64,000 nt of DNA, taken from Lampris incognitus (lineage: Eukaryota; Chordata; Actinopteri; Lampriformes; Lampridae). Under the pieces are notes generated by a model, which saw only the letters and a program-made list of their open reading frames with translations, was not told the origin of the DNA and made no database searches. The position numbers and the translations under genes are program-made. Positions 1 to 64,000 of the stretch are shown here, in pieces (within the stretch, counting starts at the first letter, position 1; every line of letters begins with the position of its first letter). Location: assembly GCF_029633865.1 (NCBI RefSeq), contig NC_079212.1, forward strand, positions 86,296,172-86,360,171, read 5' to 3'.

Positions 1-15
1 AGTGTTAGAGTAGTA

Positions 16-1113
16 ATGCAAACAGACGCTAGGGAGCCTCCTATTTTCAGGGGCGATAGCTCTGATAAGTTTACAGTTCATGAGTGGGAGAGCCTTATGA
101 CTTTGTATTTGAGGAAGCGAGCCATTCCAGTTAATGAGCAGTCACATGAGATTCTAGCTAAGCTTATGGGGAAAGCAAGGGACGTGGTGAGGATAAAGCT
201 GCGCAACACATCTGTCGACCACATAGCGAACCCCCACATTATTTTTGATGTACTGAAGCAACACTTTAGTGACTTCACATACTCGAGCATGCCCCTGGCG
301 GACTTTTACAGTACGCTGCCCAAGCCAGGTGAGGACGCTATGGAGTATTGGATTAGGCTTAATAAGACAGTGGAGGTGGCTGACGAATGCTTGAAGTGGC
401 AGGGCCGTAGTATTGAAGAGCCAAGCCACGAGGTAAGCATGATGTTTATCAAACACTGTCCAGATCAGTCTCTTGCCAATGTTTTTAAGTTCAAGTCCGC
501 AGGGAAATGGTCTGCTAGCGAGATCCAGGAGAGGCTTGATGAGCACATGCTGGAGAGGAAGTCCCGTGTTGCTGCAGGTGGACAACGTGAAGCAGGCGCT
601 GTAGAGCGTAGGTTCCATTCACAGGTTCATGTCCCTGTAGTCGACATGGCTCCCGACTTGAACACGACCGTGCCGGTGGTGCCATCTCCCGTTCCGGCTC
701 ATGCGTCATCTCCTATACCATTTTTTGCAAGGTCTCCTACACCGTCTCCCGCACCGTCTCCCACACCTGTCTCTGGCGGTGATGACTATATGAGGAGTTT
801 GGTGAGCTTGCTAGACCGTTTGGTCACAATGCAGACTCAGGTTCCAGTTAGCGCTGCAGTCCGGACACCGACGCTGACTCAACCGCCAGCTAACGCCGTA
901 GGGCGGGTGCCAGACGCACCACAGAGGTTGTGCAGGATTTGTAAGTCTCCGGATCACTCCACATTTTCCCACTGCAGCCGGGAGAACCGATGTATAAACT
1001 GTTTGTCTCCTGGTCATTGGAAGAGGGACTGTCCTCACCCTCAGCCGCCCAACCAGCTCCGTTCTCAGCCTGGTGGAAGAGCTGGTCGTCAGTCTCGTCC
1101 GTTAAACTACTAA
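16..1113 (+). CDS. Gag of Ty3/Gypsy LTR retrotransposon G0
   Basis: This 365-residue open frame is the structural Gag protein of the LTR element that fills the left edge of the window. The N-terminal half is capsid-like (helical, Trp- and Leu-rich). Residues about 215-260 are rich in Pro/Ser/Ala. The C-terminus holds two zinc knuckles: a degenerate one (CRICKSPDHSTFSHC) and a canonical CCHC one (CINCLSPGHWKRDC), as expected for RNA packaging. The stop at 1111-1113 lies just after a slippery heptamer, and pol is in the -1 frame, so Gag-Pol is expected by frameshifting. The start is the first ATG, 15 bases into the window; the 5' LTR and primer-binding site lie to the left, outside the window. 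No internal stops are seen. The Gypsy clade is not resolved by eye. Confidence 0.9.
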   Translation: MQTDAREPPIFRGDSSDKFTVHEWESLMTLYLRKRAIPVNEQSHEILAKLMGKARDVVRIKLRNTSVDHIANPHIIFDVLKQHFSDFTYSSMPLADFYSTLPKPGEDAMEYWIRLNKTVEVADECLKWQGRSIEEPSHEVSMMFIKHCPDQSLANVFKFKSAGKWSASEIQERLDEHMLERKSRVAAGGQREAGAVERRFHSQVHVPVVDMAPDLNTTVPVVPSPVPAHASSPIPFFARSPTPSPAPSPTPVSGGDDYMRSLVSLLDRLVTMQTQVPVSAAVRTPTLTQPPANAVGRVPDAPQRLCRICKSPDHSTFSHCSRENRCINCLSPGHWKRDCPHPQPPNQLRSQPGGRAGRQSRPLNY

Positions 1114-4100
1114 ACCCACACCTAGAGAGGGATGGTGTGGGTAAAGTAGATGTATCCCTCACTGATGTCTCCGACCTGGCTCACTTGTATGAAGACAAGT
1201 GTGCCAAAGCACCTCAGGGTTCGCGTATGGTCATTCAGGCGACACAGAGGATTCAGGCTTTCAGTGACTTGTTCTATGCTCCTGTTCTTGTCAACCAGAG
1301 TGTGCAGCTTAATGGCATGTTGGATACTGGCTCTATGTCATGCAGTATCAGTGAAAATGCAGTAGAGAAGCTCCGCTCTGGGGGTGTTTTACCTGAGAAG
1401 CAGCAGCCTGAAGAGAACATTGTCTTGATTGGCTGCGGTGGTCTGGAGACTAGGCCTGATGGTTTTTATGACCTCAACATGCAGCTTTATGGTGTTTCCT
1501 TTGTCATACCCACTCTGGTCGTGCCCGGTCAGCATGATGATCTGATAGTCGGCACAAACGTCATTAAACATGTGGCCCATGTACTCAAGAGTGGTACTGA
1601 GTACTGGGACATCGCGTCCGGACAGGAACATCCGTCTAGTCCTGACGTTGAACAGTTCTTGTCCATGTTCACGAATGTAGAGCGCTGGAGGGGTGGTGCA
1701 GTTCCTGAGAAGATAGGTACTGTTAAGCTCACCCAGGCCGTGACACTCTTACCGAGGCACGAGCACTTAGTCTGGGGCAGACTTCCTGCTAAGGTGCCTA
1801 TGTCAGCTGGAAGCACTGTTGTTGTGGAGCCGACAGACTCCAAGGCCATGCCACGCAGTGTCCTCGTAGGTCGACTTGTCACACCGCTCTGGGGTGATAG
1901 GTGGGTACCCATGACTGTTGTCAATCCATCTGACAAAGCCATCACACTGAAAAGGAACTGCAAGTTGGCTGATGTGTTTCCATGCTTGGCGATTGAGGAC
2001 TTTAATGTTTTCCAGGGACTGCAATCAGTTGCAGGGAGGCATGAGTCCAACGCCACAGATAGTGCCTGTCCCCCTGTCCAGCCGGCTAGGAGTTTGTCAG
2101 AGCTCGGACTCAGTGACATTGACCTCAGCTCCTGTCAGGTTAGTGAGGCATGCAAGTCCCAGCTCACTCAGCTGCTCACCGAGTACCATGACATCTTCTC
2201 CAGGGACTCTCTGGACTGTGGCGAGGTCACAGGATACACACATCGCATCCATCTGGTGGATGAGCGCCCCTTTCGCTTGCCCTACAGGAGGGTTCCCCCA
2301 GCCCACTATCAGAAGTTGAGACAGGTTCTCACTGATATGGAGGAGAAAGGGATTATCCGGAAGTCCTCGAGCGCATACGTTTCACCGCTGGTTATGGTGT
2401 GGAAGAAGGATGGCGGGCTTCGGATCTGCACTGATTTCAGATGGCTGAATGCTCGGACCTTGAAAGACGCTCATCCCTTGCCACACCAGTCGGACTGTCT
2501 TGCCGTGCTGGGTGGTAACTGCCTCTTTAGTACGATGGACCTCACCTCTGGCTTCTTCAACATCCCAATGCATGAAGATGACAAGAAGTACACTGCTTTC
2601 ACGACTCCCCTTGGGTTGCATGAATACAATCGCATGCCACAGGGCCTTTGTAATAGCCCTGCAGCCTTCATGAGAATGATGATTGGGATCTTTGGGGATC
2701 TGAACTTCACGAAGCTTTTGTGCTATCTTGATGATCTTCTTGTCTTCGCGCCGTCAGAGGTTGAGGCTCTGTCGAGGCTCCGCACTGTGTTTCAGAGGTT
2801 GAGGGAGAACAACTTGAAACTGGCTCCGAAAAAGTGTCATCTGCTGCAGAAGCGGGTGCGGTTTTTGGGCCACGTGGTTGATGGCGGAGGTGTGTCTGTC
2901 GATCCCTCCAAAGTAGAGGTCATCTCCAACATGACAGTGCAGGATCTCATGGAAGGTGATGGGTGCACGCCTTCTGTTCGTAGGATCAAATCTTTCCTTG
3001 GTATGGTATTTTACTACCAGCATTTCCTCCCGAACTGCTCCTCCGTGGCTAAGCCCCTGTTCGCCCTTACAGCTGGACAAAAGAGGAGGGGGAGGTCAGC
3101 TAAGGATAAGAAGCCCCATGGCAGCTTCCGTAAGCTTACCTCCGCAGACTGGACGGTGGAATGTGGGGAAGCATTTGATCTGTTGAAGACGATGTTACTG
3201 GAGTGTGTGGTGCTTGCCCATCCAGACTTTGAGGTGCCTTTCATTTTGTCGGTCGATGCGTCTTTGGACGGACTCGGCGCGGTGCTGTCTCAAGTGCCCC
3301 GAGGAGAGTCCAAGGCCAGACCTGTTGGTTTTGCAAGCAAGTCCCTCAGTGCCTCACAGCGGAAGTATCCAGCTCATAGACTGGAGTTCATGGCGCTGAA
3401 GTGGAGTGTTTGTGAAAAGTTCAGCCACTGGCTGAAGGGTCAAAGCTTCACCGTTTGGACAGATAATAATCCGCTGACTTATCTCCTAACGAAGCCGAAG
3501 CTTGACGCGTGTGAGATCCGCTGGGTGTCTAAGTTGGCGTCTTACACTTTCGATCTCAAACACCTGCCAGGGAAGAAAAACGTGGTGGCGGATGCCTTGA
3601 GTCGCGACCCTTTTTCCAAGCCCGTCAGTCAGAGGCTACTTAGGGAGCCCTACCCGGCCCTTGTTCAGGAAGCCGACGGGGTTGAGGGGGACTCTGTGCA
3701 GGATGTTTTCAGACTCAGTTGCCAGTCCCAAACAGTGAGTAGTGCGCGATCTGGGTTTGCTTGTGATGCAGCTGAGGTCAGGGCTTTTTGTCAAGCCAAA
3801 TGTGACTGGCCTGATGCATCAGTATTCACAGCACTCAGTTTGGTCCAGCACGTTCAGCATCTGTCGGGTGGTCAGGATACACTGCCAATGTTATCCACCG
3901 AGGAGCTCAGGTTGAGTCAAGAGCAGGACCCCTGCATCTCCAAGGTGTTGCCCTTTGTCGCTGTTCGGAAGCGGCCATCGAGACGTGAGAGGCATGGTGC
4001 TGACCAGAAGGTCCTCAGGCTGTTGAAACAGTGGGAGAAGTTGGAAGTCAATGATGGTGTCTTGTACAGGGTGACAAAGGACCCAGTGTCCAAGCAGAGG

Positions 4101-5672
4101 AGGTCTCAGTATGTTTTACCTCTGAGTCTGAAAGACAAGGCACTGTCTGGCATCCACGATCACGCTGGTCATCAGGGCCAGGACCGTACTCTCTCTCTTG
4201 CAAGGCAGCGTTTTTATTGGCCTGACATGGAGAGGGATATCAGAGCATATGTCAGATGCTGTCGGAGATGTGTGTTTGGGAAGACCCCAGAGCCAGCTGC
4301 TTGCGCGCCCCTGGAGAGCATTAAAACTTCCGCACCGATGCAGCTTGTGTGTATGGATTTCTGGTCCGCTGAGGACAGTAAGCAGCGGTCAGTCGATGTC
4401 TTAGTGGTTACTGACCACTTCACTAAGCTTGCTCACGCGTTCCCCTGCACCAATCAGACAGCGAAGCAGGTCGCCAAGAAACTCTGGGATCATGTATTCT
4501 GTGTTTACGGGTTTCCAGAGAGAATACATTCTGACCAGGGCACAAACTTTGAGAGTAACCTGATTGCAGAGCTTCTCAAGTTGGCGGGTGTAGCGAAGTC
4601 CCACACGACGGCCTACCATCCTATGGGTAATGGCGGGACAGAGCGTTTTAATCGCACGATGGGGAATATGCTCCGTTCCCTTCCGCTTCAGCAGAAGCAA
4701 CAGTGGCCTCAGCAGATCCATTCTCTCACGCTCGCGTACAATGCCACTGTTCACGAGACCACGGGTTACGCGCCTTTCTTCCTGATGTATGGGCGTGTCC
4801 CAAGACTGCCGGTGGATGTTATGTTCAGGCAGGTTTTGCATGACCCTCACGTTGTTGATTATGACTCTTATGCTCAGTCTCTGCTTTCCTGTCTAAGGAG
4901 TGCAATGGAGATCGCTCAGAAGCACTCCACGGCTGAGCAACAGCATCAGGCGCGACAGTACAACAGACATGCCAAGGGCACTGTCCTGTCTGTCGGGGAT
5001 CGTGTTTTGGTTGCGAACCAGAGTGAGCGAGGGAAGAGAAAGTTGGCTGACAAATGGGAGAACGGAGTGTACACGGTTGTCGGTGTCAACCCCAATATCC
5101 ACGTCTACAAGATTCAGGATGCAGAGGGGCACACCAGGGTGGTGCACAGGAACCGTTTGTTGGAGGTCAACTTCTTGCCCCTTCCTGAGTTAGATCAGGG
5201 TGAGGAGTCCAGTACAACCAGTCAGTTGTTTGACTGCGCAGAGTCCGATGAGGAGGACAGTGCAGATGGCCTGACGGTCTCAGGGGATGCAGTGGGGCTA
5301 GCAGACTCATCACTTGGAGACTCACCTAGATCTGAGTGGGCAGAAGCGGAAGAGTTCATTCCGTCTAGTCTGGTAGTCAGTCCTGTGGGGGCCACTGCTC
5401 AGTCTCCACCCAACACACACGCACCACACAACACACATGCACCACACATAGAGGCATCACACTCACTCGATGTAGGTGTTATATCTCACACTGATTCGCA
5501 CACAGGGGCACCACCCTCACTCGATACAGATGTTGCAGCTCGCACTGTCTCACGCACACAAGTAGAGAGCGATGGTCGAGTTAGGACACGCACAGGGAGG
5601 GTGGTGAGGTCAGTGAACAGGTTAATAGAATCTATGGCTCAGATGCCATTTCTACGGAGTGTGAGGGTTTGA
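990..5672 (+). CDS. Pol polyprotein (PR-RT-RNase H-IN) of Gypsy element G0
   Basis: Uninterrupted pol in the -1 frame relative to gag. Residue numbers here count from the ATG at 990, but translation probably enters at 1101-1107 by frameshift, so the first about 38 residues are not expected in the product. Order of domains: aspartic protease (LDTGS near residue 111), reverse transcriptase (YLDD at 579-582), RNase H (first catalytic Asp in SVDAS near 755), integrase with an H2C2 zinc finger (about 1056-1096) and DDE residues in MDFW (about 1121), SDQG (about 1180) and GGTERF (about 1217). A basic GPY/F-like module and a low-complexity tail with repeated THAPH motifs follow. No chromodomain and no env frame are visible. 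All catalytic motifs look intact, so the copy may be young. Confidence 0.92.
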   Translation: MYKLFVSWSLEEGLSSPSAAQPAPFSAWWKSWSSVSSVKLLNPHLERDGVGKVDVSLTDVSDLAHLYEDKCAKAPQGSRMVIQATQRIQAFSDLFYAPVLVNQSVQLNGMLDTGSMSCSISENAVEKLRSGGVLPEKQQPEENIVLIGCGGLETRPDGFYDLNMQLYGVSFVIPTLVVPGQHDDLIVGTNVIKHVAHVLKSGTEYWDIASGQEHPSSPDVEQFLSMFTNVERWRGGAVPEKIGTVKLTQAVTLLPRHEHLVWGRLPAKVPMSAGSTVVVEPTDSKAMPRSVLVGRLVTPLWGDRWVPMTVVNPSDKAITLKRNCKLADVFPCLAIEDFNVFQGLQSVAGRHESNATDSACPPVQPARSLSELGLSDIDLSSCQVSEACKSQLTQLLTEYHDIFSRDSLDCGEVTGYTHRIHLVDERPFRLPYRRVPPAHYQKLRQVLTDMEEKGIIRKSSSAYVSPLVMVWKKDGGLRICTDFRWLNARTLKDAHPLPHQSDCLAVLGGNCLFSTMDLTSGFFNIPMHEDDKKYTAFTTPLGLHEYNRMPQGLCNSPAAFMRMMIGIFGDLNFTKLLCYLDDLLVFAPSEVEALSRLRTVFQRLRENNLKLAPKKCHLLQKRVRFLGHVVDGGGVSVDPSKVEVISNMTVQDLMEGDGCTPSVRRIKSFLGMVFYYQHFLPNCSSVAKPLFALTAGQKRRGRSAKDKKPHGSFRKLTSADWTVECGEAFDLLKTMLLECVVLAHPDFEVPFILSVDASLDGLGAVLSQVPRGESKARPVGFASKSLSASQRKYPAHRLEFMALKWSVCEKFSHWLKGQSFTVWTDNNPLTYLLTKPKLDACEIRWVSKLASYTFDLKHLPGKKNVVADALSRDPFSKPVSQRLLREPYPALVQEADGVEGDSVQDVFRLSCQSQTVSSARSGFACDAAEVRAFCQAKCDWPDASVFTALSLVQHVQHLSGGQDTLPMLSTEELRLSQEQDPCISKVLPFVAVRKRPSRRERHGADQKVLRLLKQWEKLEVNDGVLYRVTKDPVSKQRRSQYVLPLSLKDKALSGIHDHAGHQGQDRTLSLARQRFYWPDMERDIRAYVRCCRRCVFGKTPEPAACAPLESIKTSAPMQLVCMDFWSAEDSKQRSVDVLVVTDHFTKLAHAFPCTNQTAKQVAKKLWDHVFCVYGFPERIHSDQGTNFESNLIAELLKLAGVAKSHTTAYHPMGNGGTERFNRTMGNMLRSLPLQQKQQWPQQIHSLTLAYNATVHETTGYAPFFLMYGRVPRLPVDVMFRQVLHDPHVVDYDSYAQSLLSCLRSAMEIAQKHSTAEQQHQARQYNRHAKGTVLSVGDRVLVANQSERGKRKLADKWENGVYTVVGVNPNIHVYKIQDAEGHTRVVHRNRLLEVNFLPLPELDQGEESSTTSQLFDCAESDEEDSADGLTVSGDAVGLADSSLGDSPRSEWAEAEEFIPSSLVVSPVGATAQSPPNTHAPHNTHAPHIEASHSLDVGVISHTDSHTGAPPSLDTDVAARTVSRTQVESDGRVRTRTGRVVRSVNRLIESMAQMPFLRSVRV
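1101..1160 (+). promoter_or_regulatory. Predicted -1 ribosomal frameshift signal with H-type pseudoknot (G0 gag/pol)
   Basis: Seen directly: the heptamer GTTAAAC at 1101-1107 is read G_TTA_AAC in the gag frame, which is the X_XXY_YYZ register. A 6-nt spacer (1108-1113) contains the gag stop. A perfect 9-bp inverted repeat follows (ACCCACACC at 1114-1122, GGTGTGGGT at 1134-1142). Seven loop bases (GAGGGAT, 1127-1133) are perfectly complementary to 1154-1160 (ATCCCTC). Together these form an H-type pseudoknot: stem 1 of 9 bp, loop 1 of 4 nt, no nucleotide between the stems, stem 2 of 7 bp, and a loop 3 of 11 nt. Slipping back one base at the heptamer enters the long pol frame. Function is inferred from geometry. 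Confidence 0.85.
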
Positions 5673-5974
5673 ACTTTGATGGAGGTTGGAGTCATTCAAA
5701 CTAGTTTAATGTGAGTTATTAGGTGTCTATCAGACAGGGTTGTTTTGGGCCAAGTGCATGGTGTGGCGTATCAGGCGTCACATTGATCTAGGGGAATACT
5801 GAGACTTGATCAACCTCATTATTTTCTGAACCTCGTAACCGAGGTAGCTCCTAAGTTGACTGGAGGACTAGGTCCTTCTTTTCACTTGTGCCAGTAGTCA
5901 GTGATGGGCTTTTCCTTTCCTCTTTCTCTTTTTATCCTGCTGTCAGGATGTTGGTGAATTTCAGGAGGGGTGAA
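5673..5974 (+). other. G0 3' untranslated segment with polypurine tract
   Basis: The 300 bases between the pol stop and the 3' LTR hold no coding frame of note. A purine run AGGAGGGG at 5963-5970 lies four bases before the LTR start and fits the polypurine tract that primes plus-strand synthesis in LTR elements. Confidence 0.7.
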
Positions 5975-6688
5975 TGTAACGAGGTTAAAATTAATGTTTT
6001 TATTTTATTTTGTTTGGGTATGAAATATCACCAAATCCTGTCTGTGTGCTGTTATTTGTGTTTACTACATTTTATTTTATGTCATTATTTACTTTTATGT
6101 ATGTTTTACAACGACCGTCATATACGTGTACTGTCGCTTTAAGAGAGAGGTCTTGTGGGTACACGGAAGAGGGAACGCGGGAGAGGCCATTTTTGTTTTG
6201 TGGGAGGAGTCTCAAGCAGCAATCGAGCCGAGACACACGTGTTTCTTACCGTGGGACAGTTTTGCTGGTTGAGGAGAACTTAACCTTGAGTATCCCTGTA
6301 AGAAGATACTGCAAGCTGTGGGATAAAATACTTGTTTATCCTTTCTTACATCGGAGTCCCGTGGACGGTTTCTCCTTCCAACGCACACGAGTGGAGTCCG
6401 GGCAGTGGTTGAACTTCGACCCCCACGTCCGTAAGAAACACCGCTCCCGCTGGAGGACTGGACGGTTGTCGAAGGGTTTGAATCCAAAATAAATGGCAAG
6501 GTGGGCCAAATAGAGTCCTGTGTGTCCCCGCTCCTTCCTTGATCATGATGATGATGATGAGAGACTGAGGGCCCCCCACAACACCTGGGGCCCCACACAA
6601 CTAGAACACAACGCAGAGCTACTGATGAGAGTGACGGGCATGCAGCAGGCTGACCAGCATAGAACAGCATAGGACTGCCCCCGTTACA
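5975..6688 (+). repeat. 3' LTR of Gypsy element G0
   Basis: A 714-bp LTR is inferred from the terminal inverted hexamers TGTAAC (5975-5980) and GTTACA (6683-6688), with a polypurine tract directly upstream. It contains a TATA-like GGATAAAATA near 6320 and an AATAAA near 6487. The ATG-initiated frame at 6010-6492 inside it is not recognised as a gene. The 5' LTR is outside the window, so LTR-LTR identity cannot be judged. The right flank begins CCACG; the matching duplication should sit left of the missing 5' LTR. Confidence 0.8.
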
Positions 6689-7495
6689 CCACGTATATGT
6701 AAACTAAGGCAAAAAGATGAGTTTTAAATTTGGATTGAAAGGACTCAACAGACTCTGATTGTCTGATGGCAGCAGGCAGGTTATTCCATAAGAACGGGGG
6801 CCCGATAGGAAAAGGCCCTGCGACCAGCTGACTTCTTTTTAACTTTGGGTGCACACAGGAGCCCTGTATTTTGAGAGCAAAGAGCTCGAGATGGACTGTA
6901 CGGTTTAAGGAGATCAGACAGGTAAGATGGGGCAAGCCCATTAAGGATTTTATAGGTCAGCAGAAGCAGCTTGTATTCTGATGTAACATGGATAGGAAGC
7001 CAATGAAGGGAGGCAAGAATTGGTGTGATATGGTCAAATTTTTTAGATTTAGTTAGGATTCTAGCTGTAGCATTCTGAAACATCTGAAGACTTTTAGTAC
7101 TAGAATGTGGCAGGCCTGAGAACAGAACATTACAGTGATCAAGTCTGGATGAAACAAATGCATGTATTAGAGTCTCTGCATCAGCCATGGACAGGAAAGA
7201 CTGAATTCTAGCTATGTTACGTAAGTGGAAAAAAGGTAGTCTTGGTGATTTCTTTAATTTGCTTATCAGAGGAAAGGCTGGGATCAAACGTAACACCAAG
7301 ATTTTTGGCTGCCACAGTTTGCGAAATCACAGAGTTGTCGATTGTTATCGTTACATGATCAAATTGGTGTCTGTGTCTCGCAGGGCCAATGACCAGCATC
7401 CCAGCTTTATCTGAATTTAAAAGCAGGAAATTTGGTGACATCCAATTTTTCACAGTACGACAATGTACCATTAGTATTTAATGTTTTGATTTCAT
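6689..7495 (-). pseudogene. L2-clade LINE, 3' part of ORF2, disrupted by G0
   Basis: Minus-strand remnants in two frames (about 7471-7217 and 7299-6684) encode the C-terminal part of an L2/CR1-type reverse transcriptase protein. Diagnostic stretches include SRLDHCNVLFSGLP, ASLHWLPI, KILNGLAPSYLSDLL and FSYRAPVLME, all characteristic of fish L2 elements. The reading frame runs straight into the right end of the G0 LTR, where an artificial stop occurs, so G0 inserted into this older copy. The 5' end is truncated near 7495. Confidence 0.8.
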
Positions 7496-7550
7496 ATTTA
7501 ACACCCTACTTGCACTCCCCAGGGGTCATATTATATCTCTTGTGTTATTT

Positions 7551-8275
7551 CACTTCCGGTGTGGGAAGATGGCGGCGTAAATTCACGTTTGCAGTGGGCT
7601 CACCCAGTACCGTCCATGCAGTGTCTGTCCACACCTGTGTCTAAGTTTGTCTTCGCTTGATGGCTGGGAGAGCTGGCGCTGGATTGGCTGGGACAGCTTG
7701 GTCTGCTGCGTCCTGCGGGCCCAGGGACCACGGCCCTGCCTGGAGCTGTGCCCGAAGAGGAAACACCGAGGGCGGTCTGACAGGACGCGGAAGCGGGGCA
7801 GGCTAAGCTAACTGCTAGCCCATGCAGACCGGCGGTTCCGATAACACCGAGGGCAGTCTGGCGGTGGCCTCGCCTAGCCTTGACTGTGTTTTTAGTGTCG
7901 TCGTGTGGAGTGCGGGGAGGTGTGTCGAGGGTGTCTGGCAGGGACAGCTGGCGTTGGATCGGATGAGGGAGCTTGGTCTGTTGCATCCTGTGGGCCCAAG
8001 GACCACGGCCCTGCCTGGAGCTGCACCCGAGGAGCAAACACCGCGGGCAGTCTGACAAGATGCAGAAGCGGGGCAGGCTAAGCTAACTGCTAGCCCATGC
8101 AGACCGGCAGTTCTGACAGTCATCCTGGCTGGTGTTCGTTCTCCTTGACAGTGATTTTTTGTTGTTGTTTAGTTTAGATATATTGTGTTAGTTTAGATAT
8201 ATGCGTTGTTGTAGTTTTTGGATGTGTGTTCATCTTTGTGTTGCACTGCTGTGGACTGGGGGAAACGAAAAATCT
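7551..8275 (+). repeat. Dispersed repeat family R, copy R1
   Basis: Starts with CACTTCCGGTG followed by GGGAAGATGGCGGCG, that is an ETS-like (CTTCCGG) and a YY1-like (AAGATGGCGGC) motif. Two related internal monomers follow (about 7660-7835 and 7905-8110), each containing GGCAGGCTAAGCTAACTGC and TAGCCCATGCAGACCGGC. A T-rich part at 8153-8215 has two 18-19 bp units (AGTTTAGATATATTGTGTT, AGTTTAGATATATGCGTT). The tail contains TTGTGTTGCACTGCTGTGG. The same order occurs at 40653, 46258 and (minus) 49491. It has no coding capacity. A non-autonomous non-LTR element is plausible but not proven. Confidence 0.75.
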
Positions 8276-8446
8276 TCCGTCAGAACTACGAGGGCTTGAC
8301 AACTTTTTAGCCAGTCCAACAGACACAATGACCTCTACCTCATATAGTACGGTCGAGATAACGTTAGGATGCAGGTATGAATGAAATCAAAATGAAATGA
8401 CTGACTGAATTCATAGACCTTTGTGATTATCAGCAACTTGTCTCAC
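8276..8446. other. Probable intron of the TTLL3/8-like gene
   Basis: About 170 bases between repeat R1 and exon B of the minus-strand glycylase gene. Only an exon B donor (GTGAGA on the minus strand, 8446-8441) is recognised. Nothing else is seen. Confidence 0.5.
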
Positions 8447-8615
8447 CTGTGACCTGAGCGCTGTCATCCCCATCATGGCCATCCTCCTCCTCTTCACCAT
8501 GACAATTAGATACCCGCTGGGCGGCTCGGGGCAAACAACGCTCAATCCACCCTCTGGCCCGCAAGGCAGAACGGATGACTGGATATGGTCCCTGCACCGT
8601 AAACACCTTCTGCAG
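8447..8615 (-). CDS. TTLL3/TTLL8-like tubulin glycylase, coding exon B
   Basis: Minus-strand exon of 169 bp. Acceptor: CCTCAG just above 8615. Donor: CACAG|GTGAGA at 8447/8446. In frame it encodes LQKVFTVQGPYPVIR, then LRARGWIERCLPR, then an acidic stretch (EEEDGHDGDD), with no stop. The K-[IV]-F-x-[IV]-x-G-x-YPVIR...LR-RGW-[IV]-E signature followed by an acidic linker is, from memory, the N-terminal region of the TTLL3/TTLL8 monoglycylases, which add glycine to axonemal tubulin. The exon starts in phase 0 and ends in phase 1. The ATP-grasp catalytic core must lie in further exons left of the window. TTLL3 and TTLL8 cannot be separated here. Confidence 0.75.
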
Positions 8616-8741
8616 CTGAGGTACGAGGGGTTAGCAAGGGTTGATGGTGTCAGAAAGACCAAATATAAAGTTTACCCCCAGGAGGGGTGGATCAATGTGT
8701 CACATGTGTCATGATTAACTCTGTGCTCTGTTTGTATTCAC

Positions 8742-8867
8742 CTTTACAGCTTTCTCCACCAGGGCCTTGGCTGTTCTCAGTTTGTCTGGGTTGATCACTG
8801 GCAGGGTGAGCCCTCTGCGATGTAGCCTCCCATCCACTGGGGGCACTATGGAGCATAATGCTGACTG
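8742..8867 (-). CDS. TTLL3/TTLL8-like tubulin glycylase, coding exon A (5' boundary approximate)
   Basis: The minus-strand frame reads through GLTLPVINPDKLRTAKALVE and then KAVK, ending at a donor AAAG|GTGAAT (8742/8741). It joins in phase 0 to exon B (LQKVF...) across a 126-bp intron (8616-8741). The combined KLRTAKALVEKAVK|LQKVF matches the TTLL3-type pattern in which a helix precedes the YPVIR motif. The frame is open up to an in-frame stop at 8868-8870 and contains no in-frame ATG. The exon therefore begins at an acceptor within this stretch and the initiator lies further right. Codons look intact. Confidence 0.7.
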
Positions 8868-8885
8868 TCAGGTGAAACTCTTCAA

Positions 8886-8933
8886 AGGTGTGTGTATGTG
8901 TGTGTGTGTGTGTGTGGGGGGGGGTTCTCACGT
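8886..8933 (+). repeat. GT-rich microsatellite
   Basis: Imperfect (GT)n followed by a G run, within the inferred upstream intron of the TTLL-like gene. The rest of 8934-9280 shows nothing recognisable. Confidence 0.9.
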
Positions 8934-9282
8934 GGTATGTGTTGCATGCTGCTCTCATGCAGTTGACTCCCTCCTGGCTGGTCAGAAGGATGTTTTCGGC
9001 TCTCTGATCACAGCAGCAGAGAACTGGTTTAATTATTATAAGCATAATTCTCTCAGCAGTCACTGTAGCCACGACAACATCACAACATCATTGTAGTGAT
9101 CACACCAAGTGAGGAATTACACACAATAAAATGCTGACGGAAAAACTGGTTTGTGTCAAGTCAATCTGCAACAAGACCAGGAACTGAATGTTGGAATATT
9201 TAATATTTCTGTTTGTCTTGTGTCAGTACGTCATCATCCCTGTCTGGAGGACTGGATATGATTCATTGTCTTATGAACAGAC

Positions 9283-9424
<142 letters not shown>

Positions 9425-10338
9425 CTTGTTCTTCAAGGCCTCCTCAGATTGCCAGCACCATCAGGAGGACATGCTTGCCAAACAGGTCTCCTCCAGTTCT
9501 CTCTGTCCTGAGCTGATCTTGTTGCCTCCGATATTTTCAGACTAAGCCATTCTATGACATCATCATGATACTGCCTTTTTGGTCGGTCTCTCTTGCACTT
9601 TGCTGGTGTAGTTCCCCAAATCGCTGTCTTGGTTAATTTATTTCCCCCTGGACGACAGGTATGCCCAAAGTATAATAGCTTTCTTTTCATTATATGTGCC
9701 ATTAGTCCTCTTTTTGTTCCTAATTCATTACGGATTCTCGCATTCGTTCGTTTCTCCATCCAACGTATTGGAAGCATCCTACGATAAAGCCACATCTCTG
9801 CAGCCTCCACCCTGTTTACCATCTCTTTCTTCGATGTCCAACTTTCAGCTCCGTATGACAACACTGGCCAGACGAGTGCTTCAAGTAGACTGACTTTCAC
9901 TTCTTTTCTTATTCCCCTATCTCTCCATGTGGGTACCATCTCCATCAGTCTTTTCTTTGCTAGGGTGATTCTGATTTTTATGTCATCTGTTCATCACCGT
10001 CATGTTTCTTAACTGAACCCAAGTATTTGACGCTCTCTAGGTGTTCTACATCTGGTCCATCTACTGAGATGCGAAATCTGCTTCACCCACTTTCATGCAC
10101 GCTGTCTTTTTCACATTCAAACTGAGCAGTCTCTTTTTACCTGCCTCATTTCCTCGGCTTGACATTTCGTTTGGGTCTTGCTGTCTATCAGCTGCTAGTA
10201 CCATGTCATCTGCAAACCTAAGACTGCTTATCTTATAACCGCCTATGCTCGCTCCATATTCATGTATAGCTCCCTCACGCGTCACTCATTCTGTATCTAG
10301 TGTGAATACGCGTGGTGATGCAGTGCAACCTTGTCGTA
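9425..10338 (-). pseudogene. RTE-clade LINE fragment, RT and C-terminal region
   Basis: Minus-strand frames carry a reverse transcriptase block with FADD (SSLRFADDMVLAAD, near 10210) and a separate C-terminal block (9945-9433) with SYGAESWTSKKE, LYRRMLPIRWMEKRTN and KRKLLYFGH. This tail (YG-ESW-, WRR-LR-W--RR-N, L-YFGH) is characteristic of RTE elements of the BovB type. The frames are shifted and broken. The upstream part ends near a degenerate VRQGC motif where the L2 at 10339 begins, so only the 3' third survives. Confidence 0.8.
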
Positions 10339-10574
10339 CACATTACATTACATTACAGTCATTTAGCCGATGCTTTTATCCAAAGCGACTTACAATAAGT
10401 GCATTTAACGTAGGAAATCAGGAGAACTACTAGTTATCAGAGGTCATAAGTGCATCTAAACAAGCATCTAAGATCAAAACCCGTGTAAAGTGCAAGAAGG
10501 ATTTTTTTTTTAATGAGTGAATACAATAAGTGCTAAGAACAAGTAACAGGGTAGTAGTTCTTAAAGAGCTGAGT

Positions 10575-12155
10575 TTACAAACTGCGCCGAAAGATGGGCA
10601 GCGATTCCGCTGTCCTGACATCAATGGGGAGTTCATTCCACCACTGTGGGGCCAGGACAGAAAAGAGCCGTGACCGGGTCGATCGGCAGCAAGGGCCTCT
10701 GAGCGACGGGGCAACCAGGCGTCCCGAGGCAGCAGAGCAAAGTGGTCGGGCGGGGGTGTAGGGCTTGACCATGGCCTGGAGGTAGGAAGGCGCTGTTCCT
10801 TTCACTGCCCTGTAGGCTAGCACCAGAGTCTTAAACTAGATGTGAGCAGCTACTGGGAGCCAGTGTAGGGACATGAGAATGGGAGTTGTGTGGGAGAACT
10901 TAGGGCGGTTGAACACCACACAAACTGCAGCTTTCTGAACAAGCTCCAGAGGTCTGATGGCTGACACCGGGGCGCCAGCAAGGAAGAAGTTGCCGTAGTC
11001 CAGTTGGGAGATGACCAGAGCCTGGATGAGCACCTGTGCCATCTCGTCGGTGAGGAATGGGCGAATCCTCCTGATGTTATAGAGGAGAAATCTGCAGGAG
11101 CGAGCAACCGATGCAACGTTGTCAGCAAACGATAGTTGGTCGTCCAGGATCACACCCAGATTCCTCACAGTCCGATTTGGTGTCACCACGGTGTTGTCAA
11201 TGGTGATGGCCAGGTCTCGGTGCGGGCAACCTTTCCCCAGGAGGAACATCAGCTCTGTCTTGTTCAGATTGAGCTTCAGGTGGTGTCTCGCCATCCACTC
11301 CGAGATGTCAGTCAAGCACGCAGCAGTGCGTGTCTCTACTTGTTTGTCAGAGGGTGGAAAGGACAAGATCAGCTGGGTGTCATCGGCATAACAATGGTAA
11401 GAGAAGTCAAGCGAGCGAATAACGGAACCCAGGGATGTTGTGTACAGGGAGAAAAGGAGAGGACCCAGAACCGAACCCTGTGGAACGCCTGTAGTCAGTC
11501 TGCGAGGCTCCGACACAGATCCCCTCCATGTCACCTGGTAGGAGCGACCCGTCAGGTAGGTTGCAAACATTGAGAGTGCAGAGCCTGTGACACCCAGCCC
11601 CTCGAGGGTAGAGAGGAGGAACTGGTGGTTCACTGTGTCGAACGCAGCTGACAGGTCCAGGAGTATCAGGACAGAGGAGAGAGAGTTTACTCTCGCAGAG
11701 TGCAGCGATTCTGTCACTGCAAGGAGGGCCGTCTCTGTGGAGTGACCCACCCTGAACCCAGACTGGTTGGGGTCCAGGAGGTTGTTCTGGTGGAGGTACA
11801 ACGAAAGTTGGTTAAAGACAGCACGTTCGAAAGTTTTGGATAGAAAGAGTAGAAGGGAAACTGGTCTGTAGTTTTTGACATCAGAGGGGTTAAGTGATGG
11901 TTTCTTGAGAAGGGGGGTGACTCTAGCAGTCTTGAAGGCAGATGGAAAGCATCCTGCCTGGAGGGAGGTGTTGATGAGGTGGGTTAGATAGGGAAGGAGC
12001 TCAGGTGCTATAGACTGAAGAAGAGGGGAGGGGAGCATGTGGTGGGGCGACTGGATGTGATGAGGTTTAGAACCTCGTCGGAGGAGAGGGGAGTGAGGTG
12101 GGATAGGGTGGGACGTGGAGAGGTGAAGGCGGGTGCAGAGGGTGGGATAGTGCAA
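10575..12155 (-). pseudogene. L2-1 ORF2, reverse transcriptase and C-terminal part
   Basis: The main frame (12155-10836) holds all the core RT blocks: LLKKPSLNPSDVKNYRPVS, NQSGFRVGHSTETALL, LDLSAAFDTVNH, TTGVPQGSVLGPLLF and YADDTQLILS. It ends at 10836 in a stop where the related copy at 57 kb has a Gln codon (QFKTLVLAYRAVKG), so a single C-to-T change broke it. The sequence then continues in frame to about 10575 with NELPIDVRTAESLP. The catalytic YADD is intact. Confidence 0.85.
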
Positions 12156-12748
12156 GCAGCACTAACCGGGTGGTGAGAAAAGGAGGATCTGATGTCATTT
12201 ACCTTCTTGTCAAAGAAGTTAGCGAAGTCATCAGGGAGAAGGGAGGAAGTAGGAGGAAGAGGTGGGGGTTGAAGAAGTCTAGAGAAGGTTTCAAATAGTT
12301 TCTTAGGATTAGAGGCAGAGGATAGCATTTTGGAGCGATAGAAGGCAGCCTTAGCAGCAGAAAGGGAGGAGGAGAAAGTGGAAAGAAGAGACTGGAAGTT
12401 GAGAAGGTCCTCTGGGAGTTTGCCTTTTCTCCATTTGCGCTCTGCCACTCTCAGGCTCCGTCTGTCAGCACGTACTGAGTCGGTCAGCCAAGGGGCAGGT
12501 GGAGTTCGGCGTGCAGGCCTGGAGGTGAGTGGACAGAGATTGTCCAGAGAAAAGGAGAGGGTAGAGAGAAGAAGATCAGTAGCAGTGTCAGGGGGTAGGA
12601 GAGAGAAAGATTCAGGTGTAGGGAGGATAGAGGTAACAGAGGAAGAAAGATCAGTGGTGGAGAGAGAGCGGAGGTGTCTACGGGTGGAAACCATGTAGGT
12701 AGGGGAAGGGGTTGAGGGGGGTGAAGAGAGGGAGAGAGAGTAGGACAT
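12008..12748 (-). pseudogene. L2-1 ORF2, central linker
   Basis: Frame-shifted continuation of L2-1 ORF2 between endonuclease and RT. It contains the typical LRVAERKWRKGKLPEDLLNF and ANFFDKKVNDIRSSF segments found between these two domains in fish L2 proteins. It overlaps the RT frame at 12008-12155 in a different register, so at least one small indel has occurred. Confidence 0.75.
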
Positions 12749-12872
12749 GAAATAATGGTCAGAGAGCTGGAGGGGAGTAACAGAGAGATTGGAAATAGGA
12801 CAGTGTCTAGTAAAGATAAGGTCCAGCTGGTTGCCGGCCTTGTGGGTAGGAGGAGAGGGTGAGAGGTGAAGG

Positions 12873-13280
12873 TCAAAGGAGGAGAGGAAAGAGAAGAGGA
12901 TCTAGCTTGTTAGTGTGGATGTTGAAGTCACCGAGAAGGATAAGTGCAGAGTCATCAACAGGGAAGTGCGAGACAAGTGTGTCAGGCTCCTCCAGAAACC
13001 CACCAAAGGGGCCTGGTGGGCGGTACACAACCACGATCATGAGTTTGACTGGATAAGAGACAGTAACAGCATGAAATTCAAAAGAGGGTGGAGAAAATTG
13101 TGGAATGGAAACAAGAGAGTATTTCCATTTCAGGGAGATCAGCAGGCCAGTACCACCACCCCGCCTCCCAGCTCTGGGAGTGTGAGAAAAAGAGTACACA
13201 TCAGACAGAGCTGCGGGTGTGGTAGTGTTTTCTGGCATGATCCAGGTCTCAGTTAGAGCAAGAAAGTTGAGGGAGAGCAA
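12873..13280 (-). pseudogene. L2-1 ORF2, apurinic-like endonuclease domain
   Basis: N-terminal endonuclease part. It includes LALTETWI (catalytic Glu), GGGTGLLISLKW, VVYRPPGPFGGF and LLGDFNIH (the GDFN active-site motif). These are the APE-type endonuclease landmarks of L2/CR1 LINEs, which nick target DNA. The frame is separated from the linker by an indel near 12870, and a further short frame to 13474 may hold the extreme N-terminus. Confidence 0.8.
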
Positions 13281-14182
13281 GGATGCATAGCCTTAGATAA
13301 ACTCAGCTTTCGGCACTGCAGACTGGCAATTCCAGAGCCCTCCGTCACCACTTGCTCAACGTGAGTGGAGAGAGTGGGATAGATGAGATTGGTAGAGTCA
13401 CAGCGCCTAGGAGTGACCCAATGTCTATGCCAGCCCCGGGAAGAGGAAAGGACAGGAATGTGAAGGAAACACATAGTCTATACTAGGTCCACAAAATATA
13501 GATGACTGACCGGATCTAAAAAGAGTAGTCCATGCTTGACGAAGTCTTGGCTTGAAAAAGTCACGCTTGCGTTTGTTTACTCTAGCCTTCGTTCAATAGG
13601 CTTGTTTGCCTGAGGCTTGGAAGTAGCAGCAGTGATTTAAAGAACACTGATTGCTAATTGTCTGCCATGATTACAGGCCACACCCTGGCCACTTAACACC
13701 CAATTGGCCAAAGAGGTACACTGAAAAGAGGCCTATTGCCCAGAAACTGGTCACTTATGTAAAACTCTCAAACCTCACGCAATACTATTAAAACTGCAAA
13801 CAGCAAGTTACCAAGGAATATATTTATAAGCTGAAAGGATAACTAAGTCAAAACAGCTAGGCAACAAGAAATATTTAAGGGCACACTAGGTGAAAAACAG
13901 CTACAGCTAGAATAAGTAAATAAGACAAGTAAGTAAATAGAATAAGACAGCTATAGCTAGAATAAGATCCCACCAGGAACCAGCAGCAGATGTATAGACA
14001 AAAGGACTAATACTCAAGCAGCTGGAATAAGACTAGAAGCAACTTGTTAAGCAAGAAAGATGATACTTACTCTGTTCTATATGAACCAGCAATCCAGAAT
14101 CACCCCCAGAAGTTAAAATACACCCTTCTCTACTGGAAAAGCTTCTGTGTTCTCACCCTTCCATCTCACCACTGCTGTCTGG

Positions 14183-14452
<270 letters not shown>

Positions 14453-14670
14453 ATAATATTGACAGTCTAAGGTGAAAACAAACCTTTGGAGCAGGTTAAA
14501 ACCCCCTTTTCTCTCGTCTAGTGTTCCAGATTAAAGGCTGGTCTATGAGAGACTTGGTGCACATGATGTGAGGAGCAGTCAGGCTACAAACACATACACC
14601 CCCTCCCTGTACAAGCTGAGCAGTACACACGGCGTGTCTATAAATATCATTACACACAGCCGCACCTGTA

Positions 14671-15178
14671 CTGCTTGTCTCTCCTCTGAGGAGGGATGTA
14701 AACTGTCTGTCTCTCCTCTGAGGAGGGATGTAAACTGTCTCTTCTCTGGGGATGTAAACTGCCTGTCTCTCCTCTGAGGGGGGATGTAAACTGTCTGTCT
14801 CTCCTCTGAGGAGGGATGTAAACGGTCTGTCTCTCCTCTGAGGAGGGATGTAAACTGTCTGTCTCTCCTCTGAGGAGGGATGTAAACTGCCTGTCTCTCC
14901 TCTGAGGGGGGATGTAAACTGTCTGTCTCTCCTCTGAGGAGGGATGTAAACGGTCTGTCTCTCCTCTGAGGAGGGATGTAAACTGTCTGTCTCTCCTCTG
15001 AGGAGGGATGTAAACTGCCTGTCTCTCCTCTGAGGGGGGATGTAAACAGTCTGTCTCTCCTCTGAGGAGGGATGTAAACTGTCTGTCTCTCCTCTGAGGG
15101 GGGATGTAAACTGTCTGTCTCTCCTCTGAGGAGGGATGTAAACTGTCTGTCTCTCCTCTGAGGGGGGATGTAAACTGG
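14671..15178 (+). repeat. 32-bp minisatellite, about 16 units
   Basis: The unit contains GTCTCTCCTCTGAGGAGGG followed by ATGTAAACTGTCT. The core CTCCTCTGAGGAG is a perfect 6-bp inverted repeat around one T. Variants (GAGGAGG or GAGGGGG; ACTGTCT, ACTGCCT, ACGGTCT) recur in a four-unit cycle, so there is a 128-bp higher-order period. The 219-residue minus-strand frame across it cycles through three frames of the unit and is not a gene. Confidence 0.97.
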
Positions 15179-15189
15179 GTTAAACGTCC

Positions 15190-16020
15190 TGCTGAATGTG
15201 GAGACAGCCTAGCCGAGTGAGAGCTGTCTCTGGCTTCACTCGGACACGTCCCCGCGCACGCGCACTCACGCGAGCATGTTCCTGACGAACCCGAGCACGA
15301 TATGGTCAAATCTCAACCCAGCGTGCACATATCGTCCTTTTGCAGAACCATGTGTGGGATACATACCTCTGACTAACACTGACCGTGGCGTCCCCGCTGC
15401 CCCTCTCTTCCACTCATCCGTCCCGGACAGTCCCGCCGCAACACATCCCAACACAGCATCTTCAGCAGCCGGCCAGCATCAAGATGAAACACAGCATCTT
15501 CAGCAGCCGGCCAGCACTCAGTCAATTAAAACGAGCGCGATGCAAATGGTTGACAACGTGTGACGATAGAAACACATCCTGCTCTCTCCTTCATGGCGGG
15601 ATAGCTGTGCATACGACGACCCCTGACTCGGTCGCCCCGCCCCGCTGCCTCTGGTCGCCCGGTGATTGACCCTCTCTCCATGCTCAGCCCCGCCCCCGCT
15701 ACGCTTCCGCACACTGTTTCCCATCCCCATGACAACCGCAGCCAGCAGACGCGCAACACCACGCAGGTCAACGAGCAAACATCTCCCGCCTCTGCTCGTG
15801 CGTTCAACAACCTATGACGCTGTCAGTCGTAGCGGCGTAGCGGTTATTACGCACCAGACAACGCACCCATATCTATGCTGATGTTTATGTTGATATTTAC
15901 GTTGATATTTATGTTGCTATGTATTGGGTAAGGGCTTCCTGTTACTCACATTTATCAGCTGAGCCAAACGGGTCCGGTGCTTTCCCAGGCGGTCTAACTT
16001 GCTGCTGTGTCATCAGAAGA
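15190..16020. other. CpG-rich region, possible promoter side of the TTLL-like gene
   Basis: CpG-rich sequence with GC boxes (CCCCGCCCCGC near 15634, CCCCGCCCCCGC near 15690) and a short direct duplication around 15450-15515 (CACAGCATCTTCAGCAGCCG). No exon can be assigned. Because the TTLL-like gene reads leftward and slc4a8 reads rightward, this could be the left half of a divergent promoter region. That is inference only. Confidence 0.4.
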
Positions 16021-16026
16021 CCAGTC

Positions 16027-16218
16027 CAGCTGGTGGGCTGGCCTCCTGGGGCAGATCTGGTGTGTTTAGCTGGTGGGCTGGCCTCCTGGGGCAGATTTGG
16101 TGTGTTCAGCTGGTTGGCTGGCCTCCTGGGGTAGATCTGGTGTGTTTAGCTGGTGGGCTGGGCTCCTGGGGTAGATCTGGTGTGTTCAGCTGGTGGGCTG
16201 GCCTTCTGGGGTGTTTAG
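16027..16218 (+). repeat. 40-bp minisatellite, about 4.7 units
   Basis: The repeated unit contains AGCTGGTGGGCTGGCCTCCT followed by GGGGCAGATCTGGTGTGTTT, with minor variants. It lies in the CpG-rich interval upstream of slc4a8 exon 1. Confidence 0.95.
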
Positions 16219-16341
16219 CAATGACCAGACTGCCACGTGTACCTTGATCAAAACATTATATTGGGTCTCGGATGACACTGAACACAAATCCGGGTTCAAG
16301 ACAACGTCTGTCCAGTAGATACGCTGCAGCATATATACATG

Positions 16342-16374
16342 TAATGATGATGATGATGATGATGATGATGATGC
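16342..16374 (+). repeat. (ATG)n trinucleotide repeat
   Basis: About ten uninterrupted ATG/GAT triplets. No coding context. Confidence 0.9.
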
Positions 16375-16429
16375 TATAGGCTGCATTACACACACCCGCG
16401 AGTCACATCTGGCCAGCTGATTTAAAGTA

Positions 16430-17273
16430 CGCCCGCGGCACGCCGACGCCATCGCAGCCATGTCCCGAGTCCACGAGTTCACGAGCTGCATCGCGATAGT
16501 AAAAACTCAATAAATCCCGAGTACTTGTGCAGAGGCGCTCACCCGCCGTCCGCAAGGTGGAGACCGCGCGCCGAGGAAGAGTCGGGCGTTCAAGTCTCGG
16601 TCTGCTTGACGACAGCGTACCTGGCGGTGTGCTTATCGCGCCTCGCTGTTCCTCGCGGCGAGTTGCAGATCAGTAGTCTCTGTTTGGAGAAGCGAAGTGA
16701 CGCGGAACAGGAGGTTTGGTCTCAGCTCTCCGCCACAGCACCCTGAAATCAACTGCACAGACCCCCCCCCCCATGCGGTGCAGCAGCCTATGCTGTCAAA
16801 GCGAAGGGTTGAGGGGGAGAACTGACATACAACTTTGCATCATGGGTGCAGCAGGCTCTCCGCTAGCAGCAGAACCGCGAGTCTGGACTCTGACGGGAGA
16901 CTGTAGACTACCCTGACTGGACTGTGGTGTTATTCGGGCCGCCCGCTGTCCTCTGCCTCCTGATTGGCTGAGAGCGACGCTCGCTGCGTCTTGTTCGCAG
17001 AGTCTGGGGGGGGTGGGTGGGTGGGAGCGACTCGGGAGGTAAGACCATCACAACGGGACGGCAGGGAAGGCAGCATCCCAGTGTTGTCGTGCCTGCTGAG
17101 GGAGATGAGTGCGTCCACCATGCCCGCAGACTCCAACGCGGCCGTTGGGATTAATTAAACGTCCAACCAACCGTCCGCCAAACGCGTAGCGAGGCTGAAC
17201 ATCTGTCCGCTCCTGACAAGTCTCTACTCCGGACTCCGACGACAGCGAGCAGGTCACCTGAGAGGACAGCACC
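16430..17273 (+). promoter_or_regulatory. slc4a8: CpG island, promoter and 5' UTR of slc4a8
   Basis: High CpG density with an inverted CCAAT box (TGATTGGCTG near 16960), immediately before the slc4a8 start codon. A strong donor-like GGGAG|GTAAGACC occurs near 17040, so an alternative non-coding first exon is possible. An upstream frame of 17 codons (17105-17158, ATG to TAA, not in frame with the main start) lies in the presumed leader. An in-frame TGA at 17259-17261 separates the leader from the main start. The transcription start is not determinable by eye. Confidence 0.6.
17105..17158 (+). promoter_or_regulatory. Upstream ORF in the presumed slc4a8 leader
   Basis: A 17-codon frame beginning ATGAGTGCG and ending TAA, 116 bases before the main ATG and in another frame. 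If transcribed in the mature leader it could reduce initiation at slc4a8. Whether it is within the mRNA is unknown. Confidence 0.35.
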
Positions 17274-17318
17274 ATGCCGACCGGAGCCAGCGACCCCGAC
17301 AGCATCCTGAGCTACCGG
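17274..17318 (+). CDS. slc4a8: slc4a8, coding exon 1 (Na+-driven Cl-/HCO3- exchanger NDCBE)
   Basis: Fifteen codons, MPTGASDPDSILSYR, end at CGG|GTACCG. They join in phase 0 to exon 2 (RPDEE...). Vertebrate SLC4A8 begins, from memory, with a short Met-Pro peptide ending in LSY just before RPDEE, so this is the expected N-terminus. The ATG has A at -3 and an in-frame TGA 15 bases upstream, which fixes the start. The product exchanges Na+ and bicarbonate for Cl- across the plasma membrane and regulates intracellular pH, notably in neurons. The donor GTACCG is weak, and a tandem array starts 12 bases beyond it. Confidence 0.85.
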
Positions 17319-17330
17319 GTACCGCAGCTT

Positions 17331-17790
17331 TTCTGTTCAGTCTGACCTACCTACCCCCCATGCTTTCTGTTCAGTCTAACTGCCTCCGATGCTTTCTGTT
17401 CAGTCTAACCTACCTACCCCCGATGCTTTCTGTTCAGTCTAACTACCCCCGATGCCGTCTGATCAGTCTAACTACCCCCGATGCCTTCTGGTCAGTCTAT
17501 CTACCCCCGATGCCGTCTGATCAGTCTAACTACCCCCGATGCTTTCTGGTTAGTCTAACTACCCCCGATGGTTTCTGTGTCAGTCTAACTACCCCCGATG
17601 CCTTCTGGTCAGTCTAACTACCCCGATACCTTCTGGTCAGTCTAACTACCCCCGGTGCCTTCTGGTTAGTCTAACTACCCCCGATGCCTTCTGGTTAGTC
17701 TAACTACCCCCGATGCCTTCTGGTTAGTCTAACCACCCCCGATGCTTTTTGTGTCAGTCTAACTACCCCCGATGCCTTCTGGTCAGACCA
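17331..17790 (+). repeat. 29-bp minisatellite at the start of slc4a8 intron 1, about 16 units
   Basis: The unit contains TCAGTCTAACTACCCCCGAT followed by GCCTTCTGG. Units vary at TTCAG/GTCAG/GTTAG. Each unit holds a CTAAC branch-point-like motif and, about 20 bases later, a pyrimidine-rich stretch ending in CAG or TAG. The array begins only 12 bases after the exon 1 donor. Confidence 0.95.
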
Positions 17791-18815
17791 GTTACCATGC
17801 ACTCTGCAGCCTGCAGGCGCCCTGCTGAGCTCTACTTTGTTGGCCGGAGCGATAAAGAAGAGAGCAAGTTAAAAAGGGCGGTATGTGGGAGGTACAGTAG
17901 GGGATGCTGAATGAGGGGTTTACTGGAACGGGGGAACGTCCGGTTCAAGCGGCGCTGTGCGCTCCAACGTCCCACCTTCACCTTACGCACCAAATGGATA
18001 AACGGTTTTCCGCTGGTTTGTTGCTTCACTCGAGGCTGTTCCTCCCCGTGCACATGTGGTCTGTGCTGTTAGTGCGGCGCTCTACGCGCGCGTGTGTGTG
18101 CGTGCGTGTGTGTGCGTGTGAAGATAACGTTGATAGTGTTACTGTGAGGTAGTACTTTCCCGTGTGGCGGCAGGATGCTGGGAGCGCAGGTCACACTGCT
18201 CACGGTCCCCTGAGTGCCCTGATAGTATATATCATATAGTATATCACACAGTTTATATCATATAGTATATAACATATATAAGATATCATACAGCTGCCGT
18301 GGTGAATTTCAACCGGGAACACCGCTGCAGCCCTGCCGCGATATGGCCCGTGTTATGATCAATATGGATGCATTCCAAACAAACCAATGCCGCTAAATTG
18401 TCGGTTGTACGCCACGATGTCAGGAATATCGCTGTGACAGCACGTGGTGTGTGCACGGCGCTGGATTCTCTGCTTGTTATCGCGAAGGGTGCGTTTCATT
18501 TTCTCCATTACCCTCCAATGACCTTGACGCCATCCTTACAGCGTTCCACCGTGCGTTTCCGAGCGCGTCTCCGCGCTTGGAGGTGCCGCTGCGCGTCATA
18601 CGGCACACAGGGCAGCGCGGCAAGCTGCAGACCGAGATGTTAGAGGGCTGACGGCTGGATACGCCCCCAGCTATCTGTGATCGAGCACCGAAGCTGACGA
18701 GGGGGAGTCGGCAGGGTGCCATCAGGAGGGACCTCTGGATATTTATATGTCAGGGCTCGATAGAAAACTCACTCGGGTGCTTATTCTGAACGGAAGAGTG
18801 GTTTTCAGGAGCCGA
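17791..18815. other. slc4a8 intron 1, proximal part
   Basis: Contains a GT/GC-rich microsatellite near 18085-18120, an AT-rich palindromic stretch of TATAGTATAT type at 18223-18290, and a CpG-rich block at 18360-18720. No exon, RNA gene or mobile element was recognised. Confidence 0.5.
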
Positions 18816-19084
18816 CATATACAGTAACGTGTACAGTAACATGTACAGTAACATATACAGTAACATGACAGTAACCTATACAGTAAAATGTACAGTAACA
18901 TACAGTAACATGTACAGTAACATGTACAGTAACCTGTACAGTAACATATACAGTAACCTATACAATAACACATACAGTAATCTGTACAGTAACTTATACA
19001 ATAACCTATAAAGTAACGTATACAGTAAAATGACAGTAACCTATACAGTAACATGTACAGTAACCCATACAATAACATATACAG
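18816..19084 (+). repeat. 12-bp minisatellite, left part
   Basis: Degenerate units of ACAGTAACATGT or ACAGTAACATAT. It is interrupted at 19085 by Gypsy element G-A and resumes at 23556, so both parts were one array before insertion. Confidence 0.95.
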
Positions 19085-19300
19085 TGTGGTGACCCACATC
19101 TATATATCGAGAGACATTCACCTAAGAGGACGGTGTACCTTTAAGGGAAGAGGCGAGGGGTCAGATAATGCACTTCCGCTTCCGGTTCACAGTCAGTTCA
19201 GTGTCGTTGTCGAACGTATGACATGCAAAGTTGGAGCTAGTAAACTACCTCGACTACGTCTACTCTCACGTCTCCTGTCTCGTTGTTTTCTAACTCCACA
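19085..19300 (+). repeat. 5' LTR of G-A
   Basis: 216 bp from TGTGGTGACC to CTAACTCCACA, matching 23340-23555. The TG...CA ends are standard for LTRs. Confidence 0.95.
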
Positions 19301-19301
19301 T

Positions 19302-19319
19302 TGGTGACCCCGACGTGAT
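19302..19319 (+). promoter_or_regulatory. Primer-binding site complementary to tRNA-Trp
   Basis: TGGTGACCCCGACGTGAT lies one base after the 5' LTR. It is complementary to the 3' end of tRNA-Trp including CCA, as I recall that tRNA (…ATCACGTCGGGGTCACCA). Reverse transcription of the element would start here. Confidence 0.8.
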
Positions 19320-19337
19320 CGAACTACTAATACGAGT

Positions 19338-20087
19338 ATGTCTGACAACGAAGACGCCGGTGCTAACAACATGGCTATTGCTAACGCTAGCATTTACACC
19401 GCTACTGTGAAGCTACCCGACTTTTGGCAGCATAATCCACGGCCGTGGTTTCAACATGTGGAAGCCCAGTTCCAGCTGAGAGGGATAACGCAGGATGCAA
19501 CGCGGTACTTCCACGTAGTGGCGGCGTTAGACGCATCGACAACGGCGCGAGCAATGACACTGTTGGAAGCTCCGCCAGCTGCTGGCAAGTACGATGCTAT
19601 AAAGACATTCCTCCTGAAACTATTTGAACTGTCGGAGCTGGAGAAGGCAGACCGTTTACTGTCCCTGAATGGCCTCGGCGACGGCAAACCGTCTGAGTTA
19701 ATGGAAAAAATGCTGTCTGTGCTGGGATCGGCTGATCCGGCCTTTCTTTTCACACACATTTTTCTGAGGCAGCTCCCCGCACCTGTACGCACAGCACTGG
19801 CCAGTTCTCCTCTCGCCGCCTCCAAGGACTACCGTTCTCTGGCTGCTGAAGCAGACAGGGTTTTCCTGGCCAACCGGCAACAGTTTGTGCATGCCCTGCT
19901 ACCCCACCAGACCGCCCCACCACCACCTGTGTACGACTATATGGACACCGTGGCTGCGGTGACAGCCCGCCGCCAACCTGACGACGGGCTCTGTTATTAC
20001 CATGCCAGGTTTGGGGCAAAAGCAAAACGGTGTCGCAAACCCTGCAATTACAGGGTTCAGGGAAACGCCAAGGCCGGCGCTCGTTAA
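19338..20087 (+). CDS. Gag of G-A
   Basis: 249 residues. The N-terminal half has the pattern [20 protein letters not shown] followed by LRGIT and YFHVVAALD, typical of one group of Gypsy capsids in insects and flatworms. Near the C-terminus a Cys/His motif reads [18 protein letters not shown] (C-x2-H-x9-C-x3-C), that is CHCC, not the usual CCHC knuckle. The stop TAA at 20085-20087 lies inside the loop of the frameshift hairpin. Its start is the first ATG after the primer-binding site. The frame is fully open. An almost identical Gag is in G-B. Confidence 0.93.
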
Positions 20088-23000
20088 CGGCTATGGGCGC
20101 CGGCCGTGACTGCAAGCTGTTGTTCATCAGAGACTCCTTGTCGGGCCGACGGCTGCTGGTTGACTCTGGCGCTCAACGCAGCATACTACCAGCACAAGCT
20201 GTGGACACGATGACCGACAGTCACGGCCCCCAGATGGACGCCGCCAACGGCACGTCCATTCGGACGTACGGTATCAGACATGTGGACGTGTGTTTTGGCG
20301 GACGACGTTTCGGCTGGGACTTTGTGATGGCTGCTGTATCCACCCCGCTCCTAGGTGCGGATTTCCTCTGTGCTTTCAACCTGCTGGTGGATGTTAAAAA
20401 CTGTCGCGTGATTGATGCCGTCTCTTTTGCGTCATACCCCTGCACGCTTGGGGGCGCTGGAGCGCTGTGCCTCGCTAACACACTCTCCACCGGGGATCCA
20501 TATCAACGCCTGCTCGCAAATTTCCCCGAGCTCACCACACCCACCTTCTCCTCGGCGGTGGCCAAGCACGGCGTGGAACATCATATCACCACAGTGGGCC
20601 CCCCAGTTTACGCCCGGGCCCGACGCCTCGACTCGGCCAAGCTCGCAATAGCCAGGGAGGAGTTTTCGACTATGGAGCGCCTCGGCATTGTCCGCCGTTC
20701 TGACAGCCCATGGGCTTCCCCTCTTCACATGGTTACTAAGGCCGACGGGGGTTGGCGCCCGTGCGGGGACTACCGTCGCCTAAACAATGCCACGACCCCC
20801 GACCGATACCCCATACCGCACATACAAGATTTCTCTACCCACCTGGCGGGCGCTGCCATCTATTCCAAAATCGACTTAGTGCGGGGGTATCACCAAGTGC
20901 CGGTCCACCCACTGGATGTCCCAAAAACGGCTGTCATCACACCCTTTGGGCTCTTTGAGTTTTTACGTATGCCTTTCGGCCTTAAAGGGGCGGCGCAGAC
21001 GTTTCAGCGCCTTATGGATTCTGTGCTCCGCGACATGCCATTTTTGTTTGTGTACTTAGACGACATCCTCGTGGCCAGCGCGTCGGCGGAGGAACACATG
21101 ACGCACCTCACACAGCTGTTCGACAGGCTCAGCGAACACGGCCTCATCATCAACCCAGCTAAGTGTCAGTTCGGGGAGTCGTCCATCACCTTCCTCGGGC
21201 ACCACATCACTCCACAGGGGGCCGTTCCCCTCCCTGCCAGGGTTGAGGCTGTCACCATGTTCCCCCGCCCCCGCACTGTACAGTCGCTGCAGGAATTCCT
21301 GGGCATGGTGAACTTTTATAACCGTTTCCTGCCCCGTGCCACCCACATCATGCGTCCCCTGTATGAGGCCCTGCGGGGTAAGAAGTCTAAGGACGAGCTG
21401 GACTGGTCTTCGGGGATGGACGAGGCTTTTGTGGCCGCCAAGACTGCGCTGGCCAACGCTGCGCTGCTAGCTCACCCGTCGCCTGCCGCCCCCATAGCCC
21501 TTACAACGGATGCCTCCGACTACGCCGTGGGGGCCGTGTGTGAGCAGTGGGTGGAGGGGGGCTGGCAGCCGTTGGCGTTCTTCAGTAAACAACTCCGTGA
21601 GAGCGAGCGCAAATACAGCACCTTTGATAGGGAACTACTGGGTCTCTTCCTCGCAACCAGACACTTTAGGTTCCTATTGGAGGGCCGACAGTTCACCGCT
21701 TTCGTGGACCACAAACCGCTGACGTTCTGTATGGCCAAAACCTCAGAACCGTGGTCTGGGCGTCAGCAGCGCCATCTCGCGGCGGTATCCGAGTTTACCA
21801 CGGACATACAACACGTGTCGGGCAAGGATAACTTCGTCGCCGACTGCCTTTCACGGGCAGTTGTTAACGCCGTTCACTTGGGACTCGACTACGCCGCTAT
21901 GGCAGCGGACCAAGCCAAGGACGCGACCGTTCAAGACTACCGGTCGACCCCTACGGCGCTACGGCTGGAGGAAGTGACGTTCGACGCGGCCAACACCACC
22001 CTCCTCTGTGACATCTCCACCGGTCAACCGCGCCCCCTGGTGCCTACTTCCTGGCGGCGCCGAGTTTTCGACACCGTCCATGGCCTTTCCCACCCGGGAG
22101 TGAAGGCCTCGACCAAGCTGGTGAGCGTCAAGTTCGTTTGGCCTGGGCTCCGTAAGGATGTTAGAGCCTGGGCCGGCTCGTGTGTGGCGTGCCAACGCGC
22201 CAAGGTGCACCGCCATACCAAGGCCCCTTTGGCGCCGTTTGTGGTTCCAGAGAGGCGGTTTGACCACGTCAATGTTGACCTGGTGGGTCCCCTGCCCCCC
22301 TCCCGTGGTTATACGTTCCTCCTCACTATTGTGGACAGGGCCACCAGGTGGCCAGAGGCTATTCCCTTGTCCTCCACGACGGCAGCAGAGGTAGCGCGGG
22401 CGTTCATCGGCTGCTGGGTGGCCCGTTTCGGCACGCCTGGTGACATCACGAGCGACCGGGGCTCCCAGTTTACCTCGGAGCTCTGGACGGCGGTCGCTGA
22501 GCACCTGGGGATGAAGATCCACCGCACTACGGCGTACAACCCGCAGAGCAACGGACTTTGTGAGCGGTTCCATCGGGACATGAAAGCCGCTCTGCGGGCA
22601 AGCCTCACTGGCTGCGACTGGATGGACCGGCTCCCGTGGGTCATGCTCGGCCTGCGTTCGGCCCCGAAGGAAGACCTCCAGACCTCCTCCGCTGAGCTGG
22701 TGTATGGCCAGCCCCTGCGGGTTCCGGGGGAGTTTCTTCCGGATGCTACGGCTCCCTGGTCGGCCGCCTCTCACCTCAGTGCGTCCCGGAGCGCTGCCGG
22801 TGCCTTCGCTCCCGTTCCGATGTCTCAACACTGCCTCCCCCTGTCCTACGTCCCCAAGGATCTGCCATCGGCGAGGTACGTCTTCATTAGGCACGACAGC
22901 CATCGGTCCCCGCTGCAGCCCCCATACGACGGGCCCTTCCGTGTCCTGGAGGCGGGGGATAAGAACTTTGTGGTGGACATGGGGGGCAGGCCGGAGCGGG

Positions 23001-23230
23001 TCGCTATAGACCGTCTCAAGCCCGCTCACTTGGACATTGGGGAGCCAATGCAATTGGCCCTACCTCCGCGGCGGGGGTGCCCTCCTAGGTCGGCCCCGGC
23101 ACCTGCCTCTGTTCCTGCTTCGGCCCCGCCTATGGCCCGGGTTTCGGCCCCATCTGTTTCCCCTCCTGTGAAGCGCAGCCGTTATGGCCGCAGGGTCCGC
23201 CCCCCGACTCGTCACCTGTTTTCCCCGTGA
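20030..23230 (+). CDS. Pol polyprotein (PR-RT-RNase H-IN) of G-A
   Basis: 1066 residues from the ATG at 20030; the product probably begins at the frameshift near 20063. Protease motif VDSGAQ with Asp at residue 45. Reverse transcriptase with YLDD at 342-345. RNase H with TDASD near 494. Integrase with an HHCC finger (about 684-725) and catalytic residues in NVDLVGP (about 748), TSDRGSQF (about 809) and GLCERF (about 845). The C-terminal tail is Pro/Ala rich. No stop or frameshift interrupts it. No chromodomain and no env are seen. GC-rich codon use differs from the AT-rich LINE next door. Confidence 0.95.
20060..20105 (+). promoter_or_regulatory. Predicted -1 frameshift signal with GC hairpin (G-A gag/pol)
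   Basis: The heptamer GGGAAAC at 20060-20066 is read G_GGA_AAC in the gag frame. A 5-nt spacer (20067-20071) is followed by a perfect all-GC 9-bp stem: GGCCGGCGC (20072-20080) with GCGCCGGCC (20097-20105), and a 16-nt loop that includes the gag stop. Pol lies in the -1 frame. The same sequence is kept in copy G-B. GGGAAAC is a known retroviral -1 slip site. Confidence 0.85.
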
Positions 23231-23339
23231 CTTTGCACTATGTCATTGACTGTTCTGTTGTAGAGTCTATTTTTATGTTCATGACTTGCACTTTTGCTGT
23301 TTTGCATTGTTTTGTTTAGGTGAATTCTGGGGGGGCCTG

Positions 23340-23555
23340 TGTGGTGACCCACATCTATATATCGAGAGACATTCACCTAAGAGGACGGTGTACCTTTAAG
23401 GGAAGAGGCGAGGGGTCAGATAATGCACTTCCGCTTCCGGTTCACAGTCAGTTCAGTGTCGTTGTCGAACGTATGACATGCAAAGTTGGAGCTAGTAAAC
23501 TACCTCGACTACGTCTACTCTCACGTCTCCTGTCTCGTTGTTTTCTAACTCCACA
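23340..23555 (+). repeat. 3' LTR of G-A
   Basis: 216 bp, identical by eye to the 5' LTR. It is preceded by a G-rich polypurine-like run (GGGGGGG near 23329-23335). Confidence 0.95.
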
Positions 23556-24010
23556 ACAGTAACATAAACAGTAACCCATACAATAACATATACAGTAATC
23601 TATACAGTAACATATACAGTAACCTATACAGTAATCTATACAGTAACATGTACGGTAACATATAAGTAACATGTACAGTAACATGCACAGTAACCTGTAC
23701 AGTAACATATACAGTAACATGTACAGTAACATGTACAGTAACATGCACAGTAACCTATACAGTAACATGTACAGTAACCCATACAATAACATATACAGTA
23801 ATCTATACAGTAACATATACAGTAACCTGTACAGTAACATATAAGTAACATGTACAGTAACATGCACAGTATCATATACAGTAACATGTACAGTAACCTA
23901 TAAATAACATATACAGTAACATAAACAGTAACCTATACAGTAACATATACAGTAACATGTACAGTAAGTTATACAGTAATATGTACAGTAACCTATACAG
24001 TAACATATAC
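23556..24010 (+). repeat. 12-bp minisatellite, right part
   Basis: Continuation of the ACAGTAACATGT array after the G-A insertion. It is interrupted again at 24011 by an L2 tail and has a short remnant at 24209-24265. Confidence 0.95.
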
Positions 24011-24208
24011 TCATTTAAAAAATCTCTTTCTTGCGCTTTTATTTTAGCACTGGTTTTTCTCTTAGATGCTTGTTTAGATGCACTTATGACCTCTGATGAC
24101 TAGTAGTTCTCCTGATTTCCTACCTTAAATGATGCACTTATTGTAAGTCGCTTTGGATAAAAGTGTCGGCCAAATGACCGGAATGTAATGTAGCGTAATG
24201 TAATGTAA
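24011..24208 (+). mobile_element. L2 LINE 3' tail fragment
   Basis: Plus-strand L2 3' end with TTGTAAGTCGCTTTGGATAA and a terminal AATGTAATGTA array; only about 200 bp, so strongly 5'-truncated. ATATAC occurs on both sides (24005-24010 and 24208-24213), a possible target duplication, although the minisatellite itself could produce this. Confidence 0.8.
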
Positions 24209-24325
24209 TATACAGTAACATGAACAGTAACTTGTACAGAAACCTATACAGTAACATACCAGTGACCTGACGAGAAATATCATGCGCAGTTTTTTTTCTT
24301 TTCTTTTTTTCTTCTGTTTTTCTCT

Positions 24326-24827
24326 CCAATTGTACTTGGCCAATTCCCCCACTCCGCCGAGCTCCTGCCCCTGTTCCCCCTGTCTCCTGCGTTTATATTA
24401 CAATGAATAATGTCGATGAGATGCTTTTGTTTTCAGTAATAGCCTTTTTTCCCCCATCCCCCAATTGTACTCGACCAATTACCTCACTCTTCCGAGCCGT
24501 CCCGGTCTCTGCTCCACCCCCTCTGCCGATCCGGGGAGGGCTGCAGACTACCACATGCCTCCTCCCATACATGTGGAGTCACCAGCCGCTTCTTTTCACC
24601 TGACAGGGAGGAGTTTCACCAGGGGGACGTAGCGCGTGGGAGGATCACGCTATTCACCCCCGCTAGTGCAGCGACCTGGACACATACTCACATCCGGCTT
24701 CCCACCCGCAGACACAGTCACGTGTCTGTAGGGATGCCCGCCAAGCCGGAGGTAACACGGGGATTCGAACCGGCGATCCCCGTGTTGGTAGGCAACGGAA
24801 TAGACCGCTACGCTACCCGGACGCCCC
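24326..24827 (-). mobile_element. tRNA-derived SINE S1, plus a short SINE tail fragment
   Basis: SINE S1 (about 24440-24827) is on the minus strand. Its head, read on that strand, begins GGGCGTCCGGGTAGCGTAGC (A-box-like) and has a perfect B box GGTTCGAATCC. Its tail reads GGTAATTGGTCGAGTACAAT. At 24326-24365 there is a second short piece of the same tail. The intervening bases 24366-24439 are shared, inverted, with the right flank of SINE S2. Confidence 0.85.
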
Positions 24828-24871
24828 ATCATAAGAGTAGTTAACAGGACTAAAATAGGCTATTACTTGGG

Positions 24872-25165
24872 ACGTCCTGGTCGCTGCACTAGCGCCTCTT
24901 CTGGTCGGTCGGGGCGCCTGTTCAGGGGGGAGGGGGAACTGGGGGGGGGATAGCGTGATCCTCCCACGCGCTACATCGCCCTGGTGAAACTCCTCACTGT
25001 CAGGTGAAAAGAAGTGGCTGGTGACTCCACATGTATGGGAGGAGACATGTGGTAGTCTGCAGCTCTCCCCGGATCGGCAGTGGGGGTGGAGCAGAGACCG
25101 GGACGGCTCGGAAGTGTGGGGTAATTGGCCAAGTACAATTGGGAGGGGGGAAAGGGGGGAAATGG
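24872..25165 (+). mobile_element. tRNA-derived SINE S2, 5'-truncated
   Basis: Plus-strand copy lacking the tRNA-like head; it starts at GACGTCCTGGTCGCTGCACT and ends in CCAAGTACAATTGGGAGG. With S1 and shared flanks it forms a large inverted repeat. Confidence 0.85.
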
Positions 25166-25613
25166 AGAGAAAAAAGGCTATTACTGAAAACAAAAGCATC
25201 TCATCGACATCATTCATTGTAATATGAACGCAGCAGACAGGAGGAACAGGAGCAGGAGCGGCTCTTCGAGCCCGGGGGAGTCGTCACTAATGTGACCAGC
25301 CTGCTCTAACAGGAAGCGCGGCCTTGAAGGGATTCTGGTCAACGCGGTTGGAGCCCTGTTGTGGCAACAACACACCGTTACGCGTAATTCGTTAGTGGAT
25401 TTGCTCACATTTTCTTTTTTTTAAGAACTTTATTAACAAAAGTGAACAAAAATAGTATACAACAATGTCAATCAACAATAGTCACATTATTAGATGTATA
25501 CAACATTAACACATATACTATCATAAACATTAACATAAATACGCCAGGGGGATTGTATAAAGTAAAACAAATAAATTACATACTTAACTAAATATTTTGT
25601 AAATCATAAATGC

Positions 25614-26007
25614 TTATGTTTTTACAGCTTTTTTATTTTCACTATCAGATATTGATGAAATATATTGTTTGATATACGCAGACGGCTCAGGAAAATTAGG
25701 TTTCTTGCTAGAAAATTTAGATCTGTGAATATAAAATTTTGTTAAAATAATTAGCAAATTGATTAAATAATACCGAGAATCGAGGTTCCTATCAAATTCA
25801 GTCAATCCAAACAATAAATTTTTCCAACTCAGGGTGAAATGAGGGTAAATATGATCAATAATCAAACGAGACAACCTACTCCACAGTTGTTTAGTGTGTG
25901 GGCAAGACCAAAATAAATGAACCAATGTTTCATTAAACAAACCACAGAGAGAACAACTCACATCAATGTCCTTCTTAAGTCTCTGCAAATGATGATTAGT
26001 TGGATAG
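25614..26007 (-). pseudogene. L1-A ORF2, C-terminal end
   Basis: The last about 125 codons of L1-A ORF2, downstream of the G-B insertion. It includes the Cys/His module CSLCGLFNETLVHLFWSCPH, the C-terminal zinc-knuckle-like motif typical of L1-clade ORF2 proteins. Its upstream continuation is at 29462. The apparent N-terminal residues of this open stretch to 26090 come from the Gypsy LTR. Confidence 0.85.
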
Positions 26008-26220
26008 TGTGGAGTTCGAAAACAACGAGACAGGAGACGTGAGAGTAGACGTAGTCGAGGTAGTTTACTAGCTCCAACTTTGCATGTCATACGTTCGACA
26101 ACGACACTGAACTGTGTACCGGAAGCGGAAGTTCATTATCTGACCCCTCACCTCTTCCCTTAAAGGTACACCCTCCTCTTAGGGTGAATGTCTCTAGTTA
26201 TATAGATGTGGGTCACCACA
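26008..26220 (-). repeat. 3' LTR of G-B
   Basis: 213 bp, about 2% different from the other G-B LTR by eye, including one extra G. Confidence 0.93.
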
Positions 26221-26329
26221 CAGGCCCCCCCAGAATTCACCTACACAAAACAATGCAAAACAGCAAAAGCGCAAGACATGAACATAAAAATAGACTCTAC
26301 AAAAGAACAGTCAATGACATAGTGCAAAG

Positions 26330-28516
26330 TCACGGGGAAAACAGGTGACGAGTCGGGGGGCGGACCCCGCGGCCATAACGGCTGCGCTTCACAGGAAGGG
26401 AAACAGATGGGGCCGAAACCCGGGCCATAGGCGGGGCCGAAGCAGGAACAGAGGCAGGTGCCGGGGCTGACCTAGGAGGGCGTCCCCGCCGCGGGGGTAG
26501 GGCCAATTGCATTGGCTCCCCAATGTCCAAGTGAGCGGGCTTGAGACGGTCTATAGCGACCCGCTCCGGCCTGCCCCCCATGTCCACCACAAAGTTCTTG
26601 TCCCCCGCCTCCAGGACGCAGAAGGGCCCGTCGTATGGGGGCTGCAGCGGGGACCGATGGCTGTCGTGCCTAATGAAGACGTACCTCACCGATGGCAGAT
26701 CCTTGGGGACGTAGGACCGGGGGAGGCAGTGTTGAGACATCGGAATGGGAGCGAAGGCACCGGCAGCGCTCCGGGACGCACTGAGGTGAGAGGCGGCTGA
26801 CCAGGGAGCCGTAGCATCCGGAAGAAACTCCCCCGGAACCCGCAGGGGCTGGCCATACACGAGCTCAGCGGAGGAGGTCTGGAGGTCTTCCTTCGGGGCC
26901 GAACGCAGGCCGAGCATGACCCACGGGAGCCGGTCCATCCAGTCGCAGCCAGTGAGGCTTGCCCACAGAACGGCTTTCATGTCCCGATGGAACCGCTCAC
27001 AAAGTCCGTTGCTCTGCGGGTTGTACGCCGTAGTGCGGTGGATCTTCACCCCCAGGTGCTCAGCGACCGCCGTCCAGAGCTCCGAGGTAAACTGGGAGCC
27101 CCGGTCGCTCGTGATGTCACCCGGCGTGCCGAAACGGGCCACCCAGCAGCCGATGAACGCCCGTGCTACCTCTGCTGCCATCGTGGAGGACAAGGGAATA
27201 GCCTCTGGCCACCTGGTGGCCCTGTCCACAATAGTGAGGAGGAACGTATAACCACGGGAGGGGGGCAGGGGACCCACCAGGTCAACATTGATGTGGTCAA
27301 ACCGCCTCTCTGGAACCACAAATGGCGCCAAAGGGGCCTTGGTATGGCGGTGCACCTTGGCGCGTTGGCACGCCACACACGAGCCGGCCCAGGCTCTAAC
27401 ATCCTTACGGAGCCCAGGCCAAACGAACTTGACGCTCACCAGCTTGGTCGAGGCCTTCACTCCCGGGTGGGAAAGGCCGTGGACGTTGTCGAAAACTCGG
27501 CGCCGCCAGGAAGTAGGCAGCAGGGGGCGCGGTTGACCGGTGGAGATGTCACAGAGGAGGGTGGTGTTGGCCGCGTCGAACGTCACGTCCTCCAGCCGTA
27601 GCGCCATAGGGGTCGACCGGTAGTCTTGAACGGTCGCGTCCTTGACTTGGTCCGCTGCCATAGCGGCGTAGTAGAGTCCCAAGTGAACGGCGTTAACAAC
27701 CGCCCGTGAAAGGCAGTCGGCGACGAAGTTATCCTTGCCCGACACGTGTTGTATGTCCGTGGTAAACTCGGAAACCGCCGCGAGATGGCGCTGCTGACGC
27801 CCAGACCACGGTTCTGAGGTTTTGGCCATACAGAACGTCAGCGGTTTGTGGTCCACGAAAGCGGTGAACTGTCGGCCCTCCAATAGGAACCTAAAGTGTC
27901 TGGTTGCGAGGAAGAGACCCAGTAGTTCCCTATCAAAGGTGCTGTATTTGCGCTCGCTCTCACGGAGTTGTTTACTGAAGAACGCCAACGGCTGCCAGCC
28001 CCCCCCCACCCACAGCTCGGGGAAATTTGCGAGCAGGCGTTGGTATGGATCCCCGGTGGAGAGTGTGTTAGCGAGGCACAGCGCTCCAGCCCCCCCAAGC
28101 GTGCAGGGGTATGACGCAAAAGAGACGGCATCAATCACGCGACAGTTTTTAACATCCACCAGCAGGTTGAAAGCACAGATGAAATCCGCACCTAGGAGCG
28201 GGGTGGATACAGCAGCCATCACAAAGTCCCAGCCGAAACGTCGGCCGCCAAAACACACGTCCACATGTCTGATACCGTACGTCCGAATGGACGTGCCGTT
28301 GGCGGCGTCCATCTGGGGGCCGTGACTGTCGGTCATCGTGTCCACAGCTTGTGCTGGTAGTATGCTGCGTTGAGCGCCAGAGTCAACCAGCAGCCGCCGG
28401 CCCGACAAGGAGTCTCTGATGAACAACAGCTTGCAGTCACGGCCGGCGCCCATAGCCGTTAACGAGCGCCGGCCTTGGCGTTTCCCTGAACCCTGTAACT
28501 GCAGGGTTTGCGACAC
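26330..28516 (-). CDS. Pol of G-B, lacking the reverse transcriptase
   Basis: 728 residues instead of the 1066 in G-A. The protease (VDSGAQ), RNase H (from about the [19 protein letters not shown] region) and the complete integrase are kept. The segment between LLANFPEL and [11 protein letters not shown] is missing, that is the RT including the YLDD box. The junction is near 28008-28016. The deletion is a multiple of three, so the frame stays open to the normal stop. Four bases (GAGC) occur at both deletion endpoints in G-A. The protein cannot reverse transcribe on its own. It could still provide protease or integrase in principle, but this is speculative. Confidence 0.9.
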   Translation of the reverse strand: MSQTLQLQGSGKRQGRRSLTAMGAGRDCKLLFIRDSLSGRRLLVDSGAQRSILPAQAVDTMTDSHGPQMDAANGTSIRTYGIRHVDVCFGGRRFGWDFVMAAVSTPLLGADFICAFNLLVDVKNCRVIDAVSFASYPCTLGGAGALCLANTLSTGDPYQRLLANFPELWVGGGWQPLAFFSKQLRESERKYSTFDRELLGLFLATRHFRFLLEGRQFTAFVDHKPLTFCMAKTSEPWSGRQQRHLAAVSEFTTDIQHVSGKDNFVADCLSRAVVNAVHLGLYYAAMAADQVKDATVQDYRSTPMALRLEDVTFDAANTTLLCDISTGQPRPLLPTSWRRRVFDNVHGLSHPGVKASTKLVSVKFVWPGLRKDVRAWAGSCVACQRAKVHRHTKAPLAPFVVPERRFDHINVDLVGPLPPSRGYTFLLTIVDRATRWPEAIPLSSTMAAEVARAFIGCWVARFGTPGDITSDRGSQFTSELWTAVAEHLGVKIHRTTAYNPQSNGLCERFHRDMKAVLWASLTGCDWMDRLPWVMLGLRSAPKEDLQTSSAELVYGQPLRVPGEFLPDATAPWSAASHLSASRSAAGAFAPIPMSQHCLPRSYVPKDLPSVRYVFIRHDSHRSPLQPPYDGPFCVLEAGDKNFVVDMGGRPERVAIDRLKPAHLDIGEPMQLALPPRRGRPPRSAPAPASVPASAPPMARVSAPSVSLPVKRSRYGRGVRPPTRHLFSP

Positions 28517-29208
28517 CGTTTTGCTTTTGCCCCAAACCTGGCATGGTAATAACAGAGCCCGTCGTCAGGTTGGCGGCGGGCTGTCACCGCAGCCGCGGCG
28601 TCCATATAGTCGTACACAGGTGGTGGTGGGGCGGTCTGGTGGGGTAGCAGGGCATGCACAAACTGTTGCCGGTTGGCCAGGAAAACCCTGTCTGCTTCAG
28701 CAGCCAGAGAACGGTAGTCCTTGGAGGCGGCGAGAGGAGAACTGGCCAGTGCTGTGCGTACAGGTGCGGGGAGCTGCCTCAGAAAAATGTGTGTGAAAAG
28801 AAAGGCCGGATCAGCCGATCCCAGCACAGACAGCATTTTTTTCATTAACTCAGACGGTTTGCCGTCGCCGAGGCCATTCGGGGACAGTAAACGGTCTGCC
28901 TTCTCCAGCTCCGACAGTTCAAATAGTTTCAGGAGGAATGTCTTTATAGCATCGTACTTGCCAGCAGCTGGCGGAGCTTCCAACAGCGTCATTGCTCGCG
29001 CCGTTGTCGATGCGTCTAATGCCGCCACTACGTGGAAGTACTGCGTTGCATCCTGCGTTATCCCTCTCAGCTGGAACTGGGCTTCCACATGTTGAAACCA
29101 CGGCCGTGGATTATGCTGCCAAAAGTCGGGTAGCTTCACAGTAGCGGTGTAAATGCTAGCGTTAGCAATAGCCATGTTGTTAGCACCGGCGTCGTCGTTG
29201 TCAGACAT
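28459..29208 (-). CDS. Gag of G-B
   Basis: 249 residues, almost identical to the G-A Gag with a few substitutions (for example the start MSDNDDAG). The CHCC motif is kept. The same -1 frameshift heptamer and hairpin overlap its 3' end (around 28441-28486), so the gag/pol expression signal has been preserved although RT is lost. Confidence 0.92.
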   Translation of the reverse strand: MSDNDDAGANNMAIANASIYTATVKLPDFWQHNPRPWFQHVEAQFQLRGITQDATQYFHVVAALDASTTARAMTLLEAPPAAGKYDAIKTFLLKLFELSELEKADRLLSPNGLGDGKPSELMKKMLSVLGSADPAFLFTHIFLRQLPAPVRTALASSPLAASKDYRSLAAEADRVFLANRQQFVHALLPHQTAPPPPVYDYMDAAAAVTARRQPDDGLCYYHARFGAKAKRCRKPCSYRVQGNAKAGAR

Positions 29209-29245
29209 ACTCGTATTAGTAGTTCGATCACGTCGGGGTCACCAA

Positions 29246-29457
29246 TGTGGAGTTAGAAAACAACGAGACAGGAGACGTGAGAGTAGACGTAGTCGAGGTA
29301 GTTTACTAGCTCCAACTTTGCATGTCATACGTTCGACAACGACACTGAACTGTGTACCGGAAGCGGAAGTTCATTATCTGACCCCTCGCCTCTTCCCTTA
29401 AAGGTACACCGTCCTCTTAGGTGAATGTCTCTAGTTATATAGATGTGGGTCACCACA
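29246..29457 (-). repeat. 5' LTR of G-B with adjoining primer-binding site
   Basis: 212 bp. The plus-strand sequence just left of it (ATCACGTCGGGGTCACCA, 29227-29244) is the reverse complement of the tRNA-Trp type primer-binding site, as in G-A. Confidence 0.93.
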
Positions 29458-29461
29458 ATAG

Positions 29462-30993
29462 AATCTATGGATAATTTTGAAAGATATTTCTTTTACTTTA
29501 TTAGTCAAGAGGAACTTATGAGGTAAAAGCCAAATTTTTTCCCAAACAATTTTTTCACCAACAAAGGCAGACCAATAAGATAAGGCAGAGGGTGAGCTAA
29601 TAATATCTTGTTGAAACAGTTGACGAATAATCTTGTTTTTGTTCTTGGTGTTCCATGAAAAGCATGCTTTCCCAACAGTTGTTTCAGTTACATCTACTGA
29701 TATAGGGAGATTAACATTCACATTAACACCTTTGAAAATTGAAACAATACCAGAGGGAACAGCATCAAAAACAATAGTAAATTCTTTAGGTGTAACAGGG
29801 AATCTATAATGTTGAATGAATTCAACATAATTGTAAAGTTGCCCATGTTGGTTAAACAACTGACTAATCAAAAGAATATTGTTGTCAAACCACTGTTTGA
29901 AAAAGATAGATTTGTTTTTATACAGCAAATATCTATTATTCCAAATAAAAAACCTGTGAGGAGAAAAGTTGTGTTTGTAAATTAGACACCATGCCAGTAA
30001 CATTTGTTTGTGGAACGAAGAAAGTTTGAGGGGGATTTTGTCAATGTTATAGTTACATAGAAGCAAAAATTTAAGACCACCAATTGAAGAAAAGACAAAA
30101 TGGGGAATGAAATTCCAAAGAGAAGATGGACATATAAGGTAACGTCTGATCCAATTTATTTTAAAGGTGTAATTTAGTGTGGAAAAGTCTAAAACATTAA
30201 GGCCACCATTATTGTATTCGCTCATCAGAACAGATTTCCGAAGATAATGGGTGCGGTTTTTCCATACAAAATCAAGTAATATTTTATCTATTGTTTTGCA
30301 TATATGACTATCTATACCTAATGACAGTGCAGCATATGTTAATCTTGATATTCCTTCAGCCTTTGAGAGGAGAATTCGGCCCCTTAAAGATAAGTCACGT
30401 AAGAGCCACAGATTGAATTTTTGTTTAACTTCGTTAATTATTGGATTGAAGTTAGTGTTACATCTTTGGGATTCATTTTTATCTATAATGATACCTAAAT
30501 AAGTAACCGAATTTTTAACTTGAATATTGGAAATTGAATCAACACAACAATCTTTGATAGCTAATAATTCACATTTTTTAAGATTTAAATGAAGGCCCGA
30601 AGCTTTAGTAAATTGTTCTATAATATTAATAGCTAAAGGTACTTGGGAGCTGTTTTTTAGAAATAAAGTGGTGCCATCCGCTAGTTGACTAATTACAATA
30701 GTTCTATCAGCAATAGAAACACCTTTCAGATTACTACACTTAATATGGTCACATAAAAGTTGGGCAGCGAGTAGAAATAAATATGGCGATATCAGGCAAC
30801 CTTGACGAACGCCACGTTTGACCTCAAACCTGGAAGATGGCCCATATTTAAGCTTGATTGAACAGTTGGCATTATTGTAAAGGGTTTTAATTGTATTGCA
30901 AAAAAAGTCTCCAAACCCAAATTTCTTTAACGAATGAAAGAGAAAAGTATGTTCCACCGTGTCAAAGGCTTTAAAGAAGTCTAAGAAGAGCAA
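29462..30993 (-). pseudogene. L1-A ORF2, second half of RT and thumb region
   Basis: Continues in the same frame as the upstream part after a single stop near 31036. RT blocks: LDFFKAFDTVEH, GVRQGCLISPYLFLLA. The catalytic box reads QLADGTTLFL (near 30680) where L1 elements have [FY]ADD; the second Asp is Gly, which would destroy polymerase activity. Further conserved parts are SVTYLGIIIDKN and GGLNVLDFSTLN. It ends where the G-B LTR begins. Confidence 0.85.
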
Positions 30994-31035
30994 AAAGCTG
31001 TAATCAGAAATGAGGTGTGAGTAATCAAGTACATC

Positions 31036-32871
31036 TTAAACTAGTCTAATATTGTTGGTGATGTGTCTATTAGGCATGAATCCTGATTGTGCTTCATCAA
31101 TTATGGAATCTAGAACTTTCTTGATTCTTCTAGCAAGAATCATGGCCAATATTTTATAGTCATTATTTAGAAGAGAGATTGGGCGCCAGTTGTCAATATA
31201 AAGCGGATCTTTGCGTGGTTTAGGAATTAATGTAATTAAACCTTGTGTCATACTTGCAGGTAAACAACTGGATGATAGGCTTTCATTAAACACTTGTAGA
31301 AGAAATGGTTCCATCTGCTGTGAAAACAATTTATAGAATTCAGAAGATAAGCCATCTGTTCCCGGAGATTTGTTCTCCTTTAAATAATTAATACAGTTGC
31401 TAACCTCTGTTAGTGATAAGGGGAGATCACAAAGATCTCTTTCAGAGTCTTTAAGTCGAGAGGTATGCTGTAGTGAATTCAGGAACGTTTTAGTATTATC
31501 TTCAGAGTATTCAGATGTGTACAGGTTTTTATAAAAAGTAGAACAAAAATCAGATATTATATTTGGGTCATCTGTTATATTATCATAAATTTTTAGTTCA
31601 TTAATGGTATTAATTTTTGCACGATATTTTTCTAGTTTGAAAAAATATGCAGAGTTCTGTTCACCCTTTTCTAGCCATTGTGTCCACGATCTAATAAACG
31701 CTCCTTCTGCCCTTCTTTTATAGATCACATCAAGTTTCTCTGACTCATACAATTTAATTTTGTCTTCTTTTGTTAAGGCATCTGGTGAAATTTGAGAGAG
31801 TAAAGAAATATCTGTGATAATGTTCTGTTCTTCTAATTTCCTAATTTTGGCAAGATTACTTCCGTAAATCCTAAAATATTTCACTGATTCATACTTAAAT
31901 AGCTCCCAGTTTAATCTGAATGAATTATTTATTTTTGCCTTATCAAAGTAAAGCGTTATCAATTGTGAAATTTTCATTTTAACGTCCTCATATTTAAGAA
32001 GAGAGTTGTTCAATTTCCAAAATTTGGCTTTGCAGCTTTTATCAGAGGGAAACAGATTAATTGATATGTAGATAGCCTTATGATCACTTAAGGGACAAGG
32101 GATAACATTTACTGTGATATCATGTTCGTTAAAATGTTTGGAAACTAACCAAAAATCTAAACGAGAAAGCCTTGTGTTTCCTTTGTTCTTCCAAGTGAAC
32201 GTTACCGTATCTGGGGATTTGACTCTCCATATGTCTACTAAATCATATCTTTCTATAAAAGATTTAATAAAATAGTTTCTGTTATTATCTTGTGTAGGTG
32301 GCCATCTATCTATAAGTGGATTCAAAGTTACATTAAAGTCTCCTCCAATTATTATTTGGGAATTTGGAAATTTAGTGAGCCAATGTTTAAGTCTATTCTC
32401 TATGACAGTAAATAATTGAGAATTTTCTAAATTAGAGTTGTATCCATACACATTAACAATAATCAAAATAATTTTATCATAACTGACAATTTGACAGATA
32501 AAATGTCCTTTAGGATCTGTGGCTGTGTGTAGGATGTCACCGTTATATCTATTTTTCATGGTTAAGACACCCGCTGATCTTTCTGAGCTGTGAGAAAACC
32601 ATAAATCGTTACCCCATTGGGCTCTCCAAAAATTCACATCACTTACGATTGAGTGTGATTCTTGACAGAAACAAAAATCTGTATCAAACTGTTTCGAAAA
32701 TAAAAATAATGCTTTACGTTTTGTAACATTCCTTAACCCCCTGGCGTTTAGGGAAACTATAGACAAAGAAATTCTTAAGATAAGAAAACTTACGAAATAA
32801 TACTGAACAAGTAATGACCTGGTACGCTGAGCATTAGTTGCACTTGGAGCAGTCAACATAGTAGGTGACAA
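31036..32871 (-). pseudogene. L1-A ORF2, endonuclease and N-terminal RT
   Basis: The endonuclease has VSLNARGLRN, FCQESHS (catalytic Glu), GGDFNVTLNP and SDHKAIYISI (terminal Asp-His), all landmarks of the APE-type nuclease in L1. The linker is followed by ENKSPGTDGLSSEFYKLF, LIPKPRKDP, NWRPISLLNNDYK and DEAQSGFMPNRH. The stop at 31036-31038 (TAA) is in frame with the rest of ORF2, so it is a point nonsense change rather than the natural end. The true start is probably near SLSIVSLN, not the first Met. Confidence 0.88.
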
Positions 32872-33138
32872 TATAATATAAATTGAGCAAAATAAGGGTG
32901 TCCTACATGTTTTAAACCACTTAGTTTTTCAAGCTGTTGTCTATAAAAAAATCAGTAGGATAAAACATTGTAAGAAATATTGTAAGAAAAGAATGCAAAC
33001 TAAATGAGAGTTCCAGTAGGCTCAGTTGTCCCTGTGATGAAAAGTCTAACAGCACACCAGTTTAGAGAGTCAGGAGACTGAGCTTTGTTGGACCTGCAAG
33101 CCATGAAAAAGGCAGAGTTGAAATCAGTCATGTTTACC

Positions 33139-33738
33139 TCAGGTCATTTCCTGTCCATTGATACAGGCTCGTGCACCTACATAATATGCAGGTTTCCCCT
33201 CACTTCGTGCCTTCGGCACCATGGGCCACATGTTCAGCCTGGCCTCCCTGACGAGTTGAGAGAGATCTTCAGCAAAACGAAGCCTGTTGTCACGCAGGAA
33301 GGAATGATGTTTTGCTGACTTCCACACAGCATCTCTGTAGGACCTCAGGGAGAATCGGATGATGATGGCTCTTGGAGTGGAGTGGCTTTGTGATGGTTTT
33401 CCAAGACGATGGGCAACATCGGTAACATCTGAGAGCTTGTTCTTTTCCTCTGGAAGGATATTCTGGCAGCAAACCTCTAAAGCTTTTTCTTGCACATTTT
33501 CGGTTGAGTTTTCAGCAACGCCATAAAGCTTCAGGTTCCACCGTCTTGAGTAGGACTCCGGCTTGCACACACGTGTTTGAAGACTGGCAGCTTTGCGCTC
33601 TTCCTCTTTAAGACGAGCTTCAACATTTGACACTTTCTTCTGTGTGTCTTTTACTTCACTGCATGCAAAGTCTATTGTTTTTTTTATCCCTTCTATCTTG
33701 AGGGTATTTCCGTCGATTTTCTTAGAGTTTTCACTCAC
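33139..33738 (-). pseudogene. L1-A ORF1p, coiled coil, RRM and C-terminal domain
   Basis: Encodes a coiled-coil stretch (KKVSNVEARLKEEERKAASL) followed by an RNA-recognition-like region (RRWNLKLYGVAEN) and a C-terminal block (RAIIIRFSLRSYRDAVWKSA, LRFAEDLSQ). This order is that of L1-type ORF1 RNA-binding proteins, which coat the LINE transcript. It is separated by a frame change from its N-terminus at 33826-34083. Confidence 0.85.
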
Positions 33739-33825
33739 CAGCCTTTCAATAGAGTCGGCTCGCTCATTATGAGTTTGGAGAGTACGGAGATGACGGCGTT
33801 ATCTTGGGATGTGGACTCTTTAGTC

Positions 33826-34083
33826 TCATAAGGAGCTTTTTGCAGTAGGGGACTTGCATGGAGTCCCATGTAGCGGAGGAGATTCTTCTTCTGCCATAGT
33901 GAGCGGAGGAGATTCTTCTTCTGCCATAGTGAGCGGAGGAGATTCTTCTTCTGCCATAGTGACCGTCACTGCTTCTACGGAGCGGGCGTAATCATGGCAT
34001 GAGGATATAAGCATGTTACCCGAGTGGACCGCAGGCGTGGGCACTTTGCTCTTTTGCGATATTTTTCTGCCTCGACTCGACAT
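33826..34083 (-). pseudogene. L1-A ORF1p N-terminus with three tandem decapeptides
   Basis: Starts MSSRGRKISQKSKVPTPA. It contains three exact copies of a 30-bp unit encoding TMAEEESPPL (about 33870-33960) and then goes out of frame with the rest of ORF1. Basic, unstructured N-termini are usual for such proteins. The triplication probably arose by slippage. Confidence 0.75.
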
Positions 34084-34234
34084 TAAGCTGCTTTCAGTCG
34101 TTGAGGAAGTTCTTCTGGTTGTTGTTAAAGTTATTTAAACGACGACTTCTTCGTTTTTCACCAGATAAATCGTTTATTGTGCAGGAGCTCAGCAACTACG
34201 ACTTACTCGGCAGCCATCTTGGCGTTCTGTTGAC

Positions 34235-34365
34235 TAACGTCGCCGTCTTTCCGGTTATTTGTCCGCTGACGTCTTCCGGTTATTTGTCCGTCGCCGTCCT
34301 TCCGGTTATTTGTCCGTTGACGTGTTCCGGTTATTTGTCCGTTGACGTCTTCCGGTTGTTTGCTT
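34235..34365 (+). repeat. About 25-bp tandem repeat with ETS-like and CRE-like motifs, next to the L1-A 5' end
   Basis: Five units around CTTCCGGTTATTTGTCCG with GACGTC or CGCCGTC between. It lies immediately upstream of the minus-strand L1-A 5' end. On the L1 strand each unit reads ACCGGAAG (ETS-like) and several carry GACGTCA (ATF/CRE-like). It could be the promoter repeats of the LINE or a host array. Confidence 0.8.
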
Positions 34366-34721
34366 TGTGTTGAGAACAGCGTTGATGGTGAGTAAAGTGT
34401 AACACGGGTTAGATGTCTGGTTGTGTTAATGGGGTTTTTAGTAATGCCTCTGTGACTTGTTTACACGTTTCTGAAAAGTAACCAAAAGGAAAAACGTTTT
34501 CTGAGAAATTATTAATTTATCATTAATGGTAATTTAATAAATGATCAGTCATGGTCATTTCTCAGTTGCCATGGACACTGCGTGATGTGAGGCCGCTGCT
34601 GCCGTCTTCCCGTGCAGTGGCTTGGATGAAGGGCAGCAGTTTTTTAAAATAGGTTTGACACTCGCCATATTAGAACCACCACGAACACAGCCAGAGGTGA
34701 GAGAAAGATTAAGAATGGAGC
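34366..34721. other. slc4a8 intron 1, no feature recognised
   Basis: About 350 bases without a recognised gene or element; AT-rich around 34500-34550. Confidence 0.5.
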
Positions 34722-35130
34722 GCATCGGTCTGTTCTGTTGCCTACAAACACGGGGATCGCCGGTTCGAATCCCCGTGTTACCTCCGGCTTGGTCGGGCGT
34801 CCTTACAGACACAATTGGCCGTGTCTGCGGCGGCGGCGGCGGCGGGGGGGGGGGGGGGGGGCGGATGTGGGTATGTGTCCAGGTCGCTGCACTAGCGCCT
34901 CCTCTGGTCGGTCGGGGCGTTTGTTCAGGGGGGAGGGGGAACTGGGGGGGGGGGGTAACGTGATTCTCCCACGTGCTACGTCCCCCTGGTGAAACTCCTC
35001 ACTGTCAGGTGAAAAGAAGCGGCTGGTGACTCCACATGTATGGGAGGAGGCAGGTGGTAGTCTGCAGCCCTCCCCGGATCGGCAGAGGGGGTGGAGCAGA
35101 GACAGAGAGAAGAATAAAGAAGGGGGGGGG
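34722..35130 (+). mobile_element. tRNA-derived SINE S3
   Basis: Plus-strand copy with GGTTCGAATCCCCGTGTTAC (B box) near 34762, an internal expanded CGG/G-run at 34828-34862, and the common body (GAAACTCCTCACTGTCAGG). The head is slightly truncated and the tail ends in a poor G/A-rich stretch. Confidence 0.85.
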
Positions 35131-35202
35131 TGAAAAAACACATTTGTCTTCAGGATTGTACATGCAAATACCTTTTATTGGAACCGTTTTGCTTGCAGTT
35201 GC

Positions 35203-35412
35203 TGTAATGAATGAAAGGTCACGTGTTTAACTTGACCTACTCACGGGTGTACGTGCAGTGCGTGTGACGTATGCAGGAAGTTAGACGCGCATGTTATGAA
35301 GGTTGTATGTTGGATGAACGCTAGTAAAAGCTACACAGTTAAGAACCTACGAAGTCGGCTCCTTCTTGAATTATTCTTATGTCAGTAAGACAAGGTGTCT
35401 ACGGACATTACA
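35203..35412 (+). repeat. 5' LTR of G-C
   Basis: 210 bp from TGTAATGAATG to GACATTACA; one T/C difference from the 3' LTR. Confidence 0.95.
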
Positions 35413-35424
35413 TGGTGTCAGAAT
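35413..35424 (+). promoter_or_regulatory. Primer-binding site, tRNA-Leu-like
   Basis: TGGTGTCAGAA directly follows the LTR and is complementary to the 3' end of a tRNA-Leu as I recall it (…TTCTGACACCA). The match is about 11 bases, so the assignment is moderate. Confidence 0.6.
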
Positions 35425-35451
35425 AGTCTGTGTATCGGAACACGAGCGGTC

Positions 35452-38400
35452 ATGCCGAAGTTTAATCCGCCGAGTGAATTCAAGTTTGACTGCCCCGTTG
35501 AATGGCCGGAGTGGAAACAACGGTTTTCGCGCTTCAGGCTCGCGACAAAGCTGGATAAAGACGACGGGGAGATTCAAGTGAGTTCGCTGATTTATGCAAT
35601 GGGCAGCGAGGCTGAAAAGATATTCAGCTCGTTTGACTTCGCGGCGGAGGGTGATAAAGTGGACTATGATATCGTACTGAAAAGGTTCGACGGCTACTTT
35701 ATTCCCCGCCGTAACATCATACATGAGAGGGCGTGCTTCTATCAACGTAGCCAGCAGCTAGGAGAGACAGCGGAGATGTACATCCGGACATTGTATGAGC
35801 TGTCTGAACACTGTGAGTTTGGGGACAAGAGGGATGAACATATCAGAGATCGTCTGGTAGTGGGCATAAAAGATAAGGTGCTCTCCCGTCAGTTCCAGCT
35901 CACAGCGGACCTTACTCTGGTGAAAGTCATTGAACAAGTGCGCCAGGCGGAGGCAATAACAAAGCAGCTCAGCCTCCAAGCTAACCAACCAGAGGCCCAG
36001 CTGGCTAACGTCAATGTTGTCCGACGGCGGGACGGACGCCAAAACAAAAAGGGCGGACAGCGTCATGGTGGCAGCAGACCTGCAACCAACAAAGTAGATG
36101 AATGCGGGAGGTGCGGCAAGACGCAGCACACCGATGAGCGGAAGTGTCCTGCAACGAACAGTAAGTGCAACAAGTGTCATAAAAAGGGACATTGGGAGCG
36201 TGTATGTCACTCTAAAGCGGTGAGAGAAGTCACTGAAGAGGTTAAACAGCTGTACTTTCTGGGAGAAGTTGGCAAAGAGAGCAGTCAGGAAGATTGGACT
36301 GTTAGTTTAACAATAAGTGATGTACCAATAACCTTTAAAATTGACACGGGGGCTGACGCTACTGTTATCAACCAAGGGACATTTAAAAAGCTGAAGCCAA
36401 ACATAAAACTGGGACCTCCTGACACATGCTTCATAAGCCCAGGTGGAAACATCAGCTGCATAGGACAGTTTCAAGCCACAACCAACTACAAGGAGAAACA
36501 ATACTCCTTTCCAGTGTATGTGATCAAGGGGAGAGGCAGCTGTCTGCTGAGTCGTCCAGAGGCAGTGGAGATGGGTCTAGTGAAGCGGATGAATGAGGTC
36601 AGTGGAGTTTTCGGTTCAAGTGGACTGCTGAAAACAGACCCAGTGAAAATAGCTCTGGTGGAGGGTGCCCAGCCATACGCGGTGCATACAGCCAGACGGA
36701 TACCGCTGCCACTTGTACCACTGGTTAAGAAAGAACTGCAGCGCATGGAAAATGAGGGCATTATTGAAAAAGTGACTCAGCCCACAGAATGGTGCGCCGC
36801 TATGCTGCCGGTGCTGAAACCGAACAAGAAAGAGGTTCGCTGCTGCGCTGACCTCAGGAGGCTGAATCGAGCGGTGAAACGTGAGAAATACGTGCTGCCC
36901 ACTATGGAGGAAATAACGCAGAGGCTCGCAGGGTCAAAGTTCTTCACAACGTTGGATGCAGCAAGTGGGTTTTACCAGATCCCCTTGCATGAAGACAGCA
37001 GGGGGCTCACCACTTTCATCACCCCATTTGGGAGGTATGCTTTCTGCCGCCTTCCATTTGGTATAACGAGTGCTCCAGAGATTTTCCAGAGAAAGATGGC
37101 GGAAACTCTGACCGGGCTAGAGGGCACAGAGGTGTACATGGATGACATCCTTATACATGGAGAGACTGAGGAAATCCATGACCGGCGCCTAGCAGAGGCG
37201 CTGGGGGTCATTGAAACAGCAGGTCTCAAACTTAACCAAGCGAAATGCAAGTTCAAACAGAAACAAGTCCGCTTCCTTGGTCACATCATCGACGAGGCAG
37301 GCGTCAGACCTGACCCGGACAAATAGGCCGGAATAGAGAACTTTCCTCAGCCCCAGAACGTGACGGAACTCAAGAGGTTCCTCGGGATGGTGAACTATTT
37401 GGCAAAATACGTCCCAGAGCTGTCCACTGTAGGTCAGCCGCTTTATGGACTGCTTAAAGCAACGACAGAGTGGCTGTGGGGACCTGCACAGAACACAGCA
37501 TTCCAAGACCTTAAAGCAGCACTCGCCACCGCCCCGGTACTCACCTTTTATGACGTCACTAAGGCTACGGTGGTGTCAGCAGATGCCAGCAGCTACGGGC
37601 TGGGAGGCGTTCTGCTCCAGCAGCACGGGGAACACTGGAAGCCCGTGGCCTACTGCTCCCGACGGCTGAGTGACGCAGAGACAAGGTACGCACAGATCGA
37701 GAAAGAGTGCTTAGCCAGCGTCTGGGCATGTGAAAGGTTCGAGAAGTACTTGTTTGGGCTTGACAATTTCAGACTTGTCACCGATCATAAACCACTAGTG
37801 CCTCTCATGAACAGCAAAGACTTGGATAATGTGCCCATTAGGTGCCAGAGACTGTTAATGAGGCTGATGCGTTTCAATGCAGTGGCTGAATACGCACCAG
37901 GCAAAACTTTAGCTGTGGCTGATGCACTCTCCAGAGGCCCAGAGCAGCGCTACGGAGATGGTGCTTCTCATGATGATGTTGCAGCGCACATTGATGCCAT
38001 CGTGTGCCAGGTGCCTGCCACACCTCAAAGGATGCAGGAGATAAAACAGAGCACGGATGGGGATCTGCAGCTCCAGACAGTGTTGGGCTTCATCAGACAC
38101 GGCTGGCCTGAGTATGTCGATAAAGTGCCGGAGACAGTCAGAGACTTTTATCAGGTGAGAGGGGAGTTATCTGAGGTAGATGGTTTAGTCATCAGAGGCA
38201 GTCGTATCGTCATTCCCACAGAGATGAGGGAGGTGATCTTAGACAGAATACACGACGGGCACCAGGGGATAGTTAAGTGCAGAGAGAGAGCTAGCCAGTC
38301 AGTGTGGTGGCCCAAAATGACAGAGCACATTACAACAAAGATACAGCAATGTCAATTCTGCAGAGAACACAAGAACACACAGAGAAAAGAGCCTTTAATG

Positions 38401-39300
38401 TCAAGTGAGCTCCCATCCAGACCATGGCAGAAAGTTGGCATAGACCTGTGTGAGTACAAAAAGCAAAACTACTTGATAGTGTCTGACTATTATTCCAGGT
38501 TTTTGGAGATCCTAAATCTACCAACAACTACTAGCAGTCAGGTTGTAGCTAGGCTGAAGGCTACATTTGCACGTTTTGGTATCCCTGAAATTGTAGTTAG
38601 CGATAATGGGCCACAGCTAGTTTCAGAAGAGATGAGGAGGTTCAGTGAGGATTATGATTTCATCCATGTGACTTCAAGCCCACACTACCCCCAGAGTAAT
38701 GGAAAGGCAGAGAGGGCTGTTCAGATAGCCAAAAGCATATTAAGGCAGGAAGACCCTCTCCTCGCCCTGTTGACATACAGAGCTACACCCTCTTCTTCCA
38801 CTGGAGCCAGTCCAGCGGAATTGCTCATGGGTAGGAGACTCAGAACCACCTTACCCACATTGCAGCATAACCTGAAACCGGCCTGGCCTAAAGAGGAACT
38901 GATCAAAACCGCTGACGCCGCAGCCAAATCGAGGCAGGCTTTCTACTACAACCGCAGGAACGGCGTGCGGACACTGCGCCCACTGAACTCGGGTGACGCA
39001 GTACTCACCAAACCTGATGGACAGAAAACATGGACAATGCCAGCAGTTGTTCACAGTCAGAGCTCCACTCCCAGATCCTACATAGTGGAGACAGCTCAAG
39101 GTGAACATTACAGAAGGAACAGGCGCCACCTGTTGGCCACACCTAAAACACTCACCTTTGTCAGCAGGGATCCTGACCATGTCACTCCAGGGGAGAGTGG
39201 AAACACGGATGAGTCCCGAGCAGCAGAAATGCCAACTTCCACACCATATGTTACTCGCTCTGGCAGGGTGAGCAAGCCTGCAATCCGGCTGGATTTGTGA
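35452..39300 (+). pseudogene. Gag-Pol of G-C, one in-frame stop
   Basis: A single frame encodes Gag and Pol. Start at 35452 (MPKFNPPSEFKFD); an earlier ATG at 35395 lies inside the LTR and is not used. Two zinc knuckles at about residues 217-252 (CGRCGKTQHTDERKC, CNKCHKKGHWERVC). Protease DTGAD near 298. RT with YMDD near 561. TAG at 37324-37326 (codon 625) just before the RT connection (NVTELKRFLGMVNYL). RNase H SADASS near 709. Integrase with an HHCC finger from about 934 and DDE in IDLCEY, SDNGPQ and GKAERA. Apart from the amber codon it is fully open, so the copy is either freshly dead or dependent on read-through. Confidence 0.92.
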
Positions 39301-39393
39301 GGCGTATGGACTTGTGTACTGTGGGGGATTTGTTATTTTTTTTGTGAAAAGGGGGGTGATATACAGGTTAGAAAATCATCTTAGAGGGGGAGA

Positions 39394-39603
39394 TGTAATG
39401 AATGAAAGGTCACGTGTTTAACTTGACCTACTCACGGGTGTACGTGCAGTGCGTGTGACGTATGCAGGAAGTTAGACGCGCATGTTATGAAGGTTGTATG
39501 TTGGATGAACGCTAGTAAAAGCTACACAGTTAAGAACCTACGAAGTCGGCTCCTTCTTGAATTATTCTTATGTCAGTAAGACAAGGCGTCTACGGACATT
39601 ACA
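39394..39603 (+). repeat. 3' LTR of G-C
   Basis: 210 bp, one difference from the 5' LTR; bounded on the right by GTTGC. Confidence 0.95.
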
Positions 39604-39759
39604 GTTGCTGTCACAACTAGTTCCTGCCCCGTCCAGTAAGCTTTCATCTGAGTCATTCTGGGGTCACAGATGGGCACGATGGAAAGCCATCAAATACTGC
39701 TCGTTCCATCTGTCCTGTCTGGGCTGTGCGCCTGTATTGTTGAGAGCCATATTCTTTAT

Positions 39760-40206
39760 TATTATTATTATTCCCCCTTTTCTCCCCAATTGTACTTGGC
39801 CAATTACCCCACTCTTCCAAGCCGTCCCGGTCGCTCCTCCACCCCCTCTGCCGATCCGGGGAGGGCTGCAGACTACCACATGCCTCCACATGCCACTTGT
39901 CTCCTCCCATACATGTGGAGTCACCAGCCGCTTCTTTTCACCTGACAGTGAGGCGTTTCACCAGGGCGACGTAGCGCGTGGGAGGATCACGCTATTCCCC
40001 CCAGCCCCCCCCCCACCAAACAGGCGCCCCGTCCGACCAGAGGAGGCGCTAGTGCAGCGACCTGGACACATACCCACATCCGGCTTCCCACCCGCAAATA
40101 CGGCCAATTGTGTCTGTAAGGACGCCCGACCAAGCCGAAGGTAACACGGGGATTTGAACCGGCGATCCTCGTGTTGGTAGGCAACGGAATAGACCCGGAC
40201 GCCCCA
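39760..40206 (-). mobile_element. tRNA-derived SINE S4
   Basis: Minus-strand copy of the S1-S3 family. Its flanks AGAGCCATATTCTTTA (39743-39758) and AGAGCTATATCCTTTA (about 40208-40223) are a 16-bp target duplication with two differences, so this is an old insertion. The plus-strand tail side reads CCCCAATTGTACTTGGCC. Confidence 0.85.
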
Positions 40207-40234
40207 AGAGCTATATCCTTTATAGTTTTATAAG

Positions 40235-40622
40235 CAGAGCCGGCCCAAGGCATAAGCGAACTGCTGGCGCGGGGGCCATTAGCACACCTTTGAACGCCAT
40301 AGTTTTCCAAAAAGTTTTTGTTCATCTACATATCCTTTAATCTTTATTGTTATATTGTTAGATGTTAGAAGTTCCTCTGATCATGGTATGTCATTGTTTG
40401 AGGTTCTATTTAATTTATTTAATATTGTCTGTTTTTGCATGTGCATTTTATGTAAGAAAATTATTTCTTTGTTACTGTTCTGCACTTCTGCACAGTTCAA
40501 AAGCAATTAAAGTAGTTAACTTGTTCAGTAAATGCATTGTCTGCTGGTTTACTTTCAGACTTTCCAGCACAGTAGCAAGTCAAATTTTGCTCAGGGCCCC
40601 ATAAAGCCTTGGGCCGGCTCTG
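40235..40622. mobile_element. hAT-type MITE, 388 bp
   Basis: Terminal inverted repeats CAGAGCCGGCCCAAGGC (left) and GCCTTGGGCCGGCTCTG (right), flanked by an exact 8-bp duplication TTTATAAG (40227-40234 and 40623-40630). The 8-bp duplication and the CAGRG-type termini are those of the hAT superfamily. There is no coding capacity, so it is non-autonomous. Confidence 0.92.
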
Positions 40623-40652
40623 TTTATAAGGAATGGGCACTGTAATATGCAC

Positions 40653-41187
40653 CTGCTTCCGGTGAGGGAAGATGGCGGCGCGAATTCACGTTTGCAGCGG
40701 CCTCATCCAGTACCGTCCATGCAGTGTCTTTGTCCATGCACGTCTGCGTCTAAGTTTGTCTTCGTTTGATGGCTGGGAGAGCTGGCGCTGGATCAGCTGG
40801 GAGAGCTGGGCAGGCTAAGCTAACTGCTAGCCCATGCAGACCGGCAGTTCCGATAACACCAAGGGCGGTCTGGCGGCGGCCTCACCTGGCGTTGACTGTG
40901 TGGTGTTTTTAGCGTCGTCGTGAGGAGTGAGGGGAGGTGTGTCGAGGGTGTCTGGCTGGGAGAGCTGGCGCTGGATCGGCTGGGAGATGTTGGTCTGCTA
41001 CGTCCGGTGGGCCTGGGGACCACGGCCCCTGCCTGGAGCTGCGTCTGCAGAGGAAACGCCGATGGGTGTCTGACAGGACGCGGAAGCGGGCGGGCTAAGC
41101 TAACTGTTAGCCCACGCAGACTGGCGGTTCTGACAGTCACCCTGGCTGGTATTCGTCCCCCTGGACAGTGATTTTTTTGTTGTTTAG
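40653..41187 (+). repeat. Family R copy R3, head and body
   Basis: Begins CTTCCGGTGAGGGAAGATGG, followed by the body shared with R1 (GCTAACTGCTAGCCCATGCA). The body runs into GTGATTTTTTTGTTGTTTAG and then directly into the 18-bp array. The R tail is at about 43925-44030. Confidence 0.85.
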
Positions 41188-43925
41188 TTTGGATATATGT
41201 GTTAGTTTGGGTATGTGTGTTAGTCTGGGTATGTGTGTTAGTGTGGATATGTGTGTTAGTGTGGGTATGTGTGTTAGTCTGGGTATGTGTGTTTAGTGTG
41301 GGTATGTGTGTTAGTTTGGGTATGTGTGTTAGTGTGGGTATGTGTATTAGTTTGGGTATGTGTGTTAGTGTGGGTATGTGTGTTAGTATGTGTATGTGTG
41401 TTACTGTGGGTATGTGTGTTAGTCTGGGTATGTGTGTTAGTGTGGATATGTGTGTTAGTTTGGGTACGTGTGTTAGTCTGGGTATGTGTGTTAGTGTGGG
41501 TATGTGTGTTAGTGTGGGTATGTGTGTTGGTTTGAGTATATGTGTTAGTGTGGGTATGTGCGATAGTGTGGGTATGTGTGTTAGTCTGGGTATGTGTGTT
41601 TGGTGTGGGTATGTGTATTAGTTTGGGTATGTGTGTTAGTGTGGGTATGTGTGTTAGTGTGGGTATGTGTGTTAGTCTGGGTATGTGTGTTAGTATGGAT
41701 ATGTGTGTTAGTGTGGGTATGTGTGTTTAGTGTGGGTATGTTTATTAGTTTGGGTATGTGTGTTAGTGTGGGTATGTGTGTTAGTGTGGGTATGTGTGTC
41801 AGTTTTGGTATGTGTGTTAGTGTGGATATGTGTGTTAGTGTGGGTATGTGTGTTAGTGTGGGTATGTGTGTTAGTTTGGGTATGTGTGTTAGTGTGGGTA
41901 TGTGTGTTAGTGTGGGTATGTGTGTTAGTCTTGGTATGTGTGTCAGTTTTGGTATGTGTGTTAGTTTGGGTATGTGTGTTAGTGTGGGTATGTGTATTAG
42001 CTTGGGTATGTTTGTTAGTGTGGGTATGTGTGTTAGTGTGGGTATGTGTGTTAGTGTGGATATGTGTGTTAGTCTTGGTATGTGTGTTAGTCTTGGTATG
42101 TGTGTTAGTTTGGGTATGTGTGTTAGTGTGGGTATGTGTGTTAGTCTGGGTATGTGTGTTAGTGTGGGTATGTGTGTTAGTGTGGGTATGTGTGTCAGTT
42201 TTGGTATGTGTGTTAGTGTGGATATGTGTGTTAGTGTGGGTATGTGTTAGTGTGGGTATGTGTGTTAGTTTGGGTATGTGTGTTAGTGTGGGTATGTGTG
42301 TTAGTGTGGGTATGTGTGTTAGTCTTCGGTATGTGTGATAGTGTGGATATGTGTGTTAGTTTTGGTATGTGTGATAGTGTGGGTATGTTTGTTAGTTTGG
42401 ATATGTGTGATAGTGTGGATATGTGTGTTAGTTTGGGTATGTGTGATAGTGTGGATATGTGTGTTAGTGTGGGTATGTGTGATAGTGTGGGTATGTGTGT
42501 TAGTTTGGGTATGTGTGATAGCGTGGGTATGTGTGTTAGTGTGTATATGTGTGATAGTGTGGATATGTGTGTTAGTGTGGGTATGTGTGTTAGTGTGGGT
42601 ATGTGTGTTAGTGTGGGTATGTGTGTTAGTATGGATATGTGTGTTAGTGTGGGTATGTGTGTTTAGTGTGGGTATGTGTATTAGTTTGGGTATGTGTGTT
42701 AGTGTGGGTATGTGTTAGTGTGGGTATGTGTATTAGTTTGGGTATGTGTGTTAGTGTGGGTATGTGTATTAGCTTGGGTATGTTTGTTAGTGTGGGTATG
42801 TGTGTTAGTGTGGGTATGTGTGTTAGTGTGGATATGTGTGTTTGTCTTGGTATGTGTGTTAGTATGGATATGTGTGTTAGTGTGGGTATGTGTGTTAGTC
42901 TGGGTATATGTGTTAGTGTGGGTATGTGTGTTAGTTTGGGTATGTGTGTTAGTGTGGGTATGTGTGTTAGTCTGGGTATGTGTGTTAGTATGGATATGTG
43001 TGTTAGTGTGGGTATGTGTGTTAGTTTGGGTATGTGTGTTAGTTTGGGTATGTGTGTTAGTGTGGGTATGTGTGTTAGTCTGGGTATGTGTGATAGTGTG
43101 GATATGTGTGTTAGTTTTGGTATGTGTGATAGTGTGGGTATGTGTGTTAGTGTGTATATGTGTGATAGTGTGGATATGTGTGTTAGTGTGGGTATGTGTG
43201 TTAGTGTGGGTATGTGTGTTAGTGTGGGTATGTGTGTTAGTTTGGGTATGTGTGTTAGTGTGGATATGTGTGTTAGTCTGGGTATGTGTGTTAGTGTGGG
43301 TATGTGTGTTAGTATGGATATGTTTTTTAGTGTGGGTATGTGTGTTAGTTTGGGTATGTGTGTTAGTGTGGGTATGTGTATTAGTTTGGGTATGTGTGTT
43401 AGTGTGGGTATGTGTGTTAGTATGGATATGTGTGTTGGTTTGGGTATGTGTGTTAGTTTGGGTATGTGTGTTAGTGTGGGTATGTATGTTAGTTTGGGTA
43501 TGTGTGTTAGTGTGGGTATGTATGTTAGTGTGGGTATGTGTGATAGTATGGATATGTGTGTTAGTGTGGGTATGAGTGTTAGTGTGGGTATGTGTGATAG
43601 TGTGGATATGTGTGTTAGTTTGGATATGTGTGATAGTGTGGATATGTGTGTTAGTCTGGGTATATGTGATAGTGTGGATATGTGTGTTAGTTTGGGTATG
43701 TGTGTTAGTGTGGGTATGTGTGATAGTGTGGATATGTGTGTTAGTTTGGGTATGTGTGATAGTGTGGATATGTGTGTTAGTTTGGGTATGTGTGATAGTG
43801 TGGAGATGTGTGTTAGTTTGGGTATGTGTGATAGTGTGGATATGTGTGTTAGTTTGGGTATGTGTGATAGTGTGGATATGTGTGTTAGTCTGGGTATGTG
43901 TGTTAGTGTGGGTATGTGTGTAGTT
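41188..43925 (+). repeat. 18-bp minisatellite, about 150 units, inside R3
   Basis: The unit is AGTGTGGGTATGTGTGTT with common variants (AGTTTGGG, AGTCTGGG, GATATG, TGTGATAGTGTGGAT). The first unit (AGTTTGGATATATGTGTT) matches the two units in R1. Dimeric 36-bp periods appear around 43590-43880. Because 18 is a multiple of three, long frames open on both strands (up to about 460 codons); these are artefacts. Confidence 0.97.
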
Positions 43926-44030
43926 GTAGTTTCGGGTGTGTTGTTGTGTTTGTGTTGTGCTCCTGTTGGCTGGGGCAGACAGCGCCCCATGTGCTTTCAT
44001 GTGGGCAAGTGCATGAAGTGCGATGCCAAA
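43926..44030 (+). repeat. Family R copy R3, tail
   Basis: GTTGTTGTGTTTGTGTTGTG followed by CTCCTGTTGGCTGGGG corresponds to the tail TTTGTGTTGCACTGCTGTGG of R1. The end is diverged. Confidence 0.6.
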
Positions 44031-45321
44031 GTGCTGCTGATCCCTGATCCCTGACTGGTGATTGGTGATCAGCAGGTTTGGTAGCGTCATCAGGCTCCTT
44101 CACAGATGTCAGGAAGGCTGACGAGCTGCAAGGCAGGTTGGCTGAAATGCTTGTTTTCTAAGGGATGCCGTAGAGAAACCTTCACGCAGTGCATTCTGGT
44201 ATATGTAGTCAATATAGAACAGCACTCTTGGAAGTAGAACATCCATTCGTTTGATTTGCACCAAAGTAGAAACAGTTTTATAATGCTACATAGCCCACCA
44301 GCACCTCCTCGCAGAGCAGATGACTGGCAGAGAAGCTTCCCTGTAAACCTTATGTGGGGGGTTTCAATCCACCAGCAAGGTTCAGTTTATCTTTGGTTGG
44401 CGAGAGCCTACAAGCATTGTCTTTAGTCGAAACCTGGGATTGTACGCTGCCACAATTCATTTCCATTATATTTTATGAATTTATCGTTCAACCAACCAAG
44501 GCCTCCGGTGTGCTGAATTGACATAAAGAGACCAGAAAGGCACCAATATGAAGTGGCATAGAAATGAACAGTACTGAAGAGAATGCTTATGACTCATTCA
44601 ACCTGCAGGTGGGAGGAGCAGCAGCAGTAGCAGCAGCAGCTACCTCTCCTCTTTATGTCCTCTGCTCCATATTTTACTAACCCCCCCTTCTGTCTGCAAT
44701 ATATATGTATATATATTTATTTATTTATTATGTGTGTGTGTGTGTGGGGGGGCTTGGGGTTCATGTCCTCCCTGTGTCGGGATTGAACCTAGGATGTGTC
44801 TGAAGAGTGCAGCAGGGTTGCAGTGTTGCGAGTCATGCGTTGCAGAAAGGCTAGCCTGCAGCGCTACGCCTGGCCTTCAGACACGGAGCCCTGTCTGGAA
44901 GTGACAGGCCCAGTTGTCAGAGTCAGATTCTGTTCACTCCCGCAGTCAGCGCTGCCTTCCACGTGAGGTCAGTGCATAGAGGGGAGCGGGGGCCACAAGC
45001 CGAGAAGGAGGTACGCAGGAGTTTAGCTCTGAGTTTCTCTCTCGGGAAGGGTTTAAGAATTGTTTTCCTTTAGGAGGCAACGTCATGGTAACTACGGCAG
45101 TAATTGTGGTCTGGGGAAACCGGTAGAATTCTCTTGATTGGGGACACTGGCCCGCTGGCACGAACTCGTAACTTCTGAGTGTGACTGACAAAAGACTCGT
45201 TAGCTTCAGACTGGCAAAACACTGCAGACTCGTTTGAGAGGAAGCACTAGGAGCTGCTGTATGTTGTTGAGTTCCTAGCAAATGCTTTATTTTTCTATTG
45301 ATACAGTTAATGTGTGTACAG

Positions 45322-45389
<68 letters not shown>

Positions 45390-46257
45390 GGGTAATTATT
45401 TTGCTTCTCACAGAGAACCAGAAAAATGGCCATGATGGCGAGGGCATGTAGTGAGGATGAATCTGCTCAGCTCTCAGCTGAGTGTCGGTCATGCATTGTT
45501 TCGGTGTTCCCTCTGCCTCTCCATCCTCGTTTGAATCCTTAGCAGGCCTGACCCCTTTAGAAGTTGACTGGGCTCACATGACGGCAGCTTCTCTGCAGGC
45601 CTGATGGAGTGATTCTGCTGCATCTCATCGATCGCTCTGTTCCGCCACAGGAACAGGAAACAAATCATCACAGCTCCATTTGTGTAGCATGGCAGCCAGT
45701 TCGACTTGTTTCCCTCCACGTGCCCCACGGGTAATGTGCTCAGATGTGAGATGCTGAGAAACAAAACAGCTCCACCCTCCCACTGAAAATGTGCATTTTT
45801 ATTTAACCGTACAGTTGGTCTCTGGCGGGCTTAAGACAAGTGCTGGAGTGTGACACTCGATAGAGACAGGATCATGTTGTCTTCTGCTGTGGCCATAATG
45901 GATAGCAAAGCAAAGTTTGGATGTTAAAACAAGCAACCATGAAAAAAATAGAATTTGTGTGTGTGTGTGTGTGTGTGTCTAGCGGTATGTGCACATGCGT
46001 GTGTGTATGTGTTTGGAAAAGTCATGGACAGCCCAGTGGCAGCACGCAGCATGAGTGATGGGCTGCAGGTCACAACACGTACGACTATGCATGGTTGACA
46101 CAGAAAGTTGAATATGCAACAGCTCTCCAGGCTGCTCGCCGTTAAAACGCCTGACGTTGTTCCTCTAACAAAGCAAAACACGTTTGTGAGTAGCAAGTAT
46201 ACATTACCATAACTTACCAGCTGTGAACTCTGGAGCCAACCACTGCTTTACCTTTAG
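44031..46257. other. slc4a8 intron 1, low-feature stretch
   Basis: Contains a short AGC-rich run near 44615-44640, an AT-rich/TG run near 44700-44750, a GATA microsatellite at 45319-45387 and a GT run near 45955-45980. No exon, RNA gene or mobile element recognised. Confidence 0.55.
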
Positions 46258-47225
46258 GCCTCCGGTGTGGGAGGCTGGCGGCGGGAACCCGTTTGCAGCG
46301 GCCTCGCCCAGTATTGTGTGGCGTCTTTGTCCATGTCTACGTCTAGGTTGGTGTCATCGTGTGAGGTTTTTATTTTGGTCGTCGATTCCGCTTGGCTGGG
46401 AGAGGTGGCGCTGGATCGGCTGAGAGAGCCTGGTCTACTGCGTCCTGTGGGCCTGAAGAGGAAAGACCGGGGGCGGTCTGACTGGATGCGGACGCGGGGC
46501 AGGCTAAGCTAACTGCTAGCCCCCGGCCCTGTCCGAGAGGAAACACCGAGGTGGTCTGGCGGCGGCCTCGCCTAGCGTCGACTGTGCGGTGTTTTTGTCT
46601 GCGTCTGTGTCGCCGTGTGGAGTGCCGGGAGGTGTGTTGAAGGTGTCTGGCTGGAGAGCTGGCGTTGGATCGGCTGGGGCAGCTTGGTCTGCTGGGTCCG
46701 ATGGGCCCAAGGACCACGGTGCTGCCTGGGGCTGCGCCTGAAGAGGGCGGTCTGACAGGACGCGGAAGCAGGGCAGGCTAAGCTAGCTGCTAGCCCATGC
46801 AGACCGGCAGTTCTGACAGCCATCCTGGCTGGTGTTCAGTCTCTGGACGGTGGAATTTTTGGACTGTGTTGCACTGGGTGGACTGTGTTGCTCTGGGTGG
46901 ACTGTGTTGCACTAGGTGGACTGTGTTGCTCTGGGTGGACTGTGTTGTACTGGGTGGAGTGTGTTGCTCTGGGTGGACTGTGTTGTACTGGGTGGAGTGT
47001 GTTGCTCTGGGTGGACTGTGGTGTTCTGGGTGGACTGTGTTGCTCTGGGTGGACTGTGTTGTACTGGGTGGACTGTGTTGTTGGCTGTTTGTGTGTTGTT
47101 GTTGTTTTGTTCTTTCTGTGTTTGTATGTTTTTGGTGGTGTCGTTTTTGGAGGTTTTTTGGATATGTGTTTTTGTCTTTTGTGTTGCACTGCTGTGCGCT
47201 GGAGAAGATGGAATTTCGTTTCATT
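46258..47225 (+). repeat. Family R copy R4
   Basis: Head CCTCCGGTGTGGGAGGCTGG (diverged ETS/YY1 region), two body monomers (about 46380-46560 and 46610-46820) with AGGCTAAGCTAACTGCTAGC, then an expanded 19-bp array, then TTTTGTGTTGCACTGCTGTG and AATTTCGTTTCATTTGG. Confidence 0.8.
46860..47085 (+). repeat. 19-bp minisatellite inside R4, about 11 units
   Basis: The unit is TGTTGCTCTGGGTGGACTG with variants (GCACTGGG, GTACTGGG). It sits at the same place in the R structure as the 18-bp array of R3. Two-unit forms of this motif are present in R5. Confidence 0.93.
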
Positions 47226-47837
47226 TGGTCCTGGTTGTTCCTGGTTGTTCCTGGCTGTTCCTGGTGGAGGTCCAGATTTGGCATGAATGGCATCATGTGG
47301 ACAGCTGTGGTGCAGAATGGCCTCTGAGCGGGTGTAGCGGTGGTTCTCTTCATGCCTGTAATTCTTCCCTGCTTTTCCCCGTCAGAGGAACTGATTCATT
47401 GCTCAGTTCTCCTTCCAGCTGCCAAAGTGTGCTCTTCATCATGGATGGCTGCTCCCTGTGTGAACTAACGTGACAGCATCCTCCTCGCCTCCTCCAGTTG
47501 GAATGATTTGGTGGTGTCATGACAGTCATGTCCTTTCCCCACCCACTTGGAGCCACCGCCCAGCCCTACTGTAGGTCTCCATGAGTGGTAAGCAGTGACG
47601 AGTTCATGAAGGACAGACCCTCAAGGGTAGCCATTTTTCAGGCTGGCAGCTGACTGATTTGAATTAATCTCCGTGGAAACTAATTATGGACTCACACCCT
47701 CCTAAGCACTGCACTGTGGAGGACATGAGTGGAGGGAAAGGGGCGGTTGCCAGGAGATGGGGGCAGGTAGAAAAACAGAAGTTATTTGCACCATCAGTGG
47801 AAAATAATGGACACACGCATGCAGTGGCAGTCACGTG
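47226..47837. other. slc4a8 intron 1 between R4 and AC tracts
   Basis: Starts with a short CTGGTTGTTCCT repeat (about 47228-47262). Nothing else recognised. Confidence 0.5.
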
Positions 47838-47838
47838 T

Positions 47839-47890
<52 letters not shown>
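47838..47890 (+). repeat. (CA)n microsatellite
   Basis: About 25 pure CA units. Confidence 0.97.
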
Positions 47891-47891
<1 letters not shown>

Positions 47892-48009
47892 GTTTAGATA
47901 AAACAAGCGACACCTCAAGTGCCCAGTGTGCTTTTTAATTAGTGCGACCAGCTAAAGGGACACGAGGGAGGTGAGCTGTGAAAAGCAAAGAACCATTAAC
48001 CTGTTGGAC

Positions 48010-48010
48010 C

Positions 48011-48108
<98 letters not shown>
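48010..48108 (+). repeat. Long (CA)n microsatellite
   Basis: About 49 uninterrupted CA units, separated from the preceding CA run by 120 bp. Confidence 0.97.
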
Positions 48109-48109
<1 letters not shown>

Positions 48110-48167
48110 CTGCATGACTCTGCCATCATGGCCAGAGCCCTGTCTACCAAACAGCTCTGCTCCACAA

Positions 48168-48864
48168 TGCTGCCGTCCGTCTCTTAACCACTTAGCGACA
48201 GTCCTCACGCCGTCCCCGTCCGTCTCTTAACCGGCTGGCGACAGTCCTCACGTCATCCCCGTCTGTGTCTTAACCAGCTGGCGACAGTCCTCACGCCGTC
48301 CCTGTCCGTCTCTTAACCGGCTGGCGACAGTCCTCACGCCGTCCCCGTCCGTCTCTTAACCAGCTGGCGACAGTCCTCACGCCGTCCCCGTCCGTCTCTT
48401 AACCAGCTGGCGACAGTCCTCACGCCGTCCCCGTCCGTCTCTTAACCGGCTGGCGACAGTCCTCATGCCGTCCCCGTCTGTGTCTTACCCGTTTGGCGAC
48501 AGTCCTCACGCCATCCCCATCCATCTCTTAACCGGCTGGCGACAGTCCTCACGCCGTCCCCGTCCGTCTCTTAACCGGCTGACGACAGTCCTCACGCCGT
48601 CCCCGCCCGTCTCTTAACCGGCTGGCGACAGTCCTCATGCTCTCCCCGTCTGTGTCTTAACCGGCTGGTGACAGTCCTCATGCCGTCCCCATCCGTCTCT
48701 TAATCGGCTGGCGACAGTCCTCACACCGTCCCCGTCCGTCTCTTAACCGGCTGGCGACAGTCCTCACGCCGTCCCCGTCCGTCTCTTAACCGGCTGGCAA
48801 CAGTCCTCACGCCATCCCCGTCCGTCTCTTAACCGGCTGGCGACAGTCCTCACGCCGTCCCTGC
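48168..48864 (+). repeat. 43-bp minisatellite, about 16 units
   Basis: The unit combines TCTTAACCGGCTGGCGACAG and TCCTCACGCCGTCCCCGTCC plus GTC. It is CpG-rich, with scattered substitutions. Units directly abut, with no spacers. Confidence 0.97.
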
Positions 48865-49099
48865 GTGGCTCCACGCTTCCAGGTTCTTTTAACCCCTCTG
48901 CAGCGTTGCACGGCGGAGCTCCTGGCTGCAGCGGGGGAGTGGTGCCACCCTACAACATCGTGAAACCCTCTGGCTCGTTGAACCAGGACGGGTCAGGCCC
49001 AGACGGTCCTGGGTTCAGCAGCTCGTGCTTCACCGCTGTAGCAGCTTAATCATGGAGCAGTCTCTCTGTTGGTATGAGATGACCAGGAATCAGGAGCAG
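48865..49099. other. slc4a8 intron 1, no feature recognised
   Basis: Short non-repetitive stretch between the 43-bp array and repeat R5. Confidence 0.5.
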
Positions 49100-49491
49100 C
49101 TTATTGTCCTTTCACTAATGTACTCGTGTACACAAAAGAAATGAAATTCAGTGTCACCCAGCCCACAGCGGTGCGACACAACAGATAGAAAACACATAGC
49201 CAACATTTTCAAAAACATACAAAAACAGAGATAAAAAACATAAACAGTTAACCACACAGTCCACTCAGAGCAAGGCAGTCCAAAATTCCTCTGTGCTGAG
49301 AACGAATGGCAGCCAGGATGACTGCCGGTCTGCATGGGCTAGCAGTTAGCTTAGCCTGCCCCGCTTCCGCGTTCTGTCAGACCGCCCTCGGTGCTCCCTG
49401 CTCGGCCGCAGCTCCAGGCAGGGCCGTGGTCCCTGGGCCCACCTTGGTCAGCGGACCAAGTTCCCTCAGCCAATCCAACGCCAGCTCTCCC
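49100..49491 (-). repeat. Family R copy R5
   Basis: Reverse-strand R copy with CAGGATGACTGCCGGTCTGC and GCTAGCAGTTAGCTTAGCC. Here the 19-bp motif exists only as about two units (CCACTCAGAGCAAGGCAGTC). The tail (minus strand) has AATTTCATTTCTTTTGTG and GACAATAAG, a polyadenylation-like 3' end. It is interrupted at 49492 by a SINE. Confidence 0.8.
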
Positions 49492-49920
49492 TTCTTCTTT
49501 TTTTCATAAATGTATTTCTAGTTTCCCCCTTATCCCACCCGATTAACCCAATGGCATATGGCCGGAACTCTTGTGGAATAACTCCCCTGGCTCACGTTTC
49601 CACAGGAAGGAGATAGGCGTAACACCAGCTTCCTTCAAACTTGTGTCGGCTGCTCTCACTATTTTACACGCTGCAGCCTCGCATGGATTGCATCACCTTC
49701 AAGCCGTGAAGGAGGCGTAGGGAGAATGCTTTCAGTTGCTTGGCTGCAGGCGCCCGGGTGGGCCAGAGGGGTCGCTGGAGAACGACGAGTCCCCGAACAC
49801 TACACCGATCTACACCCACTATCCCTCGGGTAAGGGTGGCCTAATGAAGGCCTTACCCCGTGGACGCTCTGGCCGTGACCGGTTACGGCGAGTCTGGGAC
49901 ACGAACCTCCCAGCCACATG
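49492..49920 (-). mobile_element. SINE-like insertion in R5, 429 bp
   Basis: Bounded by an exact 18-bp duplication TCCAACGCCAGCTCTCCC (49474-49491 and 49921-49938). The left end is T-rich (TTCTTCTTTTTTT), that is a poly(A) tail on the minus strand. The minus-strand head contains GAGGTTCGTGTCCCAG, similar to a B box. No sequence shared with SINEs S1-S6. Target-primed retrotransposition is clear; the family is not identified. Confidence 0.8.
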
Positions 49921-49938
49921 TCCAACGCCAGCTCTCCC

Positions 49939-50880
49939 AACCCCTATTTTTTATTACTGGATTATTATTATTATTATTATTGGAATTAATTTCCATTTTG
50001 AAGAACCATCCTTTTCCATCCATTTTTCTTGATGTGGTTCTACATTTTGTAGGGTATTTTCAGTGTTTTTAGTGTCGCCCATCGTTCTTAATGTGTTTTA
50101 CAGTCGCTGATATTTGTGCAGTGCAGTGTTTGACCTGTTGGTGGTGTTTGTTTTGAGACATGCTGTTGGAATAAACAGGGCTTGACATATTTTCTATTCA
50201 TAAACTGCAACCAGGATAAAGAAAGGCTTATTGTCAACAATATTCTGTCGCAGAAAAGAAAAAGATTTTTCGATCTCGCGACGCTGTCTTCCCCTCCCCC
50301 GGGCATGACGTCATCGCTCAGCAGTTATCTTATTGAATTGAATGTGGAGTAGAAAACCATTTAATTCCTCCCTGTTTCCAGGCATTCAGTGGACTCACAC
50401 TAATTGATGAGTTCTGGAGGTCTCTCATCCTTTGTGGGGCAGAAAGCTTTTAGTCTCTTTCTCTCTGTATCTAGCCTGCAGCCTGTACTGCATGGCCGTG
50501 CTTTATCTGACACAGCTGCACTGCCTGATCGTGTGTGTGGGTGTGTGCGTGTGTGTGTGCGTGTGTGCCTGCACTTAACAGTTCATCAATATTCGTGTAT
50601 ACATTGCAGAGAATATTAGGAAATGATGTGTGTTATTGTTCAGTTTACAGCACATGTTGGTACTACAGACATGATGGAGCCTCTCATTGATTTTTTTTTT
50701 TTTGGTTATCAGAAGGGTTTGGTGAAGTTAGATTTTCTCCATGTATTCCTTCCTTGTTCATACCCAGTTTATTGGATTCGGGGCCATGTGGGCCAGCAGG
50801 CTGTGGGTGGACGACAGGGGAGCACACTGGACAGGGTCACCAGTCCATCTCTCAAGGACACTCTGTTTTATCTATGAACG
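49939..50880. other. Remainder of R5 and unannotated intron
   Basis: About 20 bases of R5 continue after the SINE, then an ATT run (49963-49981) and non-repetitive intron. GT-rich run near 50530-50570. No exon recognised. Confidence 0.5.
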
Positions 50881-52990
50881 ATTCAGCATCTCCAGTTCAC
50901 CGAACATGCACACCTCCTCTCTCGGCACCCTGTCATATGCTTTCTCTAAATCCACAAAGACACAATGTACCTCCTTCTGGCCTCCTCTATATTTCTCCAT
51001 TAACATTCTCAAAGCAAACATCACATCTGTGGTGCTCTTTCCTGGCATGAAACCATACTGCTGCTGCTGATCATCACCTCTCCTCTTAACCTAGCTTCTA
51101 TTACTCTTTCCCATATCTTCATGCTGTGGCTGATCAACTTTATACCTCTGTAGTTGCTACAGTTCTGCACATCACCCTTAGTCTTGAAAATCGGTACCAG
51201 TATGCTTCTTCACCACTCCTCAGGCATCCTCTCACTTTCCAAGATTGTGTTAAACAATCTAGTTAAAAACCCCACTGCCATCTCTCCTAAACACCTCCAT
51301 GCCTCCACAGGTATGTCATCAGGACCAACTGCCTTTCCACTCTTCATCCTCTTCATAGCTGCCCTCACTTCCTCCTTGCTAATCCACTGAAGTTCCTGAT
51401 TCACTATCCCTACATCATCCAACCTTCTCTCTCTCATTTTCTTCATTCATCAGCCCCTCAAAGTACTCCTTCCACCTTCTCAACACACTCTCCTTACTTG
51501 TCAGCACATTTCCATCTCTATCCTTGATCACCCTAACCTGCTGCACATGCTCCCCAGCTCGGTCCCTCTGTCTAGCCAGTCGGTACAAGTCCTTTTCTCC
51601 TTCCTTAGTGTCTAACCTGTCATTCAACTCACCATACAGCTTTTTCTTTTCACCACCTCTCTCTTTGCTGCTTTACGCTGCATCTCCTTGTACTCCTGTC
51701 TACTTTCTTCAGCTCTCTTGACTATTCCACTTCTTCTTTGCAAACCTCTTCCTCTCTATACTTTCCTGTACTTCCTCATTCCACCACCAAGTCTCCTTGT
51801 CTTCCTTCCTCTGTCCTGATGACACACCAAGTACCTTCCTAGCTGACTCCCTCACTATTTCTGCAGTAGTTGCCCAGCCATCCGGCAACTCTTCACTACC
51901 ACCCAGTGCCTGTCTTAACTCCTCCCTGAACTCCACACAACAGTCTTCCTTCTTCAGCTTCCACCATTTGATCTTTGGCTCTGCCTTCACTCGCTTCCTC
52001 TTCTTGGTCTCCAAAGTCATCCTACAGACCACCATCCGATGCTGCCGAGCTATGTTCTCCTCGTCACCACCTTGCAGTCTCCAATCCCTTTTAGATTGTG
52101 CCTCCTGCATAAGATATAGTCCACCTGTGTGCACTTTCCTCCGCTCTTGTACGTTACCCTGTGTTCCTCCCTCTTCTTGAAATATGTATTCACCACAGCC
52201 ATTTCCATCCTTTTCACAAAATCCACCACCATGTGTCCTTCCACATCTCTCTCTTTGACACCATACCTACCCATCACCTCCTCATCACCCCTGTTCCCTT
52301 CACCAACATGTCCACTGAGGTCTGCTCCAATCACCACTTTCTCCTCCTTGGGTACCCTCTCCACCACGTCGTCCAACTCACTCCAGAATTCTTCTTTCTC
52401 TTCCATCTCACACCCAACTCGTGGGGCATATGTGCTGATAACATTCAGCAATACACCTTCGATTTCCAGCTTCATGCTCATCACTCTGTCTGACACTCGC
52501 TTCACCTCCAACACACTCTTGACATACTCTTCTTTCAGAATTACCCCTACCCCATTTCTCCTCCCATTCGCACCATGGTTGAAGAGTTTGAACCCACCTC
52601 TGCTGACCTTACTCCCCTCCACCTGGTCTCTTGCACACACAGTATATCTACCTTCCTTCTCTCCATCATATCAGCCAGCTCTCTCCCTTTACTAGTCATA
52701 GCGCCAACATTCAAAGTTCCGACTCTCACCTCCACACTCCTTCCCTTCCTCCTCTCCCGCTGTCTCTGGACATGCCTTCCCCCTCTCCTTCTCTTTCACC
52801 CAGCAGTAGCATAGTTTCCACCAGCACCCTGCTGGCCAACAGTACTGGTGGCAGTCGTTGGTAACCCAGGCCTCAACCGATCCGGTATGGAAATCTGATT
52901 TATGGTCAGCATATTTGATTTGGCAAAGATCTTATGCCGGATGCCCTTCCTGGTGCAACACCTCCCCATTTATCCCAGCTTGGGACCGGC
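50880..52990 (-). pseudogene. RTE-clade LINE (Expander-like), endonuclease and N-terminal RT
   Basis: Minus-strand LINE with several frames. The endonuclease begins VRVGTLNVGAMTSKGRELAD and VDILCVQETRW (52735-52547), continues with NGVGVILKEEYVKSVLEVKR, ISTYAPRVGCE and DYILCRRHNLKGI (52640-52050). The linker has KIKWWKLKKEDC and WWWNEEVQESI (52134-51709), followed by the RT start ALKRMKSGKAVGPDD-type motif (AAMKRMKSGKAVGPDDIPVE, 51446-51210). The 5' leader near 52920-52990 has the CCTTCCTGGTGCAACACC motif often seen at this LINE type. The RT catalytic part is missing on the left. Confidence 0.8.
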
Positions 52991-53033
52991 ACTGAGAATG
53001 CACTGGCTTATGCATCCCCAGTAGCTGGGTTGC

Positions 53034-53058
53034 ATGCATGCATGCATGCATGCATACA
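53034..53058. repeat. (ATGC)n self-complementary microsatellite
   Basis: About six GCATGCAT-type units; each is palindromic. Confidence 0.9.
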
Positions 53059-54509
53059 TACAGTGATTCTGAGGCGCTTTTTCCAAACGAGTCAATAATT
53101 GTGTGCAGTGTTTTATCTGTCGTGGCCCAGGAGAACCAGGAAAAGTCAATTCATGTTCTCTACTCACTATCCCGCTTCTCTGACACAACAGACCTCTCAA
53201 ATAGTCCTGCACATGCAAACACCAGTATATACAATATACTACGTCACACACACACGAGAGGGCCTGTATGTGCACATACTCACGAAAGGCTCCCATTGAT
53301 TCATACACACGGACACGTTTACACACATTTTACACACGTAGGACACAGGAAGTTAGACTTCCTACATGAGGGACAGTGATAACAGAACTCATCATTGCCA
53401 GTTAGGGGAGAACCTTGATATGCTGCTACCCTTGAAAAGTGAATTGGTTCAAGCAGAATCCACAAGGAACCACCTCCTCCATGCTGTGCTGGTAGATGAA
53501 GTCATTATCATCTCCACTAAAGGGTTAGCTCTTTCTCAGAGAGCTTCAGGGGGGACAGGTTGAAATAATCGTCTTCCTTTGTGGTATCCTTTGTAGCCGT
53601 CCAAGCCATGGATTGTTCTAGAATTTGCCCCCAGCTGGATATATTGGACTGAACACAGCAAAATAGCAGGTAGCTTTTAATGCAGCTCTTCAAAGGCTTG
53701 GTCTTCACCCCAAGCTCAAGTACAGGGACAAAGGAAAGATTGGTGTCCACACAGATAGCCCCCCCCCCACAAAACCAAACTAAAAGAAATTCATGAGATT
53801 GATTTCAACCAGAACTCTGGTGCACATTTGTCCCCCAAAGGTTTTGTGCTCCATTGAAGCGTAGGGGTTTAATAGGATATCTTTGGAGGGGTGTGTTCAG
53901 GTTTTCATTTAGTTCAAACTGGTCATTTCTTTGTTTTGTTGTTGAAAACACTGTGTCCTGTGTGGGAGTGTATGCAGAACCTTAGTCACTCCTTGCAGCC
54001 ACATACTGACATCAGGAAGCTCCCTACATTTGAGCTGTTACAGATATGGAAATGATTTCACTAATACACATTACTTCCATCGGTTGACTCAGCTTCTCAT
54101 TTTCATGGTGACAACTGAAATATTGGCTAACCATTCTAAATAATTTAATTGCCTAATGTTTAAAATGAAAATCTCCACAACTGACAAAAAAAGCAAATCA
54201 ACAGATACTCCAAAAAGTTACTTTAAATTCCCTTTGGGCAGTGCCAAAATGTCTTTTTTCCCTGCAAAATGTTTGTACTACTTTATTCATTTATTATTTC
54301 TGTCCCAGCCTGCTGTCCCTCAGCTCCCCCTCACCAGCTCACATGGACGAGGCCACGTGGAGTGGAGGAGGGAGCGTCCATTTTGAAAAAGCATTTAGTC
54401 AATGATTGCAGTCTACTGCTATCGGCTGGCATGAGGAAAGCCGTGCAGCTCTTTTCATCTGAGGATTTCAGCCATTGGTGTCCACAGCCAAAGTTCTGTC
54501 CTCATCAGT
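53059..54509. other. slc4a8 intron 1, no feature recognised
   Basis: About 1.45 kb of AT-moderate sequence without recognisable exon, RNA gene or element. Confidence 0.5.
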
Positions 54510-54695
54510 CACACACACTAACACAAACAGATTCACACACACTAACACAAATAGATTCACACACACAAACAGATTCACACACACTAACACAAACAGATTC
54601 CCACACACACAAACAGATTCACACACACTAACATGAACAGATTCACACACACTAACACAAATAGATTTACACACACTAACACAAACAGATTCATA
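54510..54695 (+). repeat. 24-bp minisatellite
   Basis: Unit ACACACTAACACAAACAGAT followed by TCAC, about seven imperfect copies. Confidence 0.93.
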
Positions 54696-54817
54696 TTTAC
54701 ATATTTATGTAGGCAGGATGGGAACATCCAACTCTATTTACATGCACACATGTGTGCAGACGCCAGTGTTCAAATGCTGCATGACTGTAGATATGTGCAG
54801 GGTGAGTGGAACAAACC

Positions 54818-54900
54818 TGCCCCAGACCACCCTGTGCTACAGTACTCCCCCAGACCACCTTGTGCTACAGTGCTCCCCCAGACCACCTTGTGCTACAGTA
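54818..54900 (+). repeat. 27-bp triplicated unit
   Basis: Three copies of AGACCACCTTGTGCTACAGT followed by RCTCCCC. L1-B inserted at the end of the third copy. Confidence 0.93.
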
Positions 54901-54911
54901 GTTGACACCTT

Positions 54912-57900
54912 TTTTTATAACCAAATTTTATTCAACAATCTGCACATATGATACACATTAATATCCCCTCATTATCTCCCTTAGCCCCCAGCAATCCCCT
55001 GCCTGCTCATAAAAACAGGTTAAGTCAATTTGATTTGTATAGCCCAATATCACAAATAAAATAAGTAATATAGATACACTATCGAAGTAACAATAATAGA
55101 AATTGAGTAAATTAACTAAATACAGATAACAAAATAATTGTACAGCTAAATGAAAAAAAGGGGAAGAAAGCAATGGGCAACTGGTATTACACAAAATCAT
55201 CATGTCAACGTAACCTTAAGCAGTGCCTGCACAAGGTCACAGTCCCACTGCTACTTCTGCACACATAGTTACCCACTCATACATACACTTAATGTGCCTC
55301 CATACACACAACTATATGCATATGCATGCACACACCCCCCCAACAATCCACCATTGTCTACATCCAATCTTACTTCCAACACTCCAGTCCAATGGGATAG
55401 ATTGCATTGTTCAAAGTGAGAGATGAGAGGCTGCCAGCGTTTGCAAAAAATATTTCAGCTGAGCCACGCACAGCAAATTTGATATTTTCCAATTTCAGAA
55501 ATAACATGAAGTCCTGCAGCCAGGATGTGTTTGAGGGGTGTGAACGATTTTTCAATAAGAGGAGAATTCAACGACGGGCAATTAAGGAGGCAAAGGAGGT
55601 TACATTAGTTTGTTTAGCAGTCATTCTAACGCCCTCCTCAGGGACACCAAAGATAGCAAGCTGAGGCGATGGGCCCAGAGTCAGTTCCAATATCTCCGAT
55701 ATAAGGTCAAACAAAGATCTCCAATATTCCACCAAGTTTAGGCCTGACCAGAACATATGAGTCAAGTCTGCTGGTGCCTGAGAGCATCTGTCACAGATAT
55801 CAGAGGTTTGGACAGAGTTTAGATAATCTAGCTTTACTAAACTGGATTCCATGAAATACTTTGAACTGAATGAGGCTAAACCTCGCACAGGAGGAGGATG
55901 AGTTTACTGCATCTAATGCAATGTCCCACCATTCATCTGAAAAAGTGATACCCAGTTCAGTCTCCCAATCTGTCTTGATCTTATGCAGAGCAGGGGGAGT
56001 CACTGCTGATAAAAAAAATCATTTATGCAAGAAATATGGCCTTTTGACAAGTCAGTCACTGCAAGAAGATGGTCAATGCCTGAGGCCAGTGGAGCCTGCA
56101 GAAATGCTAATGTGTTGGATTTAGCAAAGTTACGAATTTGGAGATATCTAAAAAAATCAGAGTGCTGAAGGTTGAATATGGAGCATAATTGTGTTAAGCT
56201 AGCAAACAGGCAATCAACATCTATGTCACCCAGGCAGGATAGGCCTTGTCTGTGCCAGACGGCAAATCTTGAATCAATCTTGGCTGGTAGAAAGAATTTA
56301 TTGTTACAAATAGGTGTAGCTAGGACACAGAAGTCCAGCCAAACTTTTGACTAATGAGTTGCCAGATTTTCAAGGTGGTAGTAACTATGGTGTTAGAGGA
56401 GTCCTGTCTAGGTTCAAGTGGAAGGCTGCTACACACCAGGGCTTTTAAGGGCGAGGAGTGACAAAAGTTAGCTTCTACGTAGTTGGATCCAATTATTATC
56501 TGTATCCGAGAACCAGAGCGCAATTTATGTATGTCAGCTGTCCAGTAATATGATTGAAAATTCAGTAGACCAAGTCCCCCCTGTGACCTCCCCCTCTCGA
56601 GCAGAGATTTAGAAATTCTTGGGTTTTACCCCCCATATAAAATTTAAAAATTATTGAATCCAATTGATGAAAAAAGCGTTTAGTTAGAAAAATGAATAAA
56701 CATCGAAATAAGTATAAATATCTGGGGAGCACATTCATTTTTAATGGATGTACTCTACCTGCTAGAGAGAGGGATGGGCTGTTCCAGCTCTGCTGATCAA
56801 GTTTCACTTTAGTTGTTAAAGCTGTAACATTTTCCTCATGTAGGGAGTGGGTGGAGCTAGTAATATTAGTTCCTATGTATTTGAACCTAGTGGTAGATAA
56901 TTCGAAGGGGGTACTAGATTGGTGTATTCCCTGGGCCAAGTGATTAATAGGAAAACATTTGCTTTTCTGTATATTTAATTTGTACCTAGGGAAGTTCCAG
57001 AGGATTCGAGAGTGGCTAAAATATGCAGAATGGAACTTATTGTATTGGAAACATAAAGGAGCAGATCATCTGCATACAAGGATACTTAGTGCTCGCCTCC
57101 ACCTCTTTTAATAGCTGAAAACAACTTATTAGCTTTAAGAGCAATTGATAGAGGTTCAATAACTATGGCAAAAAGGAGGGGAAATTACATTACATTACAG
57201 TCATTTAGCCGACACTTTTATCCAAAGTGACTTACAATAAGTAAATTTAACATAGGAAATCAGGAGAACTACTAGTCATCAGAGGTTATAAGTGCTTCTT
57301 CTCTCTAAACAAGCATCTAAGAGCAAAACCAGTGCTAAAGTAAAAGCGCAAGAAAGATATTTTTTTCTTAAAATGAGTGAATACAATAAGTGCTAAGAAC
57401 AAGTAACAGGGTAGTAGTTCTTGAAGAGCTGAGTTTTCAACTTGCACCGAAAGATGGGCAGCGACTCTGCTTTCCTGACATCAGTGGGGAGTTCATTCCA
57501 CCACTGTGGGGCCAGGACAGAAAAGAGCCGTGACTAGGTCGATCGGCAGCAAGGGCCTCTGAGCGACAGGGCAACCAGGCGCCCCGAGGCAGCAGAGCAA
57601 AGTGGTCGGGCGGGGGTGTAGGGCTTGACCATGGCCTGGAGATAGGAAGGAGCTGTTCCTTTCACTGCCCTGTAGGCTAGCACCAGAGTCTTAAACTGGA
57701 TGCGAGCAGCTACTGGGAGCCAGTGTAGGGACATGAGAAGGGGAGTTGTGTGGGAGAACTTAGGGCGGTTGAACACCAGACAAGCTGCAGCTTTCTGAAC
57801 AAGCTCCAGAGGTCTGATGGCCGACGCCGGGGCGCCAGCAAGGAGGGAGTTGCTGTAGTCCAGCCAGGAGATGACCAGAGCCTGGATGAGCACCTGTGCC

Positions 57901-59040
57901 ATCTCGTCGGTGAGGAATGGGCAAATCCTCCTGATGTTATAGAGGAGAAATCTGCAGGAGCGAGCAACCGATGCAACGTTGGTCATCCAGGATCACACCC
58001 AGATTCCTCGCGGTCTGAATTGGCATCACCACGTTGTATTCAATGGTGATGGCCAGGTCTCGGTGCGGGCAACCTTTCCCTAGGAGGAACATCAGCTCTG
58101 TCTTGTTCAGATTGCGCTTCAGGTGGTGTGTCGCCATCCACTCCGAGATGTCAGTTAAGCACGCAGCAATGCGTGTCTCTACTTGTGTGTCAGAGGGAGG
58201 GAAGGACAAGATCAGCTGGGTGTCATCGGCATAACAATGGTAAGAGAAGTCAAGCGAGCGAATAACAGAACCCAGGGATGTTGTGTACAGGGAGAAAAGG
58301 AGAGGACCCAGAACCGAACCCTGTGGAATGCCTGTAGTCAGTCTGCGAGGCTCCGACACAGATCCCCTCCATGTCACCTGGTAGGAGCGACCTGTCAGGT
58401 AGGATGCAAACTTTGAGAGTGCAGAGCCTGTGACACCCAGCCTCTCGAAATCAGGGAAGCTTGGCGTGTCCCATGTGAGAGGAGAAAGAATTGTGATCGC
58501 TGGTTGTTGGTACATACACAGGCCTGTGAGGAAGCATACAGTAAGCATATCCAGGATGTAAATTTCTCTCCGAACCCATATTGCTTTAATGTGAAGAATA
58601 GATGGCACCATTCAACTCGATTGAAGGCTTTTTCTGCAGTGAGCAATAAAACCACCTCAGGATTGGACAAAAGTGCCGGGGAGTGAATGATGTTAAGGAG
58701 TCTCCGTATATTTGTGAAGGAATTAAGGTTTTTAATAAACCCTGTTTGGTTAACGAAGATAATAGAGGGCAAAATAGTCTCAATTCTACATGTAAGGGCT
58801 TCAGCAAATAGCTTTTCATGTAATTAATAAGCATAGTAGGCCGATAAGAAGAACATGAAGTAGGATCTTTATCCTTTTTAAGGATCAGTGAAATAGAGGC
58901 TTGGGTAACTGTTGGCGGTAGTGTACCTTGTTGGAGAGAATCCTCAAACATTTATAAGAGCAAAGGCGCTAAGTAATTGGAAAACTTTTTGTAAAATTCC
59001 ACAGGGTAACCGTCCGGTCCCAGGGACTTCCCAGTCTGCA
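54912..59040 (-). mobile_element. L1-type LINE, 5'-truncated, with nested L2 (L1-B)
   Basis: Minus-strand L1. The A-rich 3' end is at 54912-54935. ORF2 fragments are: RT part 1 (58447-59040: TGKSPGPDGYPVEFYKKF-like, then AEKAFNRVEWCHLFF, GFGEKFTSWICLLYASSQA, LSHGTRQAS); then, after the L2, RT part 2 (57184-57000: FAIVIEPLSIAL, YADDLLLYVSN); RNase H-less C-terminal part (56939-56562, GRVHPLKMNVLPRYLYLFRC); and the C-terminal Cys/His module (CDRCSQAPADLTHMFW, about 55790). A 13-bp direct repeat TAGTTGACACCTT (54899-54911 and 59041-59053) flanks it. Many indels, not active. Confidence 0.85.
57186..58446 (-). mobile_element. L2 LINE, 5'-truncated, nested in L1-B (L2-2)
   Basis: Highly similar to L2-1 (10339-11600). 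It contains YADDTQLILSFPPSD and TTGIPQGSVLGPLLF in broken frames and the L2 tail (TTACATTACATTACAG). It lies exactly between the two halves of the L1-B RT, with GAAAT on both sides (57181-57185 and 58447-58451) as a possible 5-bp duplication. Confidence 0.88.
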
Positions 59041-59053
59041 TAGTTGACACCTT

Positions 59054-59803
59054 CTTGTTTATAGCACCTCCGATAAGAGAGATCAAGAGTCTAAGATACA
59101 GGGTTGTATGTGGGTTGTATAGTAATGAAGACAGATTTGCAGCTGCAAACTGACTCCTGAGTTACATAGTGTTAGTAAGTTCCCACAAAAGCTTTCCCTA
59201 AACAACTCATAACAGATTATCATATTACCAACACCATACTCGGGGGAGGGGGGGCGGCGACACATACACAGTAACATATAAGTAACAACTACTGTTTATG
59301 AGACTTGTCATGACTGGTGGTAAAACCCATTGCTGCTCTGCAGCAATCTGCCAATAGCAGCTTCTCTGGTGGCTGTGCCACACTGATAACTTGATTTTAT
59401 TTGATTTGATTACCCCTGGATAGTACTGCCTGGCACATTCCCCAGCCGAAGCCTTTGCCCTTCACACTCCTCGCGCGTGCGCGCCTGGAATTGGATGTCT
59501 GATTTTGATAAGCTCTCTTGTCTTGCTGGTTAGTGTTTCTATTACTTGCTCAGTAGCATTTTAGTCACTCTGTGACCCTTATTTATTTCAGCACTCACCG
59601 CTCAGCTCTCAGCAAGGCTTTGATAGGCTGGAGATGTTCTGTCAAGGTGATCAGTCAGCAAACATGTCTGCTGAAAACATCAGAACATTTTCATGTCAGT
59701 TACGGACCCTTTCACTGTAGGAAGAACTAGCAAAATAAAAAAACTCTCTTCACAATGAAATACACTGCAGTTTTTCTGTTTGTGTCGTTGTGTGTTTCTG
59801 TTG

Positions 59804-59805
<2 letters not shown>
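59054..59805. other. slc4a8 intron 1, distal part
   Basis: The first about 45 bases on the minus strand could still be L1 (GAINK just before the 13-bp repeat). The remainder has no recognised feature until the TG run before exon 2. Confidence 0.5.

Positions 59806-59868
<63 letters not shown>
59806..59868 (+). repeat. (TG)n run forming the exon 2 acceptor region
   Basis: About 31 uninterrupted TG units ending seven bases before exon 2 (CCAACAG|AGG). There is no ordinary polypyrimidine tract between the run and the acceptor. The nearest T-rich stretch lies upstream of the run (TTTTTCTGTTTGTGTCG, about 59771). Confidence 0.97.
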
Positions 59869-59870
<2 letters not shown>

Positions 59871-59875
59871 AACAG

Positions 59876-59957
59876 AGGCCAGATGAGGAGGTAGTGGTGG
59901 ACCAGGGGGGGACCAGCTCGGTGCTCAACATCCACTATGAGAAGGAAGAACTAGAAG
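59876..59957 (+). CDS. slc4a8: slc4a8, coding exon 2
   Basis: 82 bp, acceptor CCAACAG|AGG and donor GAAG|GTGAGT. It encodes RPDEEVVVDQGGTSSVLNIH followed by YEKEELE plus the first base of Gly. This is the conserved N-terminal cytoplasmic segment of the Na+-coupled bicarbonate transporters; the -VVDQGGTS-x-LNIHYEKEELEGHRTL pattern fits SLC4A8 better than SLC4A7 or SLC4A10, as I recall these proteins. It joins exon 1 in phase 0 and exon 3 in phase 1. The acceptor sits beside a 63-base TG run, which is unusual. Confidence 0.93.
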
Positions 59958-60748
59958 GTGAGTAACCCAACAACAGACCCGCGCGTCCCCGTCCACGTCT
60001 CTGCACTGCTAATGAACTCACCTTCCTCCAAGGATCAGCGTCTATAGGCCACGTGTGTGATGGGGCAGTGCTTTTTCATGCATACCCATATCGTATTCCT
60101 ATGTCAGCTGTGTGTTGACGTGTCTGGACCGTAACTTTCTGTGTCCTGTGCGGCCATGGCCGTTCAGAAAGCTCTCATGCGGGGGTGTTTTGAGGACAAG
60201 CCGATGTTTGTTTTTGTTTTTTGTCACCGTGTCCTCTTGTCTGTTGGAGATAAATGCGGCTTAGTATTAATAATAAATCCTCCATCGAGTCTGAGTAGGC
60301 TGAAGGGGGCTAATATGTCATCCCTAGGGGAAACAGGTGTGAGAATGTGCTCTCGTTGCCCTTGTGTGTGTGTGTGCGTGCGCGTGCATGAGGGTATCTG
60401 GGTGTAGTGTATCTGTTCTGTGTGTGTCCTATGTGTCTCCTATGTGCGTGTTACAAACGATCACTTTCCTGCAGGGATTATGATGCTGTGTGTTTGGAGA
60501 TTTAGGGGGAACAATTTGCTCCACCGCACCAGCTTTGTGTTTTAATTGTGTCCTAAAATATACTCAGATTGTGTTCACGCACACACACACGCGCACGCAC
60601 ACACAGGGCAAATGGCCTCAGAGCGTCCCGTGCCAGAAACCTTGCTTCATCGTGTATAATTCACGAGTGCTGACGCTGAACCTGTTGTACCAGTTTGTTC
60701 ACTTAAATCAGCAGCTGTGCACACTGTCTTTTTTCAAATCTGTGTTTG
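59958..60748. other. slc4a8 intron 2, first part
   Basis: GT/GC-rich runs near 60365-60385 and a short CA run near 60585-60606. No other feature. Confidence 0.55.
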
Positions 60749-60885
60749 GGCGCCCAGGTAGTGAAGCGGTCTATTCCGTTGCCTAACAACATGGGGATCG
60801 CCGGTTTGAACCCCGTGTTCCCTCCAGCTTGGTCAGGTGTCCCTACAGACACAATGGGCTGTGTCTGCGGGTGGGAAGCCGATGT
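60749..60885 (+). mobile_element. tRNA-derived SINE, 5' half (S5)
   Basis: Head GGGCGCCCAGGTAGTGAAGC (A-box-like), B-box region GGTTTGAACCCC (mutated). It stops at GGAAGCCGATGT, exactly where S6 resumes at 61335, so S5 and S6 are one SINE split by an insertion. Confidence 0.85.
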
Positions 60886-61334
60886 CGATACTTGATCTAC
60901 TCGCCCTGCTCGGGGTGCTGCGACTACAGATGACATCGCTACTTCACGCATTATGAATGGGTAGGGGCTTGGGTAGGGGCTTGGGTAGGGGCTTGGGTAG
61001 GGGCTAGTTCAGTTTAGGAACAGCGGGAAACAGTAGATTGAGATTGACGTTAGATGCAGCTTGGGCCTTCGGCCCTCGCGCACATTCGCTCGTCCAGGAC
61101 CTGGGAGGGGAGGGGGGGGGGTCCTGAGCCTACGGCCTTGCTCCTTAGACGCAGCTTGGGCCGTAGGCCCTCACACCTTTACTAACCAACTCTATGTCAA
61201 CGTGGATTGTAAAAAACACACAGCTAAATAACTATAAAGCTAGCTAGCTAGCTAGCAACATAATCCATGACGTCATATGTAGTCGAAGGACCCCGAGTCG
61301 ATATTGTACCCGAGCAGAAATGGAATCCACACCT
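60886..61334. mobile_element. 449-bp insertion splitting a SINE, with inner inverted repeats
   Basis: Flanked by GATGT on both sides (60881-60885 and 61335-61339). Imperfect inverted repeats lie near its ends: CTCGGGGTGCTGCGACTACA (about 60913) and the complement of TGTAGTCGAAGGACCCCGAG (about 61278). Inside are a 15-bp unit GGTAGGGGCTTGGGT (four copies, about 60960-61005) and a GCTA run (61237-61256). Probably a MITE; the class is not resolved. Confidence 0.6.
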
Positions 61335-61615
61335 GATGTGGGTATGTGTCCTGGTTGCTGCACTAGCGCCTCCTCTGGTCGGTCGGGGCACCTGTTCGGG
61401 GGGACTGGGGGGGAATAGCGTGATCCTCCCACGTGCTACATCCCCCCTGGTGAAACTCCTCACTGTCAGGTGAAAAGAAGCGGCTGGTGACTCCACATGT
61501 ATGGGAGGAGGCATGTGGTAGTCTGCAGCCCTCCCCGGATCGGCAGAGGGGGTGGAGCAGAGACCGGGACGGCTCAGAAGAGTGGGGTAATTGGCCAAGT
61601 ACAGCTGGGGAGGAA
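61335..61615 (+). mobile_element. tRNA-derived SINE, 3' half (S6)
   Basis: Continues the SINE body from GATGTGGGTATGTGTCC to GGTAATTGGCCAAGTACAGC. See S5. Confidence 0.85.
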
Positions 61616-62321
61616 AAAAAAAGTGGGGGGGGTCTTTAAAAAAAAATCTGTGTTTTGCTACCAAGGAGGAACTGTAGCACTCCACATGCTGGGCAGTGTA
61701 AGTGAAAGGTTGGTGCTGGGTGGGATTTCTGCCATGTCGAAGCGCGTTTATGCCCAGCACCTCGTTAGGCAGGGCAGACATAATTGGGGTTGGCAGGGGA
61801 CTCATAAAAAGCTGAAGCCCGCTGCCACTGCAGCAAGATGCCTCTCCCCGTGGGCCTGCAGCTAACCTTCACTTGAATGGTTTTGAACTTGAATCTTATT
61901 TAATGGTCTCAATCTGCAGTGTGAGGAGCACAGCCTGCCATCTAACAGCGCTGCTCTGCCCACAGGCGCTGCCCTCCTCCCTCCGCCCTTCATCCACCGC
62001 TCTGCCCTTCCCCTTCACGGCTCTGTCCCAGCAGAGTGATATATTCAGTGATATATTCAGTGATATATTCAGTGATATAATTAATGGTGACTTCATCTGC
62101 CCCCAGCAGGGTTACTTCCATCAGAAATGATCAATTAAAATGGATTGTGCTAATTATCCATGGAAATTTTATGTAATTCATTGATACCCAGAAAGAATGT
62201 TTTTTTACGGAAGTGATTAGATTTGTACCTTTGGTGCACTTCAGTTTCTGTTCAATGTTATCACGTCAGTGTTGTCGGTGAAAACCCCAAATTAACACCA
62301 GAGCGATCGGGATTTCACTCC
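61616..62321. other. slc4a8 intron 2, middle part
   Basis: Holds a 14-bp tandem GTGATATATTCAGT (about four copies, 62036-62080). Otherwise nothing recognised. Confidence 0.6.
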
Positions 62322-62323
62322 TA

Positions 62324-62695
62324 CCTAAAACGACCGTGGGTTTAGTATGTCTGTTATGAAACTAACTGACACCAAAATTAAAAATTTAACAACTTTAATA
62401 CTATTTTTCAAACAATTTAAAATGGCCGCTGTCCAACGCCTGTGAATACTGCAGCGCCTCGGTGGTAGTCATGGTGCGTCTGTAACGGGGTCTGTAACCA
62501 GACATGTTGGACATAATCACACATCAAGTTCAGACTATTTCTCTCCACTGGAGGGCGCTAGTGTGTTTCTAGGACAGAGCAACGAACTTCAAGAAGGAAA
62601 TGACGCCACCAACATACGTCATCAATACTGACATGACGCGCACGATCACACGCAAATTATGCGCGGTCTTCTTGACCGCTCATGGTCGTTTTAGG
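62324..62695. mobile_element. MITE with TA duplication, 372 bp
   Basis: Inverted ends CCTAAAACGACC (62324-62335) and GGTCGTTTTAGG (62684-62695), with TA on both sides (62322-62323 and 62696-62697). No coding capacity. The TA duplication suggests a Tc1/mariner-type element, but the end sequence is not one I recognise. Confidence 0.65.
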
Positions 62696-62994
62696 TAGAT
62701 CTTGTCATACCTTTTTTTTCGTGCAGTTGATCAAAATCTCATTTTAAAGCAGATATATGCAGTTTCAGCAGCATTCAGGGAGCGGCAGGTCTGTATGTTT
62801 ATTTTCACATTAAAAATCCCAAACCATCAAAATGGCGGCCCAGGTCGGTCTAGTTTAACTTAACCCGGTACTAAACATTCTCCCGTGTAAACGCAACTGG
62901 ATGGTAAACCACGGCAGCGTGACAAGGTTTTAACGCTGCTTTGCTTATTTAAATCTAGATTTTTTCAGGTAATGATATAAATTCACCCCCTCAG
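62696..62994. other. slc4a8 intron 2, distal part
   Basis: No feature recognised. It contains the last AG dinucleotide (62993-62994) before the exon 3 acceptor. Confidence 0.55.
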
Positions 62995-63004
62995 TCATAT
63001 TTTA

Positions 63005-63898
63005 CCCCGCCTCTTTCCTCTCTTCTTCTGTCTCTCTGTCCTCTCCCCTCTCTTCTTCTGTCTCGCTGTCCTCTTCTCTCTCTTCTTCTGTCTCTCTGTC
63101 CTCTCCCCTCTCTTCTTCTGTCTCTCTGTCCTCTTCCCTCTCTTCTTCTGTCTCTCTGTCCTCTCCCCTCTCTTCTTCTGTCTCTCTGTCCTCTTCCTTC
63201 TCTTCTTCTGTCTCTCTGTCCTCTCCCCTCTCTTCTTCTCTCTCGCTGTCCTCTTTCCTCTCTTCTTCTGTCTCTCTGTCCTCTTCCCTCTCTTCTTCTA
63301 TCTCTCTGTCCTCTCCCCTCTCTTCTTCTGTCTCTCTGTCCTCTTCCCTCTCTTCTTCTGTCTCTCTGTCCTCTCCCCTCTCTTCTTCTGTCTCTCTGTC
63401 CTCTTCCTTCTCTTCTTCTGTCTCGCTGTCCTCTTCCCTCTCTTCTTCTGTCTCTCTGTCCTCTTCCCTCTCTTCTTCTGTCTCTCTGTCCTCTCCCCTC
63501 TCTTCTTCTCTCTCGCTGTCCTCTTTCCTCTCTTCTTCGGTCTCTCTGTCCTCTTCCCTCTCTTCCCTCTCTTCTTCTGTCTCTCTGTCCTCTTCCCTCT
63601 CTTCTTCTGTCTCTGTCCTCTTCCTTCTCTCCCCTCTCTTCTTCTGTCTCTGTCCTCTTCCTTCTCTCCCCTCTCTTCTTCTGTCTCGCTGTCCTCTTCC
63701 CTCTCTCCCCTCTCTTCTTCTGTGTCTCTGTCCTCTTCCCTCTCTTCTTCTTTCTCTCGGTACTCTCCCCTCTCTTCTTCTGTCTCTCTGTCCTCTCCCC
63801 TCTCTTCTTCTGTCTCCCTGTCCTCTTCCCTCTCTTCCCTCTCTTCTTCTGTCTCTGTGTCCTCTCCCCTCTCTTCTTCTGTCTCTCTGTCCTCTACC
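63005..63898 (+). repeat. 30-bp polypyrimidine minisatellite leading into the exon 3 acceptor
   Basis: About 30 units of TCTCTCTGTCCTCTTCCCTC followed by TCTTCTTCTG. Alternating CTCTCCCC and CTCTTCCC variants give a partial 60-bp period. The plus strand is almost purely C/T with isolated G and contains no AG at all until the acceptor CTCTACCAG. It is therefore a giant polypyrimidine tract. The complementary strand has a 326-codon Glu/Arg/Asp-rich frame that is an artefact. Confidence 0.97.
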
Positions 63899-63900
63899 AG

Positions 63901-64000
63901 GCCACAGGACTCTGTTTGTGGGGGTGCGAATGCCGCGGCAGAGCCACCGCCACCACAAGACCCACAGCTCCCGCCACCGCAAGAAGGACAGAAGGGCTGG
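63901..64000 (+). CDS. slc4a8: slc4a8, coding exon 3 (partial, runs off the window)
   Basis: Acceptor CTACCAG|GCC. After completing the Gly from exon 2 it encodes HRTLFVGVRMPRQSHRHHKT followed by HSSRHRKKDRRAG. The GHRTL-[FY]-VGVRMP motif followed by a His/Arg/Lys-rich stretch is the conserved N-terminal domain segment of SLC4A8, where such basic/His repeats precede the cytoplasmic regulatory domain. The frame is open to the window edge; the donor is not reached. Confidence 0.93.

Follow-up and report, generated by a model that had tools for sequence, protein, structure and literature searches.

The last copy of a pyrimidine minisatellite as the candidate exon 3 acceptor of a putative slc4a8 gene in Lampris incognitus

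How might an intron be removed when the sequence in front of its acceptor holds no adenine at the distance at which branch points are usually found? This question is raised by a stretch of 64,000 nucleotides from the fish Lampris incognitus (hereafter, the window), at the end of which what appears to be the third coding exon of slc4a8 is preceded by a long tandem array consisting almost entirely of pyrimidines. The features discussed below are collected in Table 1, where the exon numbers count coding exons.

The gene itself is probably a sodium-bicarbonate transporter. Its exons, placed at 17274-17318, at 59876-59957 and from 63901 on, are in phase with one another and read MPTGASDPDSILSYRRPDEEVVVDQGGTSSVLNIHYEKEELEGHRTLFVGVRMPRQSHRHH..., and exons 2 and 3 together matched one sequence in the PDB, "Sodium bicarbonate cotransporter 3" (9ovr, E = 8.5e-11), which we take to be SLC4A7. 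Exon 1 was assigned to slc4a8 by its presumed resemblance to human SLC4A8, and the gene appears to us to fit slc4a8 best among the human N-termini, over slc4a7 or slc4a10; the identity of 63901 onwards as slc4a8 exon 3 is supported but not proven. The phase and the protein match also suggest that the acceptor at 63900 is a real splice site, and intron 2 has the features of a U2-type GT-AG intron, with the donor gtgagt at 59958, a pyrimidine tract and ctctaccag ending at 63900. Intron 1 is 42,557 nt long and holds reverse-transcriptase, RNase H and integrase open frames. Across the window, reverse transcriptase, RNase H, integrase and endonuclease open frames occupy 945-5669 and 10839-12161, upstream of exon 1, and 19982-23227, 26333-32928 and 35389-39297, within intron 1; we take the elements to be of the LTR (Ty3/gypsy-type) and LINE types.

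Table 1. Positions in the window of the slc4a8 exons, intron 2, the array and the candidate branch sites
Feature	Position	Strand	Description	Basis
slc4a8 coding exon 1 (MPTGASDPDSILSYR)	17274..17318	+	donor GT at 17319	reading frame, joining phase
slc4a8 coding exon 2 (RPDEEVVVDQGGTSSVLNIHYEKEELE + first base of Gly)	59876..59957	+	donor gtgagt at 59958	phase, PDB match of exons 2+3
Intron 2	59958..63900	+	3943 nt, GT-AG; array occupies last 891 nt	
Candidate branches A62981, A62985	62981..62985	+	just outside AG-free zone	
AG-free zone	62995..63898	+	904 nt	
Candidate branch A63004 (TTTTAC, fits yTnAy)	63004	+	inside AG-free zone, 896 nt before intron's last base	
Pyrimidine minisatellite	63010..63900	+	28 core-defined units, consensus TCTTCTTCTGTCTCTCTGTCCTCTyCCCTC	
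Copy 28, carrying acceptor CTCTACCAG	63872..63900	+		
Non-adenine branch candidate U63882 (in UUCUGUC)	63882..63882	+	18 nt before intron's last base	inference
slc4a8 coding exon 3 (GHRTLFVGVRMPRQSHRHH...)	63901..64000	+	window stops within exon 3	

The array is a minisatellite in the ordinary sense, an extended run of head-to-tail units within the range of about 10-60 bp. TRF placed it at 63010-63895 with a period of 30, 28.2 copies and a score of 1158, and splitting it at the core TCTTCTTC gives 28 units, 22 of them exactly 30 bp long, three of 39 bp, two of 37 bp and one, the last, of 29 bp; the tail of a preceding unit begins at about 63010. The 889 bases of 63010-63898 comprise 428 T, 397 C, 61 G and 3 A, there are 15 different unit sequences among the 28 copies, and exact repeats inside the array reach 124 bp. 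Units 1-17 are regular, and since the irregular ones are units 18-27, nearer the exon, recent copying probably took place in the 5′ part of the array; of the lags from 1 to 11 units compared within 63021-63530, nine gives the highest identity (0.97) and the others 0.93-0.95. The original prediction held that the acceptor is built on a polypyrimidine minisatellite, and the position of the acceptor AG in the last copy supports it: the first 24 nt of copy 28 (TCTTCTTCTGTCTCTCTGTCCTCTACCAG) are identical to the commonest units, and its last five hold the acceptor.

With the acceptor situated within copy 28, the polypyrimidine tract of intron 2 itself is the most likely origin of the array. Five bases separate A63004 from the start of the repeat, which accounts for 891 of the 896 nt from this adenine to the end of the intron. 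Were only copy 28 retained, A63004 would stand 45 nt from the intron's last base instead of the present 896 nt, which we counted in favour of an expansion, as it falls inside the range of -15 to -55 where, according to passages of Corvelo (PMC2991248), about 96% of predicted human branch points lie. In the simplest history, an ordinary stretch from branch point to acceptor would have been amplified where it stood, although the window has one yTnAy per 64 nt, so that the edge position of A63004 could be due to chance. When we looked for an origin from a dispersed repeat, no other part of the window matched the unit, in ungapped comparison, with fewer than 7 mismatches of 30, and searching viral contigs and prokaryote genome contigs for an exact 25-mer from the unit gave 0 contigs of either kind, the result to be expected for animal DNA.

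The absence of AG from this region, which had been claimed for 62995-63898, was confirmed on the plus strand at exactly 904 nt. The AG at 62993-62994 is followed by that of the exon 3 acceptor at 63899-63900, with 906 bases between AG starts, and the second-longest AG gap in the window is 161. The probability of 904 AG-free bases is about 1e-31 under a first-order Markov model of the window and about 1.5e-24 under a model of intron 2 without the array. When the model is based instead on the dinucleotides of the array plus one added AG, the probability is 0.36; given the array, the absence of AG is thus unremarkable, and the zone is a by-product of copying one AG-free unit. Selection against AG inside the array was considered and rejected as an explanation: the 26 substitutions counted among units 1-27 predict about 0.62 new AGs, as 2.4% of random ones would create an AG, and to see zero is uninformative. 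Two of the 26 substitutions led to A and 11 to G, counts from which we draw no conclusion because several of the G changes are shared between copies. Given this low expectation and the probability under the array's own make-up, the zone is informative on the founding unit rather than on selection.

The loss of adenine is a stronger oddity than the lack of AG. No adenine is found at 63763-63895, that is, from 5 to 137 nt before the intron's last base, there is no TNA motif in 63005-63900 (the last 896 nt), and, besides A63896 and the acceptor's own A, the array has only two adenines, A63300 and A63762, located 600 and 138 nt before the intron's last base and pairing with U2 at 2/6 positions each. 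The idea that the array moves the usable branch point is therefore not borne out, as it does not offer branch points of the usual kind. With no adenine 5-137 nt from the end and no TNA over the final 896 nt, the spliceosome has to rely on a very distant branch or on a non-adenine branch in the array, unless splicing is impaired. The predicted adenine candidates cluster at the 5′ edge of the array. A63004 is followed by no AG before the acceptor, which supports a branch at the edge, but its U2 pairing (3/6, weight 5, a weight reached by 38.6% of the window's adenines) is poorer than that of A62981 (UAUAAAU, 5/6) and A62985 (TTCAC, which fits yTnAy, 4/6), both of which are beyond an AG. For these two to serve, the AG at 62993, which follows them by 12 and 8 nt, would have to be bypassed, and passages of one study indicate that AGs very near the branch site can be (PMC1431707).

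We consider that the most plausible account, with a probability of roughly 0.4, is that the native tract was tandemly duplicated to 28 copies and that exon 3 is spliced at 63900 through a branch at the array's edge. The tract between the branch point and the acceptor of intron 2 would have become a minisatellite whose last copy retained the acceptor AG, and, because the founding unit would have had neither A nor AG, the extra copies would have extended the AG-free zone and added no competing acceptor. Exon 3 would most likely still be spliced at 63900, with the lariat forming at or near the 5′ edge of the array, either at A63004 inside the zone or at A62985 or A62981 just outside it; we favour one of these adenines as the branch only tentatively. 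The array would be occupied by U2AF and PTB-type proteins, and the second step would take an acceptor about 900 nt away.

Several properties of the array RNA bear on this distance. It is predicted to be practically unfolded, with an MFE of -2.3 kcal/mol for 896 nt and structures at least as stable in 12 of 20 shuffles. No exact complement of the array of at least 10 nt exists in the rest of intron 2 (there is one of 9 nt; Watson-Crick pairs alone were counted), and none of at least 14 nt exists in positions 1-63004 of the window. Introns bridged by complementary repeats of the AC/GT type are a known class, and self-bridging of this sort was rejected here because exact complementarity within the intron stays below 10 nt. 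Because the RNA is unfolded and has no exact partner in the intron, about 900 nt would be the true span, with nothing intrinsic shortening it, and this exceeds the spans of the mapped or mutation-tested distant branch points, which in the published passages lie within about 400 nt.

The composition of the array had also led to predictions about what might bind it or how it might fold as DNA. That of binding by PTB-type proteins is in keeping with the abundance of the corresponding words (77 TCTT and 49 CTCTCT in 896 nt, as raw counts), which are predicted sites only. That of triplex or H-DNA formation is unsupported beyond composition, as the mirror-arm counts are no better than those of shuffled sequences: there are 0 perfect mirror arms of at least 10 in the array, whereas 50 mononucleotide shuffles averaged 2.38, and 16 centres of one-mismatch arms of at least 15, against a mean of 9.65, with 5 of 40 dinucleotide shuffles reaching 16. 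By this mirror-repeat comparison, the array was rejected as an H-DNA forming tract. It resembles intron 21 of PKD1 in being a very long intronic polypyrimidine tract, but the latter is known mainly for non-B DNA and instability, whereas the mirror symmetry of the slc4a8 array is what its composition would give.

Other ways of completing, or failing to complete, the removal of intron 2 have to be weighed against a branch at the array's edge. That the branch is instead a base other than adenine in the final copies, such as U63882, seems to us somewhat less likely than an edge adenine. This uridine lies at the usual branch distance, and of the non-adenine sites located 12-60 nt from the end it has the best U2 pairing (5/6, with a weight of 9 that 1.6% of the window's adenines reach), equalled by the identical word in the preceding unit. 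Introns without TNA do exist and amount to 0.44% of human introns when the last 500 nt are searched, according to passages of PMC2991248. Nevertheless, UUCUGUC occurs here as a component of the repeat unit and therefore cannot be read as a mark of selection. Non-adenine branches are, moreover, a minority in mapped sets, which counts against U63882. If such a branch were nonetheless used, copy number may matter little, as UUCUGUC is present in most units. A further notion, in which the array would be a tandem of near-identical non-adenine branch modules whose uridine branching allows copy number to tune exon 3 inclusion without an adenine branch, strikes us as unlikely. It is also very improbable that one of the stray adenines, A63762 or A63300, has turned into the branch point; they are the sole adenines in 63005-63895, and 138 nt falls in the distant-branch range known from published passages, but TNA is matched by neither of them and their U2 pairing is poor.

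The acceptor might instead be weakened, with exon 3 partly skipped or with the upstream CAG (62968) or TCAG (62994) taking its place. A conventional-looking site does lie upstream, where UUUUAAC, whose A62933 pairs with U2 better than any other adenine scored from 62930 onwards, precedes by 35 nt the AG of TTTTTTCAG, itself directly followed by GTAATG. No stop interrupts the frame that starts at 62995 and runs across the array into exon 3, and longer distances between branch and acceptor go with more skipping in passages of PMC2991248. We nonetheless judge this outcome to be distinctly unlikely: the boundary at 63900 is in phase with exon 2, an extra AG (TCTAG, 62958-62959) lies between A62933 and the CAG, splicing to the CAG would add 932 nt, a length not divisible by 3, and so shift the frame of exon 3, and by our rough estimate about one YYYYYYCAGGT is expected per 64 kb. 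The open array, for its part, follows from the near-absence of A, and the chance of being in frame is 1 in 3. Finally, the array could be real but its length an assembly product, over- or under-counted, as exact internal repeats of up to 124 bp mean that short reads could not have ordered it; this we hold to be improbable, since a simple duplicated-read artefact would not yield 15 different units among 28 copies.

The upstream region has some features of its own. The segment 62960-62974 reads like an acceptor directly followed by a donor, is the sole [CT]6CAGGT match on the plus strand of the window, and could be a decoy or a recursive splice site; the pattern of a recursive site, a tract with YAG and then a donor, was matched once, here, where about one per window was estimated by chance. 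If the site were recursive, its donor at 62969 and A63004, 35 nt apart, would be too close for joint use. Use of the AG at 62994 as an acceptor would add to exon 3 a total of 302 in-frame codons, rich in Ser, Leu and Pro and free of stops, an extension that is open because the array is nearly without A.

Repeats are also found elsewhere in the gene. A 29-bp minisatellite at 17347-17786 starts 28 nt past the exon 1 donor and contains 13 CTAAC words, each 23-29 nt before a YAG and nine of them at exactly 24, so that most of its units look like a small branch point with an acceptor; this could be chance or a decoy array. A (TG)31 tract at 59806-59868 lies directly 5′ of the exon 2 acceptor (AG 59874-59875), in front of which the sequence is AG-free from 59771 and has no TNA after 59758, and (CA)24 at 47842 and (CA)48 at 48013, both in intron 1, could pair with it. 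Intron 1 further holds a 2.7-kb array at 41184-43921 with 152 copies of the 18-bp unit TTAGTGTGGGTATGTGTG. Three of the four slc4a8 splice sites seen in the window are within 30 nt of an array, as are 16.7% of positions when 38 intervals merged from 51 TRF rows are used, but the binomial P of 0.016 is post hoc and we do not claim a clustering.

The original prediction took AG exclusion zones (AGEZs) to be normally tens of bases long, and this needs qualifying: passages of Gooding (PMC1431707) describe human zones 381, 438 and 1126 nt in length, as well as a repeat-derived zone of 369 nt, and count AGEZs of at least 100 in 838 of 67,334 exons. With 904 nt, the putative slc4a8 acceptor fits this class of distant-branch or long-AGEZ acceptors as far as the AG-free length of at least 100 nt upstream is concerned. 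As described in the same passages, human PTB exon 11 (AGEZ of 381), nPTB (438, with a predicted branch at -389) and rat alpha-tropomyosin exon 3 (branch at -175) share with slc4a8 hundreds of AG-free bases before the acceptor and branch candidates toward the far end, but their adenine branch sites are good ones and a tandem array is not mentioned there, whereas the slc4a8 zone is a minisatellite without good adenine sites. An intron of human tyrosine phosphatase sigma comes closest in scale, with a kilobase-scale AGEZ of 1126; unlike slc4a8, it is reported to have potential branch sites along the zone (-1079, -829, -288 and -171; PMC1431707). Human exon IDB1079466.8106 likewise has an AG-free repeat upstream of its acceptor, the AGEZ of 369 coming from a repetitive element, but its only good candidate branch is given as -17 (PMC1431707), within the stretch where slc4a8 has no adenine. 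The OGDH megaPPT, with an AGEZ of about 280 nt and distant branch points in vertebrates including fish (passages of PMC7969005), is similar in its long pyrimidine tract and long AGEZ, and it differs in being conserved and tied to mutually exclusive exons.

Branch points predicted beyond 100 nt amount to 0.4% (688 of 173,284) in passages of PMC2991248, and passages on fission yeast report that splicing is less efficient when branch and acceptor are far apart and then depends on helper proteins, of which humans have orthologues (PMC9508853). Among the titles and abstract openings that our searches of an open-access library brought up, we found none on a minisatellite forming the pyrimidine tract of an acceptor. 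The slc4a8 case is a variant of the known long-AGEZ acceptors in which the zone is a minisatellite, the acceptor lies in its last copy and the conventional branch window is free of adenine.

If the acceptor is used, the locus would be a natural test of the reach of the second step over about 900 nt of unstructured pyrimidine RNA or, alternatively, of the reliance of a vertebrate intron on a non-adenine branch. If it is not, the locus would show a minisatellite degrading the recognition of a coding exon. Such an array could vary between individuals, and it suggests a simple route by which a tract may expand without penalty, as a unit with neither A nor AG adds length and no competing signals.
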